A DNA stretch of 64,000 nucleotides, taken from a virus. The notes beneath the pieces are model-generated. The model did no database searches. It was given only the letters and a program-made list of their open reading frames with translations, and had not been told where the DNA came from. How positions within the stretch are numbered: the stretch's first letter is position 1; each line of letters begins with the position of its first letter. The stretch lies in IMG/VR virus record IMGVR_UViG_3300008262_000126, positions 1 through 64,000 of that record, one strand, 5' to 3'. This document shows positions 1 through 64,000 of the stretch, one piece after another. The translations under genes were made by a program, and so were the position numbers.

Positions 1-378
1 CAGTACGCTCTTCCCTGAGGCCACGAGGTCCTCGATCAGGGAGATCGTACCAGTGATGGCTCGCCCGAAGCGGCAGGTGAGACCCACAACCTTGCCAGAA
101 CGGCTGCGGATAGCGGAAATGCGGTGAAGCATGCGAGGCAAGCCTGCACGGTTGTCTTCACCGAACTTCAATTGCTTGATCGACTCGTCCAGATCCTCCT
201 CGGTGACCTCTTGATCCCCAAGGAGGAACGTTGCGGTGCGGTAACGAGCTTCGGGAACGCGGCCTAAGTCCAAGACAACCTCGAAAAGATCATTAATAGA
301 CTCTCTTCTGGTGTGGAGCTGGTACACAACCCATCGAGGAAGAATACCAAGAAATGCCGGAATATCTTGATTACTCAT
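1..378 (-). CDS. Ycf45/SpoIIIAA-like AAA ATPase, N-terminal part (cut by window edge)
   Basis: Only the first 126 codons are inside the window. I read them by hand on the minus strand from ATG at 376-378, which has a GGAGAG ribosome site. The protein begins MSNQDIPAFLGILPRW and carries the family signature GRVPEARY, then GEDNRAGLPRMLHRISAIRS, then VGLTCRFGRAITGTI. It stops at ASGKSVL, just where the Walker A loop of this family follows. Relatives are the plastid Ycf45 and cyanobacterial R3H-domain ATPases and, more remotely, SpoIIIAA. Their biochemical role is poorly known, and a single-strand nucleic-acid-binding R3H domain is usual at the C-terminus. The start overlaps the stop of the preceding small gene by 8 bases. 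Confident in the family, not in the function. Confidence 0.8.
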   Translation of the reverse strand, partial: MSNQDIPAFLGILPRWVVYQLHTRRESINDLFEVVLDLGRVPEARYRTATFLLGDQEVTEEDLDESIKQLKFGEDNRAGLPRMLHRISAIRSRSGKVVGLTCRFGRAITGTISLIEDLVASGKSVL

Positions 379-481
379 CAGTCGGCTCTCCGCGTTCGGA
401 GAGTGTGAGCATATACCATGCGCTAGAAACAACAAGAACAATAAAAATGCCACTAACTGCTAAACCAAAAACATGTTCCAT
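371..481 (-). CDS. 36-residue single-span membrane protein
   Basis: A short gene starting at ATG 479-481, preceded by AGGAG with about 8 bases spacing. The product begins MEHVFGLAVSGIFIVLVVSS. It has one hydrophobic stretch of roughly 20 residues and a charged tail (LSERGEPTDE). An in-frame longer version starting at 562 exists with a weaker AGGA site, but it would read through a hairpin and an extended -10 box at 517-545. I therefore prefer the short form. It overlaps the downstream ATPase gene by 8 bases (ATGAGTAA), suggesting translational coupling. The function is unknown. Confidence 0.5.
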   Translation of the reverse strand: MEHVFGLAVSGIFIVLVVSSAWYMLTLSERGEPTDE

Positions 482-516
482 AGACAGACTCCTAAGCTTC
501 GTAAAAATTTTGGGCC

Positions 517-545
517 GCCACTCAGTGGCTTCCTGTATTGTATCA
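517..545 (-). promoter_or_regulatory. Extended -10 promoter followed by a start-site hairpin
   Basis: On the minus strand TGA TACAAT (537-545) resembles an extended -10 element, without a recognisable -35. Immediately downstream lies the hairpin GCCAC-TGA-GTGGC (517-529), then the AGGAG site and ATG of the 36-residue gene. The same order (-10, hairpin, ribosome site, start) recurs elsewhere in the window. Confidence 0.4.
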
Positions 546-548
546 TAT

Positions 549-884
549 CTATTCGAATTCATCGTCTAATCCTGTCGTACAGAGCTTCTTGTAGAAGTTG
601 AGGCATTGGCGAGCGGCTGCCAGATCTTTCGTGTCTGTGCGGCTGATGAGGAGATTGTAGTCGTCCATGCGTGTGGCGCTCAGCTCGATTGTGTAGGAAT
701 CTTCCTTGTCTTCTTGAGGCAGAATGAAATTCTGAATCTCGCCGTCATGATGCCAAAAGACTAACTCAAGGTTTCGAGGAATAAACCCGTACATGAGCTT
801 GTATCGCTCAAGCTGTGTCGATCCGAAGAGGAGAGGTGAGTCGATAGGACTCACCTGTACCCACTCCAACGTGTAGTCACTCAT
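549..884 (-). CDS. Hypothetical protein, 111 residues
   Basis: I do not recognise this family. The protein begins MSDYTLEWVQVSPIDSPLLF and is soluble, mixed alpha/beta by composition, with no membrane segment. The start at 884 has GGAG ten bases upstream and overlaps the stop of the preceding gene (877) by 8 bases. It therefore belongs to a tightly packed leftward unit of small genes from 1,975 down to 371. Such units in phages often hold early host-interaction proteins, but nothing in this sequence shows that directly. Confidence 0.7.
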   Translation of the reverse strand: MSDYTLEWVQVSPIDSPLLFGSTQLERYKLMYGFIPRNLELVFWHHDGEIQNFILPQEDKEDSYTIELSATRMDDYNLLISRTDTKDLAAARQCLNFYKKLCTTGLDDEFE

Positions 885-1311
885 GGTTTACAAGCTCCTT
901 CTCAGGTGTCCAGCGGTACCAGACCACAATATTTTCACCGAACGCTGCACCTTCGTATGCAGTGTTGATTGGTTCCTTGTGTTCGCACATACCGATTCGG
1001 TGAAGAGCTTGAGCATTGTTCTCGCACTCAGGCAAAACCATTCCGTCAATGCTTGAGCGATTTTCCTCGTCCCACCAGAACACGCAATACTTGTAGTCAC
1101 GAGCAACCTCGGGGTTCGAGCAGAGCACCAGCGCCAAATGTTGCTTGTGCTTGTGACCGACGCACCACACCTTGACCACACCAAACATGCGAAAAACGGT
1201 CTCAGTGCGAACGGTTTCCTCGAGAAACGTAAAAATGCTCGAAGGTGCCTGATCGTAAAAACCCCATGCTACCCACGCACCCTTGTCTCGAACTGAAGAA
1301 TAGTATGTCAT
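877..1311 (-). CDS. Hypothetical protein, 144 residues
   Basis: Unrecognised soluble protein beginning MTYYSSVRDKGAWVAWGFYD. It is rich in aromatic residues (several Trp and Tyr) and has four Cys and several His (for example VWCVGHKHKQH, MCEHKEP), so metal binding is possible but no standard zinc motif is clear. The ribosome site is a GAGGAACAGG stretch just before ATG. The start overlaps the end of the upstream gene by 4 bases and its end overlaps the next gene by 8, so it is one cistron of a coupled leftward unit. Confidence 0.7.
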   Translation of the reverse strand: MTYYSSVRDKGAWVAWGFYDQAPSSIFTFLEETVRTETVFRMFGVVKVWCVGHKHKQHLALVLCSNPEVARDYKYCVFWWDEENRSSIDGMVLPECENNAQALHRIGMCEHKEPINTAYEGAAFGENIVVWYRWTPEKELVNHE

Positions 1312-1715
1312 TCCTGTTCCTCTTCTACTTCTTCCAAATCTTCTGCAACATCAGCGCCCGTTTCCGCAAACACCTGATGATACTGCGGATATGTTTCTAC
1401 CGACTCTGCTCCGTCGTACTCGTGAATACGGAAAGGAGCGTTCAGCGGTATCCAAGCGACTTCTAACGGCTGGAGAAAAAAAGTACTGGGTTCTGGAAAG
1501 TACTGACGAATGGCGTCATAAAACTCTGCGGAGCGTTCCAAACCCTTCTGGCTGCGCTTACGAGTCTTATCGTCCTTAAGGATTTGCTCGACAACTTCAT
1601 AACTATAAAGCATCTGCAAAGCCAGGTCGCCACTTTTCCAGGTGGACCATCCAGCACCAAAGCCGGGGCTGTATACTACAGCCACTTTGCCCTTCTTGAT
1701 GTACTTGCGGATCAT
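1308..1715 (-). CDS. Conserved phage hypothetical protein with acidic tail, 135 residues
   Basis: The start chosen is ATG 1713-1715 (MIRKYIKKGKVAVVYSPGFG) because GGAGG lies just upstream. An in-frame upstream ATG would overlap the preceding gene and lacks a comparable site. The motif SPGFGAGWSTW near the N-terminus and the segment FRIHEYDGAESVET near residue 100 resemble a widespread phage protein of unknown function that I recall from several tailed phages. The last 15 residues are almost all Glu/Asp, as in DNA mimics or protein-binding tails, which is only a composition remark. It is co-directional with its neighbours and overlaps the next gene by 4 bases. Confidence 0.7.
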   Translation of the reverse strand: MIRKYIKKGKVAVVYSPGFGAGWSTWKSGDLALQMLYSYEVVEQILKDDKTRKRSQKGLERSAEFYDAIRQYFPEPSTFFLQPLEVAWIPLNAPFRIHEYDGAESVETYPQYHQVFAETGADVAEDLEEVEEEQE

Positions 1716-1735
1716 GCAGACCTCCTTCAGTAAAT

Positions 1736-1975
1736 CTAGACGTTCCACTCAATATCGCGCATTGCCGAGGCTAATGTAGTCGTGAAGTACATGTACTCGT
1801 TCTGTACCTCGTCCAGCGTAGCAAACGTACCGATGCTCATCAATATCTGAACTGATGACGCATCGACCATACAAAGCTCAAGCCGATTCGGCTCGTGCTC
1901 AAACAACGCAAACCCAAAAGAACAACTCTTAAAAGGAAATTCCAAACGTACCGTCCCTGCTGCTTGCTCAGTCAT
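1736..1975 (-). CDS. Hypothetical protein, 79 residues
   Basis: Unrecognised small soluble protein beginning MTEQAAGTVRLEFPFKSCSF. The start is well supported by AGGAGGT five to nine bases upstream. It has no membrane segment or nucleic-acid-binding motif that I can see. It sits 20 bases upstream of the chosen start of the 135-residue gene and 23 bases downstream of the end of the 127-residue gene, in the same leftward unit. Confidence 0.65.
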   Translation of the reverse strand: MTEQAAGTVRLEFPFKSCSFGFALFEHEPNRLELCMVDASSVQILMSIGTFATLDEVQNEYMYFTTTLASAMRDIEWNV

Positions 1976-1998
1976 GCGCTACCTCCTGCTTACTAAAA

Positions 1999-2382
1999 TT
2001 ATTTGGTTGACGTCCAAAACTCACCACGCTTGGTTTTTTCCTGCTCAACCAGCGCTGCCCACTGCTCTCCGGACATCCAATCCATGTGGCTAAATTCAAG
2101 CCGCATGTCGAGTTCCGGAATAAGCAAACCAGTGGCCACATACAGATGCTCGCTGTACACTCCTTGACGAACTAGCTCAGCTTCCTCGTTGTTGCAGGTA
2201 CTAAAAACGCCCCAAAAAGGGTAGCAGTCCTTTTCAACCGAGCCGATGTACAGGATCACACACTGCATGTCGGACACAGTGCCTCCGTCTGGTAGATAAA
2301 CCTCTACCTGCTCAGGAACACTGCCTACACACCCGTACGCATGTGGAATCTGCATAAACTCGCTATCCATTACATTCTCCAT
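1999..2382 (-). CDS. Hypothetical protein, 127 residues; start uncertain
   Basis: Unrecognised protein. The reading frame is open back to 2502, but a promoter-like pair (TTGACA, 17 bases, TATTTT) lies at 2401-2429 on the minus strand. That makes the ATG at 2382 (MENVMDSEFMQIPHAYGCVG) or the next one at 2370, which has GGAG six bases upstream, the likely start. The longer version would run over the ribosome site and first codons of the divergent plus-strand gene. The protein is acidic, mixed alpha/beta, with no membrane segment. Its last residues are Lys/Thr/Trp-rich (KTKRGEFWTSTK). Confidence 0.6.
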   Translation of the reverse strand: MENVMDSEFMQIPHAYGCVGSVPEQVEVYLPDGGTVSDMQCVILYIGSVEKDCYPFWGVFSTCNNEEAELVRQGVYSEHLYVATGLLIPELDMRLEFSHMDWMSGEQWAALVEQEKTKRGEFWTSTK

Positions 2383-2400
2383 TACTAATCCTACATCGGT

Positions 2401-2429
2401 AAAATAACGCATTTCTGAAGTCTTGTCAA
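2401..2429 (-). promoter_or_regulatory. Sigma-70-type promoter, leftward
   Basis: Minus strand TTGACA (2424-2429), a 17-base spacer and TATTTT (2401-2406). It would start transcription near 2394 and drive the leftward block of small genes ending with the Ycf45-like ATPase. It lies back to back with the plus-strand promoter at 2433-2441. Confidence 0.6.
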
Positions 2430-2432
2430 CTG

Positions 2433-2462
2433 TGTTAAAATACATTAAACCGGATTGTCCGG
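2433..2462 (+). promoter_or_regulatory. Extended -10 promoter and start-site hairpin, rightward
   Basis: TGT TAAAAT (2433-2441) looks like an extended -10. It is followed by the small hairpin CCGGA-TTG-TCCGG (2450-2462), then AAAGGAGG and the ATG at 2476. No good -35 is seen. Confidence 0.4.
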
Positions 2463-2475
2463 AAAGGAGGTCTGT

Positions 2476-2832
2476 ATGCCAGAATATCTCGAAGGTACTC
2501 AAATTGTCGTGCTGGAGCGAGTGCTGTTTATGGATGCCCCCTGGATGTCTGAGTCCATGAAACGTTCGGCGCTGGCCGGGTGGACTGGATTTCTAGAAAT
2601 ACAGAATGGGTATGGATGGTCGGAACCGCTAGTGATCGATTTAATCCCGATTACAAATGATCATGTGGTGTTTCACGATCCTCTGAGCGTGTTGAAGGTG
2701 TTTTTGTACCAGGCATCTAACCCACTTGAGATGCTTACCTACTGGGGCAACCGAGAAGCAATTCAAAGAAAATTGAAAGATTGGGGAGCACAAGACGCAT
2801 TCCTGACTACGCAAGAACATCCAACATACTAA
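2476..2832 (+). CDS. Hypothetical protein, 118 residues, lone plus-strand gene
   Basis: This is the only rightward gene in the first 14 kb. The start is fixed by AAAGGAGG six bases before ATG 2476, giving MPEYLEGTQIVVLERVLFMD. No family is recognised. It is soluble, with several Trp and a mixed hydrophobic pattern (LVIDLIPITNDHVVFHDPLS). It is bounded by its own promoter-like element and by a bidirectional terminator hairpin at 2839-2863, so it forms an independent transcription unit facing two leftward units. Such isolated reversed genes are often late acquisitions in phage genomes, which is inference. Confidence 0.65.
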   Translation: MPEYLEGTQIVVLERVLFMDAPWMSESMKRSALAGWTGFLEIQNGYGWSEPLVIDLIPITNDHVVFHDPLSVLKVFLYQASNPLEMLTYWGNREAIQRKLKDWGAQDAFLTTQEHPTY

Positions 2833-2875
2833 AAAAGAGGGTACAGTCGAAATGACTGTACCCTTATTCTTATTT
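2831..2875. terminator. Bidirectional rho-independent terminator
   Basis: A perfect 10-bp stem GGGTACAGTC (2839-2848) pairs with GACTGTACCC (2854-2863) around a 5-base loop. The plus-strand side is followed by a T-rich stretch (TTATTCTTATTT) and the minus-strand side by TCTTTTTT. It sits between two converging genes and can serve both. Confidence 0.85.
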
Positions 2876-3130
2876 CTGTGATTGCCACTCGTTCATCTTG
2901 GTCTCGAAGACAAAGCTCCAGTTCGCCATGTGATCGTGAGCTGCTTTCAAAGCCGCTTCAATAGCTTCGTATGGAGTCGGTAGCGTCTTTGTGCACTCGA
3001 TAATATACTCGTTGTCGCTTAGGTCGATATCTCCGTGAGTAATAAACCAGCGATAGCCGCCGTTAATGTCCGGAAGCACAAGAATACCAAATGGTGTCCC
3101 TGTAATGTCTTCAAAGTAGACGTTGCTCAT
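2870..3130 (-). CDS. Hypothetical protein, 86 residues
   Basis: Unrecognised small acidic protein beginning MSNVYFEDITGTPFGILVLP. The start has GGGGAG about eight bases upstream. Its second half (TPYEAIEAALKAAHDHMANW) should form an amphipathic helix. It is the last gene of the leftward unit that starts at the 4,922-4,950 promoter, and the stop lies only a few bases before the bidirectional terminator. Confidence 0.65.
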   Translation of the reverse strand: MSNVYFEDITGTPFGILVLPDINGGYRWFITHGDIDLSDNEYIIECTKTLPTPYEAIEAALKAAHDHMANWSFVFETKMNEWQSQK

Positions 3131-3152
3131 ATACTCCCCTTCTTACTGCTGA

Positions 3153-3416
3153 TTACCAAACTCGGTCAATCTGCTGTACGTAGACTTCCAAATCGTTACC
3201 TAACGATATTGTACTCCAAAAATCAGAATCGTATGAGTCCGCGTAGATCTGCCAGATGAGGGTATTTCCAGCTACGGTTGTAAAACCGACGCTTCCCATA
3301 GCGCGCTCAATCTTCAGAAGTAGTCGATTTAAATCTGTTAAAGGCTGATTCTGGAGGTTCGCCTTGACCGTGATTAACGTCTTGATCACCGAAGGGGATT
3401 GTGTATTCTTCTTCAT
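3153..3416 (-). CDS. Hypothetical protein, 87 residues, overlapping the glycosyltransferase end
   Basis: The frame opens at ATG 3416 (MKKNTQSPSVIKTLITVKAN) with a very good GGGGAGGA site, but its first 110 bases lie inside the 3' end of the glycosyltransferase gene in another frame. The apparent ribosome site also encodes the W-G-G of that enzyme, so it may be coincidence. An in-frame internal ATG at 3299 (MGSVGFTTVAGNTLIW) would leave no overlap but has a poor ribosome site. The downstream half (YADSYDSDFWSTISLG) is outside the overlap and has no other gene to explain it. No function is recognised. Confidence 0.45.
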   Translation of the reverse strand: MKKNTQSPSVIKTLITVKANLQNQPLTDLNRLLLKIERAMGSVGFTTVAGNTLIWQIYADSYDSDFWSTISLGNDLEVYVQQIDRVW

Positions 3417-4077
3417 GCGGCATTCCTCCCCATTTTGATTGATAGTACATTGTATTCTTTCGGAAGTTGTGATGGTGCATCATTTTGCGCTGAAAATCAA
3501 ACGCCGTGAGAGTAGCACTCATACGGTGGTAGTAAGATGGCTCTTCTACATAAGCAGTCGGCAGACCTAATAACTTCATGCGATAGTGGTAATCGTTGTC
3601 CTCAAAGTATGCAGGCCAAAACGCTTCGTCAAACCTGCCGACTTTGTTGAAAAGACTTGTGTGTATACCAAAGAACGAAAAAGCGTTTTGACCTTCAAAA
3701 CAAACAAATTCGTTATCTTGCATCTTCGTGACAAACCGCGAAAGCACGTCGGCGTAAAGATAAATGTCGTCGTTGGCTACAATTACGGCGTCGTATCCGT
3801 CTCTTTCCGCCTCTTCTATAAAGTAATTCCATGAGTTAGCCACACCGAAATTGTCAAGCGACGTCGACACTTTCCAGTCTTTGAATCGATCCAACTGCTC
3901 CGCAAACTGAGGAATGTCAATCGGGTCTGCAAACTTTCCCTTTTTGTATGTTTGCTCCGCAACCTCACTGATGTAAACATGCACACCGTCGACCAGTGCA
4001 GGATCCAAGCTGGGTAGATGCTCATCAATTACCCAGGTGAGTTGGTTAAGAGTCACAATACAGTACCGTATGCGCAT
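3307..4077 (-). CDS. GT2-like (GT-A fold) glycosyltransferase
   Basis: 256 residues from ATG 4077, with AAGGAGG just upstream; an in-frame GTG six bases earlier is part of that site. A nucleotide-sugar-binding N-terminus (RYCIVTLNQL) is followed by the metal-binding D-D motif in AVIVANDDIYLYADVLSR, the acceptor-site region GRFDEAFWPAYFEDNDYHYR and a C-terminal KWGGMPHEEEYTIPF typical of short phage and bacterial family 2 enzymes. It probably transfers a sugar to DNA, a virion protein or a host surface structure. The target cannot be read from sequence. It is co-directional with the transglycosylase-like gene upstream. Confidence 0.8.
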   Translation of the reverse strand: MRIRYCIVTLNQLTWVIDEHLPSLDPALVDGVHVYISEVAEQTYKKGKFADPIDIPQFAEQLDRFKDWKVSTSLDNFGVANSWNYFIEEAERDGYDAVIVANDDIYLYADVLSRFVTKMQDNEFVCFEGQNAFSFFGIHTSLFNKVGRFDEAFWPAYFEDNDYHYRMKLLGLPTAYVEEPSYYHRMSATLTAFDFQRKMMHHHNFRKNTMYYQSKWGGMPHEEEYTIPFGDQDVNHGQGEPPESAFNRFKSTTSED

Positions 4078-4090
4078 ACGCACCTCCTTG

Positions 4091-4333
4091 TTAGTAGTTA
4101 TTGTAATATTCGTCGTTACAGTGTTGAGTAATTATGCTTATTATCTCAGCATTGGTCGAAAAAACCGTAGTTACTCGCTTTTTATCCGTGTGTATGTCAG
4201 TTACTTCGGCATAATATTGCCCGTCGTCAGTAACAAACACCTCAACCCATAACTTTCCCTGACCGTACGTGTAAATGTTAGTTCCCGAGCCTGACTCGGC
4301 AGGCCCTACAAACAGATCGGAGATCATCTCCAC
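4091..4333 (-). CDS. Hypothetical protein, 80 residues
   Basis: Unrecognised small acidic protein. GTG at 4333 or ATG at 4327 could start it; an AGGGG stretch lies at usable distance from the GTG. It reads MISDLFVGPAESGSGTNIYT near the start and contains beta-strand-like alternation (LWVEVFVTDDGQYYAEV). It overlaps the end of the transglycosylase-like gene by about 10 bases and precedes the glycosyltransferase by 14 bases, so it is translated within the same leftward unit. Confidence 0.6.
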   Translation of the reverse strand: MEMISDLFVGPAESGSGTNIYTYGQGKLWVEVFVTDDGQYYAEVTDIHTDKKRVTTVFSTNAEIISIITQHCNDEYYNNY

Positions 4334-4713
4334 ACCGCCACCCCTTCATCATTGATTACCAGCCATTGCGACCAGCACGATCGACTGGATTTCCAATGCG
4401 TCCAGCCTTTACCGCCTTCCCACAGTCGCTCGAACGTATCGTACTGAACAGCGGGCGAATCGATAGCTGCGTTAGAGCGACCGGTAAGCCATAAGTAAGT
4501 GTTTTCATTAAACTGAAACGCGCCGTAATCAAACGTACCGTCTTTGTTCTGTTTGTTGCTTCGTGTTTCCCACCCCAAAGTACCGTAGTTCACGGTGTCC
4601 CCGCTTTCGCAGGTAGCCACGGCTAATGCCTCTCGACTTACGTTCAACTCTTCGACATGACACATGCCGCCGTGACAAACCAAATACAACAAAACTGTGA
4701 TCAATGTGCTCAT
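4324..4713 (-). CDS. Transglycosylase-like (lysozyme/Rpf-fold) protein with hydrophobic N-terminus
   Basis: 129 residues from ATG 4713, chosen because AAGGAAG lies upstream; a longer in-frame start is in a Lys-rich stretch. A short hydrophobic N-terminus (STLITVLLYLVCHGGMC) may act as a signal or anchor. Next comes ALAVATCESGDTVNYG, with the C-E-S-G catalytic-Glu context of resuscitation-promoting-factor and transglycosylase domains, then GTFDYGAFQFNENTYLWL matching the GxxQF region. The likely role is cutting peptidoglycan glycan strands. It is separate from the amidase endolysin 1.1 kb away, so it might be an accessory lysin or an entry factor. Its operon is driven by the 4,922-4,950 promoter. 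Confidence 0.65.
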   Translation of the reverse strand: MSTLITVLLYLVCHGGMCHVEELNVSREALAVATCESGDTVNYGTLGWETRSNKQNKDGTFDYGAFQFNENTYLWLTGRSNAAIDSPAVQYDTFERLWEGGKGWTHWKSSRSCWSQWLVINDEGVAVWR

Positions 4714-4892
4714 TTTTTCTTCCTTTTGCTTTCCTTTTTGATTTGTGCTTTCCATGCTTTAGCTTCTTCCGCAGTCAGCTGCTTAGCTCGAGAGCCGTCA
4801 GCGTTGTACACTTCTGAATGCAGGGTATACGTCTTAACCAGTGTTTCGGTACCATCTCTTGTTATGGCGATCCAGCACTTTAGATTTTCCAC
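4710..4892 (-). CDS. Hypothetical basic-tailed protein, 60 residues
   Basis: I take the GTG at 4892 as start (VENLKCWIAITRDGTETLVK) because GGAGAG lies seven bases upstream. An earlier in-frame GTG at 4913 has no ribosome site. The first part looks like two beta-strands; the C-terminus is a strongly basic helix (AKAWKAQIKKESKRKKK). No family is recognised. It is the first gene after the regulated promoter at 4,922-4,950 and overlaps the next gene by 4 bases. Confidence 0.6.
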   Translation of the reverse strand: MENLKCWIAITRDGTETLVKTYTLHSEVYNADGSRAKQLTAEEAKAWKAQIKKESKRKKK

Positions 4893-4907
4893 GTACTCTC
4901 CTTTATA

Positions 4908-4951
4908 GTTCACTGTTCAACACTATAGCACAACCGGGTTGAATGTTCAAC
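4908..4951. promoter_or_regulatory. Pair of similar 14-bp operator-like sites
   Basis: GTTCACTGTTCAAC (4908-4921) and GTTGAATGTTCAAC (4938-4951) share 11 of 14 bases and are exactly 30 bp apart, about three helical turns. The second is a perfect inverted repeat and overlaps the -35 box of the leftward promoter. The first lies around its transcription start. This is the layout of a repressor-controlled promoter. The binding protein is unknown. Confidence 0.5.
4922..4950 (-). promoter_or_regulatory. Strong leftward sigma-70 promoter
   Basis: Minus strand TTGAAC (4945-4950), a 17-base spacer ending in TGC, and TATAGT (4922-4927). It therefore combines a consensus-like -35 with an extended -10. 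It starts the unit containing the transglycosylase-like protein and the glycosyltransferase. Confidence 0.75.
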
Positions 4952-4959
4952 TACAAGCT

Positions 4960-5001
4960 AAAAATCGAGACCTGCAGCAACTTTAATTGTCTGCAGGTCT
5001 C
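4960..5001 (-). terminator. Rho-independent terminator, leftward
   Basis: An 11-bp perfect stem GAGACCTGCAG / CTGCAGGTCTC (4967-4977 with 4991-5001) with a 13-base loop. On the minus strand it is followed by CGATTTTTAG. It closes the packaging/lysis unit just after the holin-like gene and insulates the next promoter. Confidence 0.8.
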
Positions 5002-5024
5002 AAGTAGGTACTAATTACGCAAAC

Positions 5025-5477
5025 TTACTCAACCGAATCTTCTTCAAACTCCGGATCGTTAAATTGCCGAATATCGATACTCAACGAACTCGGAGATTCA
5101 GGATCAAGCAAATCTTTCGTCGTTTCTGGCGTCAGCGTCTGAAGATAGGCAGATACCTGCTCCTTAACCAACGCGAGAAGTGCCGACTGTGGATTAAGGG
5201 AGTCTTCAACGCGAAACATTTTAAATATGCTCTGGTAGACAACCTGAGAAGTAGTGAAAATCACTGAAAGAGCCGCAAGCAGCTCAGAAAAATCAAAACT
5301 GCCCGAACTCAGTAGTTTAGCCATCGGGACAATTGAAGACGCCAAGATTGAAAGACCAAAAGCAAGTACAAACTTGTACTGACTGCTCCAAGACACCTTC
5401 TTAATGTTAGAAACAAACACCGGGATAATTACGCCAATTACCAACTGATACAACGTTTCCGCAGTCAACATTCCCAT
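5025..5477 (-). CDS. Holin-like membrane protein
   Basis: 150 residues beginning MGMLTAETLYQLVIGVIIPV, with GGAGAG upstream of the ATG. Three hydrophobic segments are visible at about residues 8-23, 33-55 and 63-82. The C-terminal half is hydrophilic and acidic (SIDIRQFNDPEFEEDSVE). Size, topology and position directly after the endolysin and a coiled-coil membrane protein fit a holin, which would form membrane lesions at the end of infection. Holins share little sequence, so the call rests on context. It is the last gene before the terminator at 4,960-5,001. Confidence 0.6.
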   Translation of the reverse strand: MGMLTAETLYQLVIGVIIPVFVSNIKKVSWSSQYKFVLAFGLSILASSIVPMAKLLSSGSFDFSELLAALSVIFTTSQVVYQSIFKMFRVEDSLNPQSALLALVKEQVSAYLQTLTPETTKDLLDPESPSSLSIDIRQFNDPEFEEDSVE

Positions 5478-5502
5478 AACACTCTCCTTACTAACACGTT
5501 AG

Positions 5503-5835
5503 TTAATTAATGTTCTTACTTGACTCCAAAAGAGCTTTTACCTTCTCTTCGAGATCTTGAATACGATCCAACATACGCAGTTTTTCGTGCTCCATCTGCT
5601 GAATTTTTTGCTCCAAATCCATCTGCTTTTGCCTCTCTGCTAAGTTGTCGCTAAGTAACTCTTCGTTTTTCTTACGCAACGACTCGTTGTCTACTTCCAA
5701 GGATTCAATTCGAGAAAGAAGACTTTCCTGGAATTTTGTGTTTGTGTCTTGGCTACTTCTTCGAAACCCAATCCAGGTAATCAACAGAGTAACCAGTGCG
5801 CTTATAGCTGCCGGGATTGTGTTTTCTTCGGTCAT
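5503..5835 (-). CDS. Membrane-anchored coiled-coil protein, spanin- or holin-like
   Basis: 110 residues beginning MTEENTIPAAISALVTLLIT, with AGGAGG upstream. A single N-terminal membrane segment (about residues 8-22) is followed by a long Glu/Lys-rich coiled coil (about 35-105; ESLRKKNEELLSDNLAERQ). This is the shape of an i-spanin or of some class III holin-like proteins. It overlaps the endolysin stop by 4 bases and is followed by the holin-like gene. No lipobox-bearing partner gene was found nearby, so a two-component spanin is not proven. Confidence 0.6.
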   Translation of the reverse strand: MTEENTIPAAISALVTLLITWIGFRRSSQDTNTKFQESLLSRIESLEVDNESLRKKNEELLSDNLAERQKQMDLEQKIQQMEHEKLRMLDRIQDLEEKVKALLESSKNIN

Positions 5836-6545
5836 ACATCCTCCTGAATATCAAGAAGCGATGCGTGAATATAACCCAACCAGTTACAATTGTACCACAG
5901 GTTATTGTTGTTATAAACCGCGCCTTCGGTGCCATTTGCCTCAATAACCACTGTACTACCCTTAGGGTAGACAGCAATGATGTTATTTCCAAATTCCGGA
6001 AGGCTGCGTACGTTGCAGTTTACTTGAAGCTTTGCTATTTTGTATGGTTGTTCTAGAGACTTTGACCATTTTGAAAATTGAGCGTCTGTAAAACCAGAAG
6101 GGTCTATTTTACGACCGGCTGGTCGTGCAATAAAGCGATGCGTTACAAGCTCCAATCCTTTGTGGATCCGAGCCAGCCGAGTCAAACCGGCATACATGTA
6201 ACCGCTCCAGTTAACTTCCTTAGGCGTAAAGTGAACCTCAACTCCAATTGAATTGAGGTTTGCATACGCATCTCTGCTTACTTCGCCGGCGTGCCAGGCT
6301 ACGTAGTGCACAGGATCTAAAACTTGATAAATTGTTCCGTCTTTTCCGATCAGGTAATGAGCGGAAACATTAGGAGAGTTTACTAAGAACGCTAGCTCAG
6401 CCTCACTTCTTGAGTTAGCTGCGCCATTAGTAGTGTGAACAACAAAGGACTTATACGGGCTGTTGCCCGTTCTCAGGCTGTAACCCTGTCCCGGTTTCAG
6501 CACTAGGTTCTTCTGGTGCTGCGGGTTGTTCTTGATTTGCGTCAT
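5832..6545 (-). CDS. N-acetylmuramoyl-L-alanine amidase endolysin with SH3-like tail
   Basis: 237 residues. An Amidase_2-type domain covers about residues 30-155. It has the zinc-ligand His in FVVHTTNGA, the segment SAHYLIGKDGTIYQVLDP, the WHAGE motif in YVAWHAGEVSRDA, and GVEVHFTP; LVTHRFIARPAGRKIDPSGF supplies the later His and the usual RK.DP. A bacterial SH3-like domain follows (about 175-230; LQVNCNVRSLPEFGNNII, LWYNCNWLGYIH) for wall binding. It hydrolyses the bond between muramic acid and the stem peptide to lyse the cell. There is no signal peptide, so release would need the holin. The start overlaps the portal gene end by 95 bases; GAGGTAG lies ten bases before the ATG. Confidence 0.88.
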   Translation of the reverse strand: MTQIKNNPQHQKNLVLKPGQGYSLRTGNSPYKSFVVHTTNGAANSRSEAELAFLVNSPNVSAHYLIGKDGTIYQVLDPVHYVAWHAGEVSRDAYANLNSIGVEVHFTPKEVNWSGYMYAGLTRLARIHKGLELVTHRFIARPAGRKIDPSGFTDAQFSKWSKSLEQPYKIAKLQVNCNVRSLPEFGNNIIAVYPKGSTVVIEANGTEGAVYNNNNLWYNCNWLGYIHASLLDIQEDV

Positions 6546-7890
6546 CAGCTTCTACCTCAAAACTTATTTTTTGTTGCTCTTCCTCATAAGTCGACCCGTA
6601 TAACTGGGCGATAGTATCCTTGCTGATAGCACCAATTTGCTGAGCTTGTATAGCAAACTGGGTCAGTGCGGTCATGTCCTGGAATTGAATTGGACTAAAG
6701 TAAGGTTTAGGCCAGGAAGTCAAGTTGTTTCGTTCTGCGAGATTTTCGTAAAACCACTCAACCCAGGATAGAAGTCGATCGCGAACTTCGGTAAGCGTTG
6801 CCATCGGTCCGAGTGAGGCTATGCGGCTATCAGAGGAGTTGCTTCGAAGAGACTCACCAACAGTGAGAATTCGAGGAAATCCGAGAGCCAGGAAAATGTC
6901 TGCGTTCGGCTCTGCATACTTTGATTCGTTTAGCAGTGCGTCGAGTGGCGGAAGAACCCATTTAATATCCACAGTGTGGTTAGTAAAGAGATTAAAAACA
7001 CGATCACCTGATGCTGCTGCCTGGGCTATTGCCGTTTGCGTTGCTTCGATGTCATCGTCTGTTGCAGGAAATTCGTCACTACCTATTTTCACTTGTCGCA
7101 AAAGCTCGATAGAGCGAGAAACAATAGTACGATCCATTATTTTTAAATATTCTTTATGCTGCATCGCCGATAAAGCGTTCTGCAGGTAAGGTAACGGGTA
7201 ATCACCGTAAGAGACAATATCTCCATAAATTGCGCGCGTATCGGTTAACGGAAACGTTCTTTGCCCTGCCTGAACGGCGCGCACATACTCGGGAGACTGC
7301 TTTAGCAGCTCTTTGTATGCCTCGACGTCGTCAGTACCGTCCATCCGTTTGCCTTTACCCATAATAAAGGAGATTTCGTCGTCGGGAATTTCCAGATACA
7401 CAGCGCGCTGAGTACCAGTCGGTCGTTTTCGCAATCGAATGTTGCTTGCGTTACGAACCCACATGTCTTCCGGAATTTCGACACGTTTTCGAGTTAGGCT
7501 AGGGTTTAGCTTATTCATCATAACGGTCTTGTAGGTAATTCCTGGGACAACCAGACCGTGAATAAAGTACTCGGTCGCCATCAGCTTAAGAAATGGTTGA
7601 ATCTTCTCGGCAACTGCGTCAAAAAACAAAGCGTTATTGTCGTCTTCTGTTTTCTTGTTCCGCAGCTTAGTAATACCGAGATTTACCAACCGGTTGATTA
7701 CAGTTCGCGCAATTGTGTCACGCTCGTAAAAATGCCGGCAGTAATGAATAAGTTCATGGTATGTATACTTCTTAGTGTTATCGAACGGCTTGTTCAACGG
7801 GTCGTAGTACCCTACGACGTTAAGGTTATACGTAAATATTGGGTTTGGCGAAAACCCTGCTACTGCCTTGTTTGAAAGTGTTTTAGTCAT
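6451..7890 (-). CDS. Portal protein
   Basis: 479 residues from ATG 7890 (GAGGTG upstream). It lies directly after the large terminase, the classic place for the portal. It has the usual features: an N-terminal alpha/beta region (YHELIHYCRHFYERDTIART), a clip/stem region rich in long helices (PYLQNALSAMQHKEYLKIMD) and a C-terminal Pro/Gln/Glu-rich tail. The protein should form the dodecameric ring at the head vertex through which DNA passes. The call is from context and fold-type features, not from a single catalytic motif. Its last 95 bases are shared with the endolysin gene in another frame. Confidence 0.75.
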   Translation of the reverse strand: MTKTLSNKAVAGFSPNPIFTYNLNVVGYYDPLNKPFDNTKKYTYHELIHYCRHFYERDTIARTVINRLVNLGITKLRNKKTEDDNNALFFDAVAEKIQPFLKLMATEYFIHGLVVPGITYKTVMMNKLNPSLTRKRVEIPEDMWVRNASNIRLRKRPTGTQRAVYLEIPDDEISFIMGKGKRMDGTDDVEAYKELLKQSPEYVRAVQAGQRTFPLTDTRAIYGDIVSYGDYPLPYLQNALSAMQHKEYLKIMDRTIVSRSIELLRQVKIGSDEFPATDDDIEATQTAIAQAAASGDRVFNLFTNHTVDIKWVLPPLDALLNESKYAEPNADIFLALGFPRILTVGESLRSNSSDSRIASLGPMATLTEVRDRLLSWVEWFYENLAERNNLTSWPKPYFSPIQFQDMTALTQFAIQAQQIGAISKDTIAQLYGSTYEEEQQKISFEVEADDANQEQPAAPEEPSAETGTGLQPENGQQPV

Positions 7891-7892
7891 AA

Positions 7893-10484
7893 TCACCTCG
7901 AAGTATTGTAGGCCGCTGACTTGGCGAGAGCGGTACCTTTAGAAGCAGGTACTGGAACTCGAAGTGCGCCGATAAAACAAAGATAGCTCGCATAGATGTG
8001 GTCATCGTTACTTTCTCCGTGACCGCGAGGGGATACCACGAAATAGTGCATATGTCCGGATGCTCGACGTTGCCGTGCAACACGCTCTAACTGAGAAATT
8101 CCCTCAGCGTCGACTTCCGAAAACACTAAAGTACCGTTTGTGATTTGGCGAATAAGTTCGTTAGTAGCCCATGCTTTAAACGACTCGGTAATTTCCTGGC
8201 TGTCTGAAATAGACCCGACACCGATCTTCTCGTTAAATTGAACAGCCTCTAACTTGGACGCGTATTGACCGCTAGCAAATTCAGGACGCGTTTTCAGGCT
8301 CTGAACAATACCAGCACCACCGCCACCAGCACCGACGTCAATCGCGATTCTACTCGCATTGTACCCACGTGCTAAATAGTCAATAATGCGCTCCTGTTCA
8401 GGATAATCAATGCGTTGAATTCGGTACCGGACGAGAGAGTGCCATATGCCGTCAATAGACCCGAATACCTGTAGTACGGTAGGATCACTGAAGCCTGTGT
8501 CGATTGCAAACACAATACTTTCGCACTTAGGAAGTTTAACAACAGGCAGTGCCTCTTGATACGTACGTCCTTTGTCCTTGTCTGATCCGCTATAACGATA
8601 CGTATAAAAATCAAACGGGAGAATCTTCATCTGATCGCGTGAGATAACTTGGAAAGACGGAGAACCATGCTTTCCTAGGATTAGCTGCTGAAATATGTCA
8701 GAGGATTCCCCACCAAACTTGGAAAGTGCGTCGTCCCAATCAGCCTTTGTGAAGTACGGGTTGTTCGGTGCGGGTATGCGATACTTTTTAAACTTAGGAG
8801 TCTTGACATCCAAGACATACAAAGCTGTGTTACGCATGCCATTTGGCACGCCAAAATATCGCTCCTCGACCTTAGGTTCCCACGTATTCAAGGTAGGCTG
8901 CATCTGATCAAACGCAGGCATTGGAAATAACTGAAACTCGTCGCCCATAATTTTAGGAATGTGCAGACCGACCAAGTTGTTCTCGCCTTTGCTACCAGCG
9001 ATACGAGCGTTTAGACGGTGCCTTCGAGCTCCCATTTGAAAGTCTAACGTTCCTTTGGACCTGTTGACATTGTTATTCAAAAAGTCTTTCAGGAGGGGAG
9101 AAACGGTAAATTTTAAAATTACCTTGTCTAGAATAGGAGTTAACTGGCTGCTGTTGGGCGTCACCATAAGTTGCTCAGGGGTTCTGGGAAACTCAATAGA
9201 CGAGTTGAGAACTTGGTAAGTTATCAAGTCCTCTAAGATAACTGAGTTGTGTACAACAATGTTTTCGCTTATGTATGTTTCATCGTGGTAAACGTGTACT
9301 GAGTAAGTCAGCTGCATTCCATGCCGCTGCTTGCTGCTAATGGGCTCCCAAGAGTACCAGTCAAGCACCGAGTCAGTTGTTTTTAAATTAACTGATACCC
9401 CCGGAACTTTGAAGTGGTTCCAAAACGCGTGAGCGGCGCTTCTGTCGTACGTTTCGACAACCCATTGAGAGTCGTCAATGTCAAAGATATGATGCTCTTC
9501 TGCATGATCTGCGACTTTGTATGATTTCGTTTTTACACCAAAATACAGAAGAAGTTCCTGCCAATCCTGCACATACTTCCAATTAAACAGTTTGATCTTT
9601 ACGCAGTCAAGCGAAAGATCTCCGTGCTGAGCATAGGCTGCTTCGAGAAATATACGGATGTTATCCAGTTTCTGTGTTTTGAGCCAATCAAGTTTGAACA
9701 CCCGACGGTAATCTTTGCCATACGCACCAAGCTCAATCTTAAGCTGATTGAGATAGTGCCTTACTCCGCCGGCTTTCATACGTTCAATGTAAACTTTACC
9801 AGACTCGTCTTTTCTGTATTGCAGGTACAGCGAGTTTGCTATTTCTTTAATCTCCGCATCGATGCGTTTGTAGCGTGGGACTATTGCACCCGCAGGTTTA
9901 AAATAAACACTGCCTGTGGCAAGATAGCCGAGAATGCGAAGTTCTGCCCAGCTCAGCGTATTGTGTACGCAGTGATCTGTGGGAAGTTTGTTCATAACGG
10001 CCACGACATCACCGACTTCTAAGTCCTGCATAAGGACAAAGCCTTTGGGTGTCATCACTGGATGTACGTCGGTAGCTTTGAGACTGTGGCCCGACTTAGT
10101 GGTAATTGAGTAGCATTTTTTCCATTTGTCTTTCCGGACAAACGCACGCCTCTGTGTAAAATCTCCCTTAATCGAATAGCCGTATGTTATAAAAGAGGGC
10201 TTCTTCAAAAGAGCCGTAATCGTCTGATACCCCTCGTTTGTAAAAACTCGAGCAGACGCGGGTTGGCATTTACCAATAGCGCGACCGCCAGTCACTACGA
10301 CGTGGCGTGACTGATCAGTCAGTATTTCTTTCTGGTAAGGCCGGAAAGAAAATTCTTCCTCCGGCCAGTTGCCCCTATTCATATCGGCATTGTTAGTAGA
10401 GCGTAGAAACTCGTTAAGCCAAACAGGATCTTCGAGAATTTCTAAGAGCGCTAACTCAGCGTCGTCAATCTTCGCTTTTAACAT
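7893..10484 (-). CDS. terL: Large terminase subunit (TerL) interrupted by an intein
   Basis: 863 codons from ATG 10484 (AGAGGAAG upstream; an ATG 39 bases earlier is less well placed), of which 341 belong to an intein. After splicing the enzyme would have about 522 residues. It has the ATPase P-loop GGRAIGK joined to SVILEDL after splicing, Walker B IMGDEFQLFP, and the RNase H-like nuclease acids in VFAIDTGFSDPTVLQ, RIAIDVGAGGGGAG and SNDDHIYASYL. It cuts concatemeric DNA and drives it through the portal. The intein sits between the Lys and Ser of the P-loop, so the unspliced protein cannot bind ATP properly. It overlaps the putative small terminase by 20 bases and ends 2 bases before the portal. 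Confidence 0.93.
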   Translation of the reverse strand: MLKAKIDDAELALLEILEDPVWLNEFLRSTNNADMNRGNWPEEEFSFRPYQKEILTDQSRHVVVTGGRAIGKCQPASARVFTNEGYQTITALLKKPSFITYGYSIKGDFTQRRAFVRKDKWKKCYSITTKSGHSLKATDVHPVMTPKGFVLMQDLEVGDVVAVMNKLPTDHCVHNTLSWAELRILGYLATGSVYFKPAGAIVPRYKRIDAEIKEIANSLYLQYRKDESGKVYIERMKAGGVRHYLNQLKIELGAYGKDYRRVFKLDWLKTQKLDNIRIFLEAAYAQHGDLSLDCVKIKLFNWKYVQDWQELLLYFGVKTKSYKVADHAEEHHIFDIDDSQWVVETYDRSAAHAFWNHFKVPGVSVNLKTTDSVLDWYSWEPISSKQRHGMQLTYSVHVYHDETYISENIVVHNSVILEDLITYQVLNSSIEFPRTPEQLMVTPNSSQLTPILDKVILKFTVSPLLKDFLNNNVNRSKGTLDFQMGARRHRLNARIAGSKGENNLVGLHIPKIMGDEFQLFPMPAFDQMQPTLNTWEPKVEERYFGVPNGMRNTALYVLDVKTPKFKKYRIPAPNNPYFTKADWDDALSKFGGESSDIFQQLILGKHGSPSFQVISRDQMKILPFDFYTYRYSGSDKDKGRTYQEALPVVKLPKCESIVFAIDTGFSDPTVLQVFGSIDGIWHSLVRYRIQRIDYPEQERIIDYLARGYNASRIAIDVGAGGGGAGIVQSLKTRPEFASGQYASKLEAVQFNEKIGVGSISDSQEITESFKAWATNELIRQITNGTLVFSEVDAEGISQLERVARQRRASGHMHYFVVSPRGHGESNDDHIYASYLCFIGALRVPVPASKGTALAKSAAYNTSR
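9246..10268 (-). mobile_element. Intein in the TerL P-loop, with decayed homing endonuclease
   Basis: 341 codons inserted in frame. It starts with Cys (CQPASARVFTNEGYQTITAL, block A) and shows block B with the T-x-x-H motif (LKATDVHPVMTPKGFVL). It ends with block F/G VYHDETYISENIVVHN, followed by Ser as the first C-extein residue. The middle has the shape of a LAGLIDADG (DOD) endonuclease, but its two helices read ILGYLATGSVYF and FLEAAYAQHGDLSLD, lacking the catalytic acids at the usual ends. Splicing looks intact and homing activity probably lost. The boundaries are precise because the flanks join to a standard terminase P-loop. Confidence 0.92.
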
Positions 10485-11115
10485 CGTCTTCCTCTGCCTC
10501 CTCTTCGTCCCCCAAGATAACATCGTCTTCGATGTCTGATCCTTCGCTTCCAGAGGATCTCGCCTTCTTTACAGAATAGCGGTGTTTTTTACGCCAGCCT
10601 GCGTCTTTAATATCGAAGAAGATGTCCTTCTCCTCACGCTCGGCGGTTACTGGTTTGTTACACTGATTGCAGTTAACTTTAAGTTCAAACGCACTGTGAT
10701 CGTGCATAATTGAAAAGCGCGAAAGAAGTATCTTACAGTTTGGGCAATACAGCTTAATAAGCCGGCGCTCAAGAAAATCTTGAGCAGTTTGCTTCAAACT
10801 GACAATGTACTCCGCCACAGACTCAGAGGAGTTCTGATTGCGTGTCTTTCGGTCAAGCGCAAGGGCTCGTTCAAGTTGCAGATTGCGCTCGATGATGTCC
10901 TTCAAAGAAGAACTTAATCGTTGAATCATGTCAATGTTGTCTACTGGGTCATCTTGCGTCAGTTCCTGTAGTTTTGCTTGAACGCTCTCAACAATAATTT
11001 GATTGTTGATTAGCATTTCCAAATTGGCTTTATCATTTGGGGATGATAATGTAGCCAAGTCGTATTTATCCGAATAGTCCTTCAAAATCTCATCAAACCT
11101 TCGGTTCTTAGCCAT
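10465..11115 (-). CDS. Putative small terminase subunit or terminase-associated zinc-binding protein
   Basis: 216 residues beginning MAKNRRFDEILKDYSDKYDL, with TGGAGGGG upstream. A long helical first half (about residues 25-120; LQELTQDDPVDNIDMIQRLS) is followed by a four-Cys zinc ribbon (YCPNCKILL at about 123 and VNCNQCNKP at about 148) and a Ser/Glu/Asp-rich acidic tail. Its place immediately before TerL, with a 20-base overlap, suggests the DNA-recognition subunit. A zinc ribbon is not standard for TerS, so the role is inferred from position. A hairpin and a promoter-like pair precede it at 11,130-11,203. Confidence 0.5.
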   Translation of the reverse strand: MAKNRRFDEILKDYSDKYDLATLSSPNDKANLEMLINNQIIVESVQAKLQELTQDDPVDNIDMIQRLSSSLKDIIERNLQLERALALDRKTRNQNSSESVAEYIVSLKQTAQDFLERRLIKLYCPNCKILLSRFSIMHDHSAFELKVNCNQCNKPVTAEREEKDIFFDIKDAGWRKKHRYSVKKARSSGSEGSDIEDDVILGDEEEAEEDDVKSED

Positions 11116-11129
11116 TTCCCCTCCAGTAA

Positions 11130-11168
11130 GTGAGAGATACTAGTACCAAAGTACACAGTATCTCTCAC
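11130..11168 (-). promoter_or_regulatory. Long 5'-leader hairpin before the putative terS
   Basis: A 12-bp perfect stem, GTGAGAGATACT (11130-11141) with AGTATCTCTCAC (11157-11168), encloses a smaller GTAC-CAAA-GTAC hairpin. It ends just before the ribosome site of the 10,465-11,115 gene. There is no T-run on the minus strand, so it looks like a leader stem-loop rather than a terminator. Confidence 0.6.
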
Positions 11169-11174
11169 CAATGT

Positions 11175-11203
11175 ATCTAATAATTTGTCAGCGAATCGGA
11201 CAA
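11175..11203 (-). promoter_or_regulatory. Possible leftward promoter within the nrdJ end
   Basis: Minus strand TTGTCC (11198-11203), 17 bases, TTAGAT (11175-11180). The predicted start falls at about 11,168, exactly the first base of the leader hairpin, which supports it. The match to consensus is moderate. Confidence 0.4.
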
Positions 11204-13338
11204 GCCCCGCCTTCGCAGTCTGTTCCCAGGTCGTCGTCGACTTCCACATTCTCGTGTTTCTCAAGAAGTGCGATAATCGACAAGCCTGTTACACCAGAGA
11301 CTTCGGCCAATCGACGCTCGTACTCGAGTTCGTCAATTGCTTCGTACGGCATCAACGGGTAAGCCGTTGTAAACTTTGGAAGGAACGAAACACCAATGTA
11401 GTCTTCCCACTTGCGAAGCAGCAGTTCGATAATATCATCAACTTCGTCGGGACTGAATGTCACGGTGATTGACGTATTATGGTCAGTCCAGTACTTCTGC
11501 AAGATAAAGTAGCGATTAAGCTGTTCAACAGCACTTTCCGTTGCTGAAGCTTTCTTGGCAGACGTTTTAATTGGGAACTCTACAACCCAGGTCAATGCGC
11601 TTTTGAGTGTTGCTTCCTTGTCCGCATCGCTCATGGCTGCAAAGACATCAGGCATGCATGATGTGGCTTCTGGGAAGATTGGATACCCTGACTCGCGCAT
11701 AGCTTGAGCCAGCGGGTCTTTTGACGAGATACGGACACGGCGAACGTAGTGAGGTGCGTACGATGCGTGAGCACCGCTGGAGACAGTAGGAAGTTGAGCG
11801 ATTGTGCCCGACGGCTTAACCGTTGTAACTAAAAGGGGAGTGGGAATGCGGAGTTCAGCTGCATATCCCAGAGCTGCTTCTTGAGCAACCGTATTTATAA
11901 TCGCCAAAACTTCGCGCAATGTGTAAAACTTTAAACGTGAGCGATTTGCGCCATCACGGTCGACAGTACGAATAGCATTTGAGCTTTCTTCGGTAGTCGA
12001 AACACCGAGTGCGTCGAAAGCCTCGACGTAGCCCGTTAGGCTAACTCCAGTCAATCGATCTCGCTGCTGTACTTTATTCCAGTGAGGCAGCTCAAGCTCG
12101 AGTGTGGCCATACGCACTCCGAGACGCGTGGCTTGCACTACTGCACGCTCAAGTTCAATCATATCGAGATACCCACCGTACTCGTCATTCTTAACGAAGT
12201 TACGAACGTTAATTTCGCTAAGGTTACACACACCGTTATCTGCCAAAAGAATTTCCGCACACGGGTTAGTACCGGCATACCAAGGGCGACGTTTTGCCGC
12301 AGCCACAGCATTAATAAAACCTGGCTCGCCGTTGTTCAAAATACGGCTGAACAGCTGCGTAAGCTGCTCTTTGGTTGGTTTCTCAGTGAAGTAAACCGAA
12401 TTGTTACTCATTGAGCGAAACCGCTTGTCTTCTTTAGCGGGGTCGGACCAAAGGTCGACTTTAGCGTCAAGTACCGCAGTGTCGTTAATGTCAAACAAGG
12501 TGATCTCGGAAGAACGACGAACGCCGCCGACAACAACGGCCTCGCCAATCAAGTTCATCACGTCCATAGCCTGAAGCGTCGAAAGACGGTCAGTGCCCTC
12601 GTTCAAGACTTTGACAATCTTCTCGTACATATCCCGCAGTGCTTCATGACCGCTGGCGCGACCGCCAAACGTTTTCAATTGCTCGCCTGCGGGACGGACG
12701 CTATCGTAGTCGACAACGATCTTCTTATAACCCTTGAAGAAGGCTTCAAACAGGGCTTCTAAGCCCCACACCCAGCCTTCCTTGCTATCACCTACCGAAA
12801 GATACATTATGTCGCCATCAATGGCATATTTCGAGAGCTCTTCGCGATCCGCTTTGCGCTTAGCGCTATATTCTCTGTGTTCAATGGTTACGCCGGTGAT
12901 CAGCGCTGGGAATTTGGTTACGTCCTGCGGCAAAACGCGAAAACCTACTCCAGTGCCAAGCATCATCAAATAAAATGCGTCGAGGAACGCTTGTACATCA
13001 TCAACGATCATGAACGAGCAGTTGAAGTTCGAAAGCGGGTACTTCTTAGCAGCCTCTGTGCCACCGGTCCACAAAGTGCGACCTGCTGGAAAAACTGACA
13101 GATTGTACATGGCCTCAAAAAGTTCACGTGCTTCCATTTCCCGATCCAGGCGGTTAGTAATTGCGTCGAGACCCATGCTGTACTCAACCACGCGAGTAAC
13201 AGTCTCTTTCCAAGTTTCTCGTCGTCGCTTGGTAGGTAAATACCGGCTATATGTACGCAGATAGACAAACTGACCGAGCAAGCTCGGCCATTGTGGATTG
13301 TCTTCAAATTTGTTTAAGAATGACTTACTAAGTAACAT
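11188..13338 (-). CDS. nrdJ: Adenosylcobalamin-dependent (class II) ribonucleoside-triphosphate reductase
   Basis: 716 residues, close to the 739 of the monomeric Lactobacillus leichmannii enzyme. The redox Cys pair is seen in SNFNCSFMIVDD and NGVCNLSEINV, the thiyl-radical Cys in GTNPCAEILLADN, and the swinging C-terminal thiols in the final CEGGACPIR. The segment GEAVVVGGVRRSSEITLFD is also typical. It reduces ribonucleotides to deoxyribonucleotides for phage DNA synthesis using vitamin B12 coenzyme and no oxygen. The host must therefore supply cobalamin. The start has AGGAG upstream and overlaps the previous gene by 11 bases. Together with ThyX and MazG it forms the phage nucleotide-supply set. 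Confidence 0.95.
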   Translation of the reverse strand: MLLSKSFLNKFEDNPQWPSLLGQFVYLRTYSRYLPTKRRRETWKETVTRVVEYSMGLDAITNRLDREMEARELFEAMYNLSVFPAGRTLWTGGTEAAKKYPLSNFNCSFMIVDDVQAFLDAFYLMMLGTGVGFRVLPQDVTKFPALITGVTIEHREYSAKRKADREELSKYAIDGDIMYLSVGDSKEGWVWGLEALFEAFFKGYKKIVVDYDSVRPAGEQLKTFGGRASGHEALRDMYEKIVKVLNEGTDRLSTLQAMDVMNLIGEAVVVGGVRRSSEITLFDINDTAVLDAKVDLWSDPAKEDKRFRSMSNNSVYFTEKPTKEQLTQLFSRILNNGEPGFINAVAAAKRRPWYAGTNPCAEILLADNGVCNLSEINVRNFVKNDEYGGYLDMIELERAVVQATRLGVRMATLELELPHWNKVQQRDRLTGVSLTGYVEAFDALGVSTTEESSNAIRTVDRDGANRSRLKFYTLREVLAIINTVAQEAALGYAAELRIPTPLLVTTVKPSGTIAQLPTVSSGAHASYAPHYVRRVRISSKDPLAQAMRESGYPIFPEATSCMPDVFAAMSDADKEATLKSALTWVVEFPIKTSAKKASATESAVEQLNRYFILQKYWTDHNTSITVTFSPDEVDDIIELLLRKWEDYIGVSFLPKFTTAYPLMPYEAIDELEYERRLAEVSGVTGLSIIALLEKHENVEVDDDLGTDCEGGACPIR

Positions 13339-13609
13339 CGTTAGCTCCTATATTCTCGTAATAATGAACTGTCGGATCAGTAAACGCAAAGTCCGTCATT
13401 ATACTCTTGACAGACTTAAGGTTATCCACATACGCAACATGACTGACCATGTGATTCCGCAACTTGTTCATGAAAAGCTGCGGATCCTCTCCGTTAAACG
13501 CAACCACTACTGTGTATGGGTCTAACCGATCATCCTTGTTAGACGCAACGGCAAATCTAACTATAAACGCACTATTCTCTTCCTTCCAGTCTACAATGCG
13601 AAACCTCAT
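13328..13609 (-). CDS. Hypothetical protein, 93 residues
   Basis: Unrecognised small protein beginning MRFRIVDWKEENSAFIVRFA, with beta-strand-like alternation followed by a helical part (QLFMNKLRNHMVSHVAYVDN). It lies between the MazG-like gene and the ribonucleotide reductase, overlapping both by a few bases, so it is translated in the same nucleotide-metabolism unit. A regulatory or accessory role to these enzymes would fit but nothing in the sequence shows it. Confidence 0.65.
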   Translation of the reverse strand: MRFRIVDWKEENSAFIVRFAVASNKDDRLDPYTVVVAFNGEDPQLFMNKLRNHMVSHVAYVDNLKSVKSIMTDFAFTDPTVHYYENIGANDVT

Positions 13610-13947
13610 CGAGTATCCCCATCCCCTTGAATCACCCCGCGCTCCATACGAGAAGCAAGCTTCTCTGCGTTGTGCCAGGCTAAATTTTCAAGAGTTTGAC
13701 CCATATCATCAACACAACAGGTCACATACCAGAGAACATCGCCAAGTTCGTCAAAAAGACGTTCGGCGGTTTCCTGATCAATTTGACCGTCGTGATCGCG
13801 CAAAATCTTTTTCATTTTACCCGCAACTTCACCAGCTTCTGAAGCAAGACCAAGAATCGGATAGATTAACCGATAACCTTCCGAATACTTCTTTGTAGAC
13901 ACAACAAACGCCTGATACTCATTCCAATTCAACGAAGCATCTTCCAT
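13606..13947 (-). CDS. MazG-like nucleotide pyrophosphohydrolase
   Basis: 113 residues from ATG 13947, which has GGAGG upstream; the longer open frame is not used because it runs through the promoter. The metal-binding helices read LGLASEAGEVAGKMKKIL and LFDELGDVLWYVTCC, the E-x-x-E and E-x-x-D pattern of all-alpha MazG/NTP-PPase proteins. These hydrolyse nucleoside triphosphates to monophosphates, cleaning dNTP pools or altering (p)ppGpp signals in phage-infected cells. It is the first gene of the leftward unit that goes on through nrdJ and the terminase. Confidence 0.85.
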   Translation of the reverse strand: MEDASLNWNEYQAFVVSTKKYSEGYRLIYPILGLASEAGEVAGKMKKILRDHDGQIDQETAERLFDELGDVLWYVTCCVDDMGQTLENLAWHNAEKLASRMERGVIQGDGDTR

Positions 13948-13985
13948 CTTTTTCCTCCACCTAGATAATATTAAACACTGAGAAC

Positions 13986-14014
13986 ATGATAACATATAAT
14001 TTAAATAAAAACAA
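13986..14014 (-). promoter_or_regulatory. Leftward sigma-70 promoter for the packaging/nucleotide unit
   Basis: Minus strand TTGTTT (14009-14014), a 17-base spacer ending TGT, then TATCAT (13986-13991). An extended -10 with a partial -35. The surrounding 14,000-14,080 region is very A/T-rich with short inverted repeats (for example TAGAT-TTAAT-ATCTA), as expected for a divergent control region. Confidence 0.6.
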
Positions 14015-14162
14015 AACATACTAGATTTAATATCTAATATGTAAACATATGTTATATGCGCTTCTTTTTTTTTTCTCTCTTGTGGGATTATAACAATCTC
14101 GTCAAGTGATTAGTATTAGAATTGCATTAGACAACCTCACTTACATAAACTCTCCGCTTTTA

Positions 14163-14190
14163 TGCTATGATAGTAGCGGGTAAATATGCC
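14163..14190 (+). promoter_or_regulatory. Rightward extended -10 promoter and start-site hairpin
   Basis: TGC TATGAT (14163-14171), with TTACAT further upstream as a poor -35, followed by a weak hairpin GGGTA-AATA-TGCCC (about 14,177-14,190). It would drive the regulator candidate at 14,215 and possibly the head genes, back to back with the leftward promoter at 13,986-14,014. Confidence 0.45.
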
Positions 14191-14214
14191 CAAAATAACT
14201 TGTCAGGTGAATTT

Positions 14215-14607
14215 ATGAGATATGTTAGATGTATGTTTTGTGATGAAAGGCGGAAGAGTGGTGATTTTCTCTGTGCTGCTTGCCGTACTTTATACGGACC
14301 GTATGCGGCAGAAGAGTGGTTTTCAGAATTAGTTCAGATGGAAAAAAGACAGCGGAAGATTACAAAACTTGAGTCGACTAATTTTGAGGTTGATTATCTT
14401 CCAAAAGAACCTGAAAGATATTGGGGATCTTCTCGTCCAAGGGGTAGACCACGAACAACTGACGTTATTGAATCTTTTATAAAAAGTGTGTATTCGCCTG
14501 ATCACTCAGTAAGGTCTTTAACTAACCTATGTAATGCAACAGGTTTAATTGTTTCTCGTGAGAGTGTTCGCATGATTATCAACAAGCTAAAGTTGACAAA
14601 AAATTAA
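14215..14607 (+). CDS. Zinc-ribbon / AT-hook DNA-binding regulator candidate
   Basis: 130 residues from ATG 14215 with AGGTG upstream. Two Cys pairs near the N-terminus (VRCMFCDERR and FLCAACRTLY) form a zinc ribbon. The centre has an AT-hook-like GSSRPRGRPRTTD. The C-terminal 50 residues (SLTNLCNATGLIVSRESVRM) look like a helix-turn-helix. The gene opens the rightward late block next to the divergent promoter region, so a transcription-switch role is likely. No close named family is recognised, and target sites and sign of regulation are unknown. Confidence 0.6.
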   Translation: MRYVRCMFCDERRKSGDFLCAACRTLYGPYAAEEWFSELVQMEKRQRKITKLESTNFEVDYLPKEPERYWGSSRPRGRPRTTDVIESFIKSVYSPDHSVRSLTNLCNATGLIVSRESVRMIINKLKLTKN

Positions 14608-14640
14608 GGATACTATTAGAGGACACTTTTGGAGGGGTAT

Positions 14641-15405
14641 ATGCCAATTAACATTCCGTCTACGACGACGACAACTTTGGGGACAATCGAGATAATTGGA
14701 GACTCGTCAACAACCCATTATCAACAGTTTGTAATTACTAATTCAAGCGGTGTTGCACTGGGGACTGATTCTTTTCCGTTACCAGTCAGCATAAAAATGG
14801 ATGGTTCTTTCACACAAGCTTTTAATCAAGACACAACGCTTTTTCCAAACGGTGCAGCTTACTACAATGAACCCGTAGATAATAGCGGCCCTGAACTTCA
14901 AGATGGCGAGCTTTCTGTTTTACGATCAACTGCTAAAGGTGGTTTGAAGACTGCTGGTGACGGCAGAGTAAACGAGTTAATTTCTACTATCGCCGATGGC
15001 TACGACGACATTTATGTCGTTGAGGACACCTTCGATCCTTTGACAATGGATGTCATTGATCCGTATGGTGACTTCTTTGATACGTCTCGCAATAATATTA
15101 GATACATGTATGTTCCAATGATACGTTCTGGTTGGAGAAAACTTTCGTTTTCTTTCAAATCGTCTGTAGCCGGATCAATTTCTGTTTATGCCGACTTTGG
15201 TTCTAAAACAGCGGACTTGCAGATTACGAGTGCTCCTGTTTTTCCAGGAGCTCGTTATGGATTTGTTCCAGAACCCATAACAGCTACCGGTATCATTACA
15301 AGCATCCCGATGCTGGCTAGCGCTGTAAACGCGTTTATTATCTGCTTTACGCCGTCTGGCACAGCAGCTGGAAATTTTGAGGTTCACTTAGTTAGAGGTG
15401 CTTAA
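14641..15405 (+). CDS. Probable structural (head-associated) protein, 254 residues
   Basis: Start at ATG 14641 with GGAGGGG upstream; an ATG 12 bases earlier overlaps that site. The protein is beta-rich, with Thr/Ser-rich opening (MPINIPSTTTTTLGTIEIIG) and no catalytic motif. The style (long Ser/Thr/Gly/Asn-rich strands) is that of phage decoration or spike proteins. It directly precedes the protease-scaffold gene with no gap. Which virion part it forms cannot be told from sequence. Confidence 0.55.
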   Translation: MPINIPSTTTTTLGTIEIIGDSSTTHYQQFVITNSSGVALGTDSFPLPVSIKMDGSFTQAFNQDTTLFPNGAAYYNEPVDNSGPELQDGELSVLRSTAKGGLKTAGDGRVNELISTIADGYDDIYVVEDTFDPLTMDVIDPYGDFFDTSRNNIRYMYVPMIRSGWRKLSFSFKSSVAGSISVYADFGSKTADLQITSAPVFPGARYGFVPEPITATGIITSIPMLASAVNAFIICFTPSGTAAGNFEVHLVRGA

Positions 15406-16980
15406 ATGAACGAAGAAGCTGAGTACCTATCTCCTAGGCAGGAAGATCTTGTCGAGGAGCTAGTCAAAATAGCAGATGAGTACGGCAAGTTTGGTTGGGG
15501 AGTTGATAGCGAAGGCTCTCACTACACCCCTGCTGAAAAGAACCCGTTTAAAGCGGAGGGATTAGTCTGCGCTAACTGCGCTTTCTACGCTAAAGATAGC
15601 GCAAGCTGTTCGATTGTTACTGGTCAGATTGAGCCCGAAGCCATATGTAAATTTTGGATTATCGAGAACACTGACCTAAATATTCCAGACTTTGTCGAAG
15701 ATCCCATGACTGAAACTACGGAAGAGGAGGAGGACAGCAATGAAACCTACTCTGCCGCTAAATACGCTAACATTAATTTCTCTCCCCCTGCCGGTGTACG
15801 GTCCGCTGCAAAGCGAGGCTTGGCACTGCACAAAGAAGGACTTAGTGGAGATGGTTTAGAACCCGCTACTGTAGCCTGGGCAAGAAAATATGTTTCAGGC
15901 CAGTCAGTTAGTCCCGAACGGGCTCGAATGGGTAACCGTTTTTACGGAAGAAACGCACGATTTGCGAATGCTCCTAAAGATTCGCCAGCTTGGGTTTCTT
16001 GGTTACTTTGGGGAGGGGCGGCAGGAAGAGGTTGGTTTGCACGCCTAGTAAGACAAATGAATAACGCTGACAAGAAAAGTTCGGCATCTGTGAAAGGTGG
16101 TTTGCGACTGGCACAAACGTCAGATATTAACCACCCGTTCATAAAAGAAATTGAGGTTGTTCTCACAGACTTTGAGCCTAACGCTAACGGCGAAGGTATC
16201 TCAAGATCAGAGATCGACAACGTAATTCGCACTTCCCGGCTAACACCGATTAAAATATCGGTGTCTGAGAGCGGTTACGGTGGCCACACTGGAGCACATC
16301 CTGTGGGAGCCATAACCGAGGCGTTCGTAGACACGTACGAAGGACGCGATGTAATTATGGGGCGCGCTTTCATTTGGAAAGACCAATACCCCGCAGTTTA
16401 TGATCTGCTAAAAACACGCGCCGACGAAAACGAGTTTATCGGAACTTCTTGGGAAGTGTACTACACCTCTGCTGAAGAGGTAAACGGCATTAACTGGCTT
16501 AAAGACGTAGTCTTTGCCGGCACCTGCATTGTAGATAATCCCGCCTATGGAAATAGAACTCCGCTACTTTCAGTAGCAGAAGAGAAGGAAAAAATGGAAG
16601 AACTGAAAAAACAAATTGAAGAACTTACGGCCGCTCTGGCCGAGAAGGAGAAGGAAGCCAATGACTTACGGACCAAAGTCCAAGCCTTCGAAGAAGCCGA
16701 ACAGCATGCCAAAGCCGAAGCCAGGAAAAATGAAGTAATCGCTGAACTTTCTTCTGTCTTCGGTCAAAGCGAGATCGAGCAAAAGCTCGAATTCTATCTG
16801 TCGCTTTCTGACGATGTCTTGAAGAAGATTATTGGGGATCTGCAAAAAGCTGCTCCTACAAGCAAGTCAACTTCAAGCACCAAAGAGCCTATTTCAATTC
16901 CAGAACCCCAAAGCTCGACGACTGACGCAGTCAGCCCTAAAGCTTTGGCAGACTTCTTGAAAAAGAATCCTAAGGTCTAA
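15406..16980 (+). CDS. Fused capsid maturation protease and scaffold
   Basis: 524 residues in several parts. Residues about 48-85 hold four Cys (VCANCAFYAKDSASCSIVTG then AICKFW) resembling a high-potential iron-sulphur-like module seen in some phage head proteins. About 120-205 is a domain known from many phages (FSPPAGVRSAAKRGLALHK ... WLLWGGAAGRGWF). About 215-395 is the protease-like domain, with ISVSESGYGGHTGAHPVGAI and FAGTCIVDNPAYG as in prohead proteases of the XkdF/S78 kind. About 397-470 is a charged coiled coil and the end is Ser/Pro-rich, as in a scaffold delta-domain. It should guide capsid assembly and cut itself and other proteins. It precedes the decoration and capsid genes. 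Confidence 0.75.
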   Translation: MNEEAEYLSPRQEDLVEELVKIADEYGKFGWGVDSEGSHYTPAEKNPFKAEGLVCANCAFYAKDSASCSIVTGQIEPEAICKFWIIENTDLNIPDFVEDPMTETTEEEEDSNETYSAAKYANINFSPPAGVRSAAKRGLALHKEGLSGDGLEPATVAWARKYVSGQSVSPERARMGNRFYGRNARFANAPKDSPAWVSWLLWGGAAGRGWFARLVRQMNNADKKSSASVKGGLRLAQTSDINHPFIKEIEVVLTDFEPNANGEGISRSEIDNVIRTSRLTPIKISVSESGYGGHTGAHPVGAITEAFVDTYEGRDVIMGRAFIWKDQYPAVYDLLKTRADENEFIGTSWEVYYTSAEEVNGINWLKDVVFAGTCIVDNPAYGNRTPLLSVAEEKEKMEELKKQIEELTAALAEKEKEANDLRTKVQAFEEAEQHAKAEARKNEVIAELSSVFGQSEIEQKLEFYLSLSDDVLKKIIGDLQKAAPTSKSTSSTKEPISIPEPQSSTTDAVSPKALADFLKKNPKV

Positions 16981-17056
16981 CTTTAGTTCTTTTTCACAAG
17001 ACGAATATACCGAAGGACTACGGAATTAGTCTAAATTTTAAATGAGGTAACTAAAA

Positions 17057-17587
17057 ATGGCAGTTATTGTAACCACGCAATTCAGCCGGCAGGGTGTCGC
17101 AGCTTCAACGATTGTTGAAGGTCGCGCCGTTGTTGTTGGCGCTTCGGGTGTGCGTGAAGATTTGCCCAATGTGACGTATGCGAGTGCTAACACTCTGCAT
17201 GGCGTTTTCATTGCGTTCTTCCCACCTGACAACTTTCCTTCCCCAACGTACGAGGATTGGTATACTGTTCCAGGAACCAAGACCTACAACTTGAATGATG
17301 GCGGTCTCTACGGCGATCCCATCTTTGATAAGAAGCAATACTTGGTCAAGCGCTCCATGTGGAAAGAACCAGTAATGGTTAGCGGTGAACTCGTTGCTTT
17401 GCATCAAGGCAAAATTGGCATTACGACTGGCTGTTTCGTCGACTCAGCTAACATTAAAGTTCCTGGCGCTCGCGTTGCCGTCGGCGCGTCTGGTCTGCTT
17501 ACTTATACCACCACTGATAGTCACACCATTGCGACCGTCGAGCGTTATCAGCCCGACACCGAAATGTTGTACATTATCATGCATTAA
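17057..17587 (+). CDS. Head decoration / capsid-stabilising protein candidate
   Basis: 176 residues beginning MAVIVTTQFSRQGVAASTIV. It is beta-rich and Gly/Val/Thr-rich with no Cys-rich or catalytic motif apart from one GCFVDSA. It lies between the protease-scaffold and the major capsid gene, the usual place for the head decoration protein (as gpD in lambda-like or gp88 in the Thermus phage P23-45 arrangement). Codon use is rich in CGT, GGC and TTG, like the capsid gene after it, in keeping with high expression. The family is assigned by position only. Confidence 0.6.
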   Translation: MAVIVTTQFSRQGVAASTIVEGRAVVVGASGVREDLPNVTYASANTLHGVFIAFFPPDNFPSPTYEDWYTVPGTKTYNLNDGGLYGDPIFDKKQYLVKRSMWKEPVMVSGELVALHQGKIGITTGCFVDSANIKVPGARVAVGASGLLTYTTTDSHTIATVERYQPDTEMLYIIMH

Positions 17588-17600
17588 TTAGGAGTAAAAA

Positions 17601-18551
17601 ATGAACGAGACAGAAAAGTTTCAAAAAGCCTTAGCTGAGACGGCAAAAACAGCAGGCAAAGACCTGGCAGGTAAGTCTGCTTTTGCGGAATTGTTGGTTC
17701 AGATGGTAGAGCCCAATCACTTGACGCTCGACCTCTTTAATACGTTTATGCCCACTCGTCAGGCAAACATTGGCGATCCGATTATCCGACGTCTTCGTCG
17801 TGGTAAGTACTCGGTTCAGTCGATGGTTCCCGGCACCAATCACTTGGTCAGTCAGCCAACCACTGTCCAGGACTATCACTCATATGTGTTCGATCGTTTG
17901 ATCGGCGGTGTGCGTGAGAGCCTCTGGAACGTTCAGCAGGGCAACATGATCACGGTTGAGATGATGCGTCAGCAGCTTGCGTTTGACCTTACCGACAACT
18001 TGGTGAACCGTGTGTTCAACTTGCTGTCGTCGGTCTGGACCACTGCAAACACCCCATCACACTACGTGGAAACCGCAGCTTTGACCTACACGGCTTTGGA
18101 TACGTTGATGGAAAACGTCATGTACACCGCAGGTGGTGTCAAGGCTATTATCGGTACACGTAAAGCATTGCTGCCTATTTACAAGTTTGCCAGCTTCCGC
18201 GAATACATCTACAGCGGTACCTCGAACGCGATTGCGTACCCTGTTAACGAGAAGTTGCTTGAGTACCTCAACACGAATCGTGTTTCGTACTACATGGGCG
18301 TGCCGTTGATTGAACTTCCACAGGTGTTCAAGAACGACCTTCCAAACCCACGTGCAGCGCTCATTCCGGAAGACAAGATTATTCTCGTTGGCAACAACGC
18401 AGGGGAAGTCTTGTTGTACGGCGGTACTGAGTATCAAGAAAGTGTCGATATGACCATTCAGCCAGCAGACTACACGCTTCACGCGTGGATGAGCTACGGT
18501 TTGGTTGTCGACATGCCACAAAACATCGGTGTAATCAAGATTACTTCTTAA
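17601..18551 (+). CDS. Major capsid protein
   Basis: 316 residues with AGGAG upstream of the ATG. The order protease/scaffold, decoration, capsid is standard. The sequence has the HK97-fold-like elements: an N-terminal helix (KFQKALAETAKTAGKDLAGK), an E-loop region (RRGKYSVQSMVPGTNHLVSQ), a spine-like helix region (RQQLAFDLTDNLVNRVFNLL) and a C-terminal A-domain with GVPLIELPQVFKND and DKIILVGNNAGEVLLYGG. The last is typical of family members that report a surface loop before the final strand. Codons are biased to CGT, AAC, TTG and GGT, as in a strongly expressed gene. Confidence 0.8.
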   Translation: MNETEKFQKALAETAKTAGKDLAGKSAFAELLVQMVEPNHLTLDLFNTFMPTRQANIGDPIIRRLRRGKYSVQSMVPGTNHLVSQPTTVQDYHSYVFDRLIGGVRESLWNVQQGNMITVEMMRQQLAFDLTDNLVNRVFNLLSSVWTTANTPSHYVETAALTYTALDTLMENVMYTAGGVKAIIGTRKALLPIYKFASFREYIYSGTSNAIAYPVNEKLLEYLNTNRVSYYMGVPLIELPQVFKNDLPNPRAALIPEDKIILVGNNAGEVLLYGGTEYQESVDMTIQPADYTLHAWMSYGLVVDMPQNIGVIKITS

Positions 18552-18562
18552 AGGAATTAACT

Positions 18563-19075
18563 ATGGCAATGAACAACATTTACCCAACAGTCTCAGAAGA
18601 AGCGTATAAAAAATACGCAAAGGTGCCAATCAACATGCTTGCTGGTCTTCGTGTTGATCCCACCGATACAAAAGTCAATGTTGGGTGGTTACTGAGTACC
18701 GACGAAGAGAATTTCGATTTATCGTCAAACAGTAGAAAAGCTTTTGTGTACGAGGACGAGGTAATCGAAATCTATTCAGAAATGGAAGACAAGATGTTTC
18801 GTCGTTTAAACAAAGGTCTTTTTGCAAAAGGGCTGTTGAAGGATTACCATGAGTCGCAGCTCCCCATCGACACGAGGAATTTTCTATCTGACGCGGAAGT
18901 TGCAGAAATTGTAGACTTGCGCTCGTTGGTTGAATTTACATCGCGCTTGGAAAAGTTTGACTCTCTTTCCACTTTGGAGCGAATCAAAGAATACGCCGTC
19001 TCCGAAAATAAATCGGTAAAAAAGGTTCAAGCTATTGAAGCTCGGATCAAGGCGGTACAGGATGTCGTTGATTAG
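18563..19075 (+). CDS. Head-tail connector candidate, 170 residues
   Basis: Start at ATG 18563 with AAGGAATT upstream (MAMNNIYPTVSEEAYKKYAK). The longer open frame lies inside the capsid gene. It is helical in the second half (LRSLVEFTSRLEKFDSLSTL) and mixed at the start. It directly follows the capsid gene and overlaps the next gene by 14 bases, the place of head-completion or adaptor proteins. No family motif was recognised. Confidence 0.55.
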   Translation: MAMNNIYPTVSEEAYKKYAKVPINMLAGLRVDPTDTKVNVGWLLSTDEENFDLSSNSRKAFVYEDEVIEIYSEMEDKMFRRLNKGLFAKGLLKDYHESQLPIDTRNFLSDAEVAEIVDLRSLVEFTSRLEKFDSLSTLERIKEYAVSENKSVKKVQAIEARIKAVQDVVD

Positions 19076-19433
19076 TGAAGCTCTTTATATACGGGAGCAG
19101 TCTGAGCAATTTCTTGTTGACAGCTGCGTTATCAAAGTATGGGGCGGGTTCACAACTGTTGACGGCGAGTACGCGGAGTCTTTTGCAGACTCCGCCCCTA
19201 CTCCTTGTCGAGTGATCAACAGATCAGGAAAAACAGGAATTTCTGCCAACGCTAAAGATAACATCCAGCTATTAACTAGTTTATCAAGCTATCGACTGCA
19301 ACTCCCGTACGCAACTACGATTACTACAAAAGATAAAATTTTGTATAATTCCATTCTGCATGACGTAGTATATGTACCACTCAAGCACTCATTGATGGGT
19401 GCTTTTGTCGTCTACATGGAAAAGCAGCAATGA
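19062..19433 (+). CDS. Neck / head-closure candidate, 123 residues
   Basis: Start at ATG 19062 (MSLISEALYIREQSEQFLVD), overlapping the stop of the previous gene. The pattern of a short helical N-terminus followed by beta-strands (PCRVINRSGKTGISANAKDN, then YRLQLPYATTITTKDKILYN) resembles head-closure or stopper proteins of siphoviruses, which bind the portal end. It overlaps the next gene by 4 bases. Assigned by position and general shape. Confidence 0.5.
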   Translation: MSLISEALYIREQSEQFLVDSCVIKVWGGFTTVDGEYAESFADSAPTPCRVINRSGKTGISANAKDNIQLLTSLSSYRLQLPYATTITTKDKILYNSILHDVVYVPLKHSLMGAFVVYMEKQQ

Positions 19434-20026
19434 CTGACCTTATTCAAACGATTAAGCAGTTTATTGTTACGTTGGATACTGTTAACGGTCAACTTGGCCA
19501 GGTCATACGCGGTCTTGTTCAACAAAACGTCGAAGATTATCTCGACACCCTCGCGGACATAAGTCCGGAAGAAGAGACACGCATGTATGGCAGGACACTT
19601 CTGCAATCAGATCTAACCACTAATAAAAATTTTAGAGACCGCTTGAATAGCTATAAAGATGTTAATAAAGAAATAAAACAAATTACGGGAGATCCGGTTT
19701 TAACTTTGGACACTCTCGAAAATCCTTTGAAAGCTGCATTGATTGACGATTCTATTTTGCAGTTGTACAAACTCGCAAACGAGATTGTGCTTTTTATCAA
19801 AGACGGAAAGATTGATGGACCGCGTCTCGACATTCTTGTTGAACGGGCTGTAAACGTGTCTACTAAAGACGCTACGCTGCCCGAGATTAAAGACATGCTC
19901 GAGGAGTTAGTTGATCGAGTACAAACAATTTATTACGACAACTTCCAAAAGGAATTAGATCCAGAAGTTGACAAATATATATCGACATTAATAGATGGTG
20001 TTCTTTCTGGCAAAGGTGCAGCATGA
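19430..20026 (+). CDS. Hypothetical helical structural protein, 198 residues
   Basis: Begins MTDLIQTIKQFIVTLDTVNG. Almost entirely helical by composition and acidic, with no membrane segment or Cys. It lies between the neck candidate and the tail-terminator candidate with 4-base overlaps at both sides, so it is probably a minor neck or tail-completion protein. I do not recognise a family and cannot assign a role beyond context. Confidence 0.55.
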   Translation: MTDLIQTIKQFIVTLDTVNGQLGQVIRGLVQQNVEDYLDTLADISPEEETRMYGRTLLQSDLTTNKNFRDRLNSYKDVNKEIKQITGDPVLTLDTLENPLKAALIDDSILQLYKLANEIVLFIKDGKIDGPRLDILVERAVNVSTKDATLPEIKDMLEELVDRVQTIYYDNFQKELDPEVDKYISTLIDGVLSGKGAA

Positions 20027-20451
20027 TTATAAACGCGTTATACCCAAACATTTGGCGCATCGTCTCCAGGGCCTTAGTGCAGATATCTGGACAGTATGGT
20101 GGTCGCGTATTTTTTAATGCTGCCCCACCAGAAGCTCCCTATCCATATCTTATCTACCAAAGTGACAGCAGCCTCGGATACAGTTATGGCATGTTAAACA
20201 TGTCGGCGTGGAAAGGAATCATTACGATGAGGTCTATTTCCAGTACGCTCGCAGGAGCATCAGACTCCCTTGCCGAACTTTCTAACGGGTTTCCTGGTCC
20301 TTTTGTAGTATCTGGTATTGCTAACATAGCGGTGCCTTACGATGTTCAATTCTACCCGTACAAAGTTTACTCGTTTCCAGTAGAACGCCTTAACAGCACC
20401 GCTATATACACAGCGGCTATCGGAGTCGAGGCCTTTATTACGCCGAAGTAA
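20023..20451 (+). CDS. Tail terminator / tail completion protein candidate
   Basis: 142 residues beginning MIINALYPNIWRIVSRALVQ. An N-terminal helix is followed by APYPYLIYQSDSSLGYSYGM, the proline-tyrosine motif typical of tail terminators (such as the lambda gpU/HK97 gp10 group), and a C-terminal beta part. It sits immediately before the tail tube gene, the usual order. It would cap the tail tube and join it to the neck. Confidence 0.65.
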   Translation: MIINALYPNIWRIVSRALVQISGQYGGRVFFNAAPPEAPYPYLIYQSDSSLGYSYGMLNMSAWKGIITMRSISSTLAGASDSLAELSNGFPGPFVVSGIANIAVPYDVQFYPYKVYSFPVERLNSTAIYTAAIGVEAFITPK

Positions 20452-20452
20452 T

Positions 20453-20581
20453 TTGGCTGAAGTCGAAGGTAGTACAACAAGATCTAAAACTAAAAGTTGC
20501 GGTGACTGTCGAAAGATAGCCTTTTCCGCACTTCTCCCCGGTTTCTATGCCGGCTTTATTATTACAAACCCAATCTTATGA
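20453..20581 (+). CDS. Possible 42-residue gene with TTG start
   Basis: A short open frame starts at TTG 20453, one base after the stop of the tail terminator candidate, and ends at TGA 20579-20581, overlapping the ribosome site of the tail tube gene. It would encode AEVEGSTTRSKTKSCGDC near the start, then KIAFSALLPGFYAGFIITNP, that is a CGDC pair followed by a hydrophobic stretch. There is no clear ribosome site, and a small hairpin with a GAAA loop (CTGTC-GAAA-GATAG) lies in it. It could therefore instead be an untranslated leader. Confidence 0.25.
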   Translation: MAEVEGSTTRSKTKSCGDCRKIAFSALLPGFYAGFIITNPIL

Positions 20582-20595
20582 GGAGAGTTACTTAA

Positions 20596-21027
20596 ATGGC
20601 TATTGTTAAAGGTATTGAAGGTTATTTGAAGATTCGCAACGCAGCCGACACCGGCTACGACAATGTCAAGTTTGTCTCGCAGTGGCAGGCTAGCTTGCAG
20701 ACCCAGCAGGTTGATGCAGGTCCGTTCTTGAACGACAACGGTAAGATGTACACGTTCACCACCACGAAGCGTGTGAACGGTTCTTTCCAAATCACTTTGC
20801 CAACTGCTCAGCAGGACACGCACACTCGCTTGATCAACATCTCAAACTCCGGTGAGTACATCGGTGTTTCGTTGGTCTCGAAGGGTGGCTACACCATGAC
20901 CATCCCATCGGCAATCATCACTGGTTACCAGTTGACCAACGCTGCAAACGATCAGGTTACTGTCTCGTTTGACTTCATGGACAACGGTGGTTTCTCAGTG
21001 GCTCCTGCAGCCAACGGCGACTACTAA
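20596..21027 (+). CDS. Major tail tube protein
   Basis: 143 residues with AGGAGAG upstream. It is beta-rich with strands such as GYLKIRNAADTGYDNVKFVS, FTTTKRVNGSFQITLPTAQQ and DQVTVSFDFMDNGGFSV, the pattern of the siphovirus tube fold in which rings stack around the tape measure. The codon choice (AAC, ACC, GGT, TTG) is that of a highly expressed gene like the capsid. It is followed by a strong terminator and then by the chaperone-like genes and tape measure, the canonical order. Confidence 0.82.
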   Translation: MAIVKGIEGYLKIRNAADTGYDNVKFVSQWQASLQTQQVDAGPFLNDNGKMYTFTTTKRVNGSFQITLPTAQQDTHTRLINISNSGEYIGVSLVSKGGYTMTIPSAIITGYQLTNAANDQVTVSFDFMDNGGFSVAPAANGDY

Positions 21028-21053
21028 ACTGCCCAGTGTTAAGCAGTAAATGC

Positions 21054-21095
21054 ACCCCCTCTGATAGATTACTATTAGAGGGGGTCACTTTTTTT
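21054..21095 (+). terminator. Rho-independent terminator after the tail tube gene
   Basis: ACCCCCTCT (21054-21062) pairs with AGAGGGGGT (21077-21085), with inner ATAG/CTAT pairing. CACTTTTTTTT follows. It would limit transcription into the chaperone and tape measure genes relative to the abundant capsid and tube genes. Confidence 0.85.
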
Positions 21096-21116
21096 TAAAT
21101 TTAAGGAGAGAACAGT

Positions 21117-21518
21117 ATGTTAGATTACGCATTTGGGGCCGGAGAATATTACGACAACGTGGATGATTTGCTTCAAGACGATTCAATGTTAGAGGTAGAT
21201 TTGACGATTAAGGGATTAAAAAAACGATTACGTATCCGCGCTCTGAGCTTTGCGCAGATGGAGAAAATTAACCAACTTTCGCAGAAGAACGGAGAAATGG
21301 ACAACACCGAGTTTACGGTAAATACTATTGTAGAGGGATTGATTCGTCCAAAAATGAATTCAGCACAGGCAAAGAAACTGCTTGATGCCAACGGGGAGGT
21401 AGTACGTGAACTCGCGGAAAATATTTGGACTCTTGGAAAAATATCAAAAGACGCTTTCGAGAAGTACCTCGAGACACTTGAAAAGGACGCCTCTATATCG
21501 GAGCCCGTCGAAGAATAA
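21117..21518 (+). CDS. Tail assembly chaperone-like protein (G-like)
   Basis: 133 residues with AAGGAGAG upstream, beginning MLDYAFGAGEYYDNVDDLLQ. It is acidic and helical (LSFAQMEKINQLSQKNGEMD). Its position between tube and tape measure is that of the chaperone gene (gpG in lambda), whose product coats the tape measure before tube polymerisation. The second gene of the pair overlaps it in the +1 (equally -2) frame. Confidence 0.7.
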   Translation: MLDYAFGAGEYYDNVDDLLQDDSMLEVDLTIKGLKKRLRIRALSFAQMEKINQLSQKNGEMDNTEFTVNTIVEGLIRPKMNSAQAKKLLDANGEVVRELAENIWTLGKISKDAFEKYLETLEKDASISEPVEE

Positions 21519-21780
21519 CGCAGTCGGTATTCTAATGAAAACCGCCATATCCACAAAGGATGAACTTGCGATGTGGATAGATCATTTTTTAAATTCAACG
21601 CAGTATACGGCACTAAATGCGAAGAAGCTATCTAAGCTTAGTTACGCAGATATGGCCGCAATCATTGCAATAAAACAAAAATCTTTAGAAGCTAGCGTCC
21701 GCCGCAAACTTCAAAAACAAAAGAAACTGGAAGAAAAAGAGTTAGTTGAGGAGGCGGAGACGTTCAAATTATTTATGTAG
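21406..21780 (+). CDS. Second tail assembly chaperone-like reading frame (T-like)
   Basis: The frame is open from 21,403 to 21,780 and lies one base ahead of the G-like gene. Two readings are possible. It may be made by a programmed frameshift within 21,403-21,518, or start independently at GTG 21406, which has GGGGAGG six bases upstream. The first 43 residues read in the overlap are Ser/Arg-rich and unlike the rest. From ATG 21535 on the protein is clearly real (MKTAISTKDELAMWIDHFLN ... KLQKQKKLEEKELVEEAETF). As the T part of a G/GT pair it would bind the tape measure or tube protein. Confidence 0.6.
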   Translation: MNSRKIFGLLEKYQKTLSRSTSRHLKRTPLYRSPSKNNAVGILMKTAISTKDELAMWIDHFLNSTQYTALNAKKLSKLSYADMAAIIAIKQKSLEASVRRKLQKQKKLEEKELVEEAETFKLFM

Positions 21781-21790
21781 GTGGTGCTGA

Positions 21791-24700
21791 ATGTCAGATA
21801 GAATACAACAATTAGTAGGATTAATTCAAACGCTGCTGCTTTTAAAAAGTACTAGTGAAGAGGCTGCTAATGTTTTTGAGAAGGTTATACAAAGTAAGGC
21901 AAACGCGCATGAGGGTGGTTTAGCCGGATATTTAAAAGAAATTACAGCAGACGCTAAAACAGCTACTACAACACTAGCTATATTAGAAAAAGAGATTAAG
22001 GCAGTAAGCGCGCTTCCAGTAAGGGCAGCAGCTGACGAAACTCTTACTTCAGAAGGTACTCGTCCGGCACCCGTAGTTTCGGATGCGGCACGTAAGCGTA
22101 AGGAAGTACAAGATCGGATAGATGACGAACGAAAAGCACTTAGAACAGAGGTGCGTGGTAACAATAGGCCAACAGTTGTAAACGTACATACAGATAGGCT
22201 AAAAAATTATGAACTTTTGCTTGCCCAGCTAGACGAACAAATAGACGAGCGAGAAGACACTCTCAGGGATCTGATCAGACGAACGCAAACTAAAATGAGA
22301 ACGCCGGCAAAAACCTCTCGTTCAAGTTCACCAGTTGCGGATCCTGAGTACGCAGACATGAAATGGGCGCTTACTACACCGGATACTCGTTCCGCTACAA
22401 GTTATGCTGTTACACCGAATCGAGGAGGACGGGTCAGCGTAGCTCAATCGGGCGGAGCAAGGCCTCCCGAAAACGCCTCCGTTTCGGCAATTGTTAAATA
22501 TGTGAATACTCAACTGCGTCACGAAAATCCAGCCGAAACTCGTCCGGAAATTGCCCCGATTGTCGCCGAACTTCAAAAACTTGTAAAAGACCGAGAAGAG
22601 GCAACTGTTCCTGCGGACAAAAATAGAATAAATCAGCAAATTAAGCAAGCATTCAAAAAGATAAATCAATCTTCTGGCACAGTAAGCAACACACAGCGAC
22701 AAACGGCACAAGAATCAATTATTGCCCCAATTATTGAAGCATTGCGGGCAGTAAAATTAGACGACCCTACACTTAATGCGGCAATGTCTCCAGTAGCTAG
22801 CAGTTCTGAAATTGAGTCCGCTCTAACCAGAGCCGTTGAAATGTTGGTAACTAGACTTGAGAATGGTGCAGCAGGAAGAGTAGGAGAAACAGCTTTAAGT
22901 ACTGAAGGTTTTGAGTTTTTACGTCCGGCGGCTTTTGATCAGTTGCTGAAAAGATTGAAAACGGTAGTTGCAGAAGCAACGACTCGACCGGTAATACCAA
23001 GAAGCCGAACAGTCGATCCAGGTACTGCAGAAGAAGTAGATTCTTCTGCGTTATTTTTGGGAACTGACTTTAGCATACAAAATGCCGGAGAAGATGGTAG
23101 TCCTCAAGTAGTAGACGCTTTACGGAGTAGCCGAGTATTTCCGGGACAGGTAACCAGAATCGGTGCTAACATTTCAAAGTATATTCAATCACTCAAAGCT
23201 TCACTAAATCCTACGCGTCGTTACAGTTCGGAAGCGCAAGGCGTAGACGTTCGTGCCGGTTCCCAAGTAGTAGCCGGAAGCTCAAGCGCCGTTTTCGGTG
23301 GGGGCATGGACGCCGAAGTACAAAAGGCGGTTGACGCGCTCTTTTCAACCGTTATGCAGGACATAGAAGAAGGAAACATAAGGCCCGCTTCGATCGCAGG
23401 GCAGACTGTAGACTTGCCTGAATCTCTTGCAAAAATGGTTGTGGAGGCGATTCAATCTAGTTCAATTTTGTCAGAACACACAACAGCTTTCGGTAGAATG
23501 GCTGGAACTCGGGGACCTAGAGGGGCGATAGTTACTGGAGATCCAGTACGAAAGTTTGTTGCTTTGTTTGCGGGCGATTTAATAAATCAATATACTTCGA
23601 CAGGGGCTGTTTCAGATCAGTCCGCTAGTCGTTTTGTAGAGCAGACAGTTGCTCCGGAACAAGAACAGGAAGTTACGTTGGCAGCAACTCACGCAAAACG
23701 TTTGCGCGAAAGACTTGTTTATCAGAGAGATCAGGCAGATCTCAGTATGGTAACTGCGGCTCCAGCAATGGCTAATCGCTACAGAACTGAGTCGGCAAAG
23801 CTTGGCAAAGAGATACAGTTACTGGATGAGATTCTGGCTGAATCTGAAAATCCAGAAGAGGAAAAAAAGTTAGCGCAAAGACGTGGACAGATAGCACTTC
23901 CGGGCAGTAACACAGCTCCCGCGTTAACGCGAGATCAAGCACTAACTGTTTTATTTAAACAGTCTATTGGATCCATTCCTGCAACACCTGATGCGGTAGC
24001 GCCGATTATAAGCAAAGCTCAGGAAGTTTCTGCGGGACTTGCACAATCGGGACTTACAATTCCAGCAAGACCCTCTTATGGAACTAGTCCCGTACAATCG
24101 TTAGTAGAGTATATGACATCCGGTCAGTCTATGGCACTAGACCGTTATCAAACTACTCCAATTACGCAGCAGTTAGACTCAGCCGGTAAAGTGTCGTCAG
24201 GTCAGCAAAATCGAGAGTTTATCGAAATTATAAGCGATGCTTTTGGTTTATCTCGACAGTCTGCTTCTGCGGGTAATGTCATTACTGGTTTGTATCATGG
24301 AGCACGTGCGACAGACGCCAGCGGTAAAATGCTTGAGGGAGAAGAGCTTGATCAATCGCTTGGCGGTGGCTACAGAACAAAGAAAGGTTTGCAATCAATT
24401 GTTCAAGCATCCGCAGAGATGGGTAGTTATGGTTCCGGCGGTATTCCCTTAATTGAGTACGCTAAGTTAGCAACTTCAACCGACCTTGACGCAGAGGAGC
24501 AGAGTCTATTTCAAGAGGTGCAGGCAAAACTTCCGCATCTGCAAGCAATAGATTCTGATTCACTTAAGCAACTTGCTGAGTTAGACACGTCGATGGATCC
24601 CAAAGAGTTAATTAAACGCGTGTTGACTTTGGCAGCCCCAGCAATAAAAAATCAAATAGTTGCTTCAATTAGGCGACGAGGTGGCGCTGCCGGCATGGGA

Positions 24701-27700
24701 GTTGATGAAGTCACTCAAATGATTTCGGATTACGAAACAGCCGGGGTTGCTCCAGCAGGGTTTCAAGATGAATTTCGCGCTTTAGCGATGTTTGATCCTG
24801 CTAACATAAACACAACCGATGTATCTGCAGCGGTTAACCGATCGCTTTCGTTGTTCAGCAATTTATTAACTGACAACGTGCAGTCAGGCGAAGGTATGCC
24901 TCAGTTTGCAGCCCGAGTTTTAGGAAGACAGGACCGACTAGTTGGTACGGGTCCGGATGTAGCTGCAGCCGTTCCTGATCAAGGAGCGTCTTACAGCTTG
25001 ATGGGCAAGGGTGCAGAAGTTGCAAATCAAGAGTCTGGTCAAGTTGTCGGTGGTACGTATGGTCGCAATGTAGAAAATCAAATAAAAATTCAAGAAGCAA
25101 TGAGTGAGTTTGAGCAGTTAACTGCTGAAATAGAGGAAATGCAGAGAAGGATAGCTTTAGCACCTCACGAAGCTGATAAAGTACTTCCAGTTATCGAGCA
25201 AAAAAACAATCAACTTAAGATTCTTAAACAAAAACTTGATACTTACAAAGCATCAGAACCAGATCCTATTTCTCAAAAATTTGAAGCTCTTTCCACAATT
25301 GCCCAAATGGACAATATTGACCCCGCAACAAGAAGTGCTGCAATTTACGATTTAGGCATTATGCAGGAAATTTTTAATCAAACTGGCCGATACCAGATTG
25401 ACGAATCCCAAGGATACGGAACTGGTACTCAAGAGCAACGCCTTACTAATTTGATGGCTCATAAAGCAAAGTTAGACCGTTTGCAAAAATTGAGAGAAGA
25501 ACGAGCAGCGTTAGAGGCAGAATCACCTGGAGATGGTCCCGCTAAGGCAGTTGAAGCTGTAATTAAAGAATCAGACGTTGATGGAGAAATTGCAGCTGTC
25601 ACAAAAGACATTAGCGACATGAAGTCCGAAGGTACGGGGTCAGAAAAAAAAGTTGATGCTTCACCTTATGCAAATATGAATATGACGGAATTGGAAGATC
25701 TTTATCAGAGATCTTATCAAAAATATGATAGAGCTATGTCTGCTGTACCTGGAATAGAAGAGGCAACCCAGAGATACCACAACTATGAAGGCGAGGATGA
25801 CGAACAAGAATTAGAAATCTTAGTAAAAGCTCTTGAAGGCGCACGGGAAAATAACCCAGAGGTTGCAAAACTGTATCAAGAGCATCAAGCAGTAAGTGAC
25901 GAGTATGAACGCCGTATCAAGGCTAATATCGAAAATAACCGCGCAATACAAGAAAAATTATCTCCTGCTGAAACTTCGGTTATGGCAACTTCAGTGCCAG
26001 GAACAATAGATGAAGAAATAGCAATAGACGAAAACGCCGTACCTTTAAAAATCCCTAGAATAAATCTTACAGAAAGTAAAGATATCACTGATGATGTTAC
26101 GGCTGAGGATAAGTCAGTTTTTGTACACCCGGCTACTGTGGAAGCACAACTTATAGAATCTCCGGCCTTTACGGCATTTTTAGCTGGTAAAGAAAATCAG
26201 ATAATAAGTGGTAATCAAGATCGACTAGCCATCCGTCAAGATGCGGAAACAGGTGCACTTACGGCAGCGGTGGCTGATGGAGCGAGTTCGTCTTGGTTTT
26301 CCGCGAGGTTAGCCAACATGCTAGCAGAAGAGGCTGTTAACTTACCTACAGACGAGCCTTTTACAACCGAATCAATTTTATCGAGAGTTAATAACAGATC
26401 GGCACAAGAACAAGTAGACAAAATTTTAGAATATTTTACTGACGAGGACTATCAAACCCGTTATCAATTGCAACGTATGGGTTTAGAAAAAAATGATAAA
26501 TCGAAAGAAAAATTTAAAAAATTTTTACAACCTTTTGAAGAGGCCGGTACAAGCCCAACTGTCAGAGAACTTATAGCATTTTTACACGGTGAAAAAGCTG
26601 CAAACGACCCTGCCAACATTGGCCAGGTTGCCGGTGCTACGTTTGCCGGTTATCGCAGAACAAGAAGTTCAGAAGGCTACAAGCATGAATTTCTTACTGC
26701 TGGAGATGCTTTAATAGAATCGGCTGATTTAGGTATTGCTAAAGAGACGCTGGGCGAAAATAAAACGAATCCGGACGGAACTCCCTACACAGGACCGCAA
26801 ACTGCAGGGATTATATCAACTGAAAGTGGAATAGCTCACCCAGGAAAAGTTTTGACAATTGAGTCAAAAACTCCGGCACGTGTTTTCTTAGCGTCCGACG
26901 CATATTCACATAGCGGAGAATTCAGCCGACTTGATCCGGAAGTTGATGCTGGAGGTTTTGTTAACTTAGGTGAAAGACTGCTTCTTGACGAGGGGGAGTT
27001 AGGTACTCGGCAAGACGACCGAAGTTTTATAGGCATTACAGGAAGCGAGCAGACGGGTCCTGTAGTAAAGACCGGCGGACTTGCTGAAGAGGGATTTACA
27101 GGATTAGAATTTACCGATCAGTTAGAAGCGTACTTAGCACAAGAAAAACGTAAATTAAGTCAGATAAATCAATTGCTGACCGACAGGCCGGATATAGATA
27201 AAGAGTTAGAAAGAGAACGTCAAGCATTACTTAAATCTGCTGAAGCCGAAGTTGAACAACAAGGACAACTTGCAGAAGAAATAACAAACACACATCGAGC
27301 GATTGCTGATGAATATGACGCGGTTGTTGACAGATTAATGAAAAACAGATACGCCGGTCCCGAAGAAAAAGCTCAAGATAGCGAAAAACATCGAAAACTG
27401 GCGCAAACGCCGGAAATGCAAGAAGTTTTAAAAGCAAGAAGAGAGGCGTTTAAAGCTGAGCAAAAGTACAAGCAGATAGTAGCCGAAAACCCGCCGACAA
27501 GTGCAGAAAAAGCTAAAGTAGTTACAGAAAACAATATTCAGGCATTAACAGAAGAGCTTACAAAAAGAGGAGTAATCTTACCGACTGAGACAACACCAAC
27601 AGCGGAAACTGTGATACCGGTAACTGACGTTACATCGGTTGCTGAAGAACCAAAAAGAATTGCAGATGAGCCTGTTAAAGTCAGTGCCGAAATTAAAGCA

Positions 27701-30700
27701 TCGCCCGAAGAGATTCAAAAAAGAAAAGCAGACCTAGATTTACAAATAGCCGAAGCCGCAAGAGAAGCAGCACAATCACAACAGGTTATAGAGTTAATGC
27801 AAAGACAGGCCCAGGGTTTAGACACGGAAGATAGCGACATTCGTTTTGTTGTTGACAATACAGGCATTCCGGTAAGTTACGAAGATAAGCAGGTAATTGA
27901 CCGAACTTCTTTGCGTCCGCTAGTGCGGACAAAAATGACTGTTGATGACACTGGTGAATCAGGATTTGTTTCTAATTTGAATGTTAGAGATATCGTAGAT
28001 CAAGCAGAAGCAGTCAAGCCAACCGCCGAGTTAATGGACGAAATCGGTAAAATGTCCGATGCCGATCTCGCTGCTGTCAAAATGCCTTCAAAGGTTCTTA
28101 CAGACGAAGAGAAAGAAAAATATCAATACTTAAGACAAGCGTCGAAACAGGCAAAAGAAGAAGCACGTAAAATCTATGAAGCTGACACTCCCCTTGGTGA
28201 AGCAATTCGAAAATATTACAGAATTACCAACGTAGAAGAGCGGGACAGAATGACGCTGGGAGACATAGGAAGCCCGGCAATTCCCGGATTAAAGGAAGCC
28301 GTAGCTGAGTACGAATTACAGCGGGGTATATCACTTGGATCAGACGAGCAAACGGGTAAGCTTGGAAAGGCGAGTGAAGCCACGCCACTACAACTCGCCG
28401 CTCGTTTATTCAGATCGTCTCGTGCAGCAGTCAGAGCGTATGAAACAGAATTTGGAGTAGAGCCTGCGTTTAGTGCGCGCGAGGTAATGGACGAGCTCTT
28501 AGCATCTTCCGCAAGAGCCGAAGTAGATAGCGCTCCAGCTGGATCTGCAGAAACAGCGGTAGCATTGGACAAAACTATTTCAAGCTTTGAAGGGGGAATA
28601 CCTGAAATTAAAGGCTCTACTGATAGAGCACCGAGAAGACCTAGAAGAGCCCCGGCTGATGTAGTTGCAGACGTTGAACAACCTTACACTGAGAATCAGT
28701 TAAAGTATGCTCGAGCACAGGTAAGGGCTTTAGCTGGCAGAACCGACCTCACAGCCGAACAAAAAAGACAATTAAGCGAAGCAAGAAAAAAATTACACAA
28801 TTATGCAATGAAGCGGTTGACGACTAATTTCGGGGACAACAAAGGCGTGATGCAAATTGCAAACGTAGTTGCCGGTTTAACTCCTCCTGATTGGGCAAAA
28901 GATGACGTGCAGAGTGCCCGTGTTTCGGCAATATCACAAGCAATGGCTGACTTAAAACCAGGACAGTTGGCGAAGTTGAAAGACGTCGATCTTAGAGACC
29001 CAGTGCAGATGGATATACTTTCAAAAGATCCGGCGCTGCAGCCAATAATGGCGTTGCTGGCTGATCAGGATATCGATGCCGCGCTTAAGTATAGATCAGG
29101 CACGACGGAATACGATGAGGCAAAAGGACTGCTATCTGCAATTGAAGGGGCAAAGAAACGCTTACCTGTTCCTGAGCCAACGGCTGGCGTACCGACTGAC
29201 GCAAGGCGATTGTTTTTTGACTTAGAAACAAACTTTGCAAAAAAACCTGAAGACCGGTTAATCTTTCAAGCAGCTACAGGCGTTAACGACGGAAAAGTCA
29301 GCGACATGTACGCAGTTCCCTTAGACTCGAGCGCTGAGGAGATAAACAGAATAGCGGTGGACCCCACAATTCCCGATGACGAGAAGAGAAAATTAATTAG
29401 AGAACTCGCTCTTAAACGAGCTGGAAAACCTCCTTTAGTTGAAGGCAGAGCCAGCGGTAACGACGTTAGTTCGGGAGTTATCGATAATCTAGTTAATGCT
29501 GCAATGTCGGGACGTCAAATACTTACTCAAGGCCAAATACGCGGAGATTTACAGAGTCAAATTCTAGCTGCCACTACAGTAGCAGGGCATAACATTGAAA
29601 CCTTTGACTTGCCCACAGTATACGGCGGCGAAATGGCTGTTCCGGATGCAGTAAAAGCAAAAACAGAAGACACATTGCTGATGAGTCGTAACATGTATCC
29701 AGGATCTCACACACTGAGTGATACATATGAGGTGGTTACCGGAGATCCGCTAGTCAACGCTCACGATGCACGCGCAGACACGGAAGCAGTGCAAAGAATA
29801 TTTCCTCAGGTTTCTGATCCAGAGGAACGTGCCAAAATAACAGAAGCATATTTAGCAAAACATGGAATTACAATGGATTCCGCTGTTGGTCAGCTTGTTG
29901 CTACACCTAAGATAGCAGACATTGCAGATACGGAAGAACGAAAGAAAGCATCTAGACAAGTGGCTGAGGCGCACGCTTTCTATCAACCTTTAGCGGACAT
30001 GCAGGACTTTACACGCCGTATCGCAAAAAGCGGCGGTAAAACAATACTGAGGGACGCTGATAAAACAGTGGCTGCTGAACAAGGCTGGTACGATATGAGT
30101 CCAGCTGCGAAAGCTAGTTTATTCGAACGAATGAACAAAATGTTTGTAGGACATACTAAGCTCAAAGGGAAAAAAATAGAAGAACTTGACGACGCAGAGT
30201 TAGGCGAGTTTGTTAAGGAAATAAATGCTACCTACTTAGAACCCAATGCAGATGCGGCAGTAGGTGGGGATTTCGGCGGAATGAAAAGACTGCTGGAGGA
30301 AAAAGTAGGCGGGAAAATGGCGTTCTCTGATTTTCGAACACCAGCTGAACGCCTTGCAGCCATTAAAGGTAGAACAATTGAAGATGTAATGAGCACAGCA
30401 GGTTCTTCGGGTGTTAAAGTTGGTCCTGCCATAAGTAAAGAAACAGTGGGCGATGCAATTGAAGATATATCATTAGCAACTGAAAGACCGACAAAAGTGA
30501 AAACTCCCGGATCTGCACCATCGGTAACTGCAAGTACTTCGGACGGCGGCTCAAAAGAACCCCCAAGAGAACCACCAGTTACTTTCTCAGACGACGCGGA
30601 CTCTGGCGAGCGTGGTGGTCCTGGCGGCGGTATTACTACAATAGCTTCGGCTACTATCGACACGTTGCATGCCGGTGCGGTAGAGATAAACATTCATGGT

Positions 30701-33700
30701 GGTAACGTTACTATAGATGCCAACTTCAGTGCAGGCGCTGCAGAGAAAATGCAAAAATCGTTAGTGTACATATCAAATAAAGATGGTATGAACGTAAACG
30801 GCGATGTCACTAGTGTAGGTACGGGCGGTGGTGGCGGTGGCTATCGACGGGTGTCAGTTGCTGACAGATCTATATTAAATCAACTTGACGCAGCAAAAAA
30901 CCAGATAGCTGGGCAACTTCAAACAGAAACTGACCCAGCAACACGAGAACGGTTGCGCGGTAACCTCAATGAGGTCAGCAGGCAAGCAATTCGCGCCATT
31001 ATTGAGCCTAAGGTAAAAGCAATTGATAGCGAAGGTATGGAACCTTACGTCAACGAACGTTTTTACTACGGGGATGAAACAACAGATTCTAAAGAATCGT
31101 TGACATATTACAATGACGCGGTGGCACAGGCACATCAAGACCTCACTACACAACTTGAAGCTCAACAGGCAATTCCAGAAGGAACTGACGGAAGAGATGA
31201 AGAAATTCAGCGAATACAAAAGCAAATATCGTTAGTTGAGGAACTTATCAATGCGCTTACAGAACTTAATCAAGCAGAGCAGCGTGTAGGTAGTGCAACT
31301 TCAACTAGAGCAATTGTTGATCCTACTGAAGTAAAAAAACCAGCATATCCTACGAATAATAGCGGTTATCGAAAGTTGTCTCCAGAAGATCGTGCTTCAT
31401 TAGCCGTACTCGACGCTACAAAAAATTCAATAAGCGAGCAGCTGAGAACTGAGCAAGATCCAGAAGCCAGGGCAAGATTAAAAGAAACACTAACCGGTGC
31501 GAGCAAAAAAGCAATTGCAGATATTATTAAACCGAAAGCAACAAAGCTACTTGGCTATGGTTTTGTAAATACTGTCGACGCCTTATCAACATCTCCAGAA
31601 GACTCATTAGTTAACTATAGTCAGGCGGCGCAGAGCAAACTTAGCGAATTAAACGGTAGATTGTTTATGATCGAGAGCGAGCGAGAAGATGCTCCGGGTC
31701 GTGAAGAAGCAATCGAGAGAACTAAAAGAGAAATACAGCAAGTCCACGAGCTTATAGACGCTTTGACCGAGCTTAATCAGGCTGAGCAACGAGTTGGTGC
31801 AGCTGGTGCAACACGTAATGCTGAAAGTCCTTACGGACCAAAACCAACTGCAGATCCGCGTGCAGGAGCTAACAAATATAGAAAAGTTTCGTTTGCGGAC
31901 CAGGCTTCTTTTAATGTTCTGGAATCTACAAAAAATGAGGTATCCGCAAGACTGAGAGATGAGACCGATTCAGCAGCACGTGACGCGCTGCGTCAGAGTC
32001 TTGTAAATGCAAGCGAGCGGGCTATTAACGAAGTTATTAAACCTAAAGCGGCGAAGGTATTAAATCCGACGCAGCTTGCGGCGCTTTCGGCTTTGCCAAT
32101 GGGTCCTGAAGAAGCACTAGTCTCTTACAATGAAATGGCCCAGTATAATCTCAATAATCTCTCAACCGAATTGGCTACACAAGAGGCACTGCCTGAAGGT
32201 ACAAGCGGAAGAGATACAGAGATTGAAAGATTAAAAGCAGAAATAGCCGCGGTTGAGGAGCTCATTAATGCACTGACCGAATTAAACGCTATAGAACAAC
32301 GCGTTGGATCGGCAAGTGGTACACGCAATGTAAACAGTCCGTACGGTACTACATCCGGAACTGGTACGGGAACATCAGCAAGTAAATACTACTCAAGAAA
32401 AGCGAAAGAAGACGAGCAGGTATTTCTACAGTTAGCGCGAAACTCATTCGATCAATCAGCGGGGTCTATGGGTATTGCGGGCGGAACAACGGCCGATTCT
32501 CGTAAATTTTTAACAGACCTTACGCGCAGTACTGCAACGACAATGATTAACAGTTCGGGAATACAAGCTCCGGGAATGGCCGCCGATATTGCAGCGATTG
32601 CAGCAACAAGTCCCGAAGTACAGTCAGCTTATGATGATGCAGCTAAAAGTTTAACAGATTTTAGTGGAAAAGTTGGCGGTACAATTACAGACGTCGCTGA
32701 CGACTTATTTACTGTAGTTTCTGGATTAGAGAAGCTGAAAGCGGCGCTTACTCCTATAGCAGCTACCTCTCCTCAAGCAGCAGCAGCTTTGGCGGTTGTT
32801 CAAACTGCTATTGACGAAACAAGTGCGGCTGGAAAAGAACAGCGGGGAACTGCAGGTGTAATTGAAACGGACAATCGAAAGAAAGTTTCGCTTGTCGAAG
32901 AACAAATGCAAGCAGCAGCAAGTAGACCTGGATTTTTTGCCGGCGGCAGACGTGAAAGAGAAATGAGGCAGATACAAGAGGGATACATAAGAGACACCTT
33001 CGGTAAGGAAGGACTAGACGCCCTTATGCACCGAGGTAGAATAAGAGCATACACAGCAACAGGAAAACGTGTCGACATGGCGCAAGCAACTGTACAAGAG
33101 CAGCGAGACACAGTTGAACGATTACAAAAACAAGGTATTAATATTACTGCTGAAGATATGACAGGTATAGCACGAATGTCCGGCAGAGTCGAACAGACAA
33201 AAAGATCTGCACCGATGGGCGATAAGTTATTCTATGCTGCGTCAAAAATTAGAGACACGCAGAGTGTAGTTCAAGCGGCAGTTGATACTGTTACTAGTCT
33301 AGCAAACATACCGCAAATGGCCGGAGGAATGATTCAGCAGTTTGCGAGTAGTGCTACAGGATCTAACAGGGTAATGACAACCGCAAGAGGGTTAGCACTT
33401 GATCCAGAGAATTATACAGCCGCATTAAATGCGGCTGATATGCAGAGAAAGCAATTCGGCGGCTCATTAACTTCAAATCTAGGTCAAGTTACTAGCTTTA
33501 TTCCCTTGTCAAACGCGTACGGTGTAGATATTGGAAAGTCTGTAAAAGTAGCTAGAAAATTAGCCGCGTTTGACCCAGCTCAGGGTATGGAAGGTGCTGG
33601 CATAGCAATCAAAGAATTTCTATCTGGTAACGTTTCGTCTCTCTCACGTCGATTTGAAATTAATCGATCCGCGCTTTCTAAAATTAATACCGGCGATGCA

Positions 33701-36700
33701 ACACAAATGCTTGATAGTCTTGATCAGCTTCTTTCAAGTATGGGCGTTACTGATAGACTTATTGATGAGCAAGCAAACTCTATGGCGACTAAATACGACA
33801 AGATGATCGGTAATCTGGAAAGTGTGCAAATTAGCTCAACTACGGCGATAGTCGACTTTATCACTCCGGCGCTTGAATCTTTAATTGGAGAGCAGTCGTA
33901 CTTTGGTAAGAATGTAAAAGAGCGTTCACTTAATACCGTGCTTAAAGAGACCATTACATCTTACGGCGATGACATATTAAGCGATCCGGAAGCTGGATTA
34001 GACAGCGTTAATATTGGCGGCAGTTTAAGCACGTTTACTTCGCAAATGGACACAATTTTAGAAGCGGCAAATAAACGAATGGCCGGAGAGGCGGGAAGGT
34101 ATAATAGTGCTACTGGCGCTTCTGTATCAGTTCCTGGTTATCGTCTACTCGGTAACATGAAGCCTCAAGAACGAGCAAATATTCAATTTGATGCGCTGCT
34201 TGGGCAGGCACAAGGATTAAATGCAACTCAAGCAATTATGCAAGCCATGCGAAATAATCCCGGAGATTACAACTCAAGTCCTGAATTTTTAAATCAACGC
34301 GAATCTTTAAAAACTAGACAAGTGAAAGTTGATCCGGTTGCTTACGCAGAAGCTTACAAAAAAGCCGAAGCTGGTTTGCTTGTAGCGGATCAAGGCGCAA
34401 CAGATCTCAGCGGTCTGGGCTTGGGGTATATAAACTTTAATGCCGAGCCCGTAAAAGAAAAACCTCTTATGACTAAGGGAAGAGTAAGAAGACAAGTTGA
34501 CGCTGATACGTTCGATATAGAAATACCGGGACGCAAAGACTTGGTCAGGGTTAGAACGGGTGTTATAGACGCACAGGAAAAAGGAACGCAAGATGAGCTT
34601 GCAGCCCGTGTTGGCGGTGCCGATATAATAGGAATGGACCGAGCCATGATTGGTGGGGAGTATAAACCCGGACAGGGACCGGAAATTACATTAGTAGGAA
34701 CTTTAAAAAACATTGACGAGAACAATAGAGTAGTTGCTCAACTGTTAAATAGCGAGGGTAAGAATTACTCGCTTGAAATGATAGCAACCGGAAATGCATC
34801 TTCAGCTTTTATGCAAGGACTTGATAAACAGACTATAGATAGTCTTGCATACATAGAGAAGGTAGTTGCCGATAATGGAGTAGGTCCGCAAAACAGAATA
34901 GCTAGAGATTTAAACCTTGGAGGAGCTCCCGAAATTTCAGAAGAAGTGCGTAGTTCCTATTTCTGGAATAAATATGGATTAGGTATAGGTGGATCCGCAA
35001 TAGCAGGGGGAGCAGCCGGTTTAGGCGGAGCAGCGCTTGCTACCAACGCCACACTTGGTACAGCTGGATTGGCAGGCCTTGGTGGATTAGTAGCTGCTGA
35101 AATAGCCGCTGCAATAGCCCTCCCTGCCGTGGCGGCCGTGGGTTTATATGCAGGCGGGGCTTATGTGTCAGATCGGCTAGATAGTTCTCCCGAAAAAATG
35201 AGAGAATTGTATAAAATGCAAAGTGATCTAGATCGACAAGATGCAAAAATGAACATATTTAATACATTTGCAGATCAGGCAAACTTAAATGCTGAGCAAG
35301 TTGGTAAATATGTGGGTGGTGCTAAGTATCGATCTGACATGCCAAGTAAGGAAATTGTACTTACTCCGGGATTTGGACCGGGAGCTCCAATTATTCCAGG
35401 TACTGCACCAACAAAAACAGCTTTTGAAATTATGCAAGATAGCAAGGCTTCGCTAGGACAGGTTTATTTAGCAAACTACGAAGAAGCTTCCAAAAGTGGA
35501 CAAGAGCGGTTTGCAACAGCCGGCGACGCAACTAAGAGAATATTAGAACGTCAGGTGTACGATCCGGTATCAGAAACCATGATGTCTTATGTTGATTACG
35601 AGGCTCAAACAATAGCGCTTAAGAAAACAGCCGATGTTGATCCGACGGCATACAGAAAATTTGATGCGATGCGCGGAGAGATTTTAAAACCTATAGGGCA
35701 AACTGGAGCACTTATTGAAAATGAGAAATTAGTTGAGCGGGGCATTAAATATGGAACCAGGTTAGACAAACGAGCATTAGCTGAAGCCGAGGCTTCTCCA
35801 TTTCGAGCAGACGTTGCAGATTTAACTAAAAAAAGAGACGACGCGTTTAATGCAGGAGCCGTAGCTGAAGGTCAAAGATATAAAACTCAAATTGATAAAG
35901 CTAATGCTGAAATAGAAAAAATTACGTATACAGATGCTGAATGGGATAAAATACCAGAAGCTGCGCGTTACTTAATAATGTCGGCTGAAGAAGTCGCAAA
36001 TATGACTGCAGAAGAAATAAGATTTGCAGCTGATCAAACCTACCAACAAGGGCTTAATCCAGTTGACTATAAGCAAGAAGCAAAAAACTTTTTTGACGGT
36101 ACAATGGACCGTAATTTTCAAAGACGGCAACAGCGTGTAGACACAACTTTAACTGCTTTTGCAAGACAGTCAATTATGGGATTAGGCGATGCGTCGGCGT
36201 TGCCTAATGACATAGCTAGACAAGTTGTTAACTCTGGTGGAGCGGGGGTAATTGACAACACCCCAGAAGCGAGAGCTGTGCGTATGGTAGGGCGTTCAGG
36301 CTTAATGCCAAAAAATAGAGATTCTGCGCTAGACACTGTAGCAATGCTTACCGAAGCACAAAGAGCAGCAGTAAGAGAGCAATTAGATATTGCAAGAACA
36401 AATCGTCAAGTAGCTTTAGCTAATGCACCAGAAGCTCAATTATATAAATCAGGATTTACAAATTTTGTTATGGCAATGAATAAAGCAGGAGCAACTGCAG
36501 AGGATCTTGGTCGATCTTTTATGAACACCATGAACATGATGTCCGAAGGCAATCCTAGATACGGCTTAGACTTAGCACAGCAAATGACTGGTTTTAGCTA
36601 CGAGGCTATGATCGGTATGCAACTTCGTCCGCGCACTGGTGTAGATGCCGAGGGTAATCCTATATCAAGTCTTAACGGCGCGAACGGTATGCCTTACGGG

Positions 36701-38356
36701 TATAATGCAAAACCCGGCGAGATTATTAGTGGGCCAATGGTCATGCCGTACACTTCAGGCCCTCGAGGAACAATAGCGTACTCGAGAGACATGATGGCAG
36801 TAGGTGCAAACGGTGTTCGAGAAGGCGCTTTAGGTATTGCTCCTTCGCAATGGCAGCAGTTTGTATCAAACGCTACAAACGCAAATGCCGAGTTACAAAG
36901 ACGTGCAATGAGTAATGCAATGCAAGAACGCGATTTGAATAAGAATCACCAGCGTAATCTTGAAGATATTACTCGAAACGGCATGCGTCAGTTAGAGAGC
37001 ATTCATTTAAATTACACACGAAACATGCAACAGATGACCATGCAAGCAGACCTTGTTAAGGGAGCGACCCGAGCAAATGCAACAAGAAGCATTGCAATGG
37101 CTGCTATCGACCCTACAAGCAAAGCAGCTCTTAACAGCCAATACTGGGCGCAGGATATGTATTCTCAGCATCTAGGTCAAGGCGATTCGAAAAATTTCTT
37201 AAAAGACAGCGCAAACATAGCAACTCTTACAGCGATAGATCCTTCATTGTCTGCAGACATAAGCGCATTAGAGACTACAAACGCCGCGTATGAAAGCTCA
37301 GCCATAACAGACCCAAATAGGCAGAATCTGCAAGATGCAAAAAGAGCGACTATAGAACCAATTTTAACTAAGCTACGGGGCCTTATTGAAACTGAAGAAG
37401 ATCCAATAAAAAAAGCCGCACTCCAGACGGCCCTTGTTCGTTTAAGTCCAGATGCATCAAAAACAATAGCAGCTCAAACTGAAAATGACAAATGGTTAAA
37501 GCAGACGCTCGGTGATAAAATAACTCAAAAGCAATTAGGTCAACAAATTGCTGACCAAGAGTTTCAAAATCAGTTTAGACCGTTGGATATTGCAAATGAC
37601 TCAGCAAGTTTAGCTGAAGCAGGAAAATCAAAAGATCCTTTAGCTTTTCTTAATGCAAAACGTTCAAGTCTGTCAATGTACCGCGGATTTGCTCAGTCTG
37701 ATATTGGTTTAGCTGAAACTACAAATAGCTTGACAGGTTTGTTAGGAACTGGTAGTCTTTTTGAAACGAATACTACCGAAGCGTTTAAGCAAATAGCTGA
37801 AGTTGCGGGTAGCGCGACTCAGGGAGTTCTTTATAGTCTTGACGATTTTGAAACCTCGTTTCAACAACAGATGGAAGATGCTCTTAGAAACTTCGAACGA
37901 CAGCGTTTGGATATGATCCAGGCCTTTGCTGATGCTGCGGTTGAAATTGCGTCAATTGTTCCTGAAGAAATGGTACCAATTATGCAAGCTACAAGTGCCT
38001 TTATGAATACGCAACGACAAGCCGAGTTACTCTGGCTGTCTGGAAGAACAGACGAAGCCAACGCACTTGCCTACCAAGGCATGCTAAAGCTTGGCGAAGT
38101 TGTGTACGGTGAAGGTAAGGGTAAAGAATATGCAGACAAATATAGTCAGAACTTTCAAGACATGGCAGACGTTGCAGCACGAGACGTTCCTCAAGGTGAC
38201 TTAGGAAAGTTTGCTGTAAAGACAGAAGACGGTTGGGCATTGCTGGTAAAAGAGACTAAGTCCGCACGAGTATACGACAGGCCTCCTCCTAATAAGGATA
38301 AAGAGACTCTGAATCAAGGGAATGGTCCGTTTGTTGCACCGGGTGGCAAAGGCTAA
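21791..38356 (+). CDS. Giant tape measure protein with embedded enzyme-like domains
   Basis: 5,521 residues, among the largest tape measures known to me; at about 0.15 nm per residue it predicts a tail near 830 nm. Most of the chain is helical, with Ala/Gln/Glu-rich coiled coils. Embedded are a PP2C-like domain (about 1455-1755), a DEDDh exonuclease-like domain (about 2470-2680), a Gly/Pro-rich linker (about 2900-3015), three tandem repeats of about 170 residues from 3018, a tape-measure core region (about 3810-4035), a staphylococcal-nuclease-like domain (about 4225-4375) and a Gly/Ala-rich hydrophobic segment (about 4397-4460). The C-terminal 100 residues are hydrophilic. It sets tail length and is delivered into the cell ahead of DNA. 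Many AGA, TTA and ATA codons distinguish it from capsid genes. Confidence 0.9.
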   Translation: MSDRIQQLVGLIQTLLLLKSTSEEAANVFEKVIQSKANAHEGGLAGYLKEITADAKTATTTLAILEKEIKAVSALPVRAAADETLTSEGTRPAPVVSDAARKRKEVQDRIDDERKALRTEVRGNNRPTVVNVHTDRLKNYELLLAQLDEQIDEREDTLRDLIRRTQTKMRTPAKTSRSSSPVADPEYADMKWALTTPDTRSATSYAVTPNRGGRVSVAQSGGARPPENASVSAIVKYVNTQLRHENPAETRPEIAPIVAELQKLVKDREEATVPADKNRINQQIKQAFKKINQSSGTVSNTQRQTAQESIIAPIIEALRAVKLDDPTLNAAMSPVASSSEIESALTRAVEMLVTRLENGAAGRVGETALSTEGFEFLRPAAFDQLLKRLKTVVAEATTRPVIPRSRTVDPGTAEEVDSSALFLGTDFSIQNAGEDGSPQVVDALRSSRVFPGQVTRIGANISKYIQSLKASLNPTRRYSSEAQGVDVRAGSQVVAGSSSAVFGGGMDAEVQKAVDALFSTVMQDIEEGNIRPASIAGQTVDLPESLAKMVVEAIQSSSILSEHTTAFGRMAGTRGPRGAIVTGDPVRKFVALFAGDLINQYTSTGAVSDQSASRFVEQTVAPEQEQEVTLAATHAKRLRERLVYQRDQADLSMVTAAPAMANRYRTESAKLGKEIQLLDEILAESENPEEEKKLAQRRGQIALPGSNTAPALTRDQALTVLFKQSIGSIPATPDAVAPIISKAQEVSAGLAQSGLTIPARPSYGTSPVQSLVEYMTSGQSMALDRYQTTPITQQLDSAGKVSSGQQNREFIEIISDAFGLSRQSASAGNVITGLYHGARATDASGKMLEGEELDQSLGGGYRTKKGLQSIVQASAEMGSYGSGGIPLIEYAKLATSTDLDAEEQSLFQEVQAKLPHLQAIDSDSLKQLAELDTSMDPKELIKRVLTLAAPAIKNQIVASIRRRGGAAGMGVDEVTQMISDYETAGVAPAGFQDEFRALAMFDPANINTTDVSAAVNRSLSLFSNLLTDNVQSGEGMPQFAARVLGRQDRLVGTGPDVAAAVPDQGASYSLMGKGAEVANQESGQVVGGTYGRNVENQIKIQEAMSEFEQLTAEIEEMQRRIALAPHEADKVLPVIEQKNNQLKILKQKLDTYKASEPDPISQKFEALSTIAQMDNIDPATRSAAIYDLGIMQEIFNQTGRYQIDESQGYGTGTQEQRLTNLMAHKAKLDRLQKLREERAALEAESPGDGPAKAVEAVIKESDVDGEIAAVTKDISDMKSEGTGSEKKVDASPYANMNMTELEDLYQRSYQKYDRAMSAVPGIEEATQRYHNYEGEDDEQELEILVKALEGARENNPEVAKLYQEHQAVSDEYERRIKANIENNRAIQEKLSPAETSVMATSVPGTIDEEIAIDENAVPLKIPRINLTESKDITDDVTAEDKSVFVHPATVEAQLIESPAFTAFLAGKENQIISGNQDRLAIRQDAETGALTAAVADGASSSWFSARLANMLAEEAVNLPTDEPFTTESILSRVNNRSAQEQVDKILEYFTDEDYQTRYQLQRMGLEKNDKSKEKFKKFLQPFEEAGTSPTVRELIAFLHGEKAANDPANIGQVAGATFAGYRRTRSSEGYKHEFLTAGDALIESADLGIAKETLGENKTNPDGTPYTGPQTAGIISTESGIAHPGKVLTIESKTPARVFLASDAYSHSGEFSRLDPEVDAGGFVNLGERLLLDEGELGTRQDDRSFIGITGSEQTGPVVKTGGLAEEGFTGLEFTDQLEAYLAQEKRKLSQINQLLTDRPDIDKELERERQALLKSAEAEVEQQGQLAEEITNTHRAIADEYDAVVDRLMKNRYAGPEEKAQDSEKHRKLAQTPEMQEVLKARREAFKAEQKYKQIVAENPPTSAEKAKVVTENNIQALTEELTKRGVILPTETTPTAETVIPVTDVTSVAEEPKRIADEPVKVSAEIKASPEEIQKRKADLDLQIAEAAREAAQSQQVIELMQRQAQGLDTEDSDIRFVVDNTGIPVSYEDKQVIDRTSLRPLVRTKMTVDDTGESGFVSNLNVRDIVDQAEAVKPTAELMDEIGKMSDADLAAVKMPSKVLTDEEKEKYQYLRQASKQAKEEARKIYEADTPLGEAIRKYYRITNVEERDRMTLGDIGSPAIPGLKEAVAEYELQRGISLGSDEQTGKLGKASEATPLQLAARLFRSSRAAVRAYETEFGVEPAFSAREVMDELLASSARAEVDSAPAGSAETAVALDKTISSFEGGIPEIKGSTDRAPRRPRRAPADVVADVEQPYTENQLKYARAQVRALAGRTDLTAEQKRQLSEARKKLHNYAMKRLTTNFGDNKGVMQIANVVAGLTPPDWAKDDVQSARVSAISQAMADLKPGQLAKLKDVDLRDPVQMDILSKDPALQPIMALLADQDIDAALKYRSGTTEYDEAKGLLSAIEGAKKRLPVPEPTAGVPTDARRLFFDLETNFAKKPEDRLIFQAATGVNDGKVSDMYAVPLDSSAEEINRIAVDPTIPDDEKRKLIRELALKRAGKPPLVEGRASGNDVSSGVIDNLVNAAMSGRQILTQGQIRGDLQSQILAATTVAGHNIETFDLPTVYGGEMAVPDAVKAKTEDTLLMSRNMYPGSHTLSDTYEVVTGDPLVNAHDARADTEAVQRIFPQVSDPEERAKITEAYLAKHGITMDSAVGQLVATPKIADIADTEERKKASRQVAEAHAFYQPLADMQDFTRRIAKSGGKTILRDADKTVAAEQGWYDMSPAAKASLFERMNKMFVGHTKLKGKKIEELDDAELGEFVKEINATYLEPNADAAVGGDFGGMKRLLEEKVGGKMAFSDFRTPAERLAAIKGRTIEDVMSTAGSSGVKVGPAISKETVGDAIEDISLATERPTKVKTPGSAPSVTASTSDGGSKEPPREPPVTFSDDADSGERGGPGGGITTIASATIDTLHAGAVEINIHGGNVTIDANFSAGAAEKMQKSLVYISNKDGMNVNGDVTSVGTGGGGGGYRRVSVADRSILNQLDAAKNQIAGQLQTETDPATRERLRGNLNEVSRQAIRAIIEPKVKAIDSEGMEPYVNERFYYGDETTDSKESLTYYNDAVAQAHQDLTTQLEAQQAIPEGTDGRDEEIQRIQKQISLVEELINALTELNQAEQRVGSATSTRAIVDPTEVKKPAYPTNNSGYRKLSPEDRASLAVLDATKNSISEQLRTEQDPEARARLKETLTGASKKAIADIIKPKATKLLGYGFVNTVDALSTSPEDSLVNYSQAAQSKLSELNGRLFMIESEREDAPGREEAIERTKREIQQVHELIDALTELNQAEQRVGAAGATRNAESPYGPKPTADPRAGANKYRKVSFADQASFNVLESTKNEVSARLRDETDSAARDALRQSLVNASERAINEVIKPKAAKVLNPTQLAALSALPMGPEEALVSYNEMAQYNLNNLSTELATQEALPEGTSGRDTEIERLKAEIAAVEELINALTELNAIEQRVGSASGTRNVNSPYGTTSGTGTGTSASKYYSRKAKEDEQVFLQLARNSFDQSAGSMGIAGGTTADSRKFLTDLTRSTATTMINSSGIQAPGMAADIAAIAATSPEVQSAYDDAAKSLTDFSGKVGGTITDVADDLFTVVSGLEKLKAALTPIAATSPQAAAALAVVQTAIDETSAAGKEQRGTAGVIETDNRKKVSLVEEQMQAAASRPGFFAGGRREREMRQIQEGYIRDTFGKEGLDALMHRGRIRAYTATGKRVDMAQATVQEQRDTVERLQKQGINITAEDMTGIARMSGRVEQTKRSAPMGDKLFYAASKIRDTQSVVQAAVDTVTSLANIPQMAGGMIQQFASSATGSNRVMTTARGLALDPENYTAALNAADMQRKQFGGSLTSNLGQVTSFIPLSNAYGVDIGKSVKVARKLAAFDPAQGMEGAGIAIKEFLSGNVSSLSRRFEINRSALSKINTGDATQMLDSLDQLLSSMGVTDRLIDEQANSMATKYDKMIGNLESVQISSTTAIVDFITPALESLIGEQSYFGKNVKERSLNTVLKETITSYGDDILSDPEAGLDSVNIGGSLSTFTSQMDTILEAANKRMAGEAGRYNSATGASVSVPGYRLLGNMKPQERANIQFDALLGQAQGLNATQAIMQAMRNNPGDYNSSPEFLNQRESLKTRQVKVDPVAYAEAYKKAEAGLLVADQGATDLSGLGLGYINFNAEPVKEKPLMTKGRVRRQVDADTFDIEIPGRKDLVRVRTGVIDAQEKGTQDELAARVGGADIIGMDRAMIGGEYKPGQGPEITLVGTLKNIDENNRVVAQLLNSEGKNYSLEMIATGNASSAFMQGLDKQTIDSLAYIEKVVADNGVGPQNRIARDLNLGGAPEISEEVRSSYFWNKYGLGIGGSAIAGGAAGLGGAALATNATLGTAGLAGLGGLVAAEIAAAIALPAVAAVGLYAGGAYVSDRLDSSPEKMRELYKMQSDLDRQDAKMNIFNTFADQANLNAEQVGKYVGGAKYRSDMPSKEIVLTPGFGPGAPIIPGTAPTKTAFEIMQDSKASLGQVYLANYEEASKSGQERFATAGDATKRILERQVYDPVSETMMSYVDYEAQTIALKKTADVDPTAYRKFDAMRGEILKPIGQTGALIENEKLVERGIKYGTRLDKRALAEAEASPFRADVADLTKKRDDAFNAGAVAEGQRYKTQIDKANAEIEKITYTDAEWDKIPEAARYLIMSAEEVANMTAEEIRFAADQTYQQGLNPVDYKQEAKNFFDGTMDRNFQRRQQRVDTTLTAFARQSIMGLGDASALPNDIARQVVNSGGAGVIDNTPEARAVRMVGRSGLMPKNRDSALDTVAMLTEAQRAAVREQLDIARTNRQVALANAPEAQLYKSGFTNFVMAMNKAGATAEDLGRSFMNTMNMMSEGNPRYGLDLAQQMTGFSYEAMIGMQLRPRTGVDAEGNPISSLNGANGMPYGYNAKPGEIISGPMVMPYTSGPRGTIAYSRDMMAVGANGVREGALGIAPSQWQQFVSNATNANAELQRRAMSNAMQERDLNKNHQRNLEDITRNGMRQLESIHLNYTRNMQQMTMQADLVKGATRANATRSIAMAAIDPTSKAALNSQYWAQDMYSQHLGQGDSKNFLKDSANIATLTAIDPSLSADISALETTNAAYESSAITDPNRQNLQDAKRATIEPILTKLRGLIETEEDPIKKAALQTALVRLSPDASKTIAAQTENDKWLKQTLGDKITQKQLGQQIADQEFQNQFRPLDIANDSASLAEAGKSKDPLAFLNAKRSSLSMYRGFAQSDIGLAETTNSLTGLLGTGSLFETNTTEAFKQIAEVAGSATQGVLYSLDDFETSFQQQMEDALRNFERQRLDMIQAFADAAVEIASIVPEEMVPIMQATSAFMNTQRQAELLWLSGRTDEANALAYQGMLKLGEVVYGEGKGKEYADKYSQNFQDMADVAARDVPQGDLGKFAVKTEDGWALLVKETKSARVYDRPPPNKDKETLNQGNGPFVAPGGKG
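26153..27055 (+). other. PP2C-type phosphatase-like domain inside the tape measure (residues ~1455-1755)
   Basis: Motifs appear in family order: GNQDR (Asp 1477), AVADGASSSWFSARLANML (Asp 1496, Gly 1497), GATFAGY near 1615, FLASDAYSHSGEF (Asp 1703) and RQDDRSFIGI (Asp 1742, Asp 1743). These match the metal-binding acids of PPM/PP2C Ser/Thr phosphatases (the ...DG..., ..SDG.. and ..DD.T.. motifs). An active metal site is thus plausible. Whether it acts on host phosphoproteins or is only structural is open. Confidence 0.7.
29198..29830 (+). other. DEDDh 3'-5' exonuclease-like domain inside the tape measure (residues ~2470-2680)
   Basis: Exo I motif RLFFDLETNFA (Asp 2477, Glu 2479), Exo II AGHNIETFDLP (Asp 2606), a mid-domain DTLLMSRNMYPGSHTLSDTY as in DnaQ/RNase T proteins, and Exo III NAHDARADTEAVQRIF (His 2658, Asp 2663). 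All five catalytic positions are present in order and spacing, apart from an insertion between Exo I and II. It would be expected to digest DNA or RNA ends. Confidence 0.75.
30842..32385 (+). repeat. Three tandem ~170-residue repeats in the tape measure
   Basis: Units start at residues 3018 (YRRVSVADRSILNQLDAAKN), 3193 (YRKLSPEDRASLAVLDATKN) and 3363 (YRKVSFADQASFNVLESTKN). Each ends with a copy of ELINALTELNQAEQRVG or close variant followed by a TR(N/A) motif. A fourth unit may begin at residue 3533 (YYSRKAKEDEQVF). DNA identity between units is low, so the duplication is old. Confidence 0.85.
34463..34915 (+). other. Staphylococcal-nuclease-like domain inside the tape measure (residues ~4225-4375)
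   Basis: GRVRRQVDADTFDIEIPG (Asp 4237, Asp 4239), VRVRTGVIDAQEKG (Arg 4255, Asp 4260, Glu 4263) and DENNRVVAQLLNSEGK (Arg 4313), ending with LEMIATGNASSAF. The spacing of Arg, Asp and Glu (Arg+5, Asp+3) equals that of Arg35, Asp40 and Glu43 of staphylococcal nuclease, and Arg87 has a counterpart. Pro before Glu43 is Gln here. The calcium- and phosphate-binding residues therefore appear intact. Confidence 0.75.
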
Positions 38357-38360
38357 TTTA

Positions 38361-38397
38361 TGGTATAATGCAGAGCAGGGTTTAAACCCTGCTCTGC
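38361..38397 (+). promoter_or_regulatory. Extended -10 promoter followed by a perfect 28-nt palindrome
   Basis: TGG TATAAT (38361-38369) is directly followed by GCAGAGCAGGGTTT and its exact reverse complement (38370-38397), then AAGGAAGG and ATG 38413. There is no T-run after the palindrome, so termination of the tape measure transcript is less likely than a leader stem-loop or an operator. Confidence 0.6.
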
Positions 38398-38412
38398 AAG
38401 GAAGGTTAAAAT

Positions 38413-38829
38413 ATGACATATACGATACAGCCCATTTACCTCAGTGGTAGTTTACACGGGTATGGATTTTATCAAGATTTAAAAGCAACTTCGATTAGCA
38501 CCACAATGAACAATGTAGCTGAGGTGTTGCAAGCAGTTGACGGCACCAATTCGTATCTTCACAGGTCATACAAGCATGTGTGGAACGTAACCTTTAACAT
38601 GATTGTTTATTCTGGTTCTGCTGGTTATCCGTTGGCCACAGTTGCAAATTTACGTGGTATCTATCAGGGATTTTCCAGCGTGTCAACGAGCGTTATTTTT
38701 TGTTTTGAATCCAAACAGTACCCTGTTTTTTTCGAGCCAGGTAGCTGGCAAGCGGAGTTGGCTTCGACAACTGTCACAATGACGAACAAGCCGTACTATA
38801 ACGTCTCGTTTAGGCTGGTGGAGATATGA
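38413..38829 (+). CDS. Tail-tip protein, distal-tail-like, 138 residues
   Basis: The first gene after the tape measure, with AAGGAAGG upstream. The product begins MTYTIQPIYLSGSLHGYGFY. It is beta-rich (HVWNVTFNMIVYSGSAGYPL) and ends in NKPYYNVSFRLVEI, the strand pattern of small distal tail or baseplate proteins. In siphoviruses the gene after the tape measure usually encodes the distal tail protein that caps the tube. It overlaps the next gene by 4 bases. Assigned from place and fold type only. Confidence 0.55.
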   Translation: MTYTIQPIYLSGSLHGYGFYQDLKATSISTTMNNVAEVLQAVDGTNSYLHRSYKHVWNVTFNMIVYSGSAGYPLATVANLRGIYQGFSSVSTSVIFCFESKQYPVFFEPGSWQAELASTTVTMTNKPYYNVSFRLVEI

Positions 38830-40394
38830 GTTACGTTCTTGCGTACAAAGTATACATTGCTCCAATTTCGGTTCCTTTCTATTTAATAAAAACTTCGGCA
38901 AATTTAGTATCTGGCTCAGCTGTTCAATCTGTTGATTCGGCACAAACTACTAGTTTAGATTTTACTGCAGGCATTACACTCGGTGTGACAAGCCCACCAC
39001 AGTCGACCATAGTACTTATTAAAAACAACTTAACGACAGTTACCTCTAGAATGTTTAACTGGCGGATGGCGAATGTTGCGGTACAGTTCTCTATAGACGG
39101 ACTTAACTTCTACGATGCGTTTTCTGGTTTTATCGACGGGCGTACTGAGGATTTAAATACTGTCAGCTTTCGTTGTCTCGGTTACCTTGGTTACTTAGAC
39201 TACTATAAATACGCAACTCCCTTGTGGAGAGAAAAGCCAGCCGCCTCATATATTCCAGATCCCCCATCTGAGTGGAATACTACTATCAGTGGTCTATGGC
39301 GTCGTATGTACAACGACCAAAACCCTGCAACGCTTAGCGGATCATTTACCGGTACGGTAAACACAGTGTTCTGGTTCCTCGGTGGCAGACCGTACAAGTA
39401 TCGTGATGAGGCTGTACGAGCAGGGGACACCGTTCGATTTTGGTACGACTGCGATCATGCCCCAATTACACCAAACTTTACATGGCTTAATCAGGAAAAC
39501 ATATCCGATGACTTTGCCATGCTTGCCTCTAGTGCAGGGGGGCAAATAATTCAGGGCAGTAATGGGGTACTTAAATTTATCAATCCGCACTCTTTTGTCC
39601 CTGCGACTAAGAGTGTAACTATTACAGATTCAATGTTTCGATCTATTAGTGTTGACGAAGTCTCGTCGACTACGTTTGGAAAAGCAATTGTGACGTTTTC
39701 CCCTAGAATGCTGGGAGCAAACAAGGCAGTGCTTGATTCAAACATAGGTGTGTATCTTCCGTACAACGAAGAGTACACGCACGAGGTTGAGTTTACGCAG
39801 CCTGTAGATCGGCTTACAAACAACACTTATTTCGGTTCTGGTATTACGTTTGGCCAGACCGGTGGCTACTTTAAAACTGCAGCTCAGTTTATGAAAGTAG
39901 TTGTCAAGAGTGTAGACGAAGCACGCAGCTTGTACTTATCTAAACTAACGCTGTATGGCATACCAATTGTTGCTGGTGAGCCTCAGACAATTAAACGTGA
40001 CATACCGCTGGACTTCACCGGCCTCGTGACCGCGGGTATTGTTCCCAGCGGGTTTAGAGAAGTTAACGTTAGAGAAAACCCGTACATACAAACAAAAGAA
40101 CACGCAACTCGAATGCTCGATGTTGTTAAGTATCTGCATAAACGACCGCGTCCTGTAGTGCGTGTAGTTGACATTGTCTTTAACCCGTCGCTTGAAATCG
40201 GTGACGTGATCAACATCAACAGCGTTTATTACGGACTCTCGGGCAAGTTTAAAGTTACCGACATTGCAATAAAAAACTCAGGTGCGTTTATGGATATCAG
40301 CTGCGTAGACGTCTCAGATATTAAAACACGCGAAGAGCTGTTTGTTATTGGAGAAACGTACGCAAGCGACACGGTTAAGTATTTATCTTGGTAG
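38826..40394 (+). CDS. Tail hub / baseplate-like protein, 522 residues
   Basis: Begins MSYVLAYKVYIAPISVPFYL. The chain resembles tail-hub proteins: an N-terminal beta domain with NVAVQFSIDGLNFYDAFSGF and SFRCLGYLGYLDYYKYATPL, and a C-terminal part FNPSLEIGDVININSVYYGL with KFKVTDIAIKNSGAFMDISC, as in gp27/gp44-like hubs and Tal N-termini. It would form the ring from which tape measure and DNA exit. No peptidase or hydrolase motif is apparent. It lies in the tail-tip cluster and is followed ten bases later by the next minor tail gene. Confidence 0.6.
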   Translation: MSYVLAYKVYIAPISVPFYLIKTSANLVSGSAVQSVDSAQTTSLDFTAGITLGVTSPPQSTIVLIKNNLTTVTSRMFNWRMANVAVQFSIDGLNFYDAFSGFIDGRTEDLNTVSFRCLGYLGYLDYYKYATPLWREKPAASYIPDPPSEWNTTISGLWRRMYNDQNPATLSGSFTGTVNTVFWFLGGRPYKYRDEAVRAGDTVRFWYDCDHAPITPNFTWLNQENISDDFAMLASSAGGQIIQGSNGVLKFINPHSFVPATKSVTITDSMFRSISVDEVSSTTFGKAIVTFSPRMLGANKAVLDSNIGVYLPYNEEYTHEVEFTQPVDRLTNNTYFGSGITFGQTGGYFKTAAQFMKVVVKSVDEARSLYLSKLTLYGIPIVAGEPQTIKRDIPLDFTGLVTAGIVPSGFREVNVRENPYIQTKEHATRMLDVVKYLHKRPRPVVRVVDIVFNPSLEIGDVININSVYYGLSGKFKVTDIAIKNSGAFMDISCVDVSDIKTREELFVIGETYASDTVKYLSW

Positions 40395-40403
40395 GAGGTT
40401 TAT

Positions 40404-42941
40404 ATGATTTTTGCTTTAGGGCGAGTTCCTAAATTCTTTGAAGGACAGGAACTCTCAGCGCAGGATTTAAATAACTTAGCTCAGAACGTAGAGATTATGG
40501 AGCAGGTTGTTAAAGGACCTGATCGGTTGTTTCTAAGCGACTGGAAATTAGCTCCCCCGGTATTTAAGCTTATAGAGCAAAAAACGAATACCGGTGATCC
40601 GGCAACACTTGAGGGTTTGACCTTTGCCATGAGTCTATCTGAAATAGACGTGTGGGAAGGTTCCTTCTTATATCGGGAAGGAATGCACACTTTGAGATTT
40701 GGATTTAACACGTACGCAGTGAAAGAAAGAGGTGACTCTTTTGGAAGATCTCCGTTAGATTTAGTAGACGCATACTCTGTAAATTACGGAAAGGAAGGCG
40801 ATAATAGTAAATGGGTTAACCCTTCGACTAGTTTGTTTTTGTTGCTCAAGTACACAGACATGCCCGTAAATCAAGTTATAAGTAAGCACAAAAAGTACGC
40901 AATTAGCTGGGTTTATGACAGTTCCAAGAAAACTCAATATAAGCAACCGTCAGACAGCGACATAAATTCGTTTACAATGATTGACGACAGTACTGCTCTC
41001 GATGGTAGTAATTGGACCGCTAATGGTACTTCTGCGGCAGGTTATCACACATACACTCTAGACATCACCAAGTACAATTTTGTGCCTGGTGAAATTGTCT
41101 CGTTAAAATTCAAAATAAAAACACGCGATGGTAAACCGGTTTTAAGTTTGGGCAGAAGATTTTATTTCAGTATGGTCTACGCTAACATCGATCACGATGT
41201 CAGTAGCTATTCGTGGAAGAGCATTAGCAGCGACAGTATAACGACGCTGAGTCATATAAAAGATGTCGCGGAAAATCAACGCATGCTCGTTGATTACTTT
41301 CAAAAATACGACATTCCGTTACGTGCTGCAGTTTGGGATCAGGTGATGGCAGGTACTTCTCAATTTCCGTACTACGGTCGTTTTATAGCCACAGCGCTTC
41401 AAAAATTAGCAAGCTGGGGGTTAGTCCACGGTGACGATTACTTAGTAATGGATTTCAATACTTCGGAAGCTCGTTATTACTTACCGATGCGTTTTGATTT
41501 AAAGAACACTGTCAGCATATCTTACAACGTGGCGGTCAACACCCGAAGTGCTTTTTCTTTGCAGGGGCTGTTGAGTAAATTCGCTATCGCCGCATACCGT
41601 AACAAAAAAACTTTTTATTATGCGTCTACTAAAAACGCACCTTCTTTTTTAATAGCTTACAACCACAAAGATAGCGAGAATACAAAAGATCGATATCCGT
41701 GGGTTGTTGGTCTTGGTCAAATGAACTATGGCGACTATGTTAACAACGTTTCGTCAGCAGGCGGTCGTTTTCAATATGCTAATTTTCTTGCCCGAGTAGG
41801 ATTAACAAATTTTATGGGTAAGATTTCAGTCGATACTGCTAATGATGTTCAGTCTTCTATCTTGCCGATAGGTTTACTACCTACACCCGCTGGTTATCCA
41901 GACCCCAGAGAGTTTTTGTACATGCAGGGACCCCAACCAACAGGTCAAGCTTCCTGGCAGGGATTTTATTTTATCCTGCCTAGTTTTATAACGGGTAAAG
42001 TACCGTATTACAATTCAACTGGTGGCAACGCCGTCGGCCTGGAAGATAAAATGTTTCTCGGTCCGCGTGCTGTAAGTGGCGAATTTCGTGACGCTTCTAT
42101 TTATGTAGACAATTTTAATTTTTCACTTAAGCAACACACAGGCACAGGAAACAGTGATTACTACTACCCCGCAATATACGAAGAGTATGGTTTAAACAAC
42201 CATGCGACTTATCGCTATGAAAAAAATGATGCGTACACAGACTTTACTGTTAACTTAAAAGAAAGCTCTCCCTCGTATACCAACGCTATCGGTTATTACG
42301 GTGCCGGTAGTGGTATGATCCTGGAGTCTTTTGATACACGTGCATTCAACAAAGCTAGCTATATCGCTACTTTCCGACTTGCTGAGGTAACCAGAAAAAC
42401 AACTGTTGAGCCGGGTCTTCCTGAAGGTAGATTTCAGTCATTTAACTCAGTTGCTTTTTCAGGTGTGCTTGGTTATGTAAAACGTGTGAACGACCGCCAA
42501 AACGAAATTCACACTTATATTAACAGCGACCCTGTATACAAGTACATCCCGGTGTTCTGGACGAAGCCCAAAAGTTCTTTAAAGCATTTTGAAGATCTAG
42601 TTCAAGGACTGGACCAGAGTGCTGAAAAATTCTACTACGCTGCCGAATTCAACACAATCTACTTCAGTAACATACGCCAGGCTGATTATTTAATTGTGCG
42701 TGGAAGAAACATAACTATCGGTTGGGGAGGCTTTAATAAAGTATACAGAGATAACCCGCAAAGTATCTTGTTTCCTGCTCCTCTTGAATTAGAGTTTTCT
42801 AATTCAAGTAATCTGACCGGAAGTGACATAGAGACGGTTATTATTGGCTTCGACACGCTGAGTAGCCTGACGTATGGGGAGCGGTACTACATTCAAGGAG
42901 ATGTTTATTATGCAGCTGAGACTATGGGTATACCATCATGA
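40404..42941 (+). CDS. Minor tail protein / fibre, 845 residues
   Basis: AGGAGG precedes the ATG. The N-terminus FFEGQELSAQDLNNLAQNVE is a pattern common in minor tail and fibre-base proteins of siphoviruses. The remainder is beta-rich with many Tyr, Ser and Asn residues (for example DSENTKDRYPWVVGLGQMNY) and no catalytic motif that I recognise. It overlaps the next gene by 4 bases. It probably forms part of the tail-tip complex or a side fibre that contacts the host. Confidence 0.6.
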   Translation: MIFALGRVPKFFEGQELSAQDLNNLAQNVEIMEQVVKGPDRLFLSDWKLAPPVFKLIEQKTNTGDPATLEGLTFAMSLSEIDVWEGSFLYREGMHTLRFGFNTYAVKERGDSFGRSPLDLVDAYSVNYGKEGDNSKWVNPSTSLFLLLKYTDMPVNQVISKHKKYAISWVYDSSKKTQYKQPSDSDINSFTMIDDSTALDGSNWTANGTSAAGYHTYTLDITKYNFVPGEIVSLKFKIKTRDGKPVLSLGRRFYFSMVYANIDHDVSSYSWKSISSDSITTLSHIKDVAENQRMLVDYFQKYDIPLRAAVWDQVMAGTSQFPYYGRFIATALQKLASWGLVHGDDYLVMDFNTSEARYYLPMRFDLKNTVSISYNVAVNTRSAFSLQGLLSKFAIAAYRNKKTFYYASTKNAPSFLIAYNHKDSENTKDRYPWVVGLGQMNYGDYVNNVSSAGGRFQYANFLARVGLTNFMGKISVDTANDVQSSILPIGLLPTPAGYPDPREFLYMQGPQPTGQASWQGFYFILPSFITGKVPYYNSTGGNAVGLEDKMFLGPRAVSGEFRDASIYVDNFNFSLKQHTGTGNSDYYYPAIYEEYGLNNHATYRYEKNDAYTDFTVNLKESSPSYTNAIGYYGAGSGMILESFDTRAFNKASYIATFRLAEVTRKTTVEPGLPEGRFQSFNSVAFSGVLGYVKRVNDRQNEIHTYINSDPVYKYIPVFWTKPKSSLKHFEDLVQGLDQSAEKFYYAAEFNTIYFSNIRQADYLIVRGRNITIGWGGFNKVYRDNPQSILFPAPLELEFSNSSNLTGSDIETVIIGFDTLSSLTYGERYYIQGDVYYAAETMGIPS

Positions 42942-45298
42942 GTAAAAATAAACCAGCACCGCGTATAGATCTTGAGTACAATAAAGATTTAAAATATCCA
43001 GACATTAATGATTACTTGAAAGACAGCATGTATGCTTCTAATCTTTCTGATTACCCAGACAACCAACGAAATGCCGTCGTTAACTTCAGAGCTATTCCAA
43101 ACACTCTGGCACTCAAGGAAATAACAGTCGGTGAGAATAAAGCTTCTCTGCGCGTCTGGGTGGGCGACATGAAACTGTTTGGATACAATCCTGAACTTGA
43201 GCTTGTAGATAGCATGGATTTATTAATTGACTCTTTAAATGACGGGGACACTGAAGAAGTCGAAGGAACTAAAATTTTAAAAATTTTTAAAAAAGGTTCC
43301 AAGTTAAATTTGGACTTAGTTCAAAATTCAGAAATACAAGCGTTTAAACTGCCTTCACTTGTTAACTATTCAATTACTTTCCCGATTGCGACTGTGATTG
43401 ACATATACAACTATGTCTTTGGCACAAGAGCTAAACAAGCAAAGACTTATTTCACAGGGGCTGAAACACTAGAAGACACGGACTTTCAAGAAGCATTTTT
43501 AGACAATGTTTATCGTTGGGAAATACCAGCACTGCTTAGATACTACCCAGTCGGTTCAGACAAGCCTGATGGTTTTATCGGAGTTGAGATCTCGTTATCA
43601 AGCATACTGCCGCAGTATCGAAAAAGAATCGAGTTGACATCCAGCAGTGTCGAGTATAATACAAACTTTTCCCTAAGCTCTTTTGATTTGTTTAAGTTAA
43701 GCTACATAACTAATCAAGAAGGGCGTATCCGGATAAAGGCGCAGATACGCGGGTTTCCCATAACTAAACAGACAGACAGTGCAGAGCTTGAACTTGTCGA
43801 ACGAGAACGAACTTCGATACTTTCTAATTTTTACGCATTTTCATACATCGTATATCAACACTCAGGGTTTTACGTATCTTACCCTGCTTTAGATTTTACC
43901 TACGACTTATACGTCAGTGCGGATAGCATAGCCGAATTACAAAACGATGCATTCGGCGTCTTTCAAGCATCGCCGACTAAAGTCGTTAATAACCTAAACA
44001 TTACCGCAGTCAAATCGGGAATGAAGGTACTGGAAAAAAACGCTGACGCTAACAACCCTTTCTTTGTTAGTGTTTGGTTTTCCTGTAAAAATAAAACACT
44101 TGCACTTCAAAAAGATAAATTAAAGTTTATTTTAAATTTTCGACAGAGTAGAGTAGGCGATGACTCGCAGTCAGATACCAGTGGTTTCTTTAACGATGTT
44201 GCATTAGATGCTACTGCAATAGCCGGGGATTTTTGGACAGACACTAAAAACCCCCGTAAAATCGACGTTGACAAGTCAGTAAGAACTTCATCAACACTGT
44301 ATCGAAGTAATGCTGTAAGCGTTTCAGAGAAAAAAGTTCTCTCGGTTTTTCAAAGACTTACGCCAAATAACGATAAATACATGTCAAGCATTTTATCTAA
44401 GTGCTCTGTTAATTTGACGTTAACTAACTCTAACACGGAAACCAATACTTACTCCTACAGAATGGATATTTCTTGGCCTACAGTGGATGGTAAGAACGCT
44501 TTTGACAAAACAGCTTTGTATAATCTTATTAAAGCTCGCTTTGTGCAACTTTCAATTAGCGACGTCTTTCAACAGGTTATTTTTGACGGTCGTTATAGAC
44601 GTCCTTTTTATGACGTTTACGAAGATAACTCGAAAAATCCGTTGTTTACCAGCTTGCCTGGTTGGAGAGCAAACTATTACACTTGGTTCACGAACAGTTG
44701 GACTGGTTTAAATGGAGACGAGGCTGCGGCAATAAACAAGATCGGTGTGGCTCCAAATAAGTCAGCGAACGGGTCTTTTTTTGTGCAACAAGCTAACTCT
44801 AAACGTCAAACTGTAGTCAACTTAAGAGGTACTGAAAGAGACAATATAGATCTTTTAGAATACATTCCTCAAACATACATAGCGTTGAGTACTACCGAGC
44901 CGGCTGATACACAACCAAGTAGGGCATTTTTTTGTCTGCAGGGTATGGCTATGCTAGGAAGCGCTTCCATAAAAGGCGGCGTACTACAACCATTTACATT
45001 TTACCCTCAGTTTGCTAAACCATTAACAAATGTTAGAAGCGATTTCAATGTTATTAATCCGGTTGTATTTGACCAGTCTACTGGGAAAGTTAAGATAACA
45101 ATTTCCCCACAGGATGTTCTTAAGGCCATGAGGAAGATTCTAGGTGTGACGACTTTTCCGTCGGGTGTCTACCACATGTATTACATAATGAATCTAAATG
45201 AGGTACCCGATAGCGAGTCCCGCATATTTACAAATCTAATGGAAGGAAGCAAACAGAAATCAACACTTATTTTTGTTGTAGCGCATCAGGTTAAATAA
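42938..45298 (+). CDS. Minor tail protein, 786 residues
   Basis: Begins MSKNKPAPRIDLEYNKDLKY. It is beta-rich with long Asn/Ser/Thr stretches and no recognisable enzymatic motif. It is coupled to its neighbours by a 4-base overlap upstream and a one-base overlap downstream. Together with the 845- and 701-residue proteins it makes up the tail-tip/fibre cluster that follows the hub. The family is not recognised. Confidence 0.55.
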   Translation: MSKNKPAPRIDLEYNKDLKYPDINDYLKDSMYASNLSDYPDNQRNAVVNFRAIPNTLALKEITVGENKASLRVWVGDMKLFGYNPELELVDSMDLLIDSLNDGDTEEVEGTKILKIFKKGSKLNLDLVQNSEIQAFKLPSLVNYSITFPIATVIDIYNYVFGTRAKQAKTYFTGAETLEDTDFQEAFLDNVYRWEIPALLRYYPVGSDKPDGFIGVEISLSSILPQYRKRIELTSSSVEYNTNFSLSSFDLFKLSYITNQEGRIRIKAQIRGFPITKQTDSAELELVERERTSILSNFYAFSYIVYQHSGFYVSYPALDFTYDLYVSADSIAELQNDAFGVFQASPTKVVNNLNITAVKSGMKVLEKNADANNPFFVSVWFSCKNKTLALQKDKLKFILNFRQSRVGDDSQSDTSGFFNDVALDATAIAGDFWTDTKNPRKIDVDKSVRTSSTLYRSNAVSVSEKKVLSVFQRLTPNNDKYMSSILSKCSVNLTLTNSNTETNTYSYRMDISWPTVDGKNAFDKTALYNLIKARFVQLSISDVFQQVIFDGRYRRPFYDVYEDNSKNPLFTSLPGWRANYYTWFTNSWTGLNGDEAAAINKIGVAPNKSANGSFFVQQANSKRQTVVNLRGTERDNIDLLEYIPQTYIALSTTEPADTQPSRAFFCLQGMAMLGSASIKGGVLQPFTFYPQFAKPLTNVRSDFNVINPVVFDQSTGKVKITISPQDVLKAMRKILGVTTFPSGVYHMYYIMNLNEVPDSESRIFTNLMEGSKQKSTLIFVVAHQVK

Positions 45299-47403
45299 TG
45301 AACGAAGACTTTTTTCAAAACATCTCCAGTACCGGAAATCCGATTGAGTACGCGGACACGGTACAACGTTATCAAACGCAACTACCTTTGGGAATTTCCT
45401 GGCCAACCGTGACGGGATCTTTAAATCCTAGCGACTTGTACACTGACGATACGTCTCTGTATATGTATTATCCCTCGGGTGTTAATAAGACTGCGATCGC
45501 AATTCAGCAAAGAGATCGCTACGGCGGTATTACTTTTACTTTGGTCAGCGGGTCGACTAACTTGTACATTCAAGCCTCTGAGTATTTTGCAGATCCAAAT
45601 CCTGCGTTTATCTCAGGCCCTTATACTGTTTCAGGAGAGGGCGGTACTAATTTAATCAATGCTTCTTATCTGAGCGACACTCCTGAAAATCCAGAAAACT
45701 ACTGGATTAATTTACCAAACCCCGGTACTTACAAGGTGGTTTTTCCAAACCCTGTAATAAGCACTGCAATCAGCGTTACTCACTCGGGATCCTCGCCGTA
45801 CGTACTCAGTCAGATGCTTCCGAGAAAGTCGGTAGGCAGCTACGACATAGACGTAAACTCTATCCGAGCGTACCACGTTACGGCTTCGTTTATCGATGCT
45901 GTGGCTATACAAGTCTCGGACAGTATCGTAGTCGGTCCTGATCTAATTGGCGCTAAGAGTATCGATGGTTCAAAGATTATCGACGGTACAATCTCCGGCG
46001 TACTCATTCGAGATGGCACGGTCACTGGTAATAAAGTACTAGCCGGTACTATCAGCGGAGTTCTGCTCCAAGCGGAAACAATTACAGCTACTCACATTGC
46101 AGTAAGCGGCATTACCGCAAACAGATTAAACGTGACTCAACTTGATGCGGTGGCTGCTAACATGGGTACTCTAGTAGTTAACAGCGGTATTTCGGTTGGA
46201 ACGAACGGATACATCACAGTACCAAGTGGGTATATCTCAGCAGGTAAAGCAAAATTAGACAATACTGGTTTATCTATAGGGGACTTTAATACTGCTCTGG
46301 AGAATACAAATGCGCTACGAGTTGTAGGAAGCGGAGAGTCCGCCAACATTGTAGGTATGGCTTTGTATAACGGATCATTTTCTCCAACAATCCCGCAAGC
46401 AGTAATACAGCTTGACGGTACAAACGCACTCGAGGTTGAGAACAATCAGACTAATGGGCTTATTAATTTTAACTTTAACCAAAACCCCGCCGGGAGTTCT
46501 TCTTTGAGGATATACAACGGAGACTTGCACTTAGCTCCATTTCGACCTTCCTACCCAGGTACTTTTTTTCCGGGAGTTGTTAGGGGCTATAACAGCGCAG
46601 GAGCACAGCTGTATGCACTTGACCACGAAAGTTACAGAACTTACTATGCAGACGGCGCTGTCAAGCATATTTTAGCTGCTGATCGACTTGTTAGCTACTA
46701 CAATGATGGGTCCACGCGTTTTTCTCTGGGTGATGGTGGTCTGGAAATATGGAATCCTGCTGTAAGTACCGTCTCGGCAGTCGGACAGATTGATGCTGAC
46801 GGTAACTTGTTCGCTGAAAGTGCTACTGTTTTTGGTAATTTAGGTGCAGTCGGTGACCTTTCAATTGACGGGGGTGTCGGGATTGGTACTGATAACGATA
46901 AAGTAACGATCGCAGCATCTACGGGGAATACTGCTATTGCCGGTACACTCGAGGTTACTAATAAAATAACCTCTAGTTATATGGGTTACATTACAGCTAG
47001 AAGAACAGCAGACGTTGCAATTACAACCGCGGGCACAACTATTGTATGGAATAACGCACTGCGTAGTAATAAAATTACTGTACCTACAAACTCATCTACG
47101 ATTACCATAACAAATGCAGGCTACTACATGTTCTCGGCTACCTTCGCAACACTCGCCAACTTGACAAGCCTTCGAATGACTTTAACAAGAGGCGGTGCTA
47201 ACTACGTGAGTACTTTACACGGAGCTGGTTTAGGTACTGGAGGTGGTTATATATTTAACTTTAATATTGGGTTTTTTGCTTCGGCAAATTCAACTTATAC
47301 CGTAGTCCTCACACCCTCAGCAAATACAACACTGAACGCTAATGGTGAAGGCTTTGCAGGACCATCCCCACTTATGAATATATTCCAGGCTATAGGTGTA
47401 TAA
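45298..47403 (+). CDS. Tail fibre with C1q/TNF-like head, receptor-binding candidate
   Basis: 701 residues. A virion-attachment N-terminus is followed by short repeated strands (SKIIDGTISGVLIRDGTVTG, KVLAGTISGVLLQAETITAT, HIAVSGITANRLNVTQLDAV), a fibre-shaft pattern that trimerises. A central region (about 390-560) has pseudo-repeats. The last 130 residues read AITTAGTTIVWNNALRSNKI ... GYYMFSATFATLANLTSLRM ... NSTYTVVLTPSANTTLNANG, the C1q/TNF jelly-roll pattern often found as the receptor-binding tip. It overlaps the tail assembly chaperone by one base, which fits the usual fibre-chaperone pair. Confidence 0.75.
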   Translation: MNEDFFQNISSTGNPIEYADTVQRYQTQLPLGISWPTVTGSLNPSDLYTDDTSLYMYYPSGVNKTAIAIQQRDRYGGITFTLVSGSTNLYIQASEYFADPNPAFISGPYTVSGEGGTNLINASYLSDTPENPENYWINLPNPGTYKVVFPNPVISTAISVTHSGSSPYVLSQMLPRKSVGSYDIDVNSIRAYHVTASFIDAVAIQVSDSIVVGPDLIGAKSIDGSKIIDGTISGVLIRDGTVTGNKVLAGTISGVLLQAETITATHIAVSGITANRLNVTQLDAVAANMGTLVVNSGISVGTNGYITVPSGYISAGKAKLDNTGLSIGDFNTALENTNALRVVGSGESANIVGMALYNGSFSPTIPQAVIQLDGTNALEVENNQTNGLINFNFNQNPAGSSSLRIYNGDLHLAPFRPSYPGTFFPGVVRGYNSAGAQLYALDHESYRTYYADGAVKHILAADRLVSYYNDGSTRFSLGDGGLEIWNPAVSTVSAVGQIDADGNLFAESATVFGNLGAVGDLSIDGGVGIGTDNDKVTIAASTGNTAIAGTLEVTNKITSSYMGYITARRTADVAITTAGTTIVWNNALRSNKITVPTNSSTITITNAGYYMFSATFATLANLTSLRMTLTRGGANYVSTLHGAGLGTGGGYIFNFNIGFFASANSTYTVVLTPSANTTLNANGEGFAGPSPLMNIFQAIGV

Positions 47404-47729
47404 TGATCATTTTTAAAATTTACGACCCCGACACGATTACCCTTGGTTATTGGGATGAGTATGGTACGCCCTACTCAACCCCATTACCCGAGGGGAGCGC
47501 TGTCCAAGAGAAACCTTTTACGTTTGTGCAAGCCCTGAGAGAACTCCGTACGAGACGCAACACGTTTCTGTACGAGAGCGATTGGACTCAGCTGCCGGAT
47601 ACTGGATTAACCGCCGACAAGCTACTTGAGTGGCGAGAGTATCGACAGGCTCTCAGAGATCTGCCAGCTCTGGTTGCTACCGCAGGGTGGGGCAACGTTA
47701 CATGGCCGCAACCACCGCTTGACAGATAG
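47403..47729 (+). CDS. Phage tail (fibre) assembly chaperone, APC family
   Basis: 108 residues. The segment TRRNTFLYESDWTQLPDTGL followed by LLEWREYRQALRDLPALV and a final VTWPQPPLDR is the signature of the phage tail assembly chaperone family (Phage_tail_APC type), which includes fibre-assembly helpers. It probably folds or attaches the fibre encoded by the adjoining gene, with which it overlaps by one base. Confidence 0.8.
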   Translation: MIIFKIYDPDTITLGYWDEYGTPYSTPLPEGSAVQEKPFTFVQALRELRTRRNTFLYESDWTQLPDTGLTADKLLEWREYRQALRDLPALVATAGWGNVTWPQPPLDR

Positions 47730-47760
47730 ACGCGCATAACCTAAAATAATGGAGGTACAG

Positions 47761-48345
47761 ATGATAATCACTGTATGTAATTTAGACTATTTAATAGAGC
47801 CTGTTCGCATGCGTCTGGGTGATTTTGAAGGAACTGTTTATTCAAACGCGTTAGTTAGGACCGCCCTTGTAAATGCGGTTAAGTTTCTTCAAAAACGTTG
47901 GCGCTCTAAGTATCAGGTGCTGTCTTCGGGCATGATTGCTGACATTCAGCCCAGCGGGTTTGCAGAGCAGGGATTGATTTGGGTAAGTACCACAAACGGG
48001 TACTCGTTTATTTCGGCTGGCTTTGAGGTTAACGACGTTTTTCGAAACCCGTTTCTTGAATTTGATCAGCCGTCTCCACCAGTTGTAGAGCAGAATGACG
48101 AAGATGCTATTGTATTAGCGGCGGCTTATCTTGTTCACCTGGGCAAATTGACTTCAAGTTCGGCCACGTTTGTCTCGTGGTCAACTGAAGATATAAAGTA
48201 CACAAATTCAGAATCAAGCAGGTCGATGAAGGTAGTGCTTGATACGCTAATGGCAGAACTCAACGTGCTGTTTAAGACGCGTATCGCTCAGCCTAAAGCA
48301 ACTCGCCAACCGCTGAATATTGTAGTAGGTACGAAAGTATACTAG
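47761..48345 (+). CDS. Adaptor- or neck-like protein, 194 residues
   Basis: ATG 47761 is preferred because GGAGG lies upstream; the ATG 12 bases earlier overlaps that site. The N-terminus MIITVCNLDYLIEPVRMRLG and following YSNALVRTALVNAVKFLQKR look like phage head-tail adaptor or connector proteins. Its position after the fibre-chaperone pair, away from the head genes, is unusual for such a protein, so the assignment is weak. The final region (LNIVVGTKVY) is beta-like. Confidence 0.4.
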   Translation: MIITVCNLDYLIEPVRMRLGDFEGTVYSNALVRTALVNAVKFLQKRWRSKYQVLSSGMIADIQPSGFAEQGLIWVSTTNGYSFISAGFEVNDVFRNPFLEFDQPSPPVVEQNDEDAIVLAAAYLVHLGKLTSSSATFVSWSTEDIKYTNSESSRSMKVVLDTLMAELNVLFKTRIAQPKATRQPLNIVVGTKVY

Positions 48346-48353
48346 GAGGATGT

Positions 48354-49571
48354 ATGGGTAAGGTAATTCCGAAGATGTTGTATATCGGGGATTTTCCAGT
48401 TCCGACTGGATTTGGGATCGTGTCTGCAAACTTGATTAAGACGTTTAAGCAGTACTACGATGTGACCGTACTGGGTGTTAATTTCTATGGGGATTATAAT
48501 CCAGCAAATGACGGGGTGAAGGTTTATCCGGCTTCGGGTAACGGTAGCGACATTTGGGGAAAAGGGCGACTTGCTGAAATGCTTATGCGTGTCAAGCCGG
48601 ATGTTGTTTTCGTGTTGAACGATCCATGGATTGCCATGGAATATTCTGCAATCTTTATGAAGTTAAAAGAACAGTATCCTGCACTTCACAGCAAGTTTGT
48701 GGTTTACACGCCCGTTGACGCCGAAAACGTCAAGCTGGATTTTATCGATGGCCTGCGTGCTTATGACGCTGTGATCACGTACACTCAGTTCGGCGCTGCT
48801 CAACTTGTAAATTGTAAGAATAACGCAGGTGAGATTGTAGGTCTCAAGGACATTATGGTAATTCCTCACGGTGTTGATACCGAAGTATTCAAGCCGCTTA
48901 AGGTTTCTAAGGCGCAGCTGCGAAAGCAACTAAACCTGACAGATCAGGATTTTGTTGTTCTCTGTCTTCAACGAAACCAGCCTAGAAAACGATTAGACTT
49001 GACGTTCTACTACTTTGCTGAGTGGGTCAAGCGGTACGACTTGCCACCGAGCGTAAAGATCTACTACCACGGCGCTCTGCAGGACTACGGTATCGACATC
49101 ATTCAATGGTGCGAATACTTGGGTATTATCGATCGGCTAGCAATCTCGTCTCCCGATATTCGACCAGACAACGGTTTAACTGTTGAGCAGATTAATATGA
49201 TCTACAACAACGCCGATGTGTTCTTTACCACTACTGCAGCCGAGGGCTGGTGTTTGCCAGCATCCGAAGCAATGGCCGCAGGTATTCCGGTCATTCTGCC
49301 TAAGCACTCGGCGTTAGCTGAATGGCCGGAAGGTAACGCCCATTACATGGATGTGTACCCGTTCCCACAACTAACCGATCGCGGTTTGAATACTATTCAT
49401 CATGTTACTGAAATGGAAAGTGCTATTGAATCACTCCACAAATTGTACACAGATCACGAGTATCGTGCGCGTCTCGGTAAGGCAGGGCACGACCACATGA
49501 ACAAAGAGAAGTTTCAGTGGAGTGTGATTGCAAATCAATTCATGGAGATTATAAATGGAGTCATCAAGTAA
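48354..49571 (+). CDS. GT4-type (GT-B fold) glycosyltransferase
   Basis: 405 residues with AGGAGG upstream. The acceptor-side N-terminus is MLYIGDFPVPTGFGIVSANL. The donor side has VIPHGVDTEVFKPLKVSKAQ, VLCLQRNQPRKRLDLTFYYF and the E-x7-E motif EGWCLPASEAMAAGIPVI. Family 4 enzymes retain the sugar configuration and usually use UDP- or GDP-sugars. In phages they modify DNA bases, virion proteins or host polysaccharides; the place at the tail/replication boundary is compatible with each. Confident in the family, not in the acceptor. Confidence 0.88.
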   Translation: MGKVIPKMLYIGDFPVPTGFGIVSANLIKTFKQYYDVTVLGVNFYGDYNPANDGVKVYPASGNGSDIWGKGRLAEMLMRVKPDVVFVLNDPWIAMEYSAIFMKLKEQYPALHSKFVVYTPVDAENVKLDFIDGLRAYDAVITYTQFGAAQLVNCKNNAGEIVGLKDIMVIPHGVDTEVFKPLKVSKAQLRKQLNLTDQDFVVLCLQRNQPRKRLDLTFYYFAEWVKRYDLPPSVKIYYHGALQDYGIDIIQWCEYLGIIDRLAISSPDIRPDNGLTVEQINMIYNNADVFFTTTAAEGWCLPASEAMAAGIPVILPKHSALAEWPEGNAHYMDVYPFPQLTDRGLNTIHHVTEMESAIESLHKLYTDHEYRARLGKAGHDHMNKEKFQWSVIANQFMEIINGVIK

Positions 49572-49731
49572 ATTAGAGCAAATGGCGAAGAAGTATGCAA
49601 AACGGCTGTTGACACGGCTCGAAGCATATGGTATTGTTAACAACGAAGTTCGGAAAGCAGTGCTTGATGAACTCAATTCGATGGCGAGAGAGATCGCCTC
49701 AATGCAGGAGAAAAAAGATGGCATTCGGTAA
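49555..49731 (+). CDS. Small helical protein, 58 residues, overlapping the GT4 end
   Basis: A gene starting at ATG 49555 with GGAG in GGAGATTATAA upstream, overlapping the end of the glycosyltransferase by 17 bases and the start of the single-strand binding protein by 14. The product begins MESSSKLEQMAKKYAKRLLT and is wholly helical and basic-acidic (VRKAVLDELNSMAREIASMQ). The coupled overlaps on both sides and the ribosome site support it. The function is unknown. A strong promoter lies inside it. Confidence 0.6.
   Translation: MESSSKLEQMAKKYAKRLLTRLEAYGIVNNEVRKAVLDELNSMAREIASMQEKKDGIR
49609..49637 (+). promoter_or_regulatory. Strong sigma-70 promoter for the replication block
   Basis: Perfect TTGACA (49609-49614), 17-base spacer ending TGG, then TATTGT (49632-49637). 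It would start transcription near 49,644, just ahead of the single-strand binding protein gene, so that replication genes can be made independently of tail genes. Confidence 0.75.
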
Positions 49732-50602
49732 GATGATTGGTGGACAGCAGCAGGCAGGCAGCAATTCAGGCGGCGGTAAGAACCCGTTTATTGACGTTCG
49801 CGAAGGTAAGCGTGTCATTCGTTTTCTTCCAGATCCAGCACAGCCAACAGAACCGCTTTTGGGCCAGACTGTTTTGTCTGTTTGGATGACTGTGAAGAAG
49901 GGCGAGGCTGACGTTCAGCGGAGAATTTTTGTTGATTACTCAGCACGCTCAATTCTTCCAAAACAGTATAATGATGCAATTCGTCGGCGCTTCTTTATGA
50001 ACGTTCTCGACAAGAGCATGGTTGTCAAGTTGGAAGATGGTTCTCTTATCTACGGTAATAATCAGAATCAGTATCTCATGTCGCAAAACGGCGAGCTCGT
50101 ACCAGTAACTGGTAAGAAGCCAGAGCGAAACATGCAGATCATGGTTCTTGAGGGCAGCGTCTCGTCTGGTCAAGGACGTAATGGGTTGCTTAACGAAATC
50201 GAAGAGCTCAGCAAGTCTGTGTTTGACGAAGAGACGAGCGAACTTATTCCAATTACCAACGTGGACATTGAAGTTGTCACTCGTGGCAAAGGCTTAAACA
50301 CGAACCGCGCTGTGTACGTTGGTGCTAACCGAGATCCCATTCCTAGTGAGATTCTCAAGTTGCCAATGTTCGACATCGACGCCTACGCAAAGCCATTCCC
50401 GGCTGACGCCATCAAAGATCTACTCAAGGGGCTGGACTATGGCGAAGTTCTTAAGGCACATGGCATTACAGTAATGCCGCGTTTGATTGAAAAGGATTCG
50501 GCGTCAACCGATACAGTTTCAGCAGCAGCGGTTGTCAAGAAGGCCATCGAAAGTACACCAAGCAAGGCTATTCCAGCAGCAGACACTTTGTTTGACGACT
50601 AA
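49718..50602 (+). CDS. Single-stranded DNA-binding protein (gp32-like) candidate
   Basis: 294 residues from ATG 49718 with AGGAG upstream. The N-terminus is Gly/Gln/Ser-rich, then KNPFIDVREGKRVIRFLPDP, a common start of T4-gp32-like phage binding proteins. The C-terminus ends in the acidic LFDD, as in SSB proteins that dock partners. No zinc-finger Cys set is seen. It lies at the head of the replication block next to primase and helicase, and has its own promoter and terminator. It should coat single strands at the fork and during recombination. Confidence 0.65.
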   Translation: MAFGKMIGGQQQAGSNSGGGKNPFIDVREGKRVIRFLPDPAQPTEPLLGQTVLSVWMTVKKGEADVQRRIFVDYSARSILPKQYNDAIRRRFFMNVLDKSMVVKLEDGSLIYGNNQNQYLMSQNGELVPVTGKKPERNMQIMVLEGSVSSGQGRNGLLNEIEELSKSVFDEETSELIPITNVDIEVVTRGKGLNTNRAVYVGANRDPIPSEILKLPMFDIDAYAKPFPADAIKDLLKGLDYGEVLKAHGITVMPRLIEKDSASTDTVSAAAVVKKAIESTPSKAIPAADTLFDD

Positions 50603-50617
50603 GTGAGCAAGGGCGGT

Positions 50618-50651
50618 GGGCGGTGCTAAACACACCGCCCGCTTTTTATTT
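50618..50651 (+). terminator. Rho-independent terminator after the SSB gene
   Basis: GGGCGGTG (50618-50625) pairs with CACCGCCC (50633-50640) with a 7-base loop, followed by GCTTTTTATTT. It should give extra SSB transcript relative to the downstream primase and helicase. Confidence 0.85.
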
Positions 50652-50660
50652 GGAGGTTTT

Positions 50661-51596
50661 ATGGGCAGAGGGTACAAGACCGAATGTCCGCAATGCGGCG
50701 GGGATAATCTGTATGTAACTCCGGACAATGGAATGGCTTATTGCTTTAATTGCGAATACCGATCGAGTCCTGAACAAGCTGACCGCACTCAAGACGAGCG
50801 TGGTCTTCCTTTTCAAGGGAGCGGCGAAGACTTAGAGGCTATACGCCGAGTCTACACAGACGCTGCTAATTATTATCACGCCTGTCTAACGCCGCAAGCT
50901 CGTGCATATGCTAATGATCGCGGTATAACGGACGAGTCAATCAAGAAGTTTAAAATTGGCTATTGTCCGGAGGTTCAGAACTATGACAGGCAGTTACACG
51001 ACGTCTACGTCCGGGCTGGATTAATTACCACTTCAGGTAAGCCTACTCTGGCAGAGCGGCTAACTTTTCCCTATCTCGATCCAACGACCTCACAAATCGT
51101 AGACATCCGTGGTAGATCTATGGATGGGGCTGATCCTAAGTATAAAGGGCCGTTCGGTACGACCTCTTCAAGAGGAGCTGGAGAATGGCCGTTTAACGCC
51201 GAGGATCTAAAGGGTGACCACTTAATTACGGAAGGTGAGATTAAAACTATTGTAGCCAGTCAGCTCGGCTTTAAATCAGTAGGGCTGCCAGGTATAGCCG
51301 TATGGCGTTGGAGACTTCGCTCTATGGCACGCGGTCGACAGACAGTAGTATTCGATTCTCAACTGCAGGCTAACACACGTGAGTCTGTATACACAGCTAT
51401 TGACAAGCTGTCGCAGAAACTACCGAATCTTCACATAGCCACGCTCCCGCTAGGCAAGCACAACAAAATGGATCTCGATACCTACTTGTTGACAAAGGGA
51501 GCAACCGAGTTTAAACTCATCTTAGACAAGGCGTTGCCTTACAACGAGTGGGCAAATTTATTACGGAGGCCGTATGTACTACGACAAGGACGCTGA
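50661..51596 (+). CDS. DNA primase with zinc finger and TOPRIM domain
   Basis: 311 residues with GGAGG upstream. The N-terminal zinc ribbon reads TECPQCGGDNLYVTPDNG then YCFNCEYRSS. A TOPRIM-like region follows: HLITEGEIKTIVASQLGFKS with the catalytic Glu, then VVFDSQLQANTRESVYTAID, where the usual D-x-D-x-A is degenerate. It makes RNA primers for the phage polymerase. It is short compared with DnaG and lacks a helicase-binding domain, resembling T7-type split primases. It overlaps the helicase gene by 23 bases. Confidence 0.85.
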   Translation: MGRGYKTECPQCGGDNLYVTPDNGMAYCFNCEYRSSPEQADRTQDERGLPFQGSGEDLEAIRRVYTDAANYYHACLTPQARAYANDRGITDESIKKFKIGYCPEVQNYDRQLHDVYVRAGLITTSGKPTLAERLTFPYLDPTTSQIVDIRGRSMDGADPKYKGPFGTTSSRGAGEWPFNAEDLKGDHLITEGEIKTIVASQLGFKSVGLPGIAVWRWRLRSMARGRQTVVFDSQLQANTRESVYTAIDKLSQKLPNLHIATLPLGKHNKMDLDTYLLTKGATEFKLILDKALPYNEWANLLRRPYVLRQGR

Positions 51597-52767
51597 GTGG
51601 CGATTACTCTCCTCGCTGATGGCAAATCCCGAGAGTCTGCACATTATCACGCCCGCTTTGTTTTCAGACGAGCGTAAGGATATTCTGCTGGCTATGAAGG
51701 AAGCTTACGTGCGTTACGGTGAGTGCTCGTACGAAGTGATGCGGATGGCTCTTGCAGGGGATGTTCCTGCTCAAATGCTTGTTCAGGTTTCGGTTAACCA
51801 GCAGGCCGTGATCGATGAGCTGGGGTTCATCGCTCGCCGACGCCAGCTCTTTGAAGCGTCAAAGTCGTTAGACTTCGAGTCGAAGCAGTACTACCCGAAC
51901 GAGGATAAGATCGAGGATATCCTAAACTTTCCTCCAATTCTGCAAGCCCACGATACAACGCTTGTTCCGGGTGCCCAGCGGATGCTCGGCGACCTGAATA
52001 AGAAGGTAGACGGTTCGTACAAGTTTACGCACACCGGTATTAAGTTCTTGGATACTATGCTGGGTGGTGAGTGGTTACCGAAGACACTCAACATCATTAT
52101 GGCCAAGCCGGGTACGGGAAAGACCGCACTGATCGGTCAGTCTATGCTTGAGATGGCTCGTCAGTACGAAACCCGCTCGTTGTTCTTTTCACTTGAAATG
52201 AGTAAGGAGCAGTTGATTAGTCGTTGGGTTGCCTACTTGCTGAAGATGGATGCCAGCAACCTTCAGTTCGGGCGAGTTACAAAGGAGCAGGCTGAGAAGG
52301 TCGAGCAGGCTGTTATGTATCTGCAGTCGCTACCAATGTCTGTAATTGACGATCCAACAATCAACCTGTCGACAATACGGAAAGAGATTCGGGATTGCGC
52401 TCGTATTGGCTGTAAGGTAGTCTTCCTCGACTACTTGCAAATTGTACGGCATTCTCCCACAGCTAACCGGAACAATGACCTTGGCGAGGTAGCTCAGACT
52501 TTGAAGGAAGCCGCCAAAGAAGCAAACATCGCAATAGTACTTCTTAGCCAGATGACTAAGGGTCGAGAGGGATTGGATGCAGTCAGAGATTCCGGTGAGG
52601 TGGCGCAAGTGGCAGACGCGGTTATCGAGATGGCGCCAATTGACGACCTCTCTGATGATTTGGGCAATCGGGCTATCAGTCTAAAGTTTCATAAAAATCG
52701 TAATGGGAAGCTCGGAGTGAGCACGGTGATATTTAATGGGAGTACGCAAAAGTTCAGCAGTCAGTAA
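51574..52767 (+). CDS. dnaB: Replicative DNA helicase, DnaB family
   Basis: 397 residues. The N-terminal collar domain (WRLLSSLMANPESLHIITPA) is followed by the RecA-like motor: Walker A IMAKPGTGKTALIGQ, Walker B VFLDYLQIVRH, sensor AIVLLSQMTKGREGLDAVRD and the conserved ISLKFHKNRNGKLG at the end. It is a hexameric 5'-3' helicase that unwinds at the fork and works with the primase encoded just upstream. Standard length for phage DnaB proteins is 400-450 residues. Confidence 0.93.
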   Translation: MYYDKDAEWRLLSSLMANPESLHIITPALFSDERKDILLAMKEAYVRYGECSYEVMRMALAGDVPAQMLVQVSVNQQAVIDELGFIARRRQLFEASKSLDFESKQYYPNEDKIEDILNFPPILQAHDTTLVPGAQRMLGDLNKKVDGSYKFTHTGIKFLDTMLGGEWLPKTLNIIMAKPGTGKTALIGQSMLEMARQYETRSLFFSLEMSKEQLISRWVAYLLKMDASNLQFGRVTKEQAEKVEQAVMYLQSLPMSVIDDPTINLSTIRKEIRDCARIGCKVVFLDYLQIVRHSPTANRNNDLGEVAQTLKEAAKEANIAIVLLSQMTKGREGLDAVRDSGEVAQVADAVIEMAPIDDLSDDLGNRAISLKFHKNRNGKLGVSTVIFNGSTQKFSSQ

Positions 52768-53341
52768 GCCGATAACAAGTCCACAAGCCGCAGAGCAATT
52801 GAAGGCGGAGCGCCGAGAGCGTAACCGCCTCAATCGCCAGCGAGCAAAGACCATGGAGCGTAGAATAGCTAAGTATCTGGGCGGTGATCGAACTCCTCAG
52901 TCAGGAGCGGGAAATAGTAAGGGGGATGTTACCGTACTGTTTACCAATCGTCCTGGTAGGTATGTGATAGAGTGCAAGCTCACCGAGCTTTTTGATCGCC
53001 ATGGCCCATCCATCACGATTAGTAAGGCCTGGTTAGCGAAGATACATCGAGAGGCTCAGCAGATGAACGCGGTCTTCGGAATGCTCGTATACCGCTACCA
53101 CGGAAAGCCAGACGACTTTGTTCTTATTAGGACTCAGGATATGCGAAAGGTGCTTAAGTCTCCTGTAGAAGCCGTCAGCGACCTGAGCTTTGATAATCCA
53201 AAGACAAAGACGTTTGCGATGCCCTTAGCACGTTCGCTCGTCTGCAAAGAAGGAACCGGATTAACTTGTGTCACAATTGACTTCGTGCTATATTATCTCA
53301 TGACGCTAGAACGTTTTAAGGAGTTAATTGACGAAGTATGA
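52736..53341 (+). CDS. Holliday-junction-resolvase-like PD-(D/E)XK nuclease
   Basis: 201 residues. Core: AKTMERRIAKYLGGDRTPQS with GAGNSKGDVTVL, then PGRYVIECKLTELF, the D...E-x-K motif of archaeal-type Holliday junction resolvases and related restriction-fold nucleases. A basic N-terminus (LKAERRERNRLNRQRAKTME) should bind DNA. It probably cuts branched DNA made by recombination-dependent replication, so that concatemers can be packaged. It overlaps the helicase by 32 bases in another frame and the next gene by 4. Confidence 0.75.
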   Translation: MGVRKSSAVSKPITSPQAAEQLKAERRERNRLNRQRAKTMERRIAKYLGGDRTPQSGAGNSKGDVTVLFTNRPGRYVIECKLTELFDRHGPSITISKAWLAKIHREAQQMNAVFGMLVYRYHGKPDDFVLIRTQDMRKVLKSPVEAVSDLSFDNPKTKTFAMPLARSLVCKEGTGLTCVTIDFVLYYLMTLERFKELIDEV

Positions 53342-53652
53342 AACCTAAAGAGTTTCCAGAACAGGCACTATTAGCACCCTTATTAGGCAACGAAGTGATC
53401 TTGAAGTTTGACGGGCTCGAGTTTCCTACTCGGTTACTAAGCGCTGAGCTTCAGAAACTGACTGGGCTAGCCAACCCGCCAGATAAGAGAATGAATGCTG
53501 AGGGTAAAATGTACACTCCTAAGTGCCTTCGTCTCGTTTGCGAGGCGGGGGCTCTTGTGATGTGTATAGAGGATTACAAGTTTGTGGCCGTGCACAAGGG
53601 TGTTGCCTTTATGTTCGACTCGTATACCTTGGAGGTTCGTCTTGCAAGTTAA
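53338..53652 (+). CDS. Hypothetical protein, 104 residues
   Basis: Begins MKPKEFPEQALLAPLLGNEV. It has two Cys, mixed alpha/beta and no recognised family. It lies between resolvase-like nuclease and polymerase genes, overlapping the first by 4 bases, while the polymerase TTG start lies inside its last codons. It could be a polymerase-associated factor. The sequence gives no direct hint. Confidence 0.65.
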   Translation: MKPKEFPEQALLAPLLGNEVILKFDGLEFPTRLLSAELQKLTGLANPPDKRMNAEGKMYTPKCLRLVCEAGALVMCIEDYKFVAVHKGVAFMFDSYTLEVRLAS

Positions 53653-55588
53653 CATCGTAACTACGGTCACCGGTTTAATGGATTCGCTCGCAGCAATTAA
53701 CATTCAATTGACTCGCAACCCTCGTCGTCTTTTAGTAGACACCGAGACTACTGGATTAGATCCACGGCAGTCTATGCTGCTGCTTGTACAGATTGCGACC
53801 TTTGAAGAGGTGTTCGTGTACGACTTTACGCAGCTGCCGGTAGAACTGATTAAGGAGTTCAAGCCGCTTCTGACAGACCCGACAGTTATCAAGGTGTTTC
53901 AGAATGCCAGCTTTGACATCAAAGTCTTCTTTGCTCTGGGTAAGTACATTGTCGATCCGATTCACGACACGCGTGTTGTCGAGGCTCTGCTCACAGCAGG
54001 CATAGTGGGCGTACGTAACGACTTGGCGAGTATCGCTCAGCGTCGGTTGGGGGTAAGTCTGGATAAGTCTGTGCGTACTCAGTTCACTGACGGTTCTTTC
54101 TCAGGCATCAGTGCCGAGCAGATTGAGTATGCAGCTAAGGACGTCATTGTACTCAAGGACATCTTTACTCAGCAGATTGCAGAAGTTAAGCAGCATTCCC
54201 TGCAGCAACCATACCGGCTTGAATCCAAACTAACAAAGGTTGTTGCGATGATGGAGTACTTTGGCATGCCGTTTAACGCACAGCATCTCAAAGACATGGA
54301 GCCTACGTTCGATACGCTAATCAAGAATGCCGAACGCATGCTTCAGCGTATGGTAATCGAAGCCGGTGTTGCTGAGGAGATTGTGTTTACCCGCGATGGT
54401 TACTCCGCTGTGAACACATCGTCTACTCAGCAGATGCTGAAGTACTTTCACGCGGTAGAGATGGACCTGGACAATCTAAATGCTCAGACCGTGACCGAGT
54501 GGGATTTTAAGAACCGTAAGAGTGCTAAAAATCACACGGTCAGTACCTCAATGTTTGATGAGGATCTTGTAGAGTCTATTGAGTCTTACGGACGCTACGA
54601 CAACTACAGGCTTAATTCCTATGCGTTTCTTGTAGGGGCTCGCAAGCTTCAGTCAACGTACGTTCGCGGATTACAGGAAATGGAAAACCCTGTAACTGGG
54701 CGTATTCACTGTACGTTTAATCAGATCGGCGCTGCAACAGGCCGGTTCAGTAGCTCTCGTCCGAACCTGCAGAACTTACCCTCCGATCAGAAGATGAAAG
54801 ACCTGGGCATTCAGCAGAGCATACGACACGCCTTTGCAGTCAAGGGCGAAGGTCGCAGGATGATTATTGCCGACTACTCGACAATTGAACTTGTAATCAT
54901 TGCTGATGCCAGCGGGGACCAAGGACTCATCGACAACCTGGACGACCTGCACACGTATGTAGCTAAGCACGTACTCAAGGTAGAGGATATCACAACGCAG
55001 AATAAGAAAGAGCACCCGTACAAAGTATGGAGAGAAGCGGCAAAGATGGTCAACTACTCAATTGCTTACTCTGTTGGCGGCGACAACCTGGCTAAGCAGA
55101 TGACGATCAAGCTTGCTCCTGTGAATGCAAAGTACTCACCGAAGCAAGGAGAAGCAATTATTGAGCAGTGGAAGGCTATGTTCCCAGCTGCTACGCTGTG
55201 GCTTAAGAAGAGTGCGCGTTCTGCTGTTGTTAACGGCTGGGTGGCAGATAGCTATGGTCGTAAGCGTTTCTGGAACAGGGACGACTTCACGATGAAGTGG
55301 AAGAAAGAGGCAGCAGAGCGTGAGGCTTCTAACTTTCCGATTCAAGCCCTGTCTGCTACAATGGTCAAGTTGGCCCTTGTCAAGACATTTGAAAGGTTAG
55401 ATATGAAAAGGGCTGTAATTGTCTCGACAGTCCATGATGAGATTATTGTGGAGAGTACTGTCGAGTACGCTGAGCAGGCTCGCCTGATTCTAAAAGAAGC
55501 CATGGAGGAATCTGCTCGCGAGGTTCTACCTAATCTCGGGAGTACGGTAATTGTGGATCCCGCTATATCTATGAAGTACGACAAGTAA
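53642..55588 (+). CDS. polA: Family A DNA polymerase with 3'-5' exonuclease domain
   Basis: 648 residues. The best start is TTG 53642 with GGAGG upstream, overlapping the previous stop; the longer frame to ATG 53582 lies inside that gene. Exonuclease: LLVDTETTGLDPRQ, NASFDIKVFF, YAAKDVIVLKDI. Polymerase: ATGRFSSSRPNLQNLP, motif A IADYSTIELVIIADAS, motif B REAAKMVNYSIAYSVGG and motif C VSTVHDEIIVE. No 5'-nuclease domain is present. In motif B the O-helix Phe of E. coli enzyme is Tyr, as in T7 polymerase, which predicts weak discrimination against dideoxynucleotides. The usual Gly after it is Ser. Confidence 0.95.
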   Translation: MQVNIVTTVTGLMDSLAAINIQLTRNPRRLLVDTETTGLDPRQSMLLLVQIATFEEVFVYDFTQLPVELIKEFKPLLTDPTVIKVFQNASFDIKVFFALGKYIVDPIHDTRVVEALLTAGIVGVRNDLASIAQRRLGVSLDKSVRTQFTDGSFSGISAEQIEYAAKDVIVLKDIFTQQIAEVKQHSLQQPYRLESKLTKVVAMMEYFGMPFNAQHLKDMEPTFDTLIKNAERMLQRMVIEAGVAEEIVFTRDGYSAVNTSSTQQMLKYFHAVEMDLDNLNAQTVTEWDFKNRKSAKNHTVSTSMFDEDLVESIESYGRYDNYRLNSYAFLVGARKLQSTYVRGLQEMENPVTGRIHCTFNQIGAATGRFSSSRPNLQNLPSDQKMKDLGIQQSIRHAFAVKGEGRRMIIADYSTIELVIIADASGDQGLIDNLDDLHTYVAKHVLKVEDITTQNKKEHPYKVWREAAKMVNYSIAYSVGGDNLAKQMTIKLAPVNAKYSPKQGEAIIEQWKAMFPAATLWLKKSARSAVVNGWVADSYGRKRFWNRDDFTMKWKKEAAEREASNFPIQALSATMVKLALVKTFERLDMKRAVIVSTVHDEIIVESTVEYAEQARLILKEAMEESAREVLPNLGSTVIVDPAISMKYDK

Positions 55589-55597
55589 GGAGAATGT

Positions 55598-55846
55598 ATG
55601 CCGTTTACGATTGAGATGGAGATCAACGTTTTTAAAAACCTCGAACCGGATCCTGGGCAGCATTACGCGTGGGTAGCCCACATAATGCAGACGTCCGACT
55701 GTGTCGATATCTCTGACGAGAATGAGCTGTTTTACGGCATGAGTCCTTTGGCTGCTTATCAGAAAGCAGCGGTTGCCTTGGGTGTTCTGTTGAAGTCTCC
55801 TACGTTTTACAACCCGCTTATCAAGAAGGCATTGAACAATGAGTAA
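55598..55846 (+). CDS. Hypothetical protein, 82 residues
   Basis: Begins MPFTIEMEINVFKNLEPDPG with AAGGAG upstream. It contains one central segment (ELFYGMSPLAAYQKAAVALG) that may form a helix pair. No family is recognised. It lies between polymerase and recombinase, overlapping the latter by 8 bases. Confidence 0.65.
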   Translation: MPFTIEMEINVFKNLEPDPGQHYAWVAHIMQTSDCVDISDENELFYGMSPLAAYQKAAVALGVLLKSPTFYNPLIKKALNNE

Positions 55847-56798
55847 GAAGCTTAACCTGGACGGCATGTCTTTTGGGGACACTCCTCAGAATTACCGTTA
55901 CTTCCCGTCGTCGATTCGCTCGCTCAACAGGGCACTGGGTAGTAGCAAAGGCATCAGGGGTGGAACTATCATGCAGTTGCTCGCTGAACCAGGGCATGGC
56001 AAGACCACGCTGGCTTTGGATTACCTGGCGCAGGCACAGAAGCGTGGCATTAAAGACGTGAGCTTGACCATTGGTAAAACTACGCGGACAATTAATTCTT
56101 TATTTGTCGACCTTGAACGCACGTTTGACACCGAGTATGCCAAACTGCTTAACGTGGACGTTACAAAGCTGCTGGTATATCGACCCGATTACGCAGAGCA
56201 ATGCCTGCCTCAGATTGAGTACTTTCTCAGTCAGGGAATTCAGGTAGTGATCTTTGATTCAGTTCCCGCAATTGTAACAAAGGATGAGTTTGAAAAAGAG
56301 GTAGACGATCCAGCCCGCATGGCCGGAGCAGCTAACTTACTCTCGCGCTGGATTGTACGTTTGATCGGTCCTGTAGACAATGCCGACGCACTGTTTATTT
56401 TTGTTAATCAGTACCGTGCTAATCTATCGCCGATGGCCAGATCAGATAAGAAACCATTCGGTCCCCGGTCACTGCGTTACTTTAGCCGCATTATCTTAGA
56501 CCTAGTTAAAGTTCGCAACGAGGAGGATAAGTCACACATTCAAGCGACAGTCTCCAAGAATAAACAAGCCGCTGAAGGACGACGCTGTGACTACCTTATG
56601 CTTAAGGGAAAGGGATTGGCGCCTGCTTACGACCTTATGTCACTTGCTCTGGAGTATGATATAATTCATAAGTCAGGGGCGTGGTATGAGTATCAAGGGC
56701 AGAAAGCCCAAGGTCTCGATAATTGTGTACTGACCTTTGATTTGGAATCCATAGCCAGTCAAGTAGACAAGTGCTTAGAGGAGGAACTCGGTGAGTGA
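55839..56798 (+). CDS. RecA/UvsX-like recombinase
   Basis: 319 residues. Walker A AEPGHGKTTLALDYL, then SLFVDLERTFDTEY with the catalytic Glu region of RecA, Walker B VVIFDSVPAIVT, and LFIFVNQYRANLSPMARSDK corresponding to the L2-flanking motif of RecA (QxR) with the KKPFGPRSLRYFS stretch. The family includes T4 UvsX and phage RecA-like proteins that form filaments on single strands and catalyse strand exchange. It would work with the SSB protein, Cas4-like nuclease and resolvase-like protein near it in recombination-dependent replication. It overlaps both neighbouring genes by 8 bases. Confidence 0.85.
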   Translation: MSKKLNLDGMSFGDTPQNYRYFPSSIRSLNRALGSSKGIRGGTIMQLLAEPGHGKTTLALDYLAQAQKRGIKDVSLTIGKTTRTINSLFVDLERTFDTEYAKLLNVDVTKLLVYRPDYAEQCLPQIEYFLSQGIQVVIFDSVPAIVTKDEFEKEVDDPARMAGAANLLSRWIVRLIGPVDNADALFIFVNQYRANLSPMARSDKKPFGPRSLRYFSRIILDLVKVRNEEDKSHIQATVSKNKQAAEGRRCDYLMLKGKGLAPAYDLMSLALEYDIIHKSGAWYEYQGQKAQGLDNCVLTFDLESIASQVDKCLEEELGE

Positions 56799-57135
56799 TT
56801 TAGAAACGTGGGTACAGAATTCGCCCGATTACTACGAAGTAACTCAAGCGTATAAAGGCTACGGTCGTTTGAAACAGATGATTATCCTTAAAGAACGTGA
56901 CATTGAACGCGTTGAACAGCAGATCGCTGTCGAGGAAGATAAGCCACGCAGCAATGTAGCTCGGTCTCGGAAAATTCAGGAGACTTCGACGCTGCTCGAT
57001 GAACTTGCAGAACTTAAAGCTCAGTTTGCTGAGCACGAAGCCTACGTTAAATCGCTAGAGTATCACAAATCTATGTTTGCGAGTGCCGCATACACCATAA
57101 AGATGCGGTTTGACGCACCGATGGGGAACGAGTAA
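56791..57135 (+). CDS. Hypothetical coiled-coil protein, 114 residues
   Basis: Starts at GTG 56791, inside the end of the recombinase, after a GAGGAGG stretch. It is mainly a coiled coil (DIERVEQQIAVEEDKPRSNV, LLDELAELKAQFAEHEAYVK). Such proteins often act as recombination mediators or loaders, but the family is not recognised. Its stop overlaps the next start by one base. Confidence 0.65.
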   Translation: MSDLETWVQNSPDYYEVTQAYKGYGRLKQMIILKERDIERVEQQIAVEEDKPRSNVARSRKIQETSTLLDELAELKAQFAEHEAYVKSLEYHKSMFASAAYTIKMRFDAPMGNE

Positions 57136-57887
57136 TGAATAGTCTCCCTGAATTTAGTGCTTCGCGCTTTAACCTGTACAAGACTTGTCCAAGACTGTAC
57201 AAGATGCAGTACAAGGAAGGTCTCGAGGGAAACAAGCACGTCTACACAGTGATGGGTTCTGCCCTGCACTACGCCATTGAGTCTTACTACGGCGGCAAGA
57301 CAAACGCAATTCCCCTTTTCTCTTCTTACTTTAACGAGGCGATTGCTTCGGCAGTCGGGAGCGAGCGGGGTCTTGTAGCTTCTAATCTTATCGGTAAGGC
57401 TTCTCAACTCGGGCAGTCGATTCTCCGTGAGATGAACTGGGATCAGTTTAATCCGACTCACCTTGAGTACGGGTTTAAGTTGCCGTTTCCCACAGAAAAC
57501 CCGCTTGTTCTTATGCGTGGTTTTATTGACATGATCACTGACGACGGTTGTATTATTGACCACAAGAGTGGTAGTAAAAAACCAACTGCTAACGAATTAG
57601 CAAACAACCCGCAGTTGCTTATTTACGTATGGGCTTATGAGCGCTTGTTTGGACACAAACCAAAGGCAGTTTACTGGCATCATTTGCGAACGCTTGAACT
57701 AGTGGAGGCAAAGGTGATGGTCGACTATGACGAGAAATTAAAGAAACTGGAGGAAACGCTAGTGCACATAATGAATGATACTGAGTTTGAACGAATCCCT
57801 CAAGGGTATTTCTGTAATCGTATCTGTGCTCATGTTGAGCTGTGCTGGCCGTCAACGAATTATGAAGAGTCGCCTTTTACTACGTGA
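57135..57887 (+). CDS. Cas4/RecB-like PD-(D/E)XK exonuclease with iron-sulphur Cys set
   Basis: 250 residues. FNLYKTCPRLYKMQYKEGL has the first Cys, and CNRICAHVELC near the end adds three more, in the C...C-x3-C-x5-C arrangement of iron-sulphur-containing Cas4/AddB-type nucleases. The catalytic acids appear in VLMRGFIDMITDDGCIIDHK followed by SGSKKP, and the QLLIYVWAYERL helix gives the usual Q-x3-Y. It should resect DNA ends for strand exchange. No CRISPR array or cas genes are nearby, so this is the phage recombination form. Confidence 0.85.
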   Translation: MNSLPEFSASRFNLYKTCPRLYKMQYKEGLEGNKHVYTVMGSALHYAIESYYGGKTNAIPLFSSYFNEAIASAVGSERGLVASNLIGKASQLGQSILREMNWDQFNPTHLEYGFKLPFPTENPLVLMRGFIDMITDDGCIIDHKSGSKKPTANELANNPQLLIYVWAYERLFGHKPKAVYWHHLRTLELVEAKVMVDYDEKLKKLEETLVHIMNDTEFERIPQGYFCNRICAHVELCWPSTNYEESPFTT

Positions 57888-58242
57888 GGTTTTTCGAGAC
57901 TGGTTTGCAAACCGGTTAAGCGACGAAGACCGAATTAATATCGAGATGGTGGTTGCCGCAAACAGTCACTTTCTCACAGACAACCACCCACTAACACTGA
58001 AGATACTGAGCGATTGGTCTTCGGGTTACCTACTCCACGAGATCGCTCACAGGCATAATCTGCACGTTGGTGTAACCAGGGACATACTTAAGTTCGCTTT
58101 TGAACTGCTAGGACGCAAACTTGACATAGACGATGGTAGTGTTCTACGAGAAGTACCCGCTCAGTTACATATAACGGCGCGCAATGTATTCAACGCTTAC
58201 TATGATACGTTTACAGAACTTCCAGAGAGAGATCTGGAGTAA
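57862..58242 (+). CDS. Helix-turn-helix-like protein, 126 residues
   Basis: Start taken at ATG 57862, overlapping the end of the Cas4-like gene (MKSRLLLREVFRDWFANRLS). There is no clear ribosome site. A helical region with ILSDWSSGYLLHEIAHRHNL and GVTRDILKFAFELLGRK has the spacing of a helix-turn-helix as in sigma-factor or resolvase recognition regions. No named family is recognised. It could be a DNA-binding regulator or a replication accessory. Confidence 0.5.
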   Translation: MKSRLLLREVFRDWFANRLSDEDRINIEMVVAANSHFLTDNHPLTLKILSDWSSGYLLHEIAHRHNLHVGVTRDILKFAFELLGRKLDIDDGSVLREVPAQLHITARNVFNAYYDTFTELPERDLE

Positions 58243-58255
58243 CTAAGGAGTAATG

Positions 58256-59272
58256 ATGAAGGGTATTTATTACAGTAACGGCAGCTACGGCATTCGATGG
58301 TGGGACAAAGAGCAGAAGAAGATGGTACACGGCGGTCGCTACCCCACACAGCAAGAAGCTGCCGATGCTCTAACCAAGCGCACAAGTGCCGAGGACGTTC
58401 CCCTTATTAAAGGTCCCGATGTCTTTAAGTACGACGCTAATGTTGCCGATCGTATGTGGGAGATGGCTGCTGAGGTGTACGAAAAGAATAAGAAAGACCA
58501 GGTTGCTAAAAAGAGTCAGTCAATTCACCTCGGCAACAAGCCGACAGGGATTGCTTTTCTATCCGACTTGCATCTAGGTAACTCTGGAACTGACTACGGC
58601 GCCATCTTCAAGGACACAAAGCTGGTCGCGGACACCCCAGGAATGTATGCGGCCTTTCACGGCGACGGTATCGACAATTGGATTACGCCTAAACTGCAAT
58701 CACTGCAGCGCAACCAGGCGGTAAGTTTCCAGACTGAGCTGATGTTGTTTCGTCGCTGGCTTGAACTTATTCAAGAGAAGCTGCTGTTAGTTGTCAGTGG
58801 TAACCATGACAACTGGACCAGCAAGATTTCAGGCGTCGATATCATCCCAAGTCTGCTTGAGAGTACGACAATTCTGTACGATCCTAATGAAATTTACGTA
58901 GACATATCGTGCGGATCCTACTCTTGGAATGTCTTGATTCGTCACAAGTGGAAGTACAGCAGTATCTTTAACCCAACCCACGGTATCGAAGTCGGCTTTG
59001 ATCGATTGTCACGACCTTTCGATATCGGTATTGGGGGTCATACACACATCGGTACTCTGTTCCGCCCTTTTTACCGACACGGAGAAGAGCGGTTGGCGCT
59101 GCTGACTGGGGCGTACAAGCGTATCGATTCCTTCTCAAAGGAAATTGGCTATGCAGAGACGGCAAACAACGGGTGTGGCGCTATTATCTTTATGCCAGAT
59201 GGCAAGATGTGGTATAATTCTGACTTAGAGGTAGCATGTAACTACCTTACGTACTTACGAGGAGAGCGCTAA
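58256..59272 (+). CDS. Calcineurin-like metallophosphoesterase, SbcD/Mre11-type
   Basis: 338 residues; ATG 58256 chosen over the ATG three bases earlier because of spacing to AAGGAG. Metal motifs in order: FLSDLHLGNSG, AFHGDGIDNW, VVSGNHDNW, LIRHKW and GIGGHTHIG (D-x-H, GD, GNHD, H, GHTH). An N-terminal region with WWDKEQKKMVHGGRYPTQQE resembles an AP2-like DNA-binding segment and precedes the enzyme domain, an unusual addition. In phages such proteins are usually nucleases or phosphatases acting on DNA ends. It lies in the recombination block next to the Cas4-like nuclease. Confidence 0.85.
   Translation: MKGIYYSNGSYGIRWWDKEQKKMVHGGRYPTQQEAADALTKRTSAEDVPLIKGPDVFKYDANVADRMWEMAAEVYEKNKKDQVAKKSQSIHLGNKPTGIAFLSDLHLGNSGTDYGAIFKDTKLVADTPGMYAAFHGDGIDNWITPKLQSLQRNQAVSFQTELMLFRRWLELIQEKLLLVVSGNHDNWTSKISGVDIIPSLLESTTILYDPNEIYVDISCGSYSWNVLIRHKWKYSSIFNPTHGIEVGFDRLSRPFDIGIGGHTHIGTLFRPFYRHGEERLALLTGAYKRIDSFSKEIGYAETANNGCGAIIFMPDGKMWYNSDLEVACNYLTYLRGER
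59210..59218 (+). promoter_or_regulatory. Possible internal extended -10 promoter
   Basis: TGG TATAAT, a perfect extended -10, inside the end of the phosphoesterase gene. No -35 is apparent. It could give a separate transcript for the small zinc protein, helix-turn-helix protein and ThyX genes downstream. Confidence 0.35.
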
Positions 59273-59463
59273 TGGACACTTGTTCTGTATGTCATGAGTA
59301 TTTAGACCAGTGCATCTGCGACGATTACACGGTGTCCAGGCGTGATTCTTTCCATGTTCCGGATCGATCTGAGCAAGAGAGAGAGCGACGCAAGCTTGAA
59401 GAATTTGAGATACTGAAGCGACATCATTATGGGCAGGTGGATCATGAACGCAAACATTCCTAA
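59272..59463 (+). CDS. Small Cys-rich protein, 63 residues
   Basis: Begins MDTCSVCHEYLDQCICDDYT, with GAGGAGAG upstream and a one-base overlap with the phosphoesterase. The C-x2-C...C-x-C set near the N-terminus should bind one zinc; the rest is a charged helix (SEQERERRKLEEFEILKRHH). The function is unknown. It overlaps the next gene by 20 bases. Confidence 0.65.
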   Translation: MDTCSVCHEYLDQCICDDYTVSRRDSFHVPDRSEQERERRKLEEFEILKRHHYGQVDHERKHS

Positions 59464-59647
59464 ACTTATTCAAGCCGAGCTTAAGCAGGCTAAAGCTACT
59501 CCCGAGGAGCTGGCTGACTTTATGGGGGTGTCCATTGAAAGACTGGAACAGATTCTTAAAGGATTGCACAAGCCTTCTGTTTCTGAAGGTATTGCGATTG
59601 CTCAATTTTTTGACCTTGAACCTATGCTATTTTTAGGAGGTAAGTGA
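59444..59647 (+). CDS. XRE-type helix-turn-helix protein, 67 residues
   Basis: From ATG 59444 (MNANIPKLIQAELKQAKATP). The middle ELADFMGVSIERLEQILKGL followed by SVSEGIAIAQFFDLEPMLFL is the Cro/C1-type helix-turn-helix with the usual five-helix layout and nothing else. Such small proteins can be repressors or antitoxins. No toxin partner is visible, so a phage regulator, possibly acting at the operator-like pair at 4,908-4,951, is a guess. It overlaps the ThyX start by one base. Confidence 0.7.
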   Translation: MNANIPKLIQAELKQAKATPEELADFMGVSIERLEQILKGLHKPSVSEGIAIAQFFDLEPMLFLGGK

Positions 59648-60333
59648 TGTCAGTGCTAGGAACAGCGGAGATTATTGCGATTACGAAGCCGACTGGTAAA
59701 CTTATAGATCTCACAGTGGCCGAATTTTTAGCGTATACCGCTCGGGTATCTAACCCGTCGAACCAAGAGAACCATGCAACAGCTACCAAACTGTTACGGT
59801 ATCTGGTTAAGCACAGTCATTGGTCACCGTTTGAGATGGTTAATGTGGTCATGGAAATTAACACAACTCGCGATGTTGCTCGTCAGATCTTGCGCCACCG
59901 CAGCTTTTCTTTTCAAGAGTTTAGTCAGCGTTATGCGAATCCTTTAGACGACTTGGGTATGATTACTCGAGACTTGCGGCTACAGGACACAAAGAATCGC
60001 CAGAGCAGCTTGCACACAGACGATCAGGATTTACATGACGCTTGGGAAGCTAAGCAGCTGGCTCTCCAGGTTGAAGTAGCACGCACTTACAACTGGGCAA
60101 TTCAGAACGGTGTTGCCAAAGAAGTTGCCCGCAGTATAATTCCCGAGGGCCTTGTCAACTCTCGGATGTATGTGAACGGGACACTACGCTCTTGGCTACA
60201 CTACTGTGCTGTTCGTTGTAAGTTGGACACACAAGAAGAGCACCGAGTGGTTGCTCAGCAAGCTTGGGAGTTGATTCAGGGCGAGTTTCAGGCTCTTCGC
60301 GAAATTTCACTGTTGGAGGATAAGGATGTTTGA
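59647..60333 (+). CDS. thyX: Flavin-dependent thymidylate synthase ThyX
   Basis: 228 residues from ATG 59647, with AGGAGG upstream; a GTG three bases earlier is the alternative. The ThyX motif appears as RHRSFSFQEFSQRY, preceded by HSHWSPFEMVNVVMEI and followed by RSIIPEGLVNSRMYVNGTLR. It makes dTMP from dUMP using FAD and folate, supplying thymidine for phage DNA. It pairs functionally with the class II ribonucleotide reductase. The last bases lie in a 16-bp tandem duplication. Confidence 0.95.
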   Translation: MSVLGTAEIIAITKPTGKLIDLTVAEFLAYTARVSNPSNQENHATATKLLRYLVKHSHWSPFEMVNVVMEINTTRDVARQILRHRSFSFQEFSQRYANPLDDLGMITRDLRLQDTKNRQSSLHTDDQDLHDAWEAKQLALQVEVARTYNWAIQNGVAKEVARSIIPEGLVNSRMYVNGTLRSWLHYCAVRCKLDTQEEHRVVAQQAWELIQGEFQALREISLLEDKDV

Positions 60334-60350
60334 TGATAAGGATGTTTGAT
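60319..60350 (+). repeat. 16-bp perfect tandem duplication at the thyX end
   Basis: GATAAGGATGTTTGAT occurs twice in a row (60319-60334 and 60335-60350). It covers the thyX stop and the start codon region of the next gene. The first copy has the ribosome site GGAGG at proper distance from its ATG, the second does not. Confidence 0.95.
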
Positions 60351-60785
60351 CCCGAGCTACTTAAGAAAGCCGCAGAGGCTCGAATTAGATTGGAGGAGGC
60401 GCAGGGTAAGATTCGTAACGAAGTTACTGACTCTGACTGGGTACCGCTTCTGAAGACAACCGGCTATATGCCAAAGAATGAGCACTTGATTCCAGAGCAG
60501 ACGAGAGAATTCCAGTCTATTTTGGATAGCTTGCTCGAGATGCACAAGAGAAAGACCGCCGACTACTCATCATGGAACATCAAGGGGGCAGGTGAGCAGG
60601 GAGTAGCCGTTCGCTTGTGGGATAAGACAGCCCGTCTTATGAATCTGATGGGGTGGGATATCGGTACTGGTAAGTGGTCGCAACCCAAAGAACCAAAGAA
60701 CGAGTCAGTCGATGACACTCTTATGGATCTGGCCAGCTACGCAATTATTATGATAATACTACGACGAGGAAAGTGGGGTAAGTAA
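60333..60785 (+). CDS. DUF1599 / nucleotide-modification-associated domain 1 protein
   Basis: 150 residues. The core LLEMHKRKTADYSSWNIKGA, VRLWDKTARLMNLMGW and DDTLMDLASYAIIMIILRR matches a domain (DUF1599, Nmad1) often found near nucleotide-modifying enzymes in phages. The start is unclear owing to the tandem duplication: ATG 60333 or ATG 60342, with GGAGG now displaced upstream. A role in dNTP or base modification is suggested by family and by neighbouring ThyX, not demonstrated. Confidence 0.75.
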   Translation: MIRMFDPELLKKAAEARIRLEEAQGKIRNEVTDSDWVPLLKTTGYMPKNEHLIPEQTREFQSILDSLLEMHKRKTADYSSWNIKGAGEQGVAVRLWDKTARLMNLMGWDIGTGKWSQPKEPKNESVDDTLMDLASYAIIMIILRRGKWGK

Positions 60786-60786
60786 A

Positions 60787-61032
60787 ATGAGTGAACTAAA
60801 CGAATTGAGTTACAATTCAGCCGAAGATCCGCTGAGTCCTGTGGGTAAAGACTGTACTATCTGTAGCACCGAGTACGAAGATGAGGATTGGGGAATGATG
60901 GGGTGGATCGGTATCTTGCCGCTCTCTCTGTGCCCTAACTGCTCGTCAGGCATATTTCACATGGTTCTGTCTACAACTTCTCCCGAGGACTTGGAAGAGG
61001 CTGCCGCAATTCAACGCATGGAAGCGGAATAA
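60787..61032 (+). CDS. Small zinc-binding protein, 81 residues
   Basis: Begins MSELNELSYNSAEDPLSPVG. Two Cys pairs, KDCTICSTEY and SLCPNCSSG, spaced by about 22 residues, form a zinc ribbon; the rest is acidic. The family is not recognised. It ends the replication block; a hairpin and the tRNA-Arg follow. Confidence 0.7.
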   Translation: MSELNELSYNSAEDPLSPVGKDCTICSTEYEDEDWGMMGWIGILPLSLCPNCSSGIFHMVLSTTSPEDLEEAAAIQRMEAE

Positions 61033-61045
61033 TAAGGTCAACCAG

Positions 61046-61070
61046 TACCAGTGGTTAACCCCCACTGGTA
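61046..61070 (+). other. Stem-loop upstream of tRNA-Arg
   Basis: TACCAGTGG (61046-61054) pairs with CCACTGGTA (61062-61070), 9 bp with a 7-base loop. No T-run follows, so it looks like a processing or stability hairpin. A near-copy with a compensatory base change occurs at 62,559-62,588. Confidence 0.7.
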
Positions 61071-61077
61071 CACACAT

Positions 61078-61153
61078 GCCGGCGTAGCTCAGCGGATAGA
61101 GCATCTGCCTTCTAAGCAGGTTGTCGGGGGTTCGATTCCCTCCGTCGGTACCA
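61078..61153 (+). tRNA. tRNA-Arg (anticodon TCT)
   Basis: Folds as a standard cloverleaf: acceptor GCCGGCG with CGTCGGT (one G-T), D arm GCTC/GAGC, anticodon loop CTTCTAA, T arm with GGTTCGATTCC, and encoded CCA. It reads AGA (and AGG) codons, which are frequent in the tape measure. Confidence 0.95.
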
Positions 61154-61190
61154 AGCTACAGCAGTAGCAATAAACAACAGGAGTTATGGA

Positions 61191-61784
61191 ATGAAACCAA
61201 GATTTACAATAGTTGCAACTGACTACGACCAGTGGGTTTCTAGAGAGGGAGCGTACAGAGGTTTGAAAAGTCTCGCTGATCAAACATTTAAAAATTTTGA
61301 AGTTATCCTTCTGCACGACGGTCCACGAACACTAGATGTTTCTTCTGACTTACACCTAGATGAATTAAATTTGAACATTACCTGCATCAGCACGCACCAA
61401 CGGTTTAACATGTGGGGCCACCCGCAGCGTCATTTAGGGGTTCAGATGGCAAAAGGCGACTACATAATTCACTTTAACTGTGACAATTATTTAGAACCTT
61501 TCGCTTTAGAACTGCTAGATAAAACTATTACAGAGCAGAATGAAATAGACGCAGTCGTTTTCTCAATTCGTTGGAACGGGCAGTATTTTAAGGGCGTGCC
61601 TGTGCATACCGGAAACATTGACTGTCTTCAGATGTGCGCTTCGAGCAAAGTATGGCGAGAAATTGGCGGATGGTATCGTTACGATGGGTGCAGCGATGGA
61701 TTTATTTATGAAAACATCGCAACCAATTATCCGTTTTATCATTTAGACACAATCCTGGGTGATAACTATATCTCGATAAAGTAG
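61191..61784 (+). CDS. GT2-like glycosyltransferase, short form
   Basis: 197 residues with AGGAG upstream. FTIVATDYDQWVSREGAYRG and LKSLADQTFKNFEVILLHDG are the start of a GT-A fold (the S-L-x-x-Q-T-F-x-x-F-E-V pattern), and GDYIIHFNCDNYLEP holds the D-x-N/D metal site. The C-terminus is short compared with full family 2 enzymes. It is a second enzyme of the type seen at 3,307-4,077. It lies next to a methyltransferase, suggesting a surface- or base-decoration set. The acceptor is unknown. Confidence 0.75.
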   Translation: MKPRFTIVATDYDQWVSREGAYRGLKSLADQTFKNFEVILLHDGPRTLDVSSDLHLDELNLNITCISTHQRFNMWGHPQRHLGVQMAKGDYIIHFNCDNYLEPFALELLDKTITEQNEIDAVVFSIRWNGQYFKGVPVHTGNIDCLQMCASSKVWREIGGWYRYDGCSDGFIYENIATNYPFYHLDTILGDNYISIK

Positions 61785-61831
61785 ACAAGCCTGTAACGAA
61801 CATCACCATTTAGGAAATAAAAGGAGTAGGT

Positions 61832-62527
61832 ATGAAACAAAATAATCAAATGAAATTCAATCGAATTGTCGTAGAGTCAACATATTCGCGTACAGATCTT
61901 TGTGACTTGGGTGCTCACCATGTTACAGATAAATCCCCTTATTGCGAAGCAGCAGCCAGTCACGTAAAACATCCGTACACACCTGTGTACGATTTTCTCT
62001 TTTCAACGTTTCGCGACAAGGCAATTAATATTGGCGAGATCGGAATTGACGCGAATGCATCTATGCGCTGCTGGCGAGAATACTTTAAAAAAGCGTCTAT
62101 TTGGGGATGGGAATACGATGCAGAAAAGATTAAGCGAGCCGAGCAAGATAATTTAGAGAACACTACGTATCTACACATGGATGTGCGTGATGGCGTATCT
62201 ATTCGGGAAGGACTTAGCAAACCAAACGTTCTGTTTGACATTATTATTGAAGACTCGTCACACCGCGTGGAGGATCAAATCCGAATAACTCAGCAAGTTC
62301 ACCAGTTTATTTCACCTGGCGGTTATTTTATAATTGAAGATGTGGATAAGAAACACGATTTAGCAGGATATTATGAAGCTTTTGCTGATGTCTTAAAGTA
62401 CTACACAAGTGTAACTGTAGTAGATGCAGATCACGAAAACAAAGTACGGGGAAATGGCACGTTTGATACACCTTATGACGACAATCGACTGATTGTGATG
62501 GTAAGAAACAGTCAACCGGCTGAATAA
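61832..62527 (+). CDS. Class I SAM-dependent methyltransferase
   Basis: 231 residues with AAAGGAG upstream. The region AINIGEIGIDANASMRCWRE then ASIWGWEYDAEKIKRAEQDN holds the SAM-binding Gly motif and the acidic ribose contact; FDIIIEDSSHRVEDQIRITQ and SPGGYFIIEDVDKK are the post-motifs of the sugar O-methyltransferase type (MycE or demethylmacrocin-like). It may methylate a sugar added by the neighbouring glycosyltransferase. The substrate is inferred, not shown. Confidence 0.75.
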   Translation: MKQNNQMKFNRIVVESTYSRTDLCDLGAHHVTDKSPYCEAAASHVKHPYTPVYDFLFSTFRDKAINIGEIGIDANASMRCWREYFKKASIWGWEYDAEKIKRAEQDNLENTTYLHMDVRDGVSIREGLSKPNVLFDIIIEDSSHRVEDQIRITQQVHQFISPGGYFIIEDVDKKHDLAGYYEAFADVLKYYTSVTVVDADHENKVRGNGTFDTPYDDNRLIVMVRNSQPAE

Positions 62528-62537
62528 GCAATTAACT

Positions 62538-62588
62538 TATAATTTGGTGTATAATGAATACCAGCGGGGTAATAAGGCTCCGCTGGTA
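62538..62588 (+). promoter_or_regulatory. Double -10-like boxes with start-site hairpin
   Basis: Two TATAAT boxes (62538-62543 and 62550-62555) are followed by the stem TACCAGCGG / CCGCTGGTA (62559-62567 with 62580-62588), then GAGG and the ATG at 62604. Same order as at 38,361-38,397. Confidence 0.45.
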
Positions 62589-62603
62589 CTTATGAGGTAA
62601 GCT

Positions 62604-62810
62604 ATGAGCAGCATGCGAGAACATCTGGGCAGTCAGGCAAGCACGGTTATGCGTCAGTACGCTGACCATCTACTCTACGACGGGAATCTTACTGAGGTCG
62701 ACCTCGAGAGTCTGGACGAGGCGTTGGAGGCAGCGAAGCAGGTCATTGAAGCTATCGAAGCAATCAAGACAGTTTTTGCATCTGCAAAGACAAAGGAAGT
62801 GACAAAATGA
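62604..62810 (+). CDS. Hypothetical helical protein, 68 residues
   Basis: Begins MSSMREHLGSQASTVMRQYA with TGAGGT upstream. Helical, acidic second half (LDEALEAAKQVIEAIEAIKT). It overlaps the next gene by 4 bases. No family is recognised. It is the first gene of a small unit behind the promoter/hairpin at 62,538-62,588. Confidence 0.6.
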   Translation: MSSMREHLGSQASTVMRQYADHLLYDGNLTEVDLESLDEALEAAKQVIEAIEAIKTVFASAKTKEVTK

Positions 62811-63004
62811 TAAATGGATACAGCGACGAGAAAGTTATTGCGGATCTGCAAAAAGATCTTAAAGAGCTGCAAAACATGTCTCGAGTGTTTGAGCCGCGAG
62901 GAGTCACTATCTGGTGGGACCTCCAAAGTGATCTGAAGGCAATTGAAAAAGTCATTAAAGACCTGCGTCGTGAGATAAACTCACAAAACAATCCGGGCCA
63001 ATAG
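62807..63004 (+). CDS. Hypothetical helical protein, 65 residues, running into tRNA
   Basis: Begins MINGYSDEKVIADLQKDLKE, translationally coupled by an ATGA overlap. Two helices with a WW pair (GVTIWWDLQSDLKAIEKVIK). The last codons and the stop (63,002-63,004) are inside the first 10 bases of the following tRNA gene, so RNA processing there would cut the mRNA. The function is unknown. Confidence 0.6.
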   Translation: MINGYSDEKVIADLQKDLKELQNMSRVFEPRGVTIWWDLQSDLKAIEKVIKDLRREINSQNNPGQ

Positions 63005-63070
63005 CTCAAAGGTCAGAGCAGATCGCTCATAACGATTTGGTTGCAGGTTCGAATCCTGCTTGGCCCACCA
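62995..63070 (+). tRNA. tRNA with CAT anticodon (Met or, more likely, Ile2)
   Basis: Acceptor GGGCCAA with TTGGCCC (perfect), D arm AGCTC/GAGC, anticodon stem GATCG/CGATT around CTCATAA, T arm GCAGGTTCGAATCCTGC, CCA encoded. G1-C72 pairing excludes a standard initiator. The segment TTGGTTGC between anticodon and T arms is like tRNA-Ile2 (lysidine-modified CAT reading ATA). Identity Met versus Ile2 cannot be settled by sight. Confidence 0.9.
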
Positions 63071-63106
63071 ATTAACTAGCACAGCGAAGGAGGGGTAGTA
63101 AAAAAT

Positions 63107-63322
63107 ATGAGCTGGAAGAAACGAGACCGGAAAATTGTAACATGGTCTTACACCTTCTACGGCTGCGTGTTTTGTAAAAATGAAGACTTAGTTAAAGTCA
63201 ACATTTACGAAGTTATCTACAACTACTACAACTGTCACAGGAATAATAGACGAGGGAGCATTCGTGATAAAGCCGATTACATAGCTCAGCAACGGCACCG
63301 GAAAGATCATAAACAAAACTAG
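63107..63322 (+). CDS. Hypothetical basic protein, 71 residues
   Basis: Begins MSWKKRDRKIVTWSYTFYGC with a GGAGGGG ribosome site. Basic and Tyr/Asn-rich with three Cys (GCVFCK and NCHR), which may bind zinc. It lies between two tRNA genes and its stop codon shares its last base with the first base of tRNA-Leu. The function is unknown. Confidence 0.55.
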   Translation: MSWKKRDRKIVTWSYTFYGCVFCKNEDLVKVNIYEVIYNYYNCHRNNRRGSIRDKADYIAQQRHRKDHKQN

Positions 63323-63406
63323 CCAGAGTGGCGGAATGGCAGACGCTGCGGTCTTAAAAACCGTTGAGTAACACTCGTACGGGTTCGACTCCCGTCTCTG
63401 GCACCA
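63322..63406 (+). tRNA. tRNA-Leu (anticodon TAA)
   Basis: Class II tRNA with long variable arm: acceptor GCCAGAG / CTCTGGC, anticodon loop CTTAAAA, variable arm GAGTAACACTC, T arm ACGGGTTCGACTCCCGT, encoded CCA. It reads TTA (and TTG) codons. Confidence 0.95.
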
Positions 63407-63407
63407 G

Positions 63408-63423
63408 TACCCTGCAGGGGGTA
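63408..63423 (+). other. Small hairpin after tRNA-Leu
   Basis: TACCC (63408-63412) pairs with GGGTA (63419-63423) around TGCAGG. It follows the tRNA end by one base and has no T-run. Possibly a 3' processing signal. Confidence 0.35.
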
Positions 63424-63464
63424 GCAAAAAATTAGATTAATCACAATTCTACAAGGGGGAAGGC

Positions 63465-64000
63465 ATGACAAAAATTGACACAGGTTTGATTACGTACACT
63501 GCTACAAAAACTGACACTATTACAGACAAGTCAGGTGCTTTGTATATTACTTCTATGGGTGCAACCGCGCCAGGTACGCCATTCGGCATTAGGGTATGGC
63601 GTATCGCAAAAGGAATGAAAGTAAGACAAGAAGTCCTGTTTTATCCGGGAGACCACGGCGGTCTTGCTGTACTCTGGGGTAAGCTTTTCTTTGTGCACAA
63701 TCAAGCAGGATCGAAAAAAATTGTGCTTGAGGAAATTCCAGGGTTTATTCCGGAAGACGGCACACTGTCGAGTACAACGGTGAACCTCAACGAGTCTCAA
63801 TTAGCACTTATAAACAAGATGATCGAGACGGCCACTAAACGAGCTGAGGGGGCTTATGCTCAGTCTAGTCAAGCAATGGCTCGCATCGTTGCTTTGGAAA
63901 AGCGTATCGCTGCACTTGAAGCACGTCCGGCTGCTTCTTCCAGTCCTGCAGGCTTGTCCAAGGCGCAGATTGAAGACGTTGTGTGGACCAAGATCTGGGA
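63465..64000 (+). CDS. Structural-looking protein with C-terminal coiled coil (cut by window edge)
   Basis: 178 codons are inside the window, starting at ATG 63465 (GGGGGAAGG upstream; MTKIDTGLITYTATKTDTIT). The first part is beta-rich (TPFGIRVWRIAKGMKVRQEV, LWGKLFFVHNQAGSKKIVLE). It is followed by a helical, Ala-rich coiled coil (SSQAMARIVALEKRIAALEA) and a Ser/Ala/Pro linker. The chain is open at the right edge. It may be a fibre or host-binding protein. No family is recognised. Confidence 0.55.
   Translation, partial: MTKIDTGLITYTATKTDTITDKSGALYITSMGATAPGTPFGIRVWRIAKGMKVRQEVLFYPGDHGGLAVLWGKLFFVHNQAGSKKIVLEEIPGFIPEDGTLSSTTVNLNESQLALINKMIETATKRAEGAYAQSSQAMARIVALEKRIAALEARPAASSSPAGLSKAQIEDVVWTKIW

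What the first reader, a model, noticed from the sequence alone, without database searches (positions are those of the whole stretch)
9246..10268. Intein in the terminase P-loop with decayed homing endonuclease
The insertion splits GGRAIGK from S, so TerL has no ATPase until splicing. The LAGLIDADG helices have lost their catalytic acids, so the element seems kept without homing. It may be maintained because it times or conditions DNA packaging, or it may be a dying parasite.
Basis: partly seen in the sequence, partly recalled or inferred. Interest (0 to 1): 0.65.

Follow-up and report, generated by a model that had tools for sequence, protein, structure and literature searches.

The report
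Immobile terminase intein, dead endonuclease kept
An uncultured phage's DNA-packaging motor is made as a dead precursor that should switch on only after a protein insert (an intein) cuts itself out, and every related virus we could check carries the same insert with its DNA-cutting part broken yet carefully preserved, so the insert no longer spreads by cutting but also is not rotting away.

Summary
Confirmed. Window 9246-10268 (-) is a 341-residue class 1 intein between Walker A GGRAIGK and S of the phage large terminase; AlphaFold gives HINT plus LAGLIDADG domains (pLDDT 91.9; closest TliVMA, Z 27.6). The "dying parasite" reading fails. All 81 IMG/VR contigs with the P-loop visible, found by their C-extein and down to about 40% identity, carry the intein at the same K|S/T site; no empty allele appears in the clade. 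In 65 distinct inteins, C1, block-B His and C-terminal His-Asn are invariant; LAGLIDADG motif 2 never has an acid, and no copy has both. Intein and extein trees agree: vertical inheritance, ancestral inactivation. The dead domain is nevertheless constrained: pooled dN/dS 0.04-0.055, against 0.03-0.07 for the splicing domain and 0.025-0.03 for TerL. LAGLIDADG helices and HEN-HINT junction are the most conserved parts; predicted DNA-facing strands vary. Most likely a fixed, immobile intein whose dead endonuclease has become part of the splicing scaffold (HINT-HEN mutualism); regulation of packaging is possible but untested. Cultured phiCbK-like Caulobacter phages carry a comparable P-loop intein with degenerate motifs, so the idea can be tested. 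Kind known; the clade-wide constraint is the notable part.

The parts
10269..10484 (-). TerL N-extein (72 aa from Met14) ending in Walker A GGRAIGK (10269-10289)
   Evidence: start inferred from relatives' N-termini and GAGG upstream of ATG at 10484
9246..10268 (-). Class 1 intein, 341 aa, C1...H340-N341
9954..10268 (-). N-terminal splicing (HINT) half, intein residues 1-105; block B TDVH at 10062-10073
   Evidence: TIGR01445; C1 65/65, block B T/S 65/65, His 65/65
9378..9953 (-). Degenerate LAGLIDADG homing-endonuclease domain, intein residues about 106-297
   Evidence: PF14528 in 16/34 members; AlphaFold and Foldseek
9915..9950 (-). LAGLIDADG helix 1 (WAELRILGYLAT); catalytic position 119 (9912-9914) is Gly
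9624..9668 (-). LAGLIDADG helix 2 (LDNIRIFLEAAYAQH); catalytic position 215 (9624-9626) is His
9246..9377 (-). C-terminal splicing half, intein residues 298-341 (blocks F and G, His-Asn)
7893..9245 (-). TerL C-extein, 450 aa plus stop, beginning with Ser+1 (the Walker A serine)
   Evidence: (phrog_2)
6451..7896 (-). Portal protein gene directly downstream (context)
   Evidence: phrog_2739 E 3.5e-10

Best explanation
A fixed, vertically inherited, splicing-competent class 1 intein sits in the TerL Walker A motif (K|S). TerL is made as a precursor without a complete P-loop. C1, block-B T-x-x-H, His340-Asn341 and Ser+1 excise the intein and join GGRAIGK to S, giving a 522-aa ATPase. The nested LAGLIDADG domain lost its catalytic acids at or before the clade's common ancestor, so homing has stopped. 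The dead domain persists because it has become part of the folding and splicing scaffold (HINT-HEN mutualism), and because, with no empty alleles left and an essential catalytic-site insertion, only a precise deletion would be viable. Shown by sequence: site, splicing residues, loss of acids, fixation, vertical descent, purifying selection. Inferred: that splicing occurs and that the scaffold role is the cause of retention.
For: Intein models and boundaries. 81/81 contigs with the P-loop visible carry it, in searches seeded on the C-extein. C1, block-B His, HN and Lys-1 are 65/65; +1 is S in 58 and T in 7. Motif 2 acid 0/65, motif 1 acid 9/65, none with both. Length 328-368 aa in all. Pooled dN/dS: HEN 0.042, splicing 0.031, TerL 0.025 (6 pairs); HEN 0.055, splicing 0.067, TerL 0.030 (10 pairs: 157 nonsynonymous changes in HEN against about 1961 expected if neutral). 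Relative rates HEN 1.50, splicing about 0.97, C-extein 0.84. Intein and extein trees: 42/56 splits shared, one well-supported conflict. LAGLIDADG helices (entropy 1.26) and HEN-HINT junction (1.00) are more conserved than the splicing domain (about 1.7); DNA-side strands 2.3-2.5. Fold kept in an intein of 21% identity. Precedent: deleting the HEN largely abolished TliVMA splicing (PMC8966425), and TliVMA is the closest fold.
Against: No splicing or deletion experiment. PhoVMA, also a dead-HEN intein, splices without its HEN (PMC8966425), so mutualism is not general. Low dN/dS shows constraint, not its cause: a DNA-binding or regulatory role would also give it. The dead domain evolves about 1.8 times faster than the C-extein.
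Confidence: 0.6

Rival explanations
1. Conditional regulator: splicing rate responds to a cue (redox, temperature, DNA, procapsid state), so TerL ATPase appears late and the intein is kept as a packaging timer.
For: The P-loop site makes TerL ATPase depend on splicing; clade-wide fixation; conditional splicing is documented for P. horikoshii RadA (PMC5790916) and M. smegmatis DnaB (PMC6195587) inteins, and the idea was proposed for TerL of cyanophage Mic1 (PMC7156551).
Against: No cue-sensing feature was tested or found; the mycobacteriophage TerL inteins tested spliced readily (PMC5050341); Cys at residue 100 is not kept in the distant branches (L083).
Confidence: 0.17
2. The dead LAGLIDADG domain has been repurposed to bind DNA (as in WhiA), for instance phage DNA at packaging initiation or as a repressor after excision.
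For: WhiA is among the structural matches of the distant model and one member hits the WhiA LAGLIDADG model, E 0.0066; the domain is constrained; mean HEN net charge +4.7.
Against: Predicted DNA-side strands are the most variable part; the first-half hairpin is short; net charge ranges from -7 to +12 among members.
Confidence: 0.1
3. Dying parasite: the dead endonuclease domain is decaying neutrally and will become a mini-intein.
For: Homing-cycle theory (PMC3229294); both motifs lack acids; the HEN evolves faster than the splicing domain in the full tree.
Against: dN/dS about 0.04-0.055; no mini-intein or large deletion in 65 distinct copies.
Confidence: 0.05
4. The endonuclease is still active with non-canonical catalytic residues.
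For: Some conserved acids exist near the motifs (E109, E209).
Against: E109 and E209 lie at the start of the LAGLIDADG helices, not at the catalytic end; motif 2 position is H/Y/F/W in nearly all; no empty target allele exists in the clade to select for activity.
Confidence: 0.04
5. The insert does not splice; TerL works as a split or alternative protein.
For: None beyond the absence of an experiment.
Against: All splicing residues conserved in 65 inteins, with conserved TerL sequence on both sides.
Confidence: 0.02

Closest known systems
TerL1-a P-loop inteins of mycobacteriophages (PMC5050341)
   Same: Intein between the invariant Walker A Lys and the next Ser/Thr of a phage large terminase
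   Different: Scattered among phages, with intein-free relatives; the tested TerL1-b and TerL1-c inteins have active LAGLIDADG endonucleases. Ours is fixed clade-wide with a dead endonuclease
phiCbK-like (Dolichocephalovirinae) TerL intein (PMC3556154; JX100813)
   Same: Inserted at K|S of the TerL P-loop, 341 aa in phiCbK, covered in all 49 full-length records found, both LAGLIDADG motifs degenerate in those inspected; profile homology 98.8%
   Different: Pro1 and block-F Cys (class 3-like) rather than Cys1; different TerL family (PPGHAK); HEN dN/dS higher, 0.13-0.30 in close pairs
PhoVMA intein (PDB 7qst; PMC8966425)
   Same: Intein with full LAGLIDADG fold but no catalytic acids; Z 23.4 to our model
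   Different: Archaeal VMA host; splices without its HEN; block E truncated
TliVMA intein (PDB 7qss, 7qsu; PMC8966425)
   Same: Closest solved fold (Z 27.6, rmsd 3.1 over 308 residues); splicing depends on its HEN domain
   Different: Active endonuclease, carries an accessory domain, 429 aa
PRP8 inteins of fungi (as described in PMC3229294)
   Same: Long-term vertical persistence under purifying selection without evidence of horizontal transfer
   Different: There the persisting HEGs are discussed as functional; here the endonuclease lacks its acids in every copy

Membership tests
Class 1 intein | Cys/Ser at position 1, block B TxxH, C-terminal His-Asn, Cys/Ser/Thr +1 | tested here: met
   C1 65/65, block B His 65/65 (T 64, S 1), HN 65/65, +1 S 58, T 7
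Class 1 intein | HINT fold | tested here: met
   AlphaFold pLDDT 91.9; Mtu RecA and Ssp DnaB splicing domains align at 1.4-1.9 A over about 135 residues
Class 1 intein | Self-excision and extein ligation | not testable with these tools
   needs expression
LAGLIDADG homing endonuclease | LAGLIDADG fold | tested here: met
   I-DmoI, PI-SceI, TliVMA matches; PF14528 in 16/34
LAGLIDADG homing endonuclease | Acid (D/E) at the catalytic position of both motifs | tested here: not met
   window G119 and H215; motif 2 acid 0/65, motif 1 acid 9/65, both 0/65
LAGLIDADG homing endonuclease | Horizontal mobility into empty alleles | tested here: not met
   no empty allele in 81 contigs; congruent trees
TerL P-loop (K|S/T) intein site | Insertion between Walker A Lys and Ser/Thr of a large terminase | tested here: met
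   GGRAIGK|S in the window; intein-free distant TerL of GX15bay reads CARSIGKS
HINT-HEN mutualism | Splicing requires the HEN domain | not testable with these tools
   only constraint and conservation pattern available

The most novel reading that the evidence does not exclude
A domesticated intein: a whole phage clade has made protein splicing an obligate step before DNA packaging, and the dead LAGLIDADG domain has a selected, non-nuclease function (regulating when TerL becomes active, or binding DNA).
Probability: 0.22. Interest if true: 0.8.

Novelty: new member of a known kind. Interest (0 to 1): 0.5.

Why it matters
The homing-cycle model says that once an intein is fixed its endonuclease should decay and then be lost. 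Here a dead endonuclease has been kept at full size and under strong purifying selection through a clade whose terminases have diverged to about 40% identity. That is a natural experiment on why dead endonucleases persist: structural dependence, regulation, or new DNA binding. Cultured phages of Caulobacter with a comparable intein allow a direct test in a laboratory strain.

Tried and rejected
Relatives in GTDB genomes: none with the intein or extein profiles, so host not identified. Cultured phages by C-extein of the window: none. Overlapping antisense ORF 9624-10022 as the cause of constraint: not conserved in relatives. Foreign base composition: intein GC 0.45 and GC3 0.48 match exteins (0.47, 0.47), so no sign of recent arrival. 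Codon-model omega with IQ-TREE: ran but printed no omega; pairwise NG86 used instead. Other inteins or LAGLIDADG genes in the 72-kb record: none. My first reading of the Mesorhizobium phage intein as Cys1-starting was corrected: aligned to phiCbK it is class 3-like.

Full report
Observation. On the minus strand, ORF 7893-10523 encodes a large terminase interrupted by a 341-codon in-frame insert at exactly 9246-10268...VVVTGGRAIGK | CQPASARV...ISENIVVHN | SVILEDLITYQ.... The insert scores above the cut-off of NCBIfam intein_Nterm and just under that of Pfam Intein_splicing; the flanks hit terminase (phrog_2, E 1.6e-19), and the next gene is a portal.

Structure. AlphaFold on an alignment of 34 relatives gives pLDDT 91.9 and pTM 0.91. 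Foldseek and VIA-align 2 match whole bifunctional inteins: TliVMA (7qsu, Z 27.6, 3.1 A over 308 residues), 2cw7, PI-SceI, PI-PfuI and PhoVMA, and the splicing half alone matches Mtu RecA and Ssp DnaB mini-inteins at 1.4-1.9 A. The same architecture is predicted for a relative whose intein is only 21% identical (identity; pLDDT 88.4; TliVMA again first, then among others I-DmoI and WhiA).

The endonuclease is dead. Window motifs ILGYLATGS and FLEAAYAQHG carry Gly and His at the catalytic positions. In 65 distinct inteins motif 2 never has an acid there (Y, H, F or W in nearly all), motif 1 has one in 9, and none has both. The shared aromatic state in motif 2 points to a single ancestral inactivation; motif 1 then drifted. 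Loss of activity itself is inferred from residues, not assayed.

Fixed and vertical. Searches seeded on the C-extein, not on the intein, returned ever more distant terminases. All 81 contigs in which the P-loop is visible carry the intein at the same K|S/T point; 16 further contigs are cut off before it, nine of them within the intein. Intein-free outgroup: phage GX15bay, CARSIGKS. Intein and extein trees share 42 of 56 splits, with one well-supported conflict, and pairwise distances correlate at 0.94. Contigs are not fully independent samples, and intein-free sisters beyond the reach of the patterns cannot be excluded.

Not decaying. Length stays 328-368 aa. Pooled pairwise dN/dS for the dead domain is 0.042 (6 pairs) and 0.055 (10 pairs), against 0.031 and 0.067 for the splicing domain and 0.025 and 0.030 for TerL. 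Under neutrality about 1961 nonsynonymous changes were expected in the dead domain in the larger set; 157 were seen. Over the full tree it evolves 1.8 times faster than the C-extein. These are NG86 estimates on few pairs.

Where the constraint lies. Mean site entropy is 1.26 in each LAGLIDADG helix and 1.00 at the HEN-HINT junction, below the splicing domain (about 1.7), while the strands that would face DNA score 2.3-2.5. This is what a scaffold would show, and not what a domain selected for a fixed DNA target would show. The boundaries come from the predicted secondary structure; surface mapping was not done.

Mechanism. Before splicing the Walker A Lys and Ser are separated by the intein, so no ATPase; splicing by standard class 1 chemistry (established knowledge of inteins) restores it. 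The retention of the dead domain is best explained by HINT-HEN mutualism, shown for TliVMA and absent in PhoVMA (PMC8966425), together with the difficulty of precise loss once no empty allele remains (argument in PMC3229294). Regulation of packaging was proposed for cyanophage Mic1 TerL (PMC7156551) and remains possible but is not shown here.

Relation to known inteins. TerL P-loop insertion between Lys and Thr is the published TerL1-a site (PMC5050341). The phiCbK-like Caulobacter and Brevundimonas phages carry a 341-aa (phiCbK) intein at K|S (PMC3556154), in all 49 records with full coverage (GenBank and RefSeq copies both counted; the most distant, a Mesorhizobium phage, at 31.5% identity), and the Dolichocephalovirinae representatives inspected also lack acids at both motifs. 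Their inteins are Pro1, class 3-like; profile comparison shows homology to ours over most of the length, as expected for LAGLIDADG inteins. Constraint on the HEN there is weaker. The Mesorhizobium phage intein keeps an Asp in motif 2 but not in motif 1.

Verdict.

Noticed in passing
L234-L239 (phiCbK, Gurke, Kabachok, Colossus, BL47, Bajun TerL): A cultured phage subfamily (Dolichocephalovirinae) also carries a fixed TerL P-loop intein, class 3-like with Pro1, whose LAGLIDADG motifs lack acids in all representatives inspected.
   Followed up: partly
window 21791-38356 (+): A single ORF of 5521 codons, about a quarter of the window, with no Pfam match in either half.
   Followed up: partly
window 11188-13338 (-): B12-dependent (class II) ribonucleotide reductase gene without an intein, two genes upstream of terL.
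   Followed up: partly
window 53582-55588 (+): Family A DNA polymerase with 3'-5' exonuclease domain.
   Followed up: no
L053:3461-6298 (Mesorhizobium phage Cp1R7A-A1 TerL): Intein at the TerL P-loop; motif 2 of its LAGLIDADG domain keeps Asp while motif 1 has Ala, perhaps a half-inactivated stage.
   Followed up: partly
L240:514-2907 (Gordonia phage Nordenberg terminase): TerL intein without a LAGLIDADG motif recognisable by eye, inserted far downstream of the P-loop.
   Followed up: no
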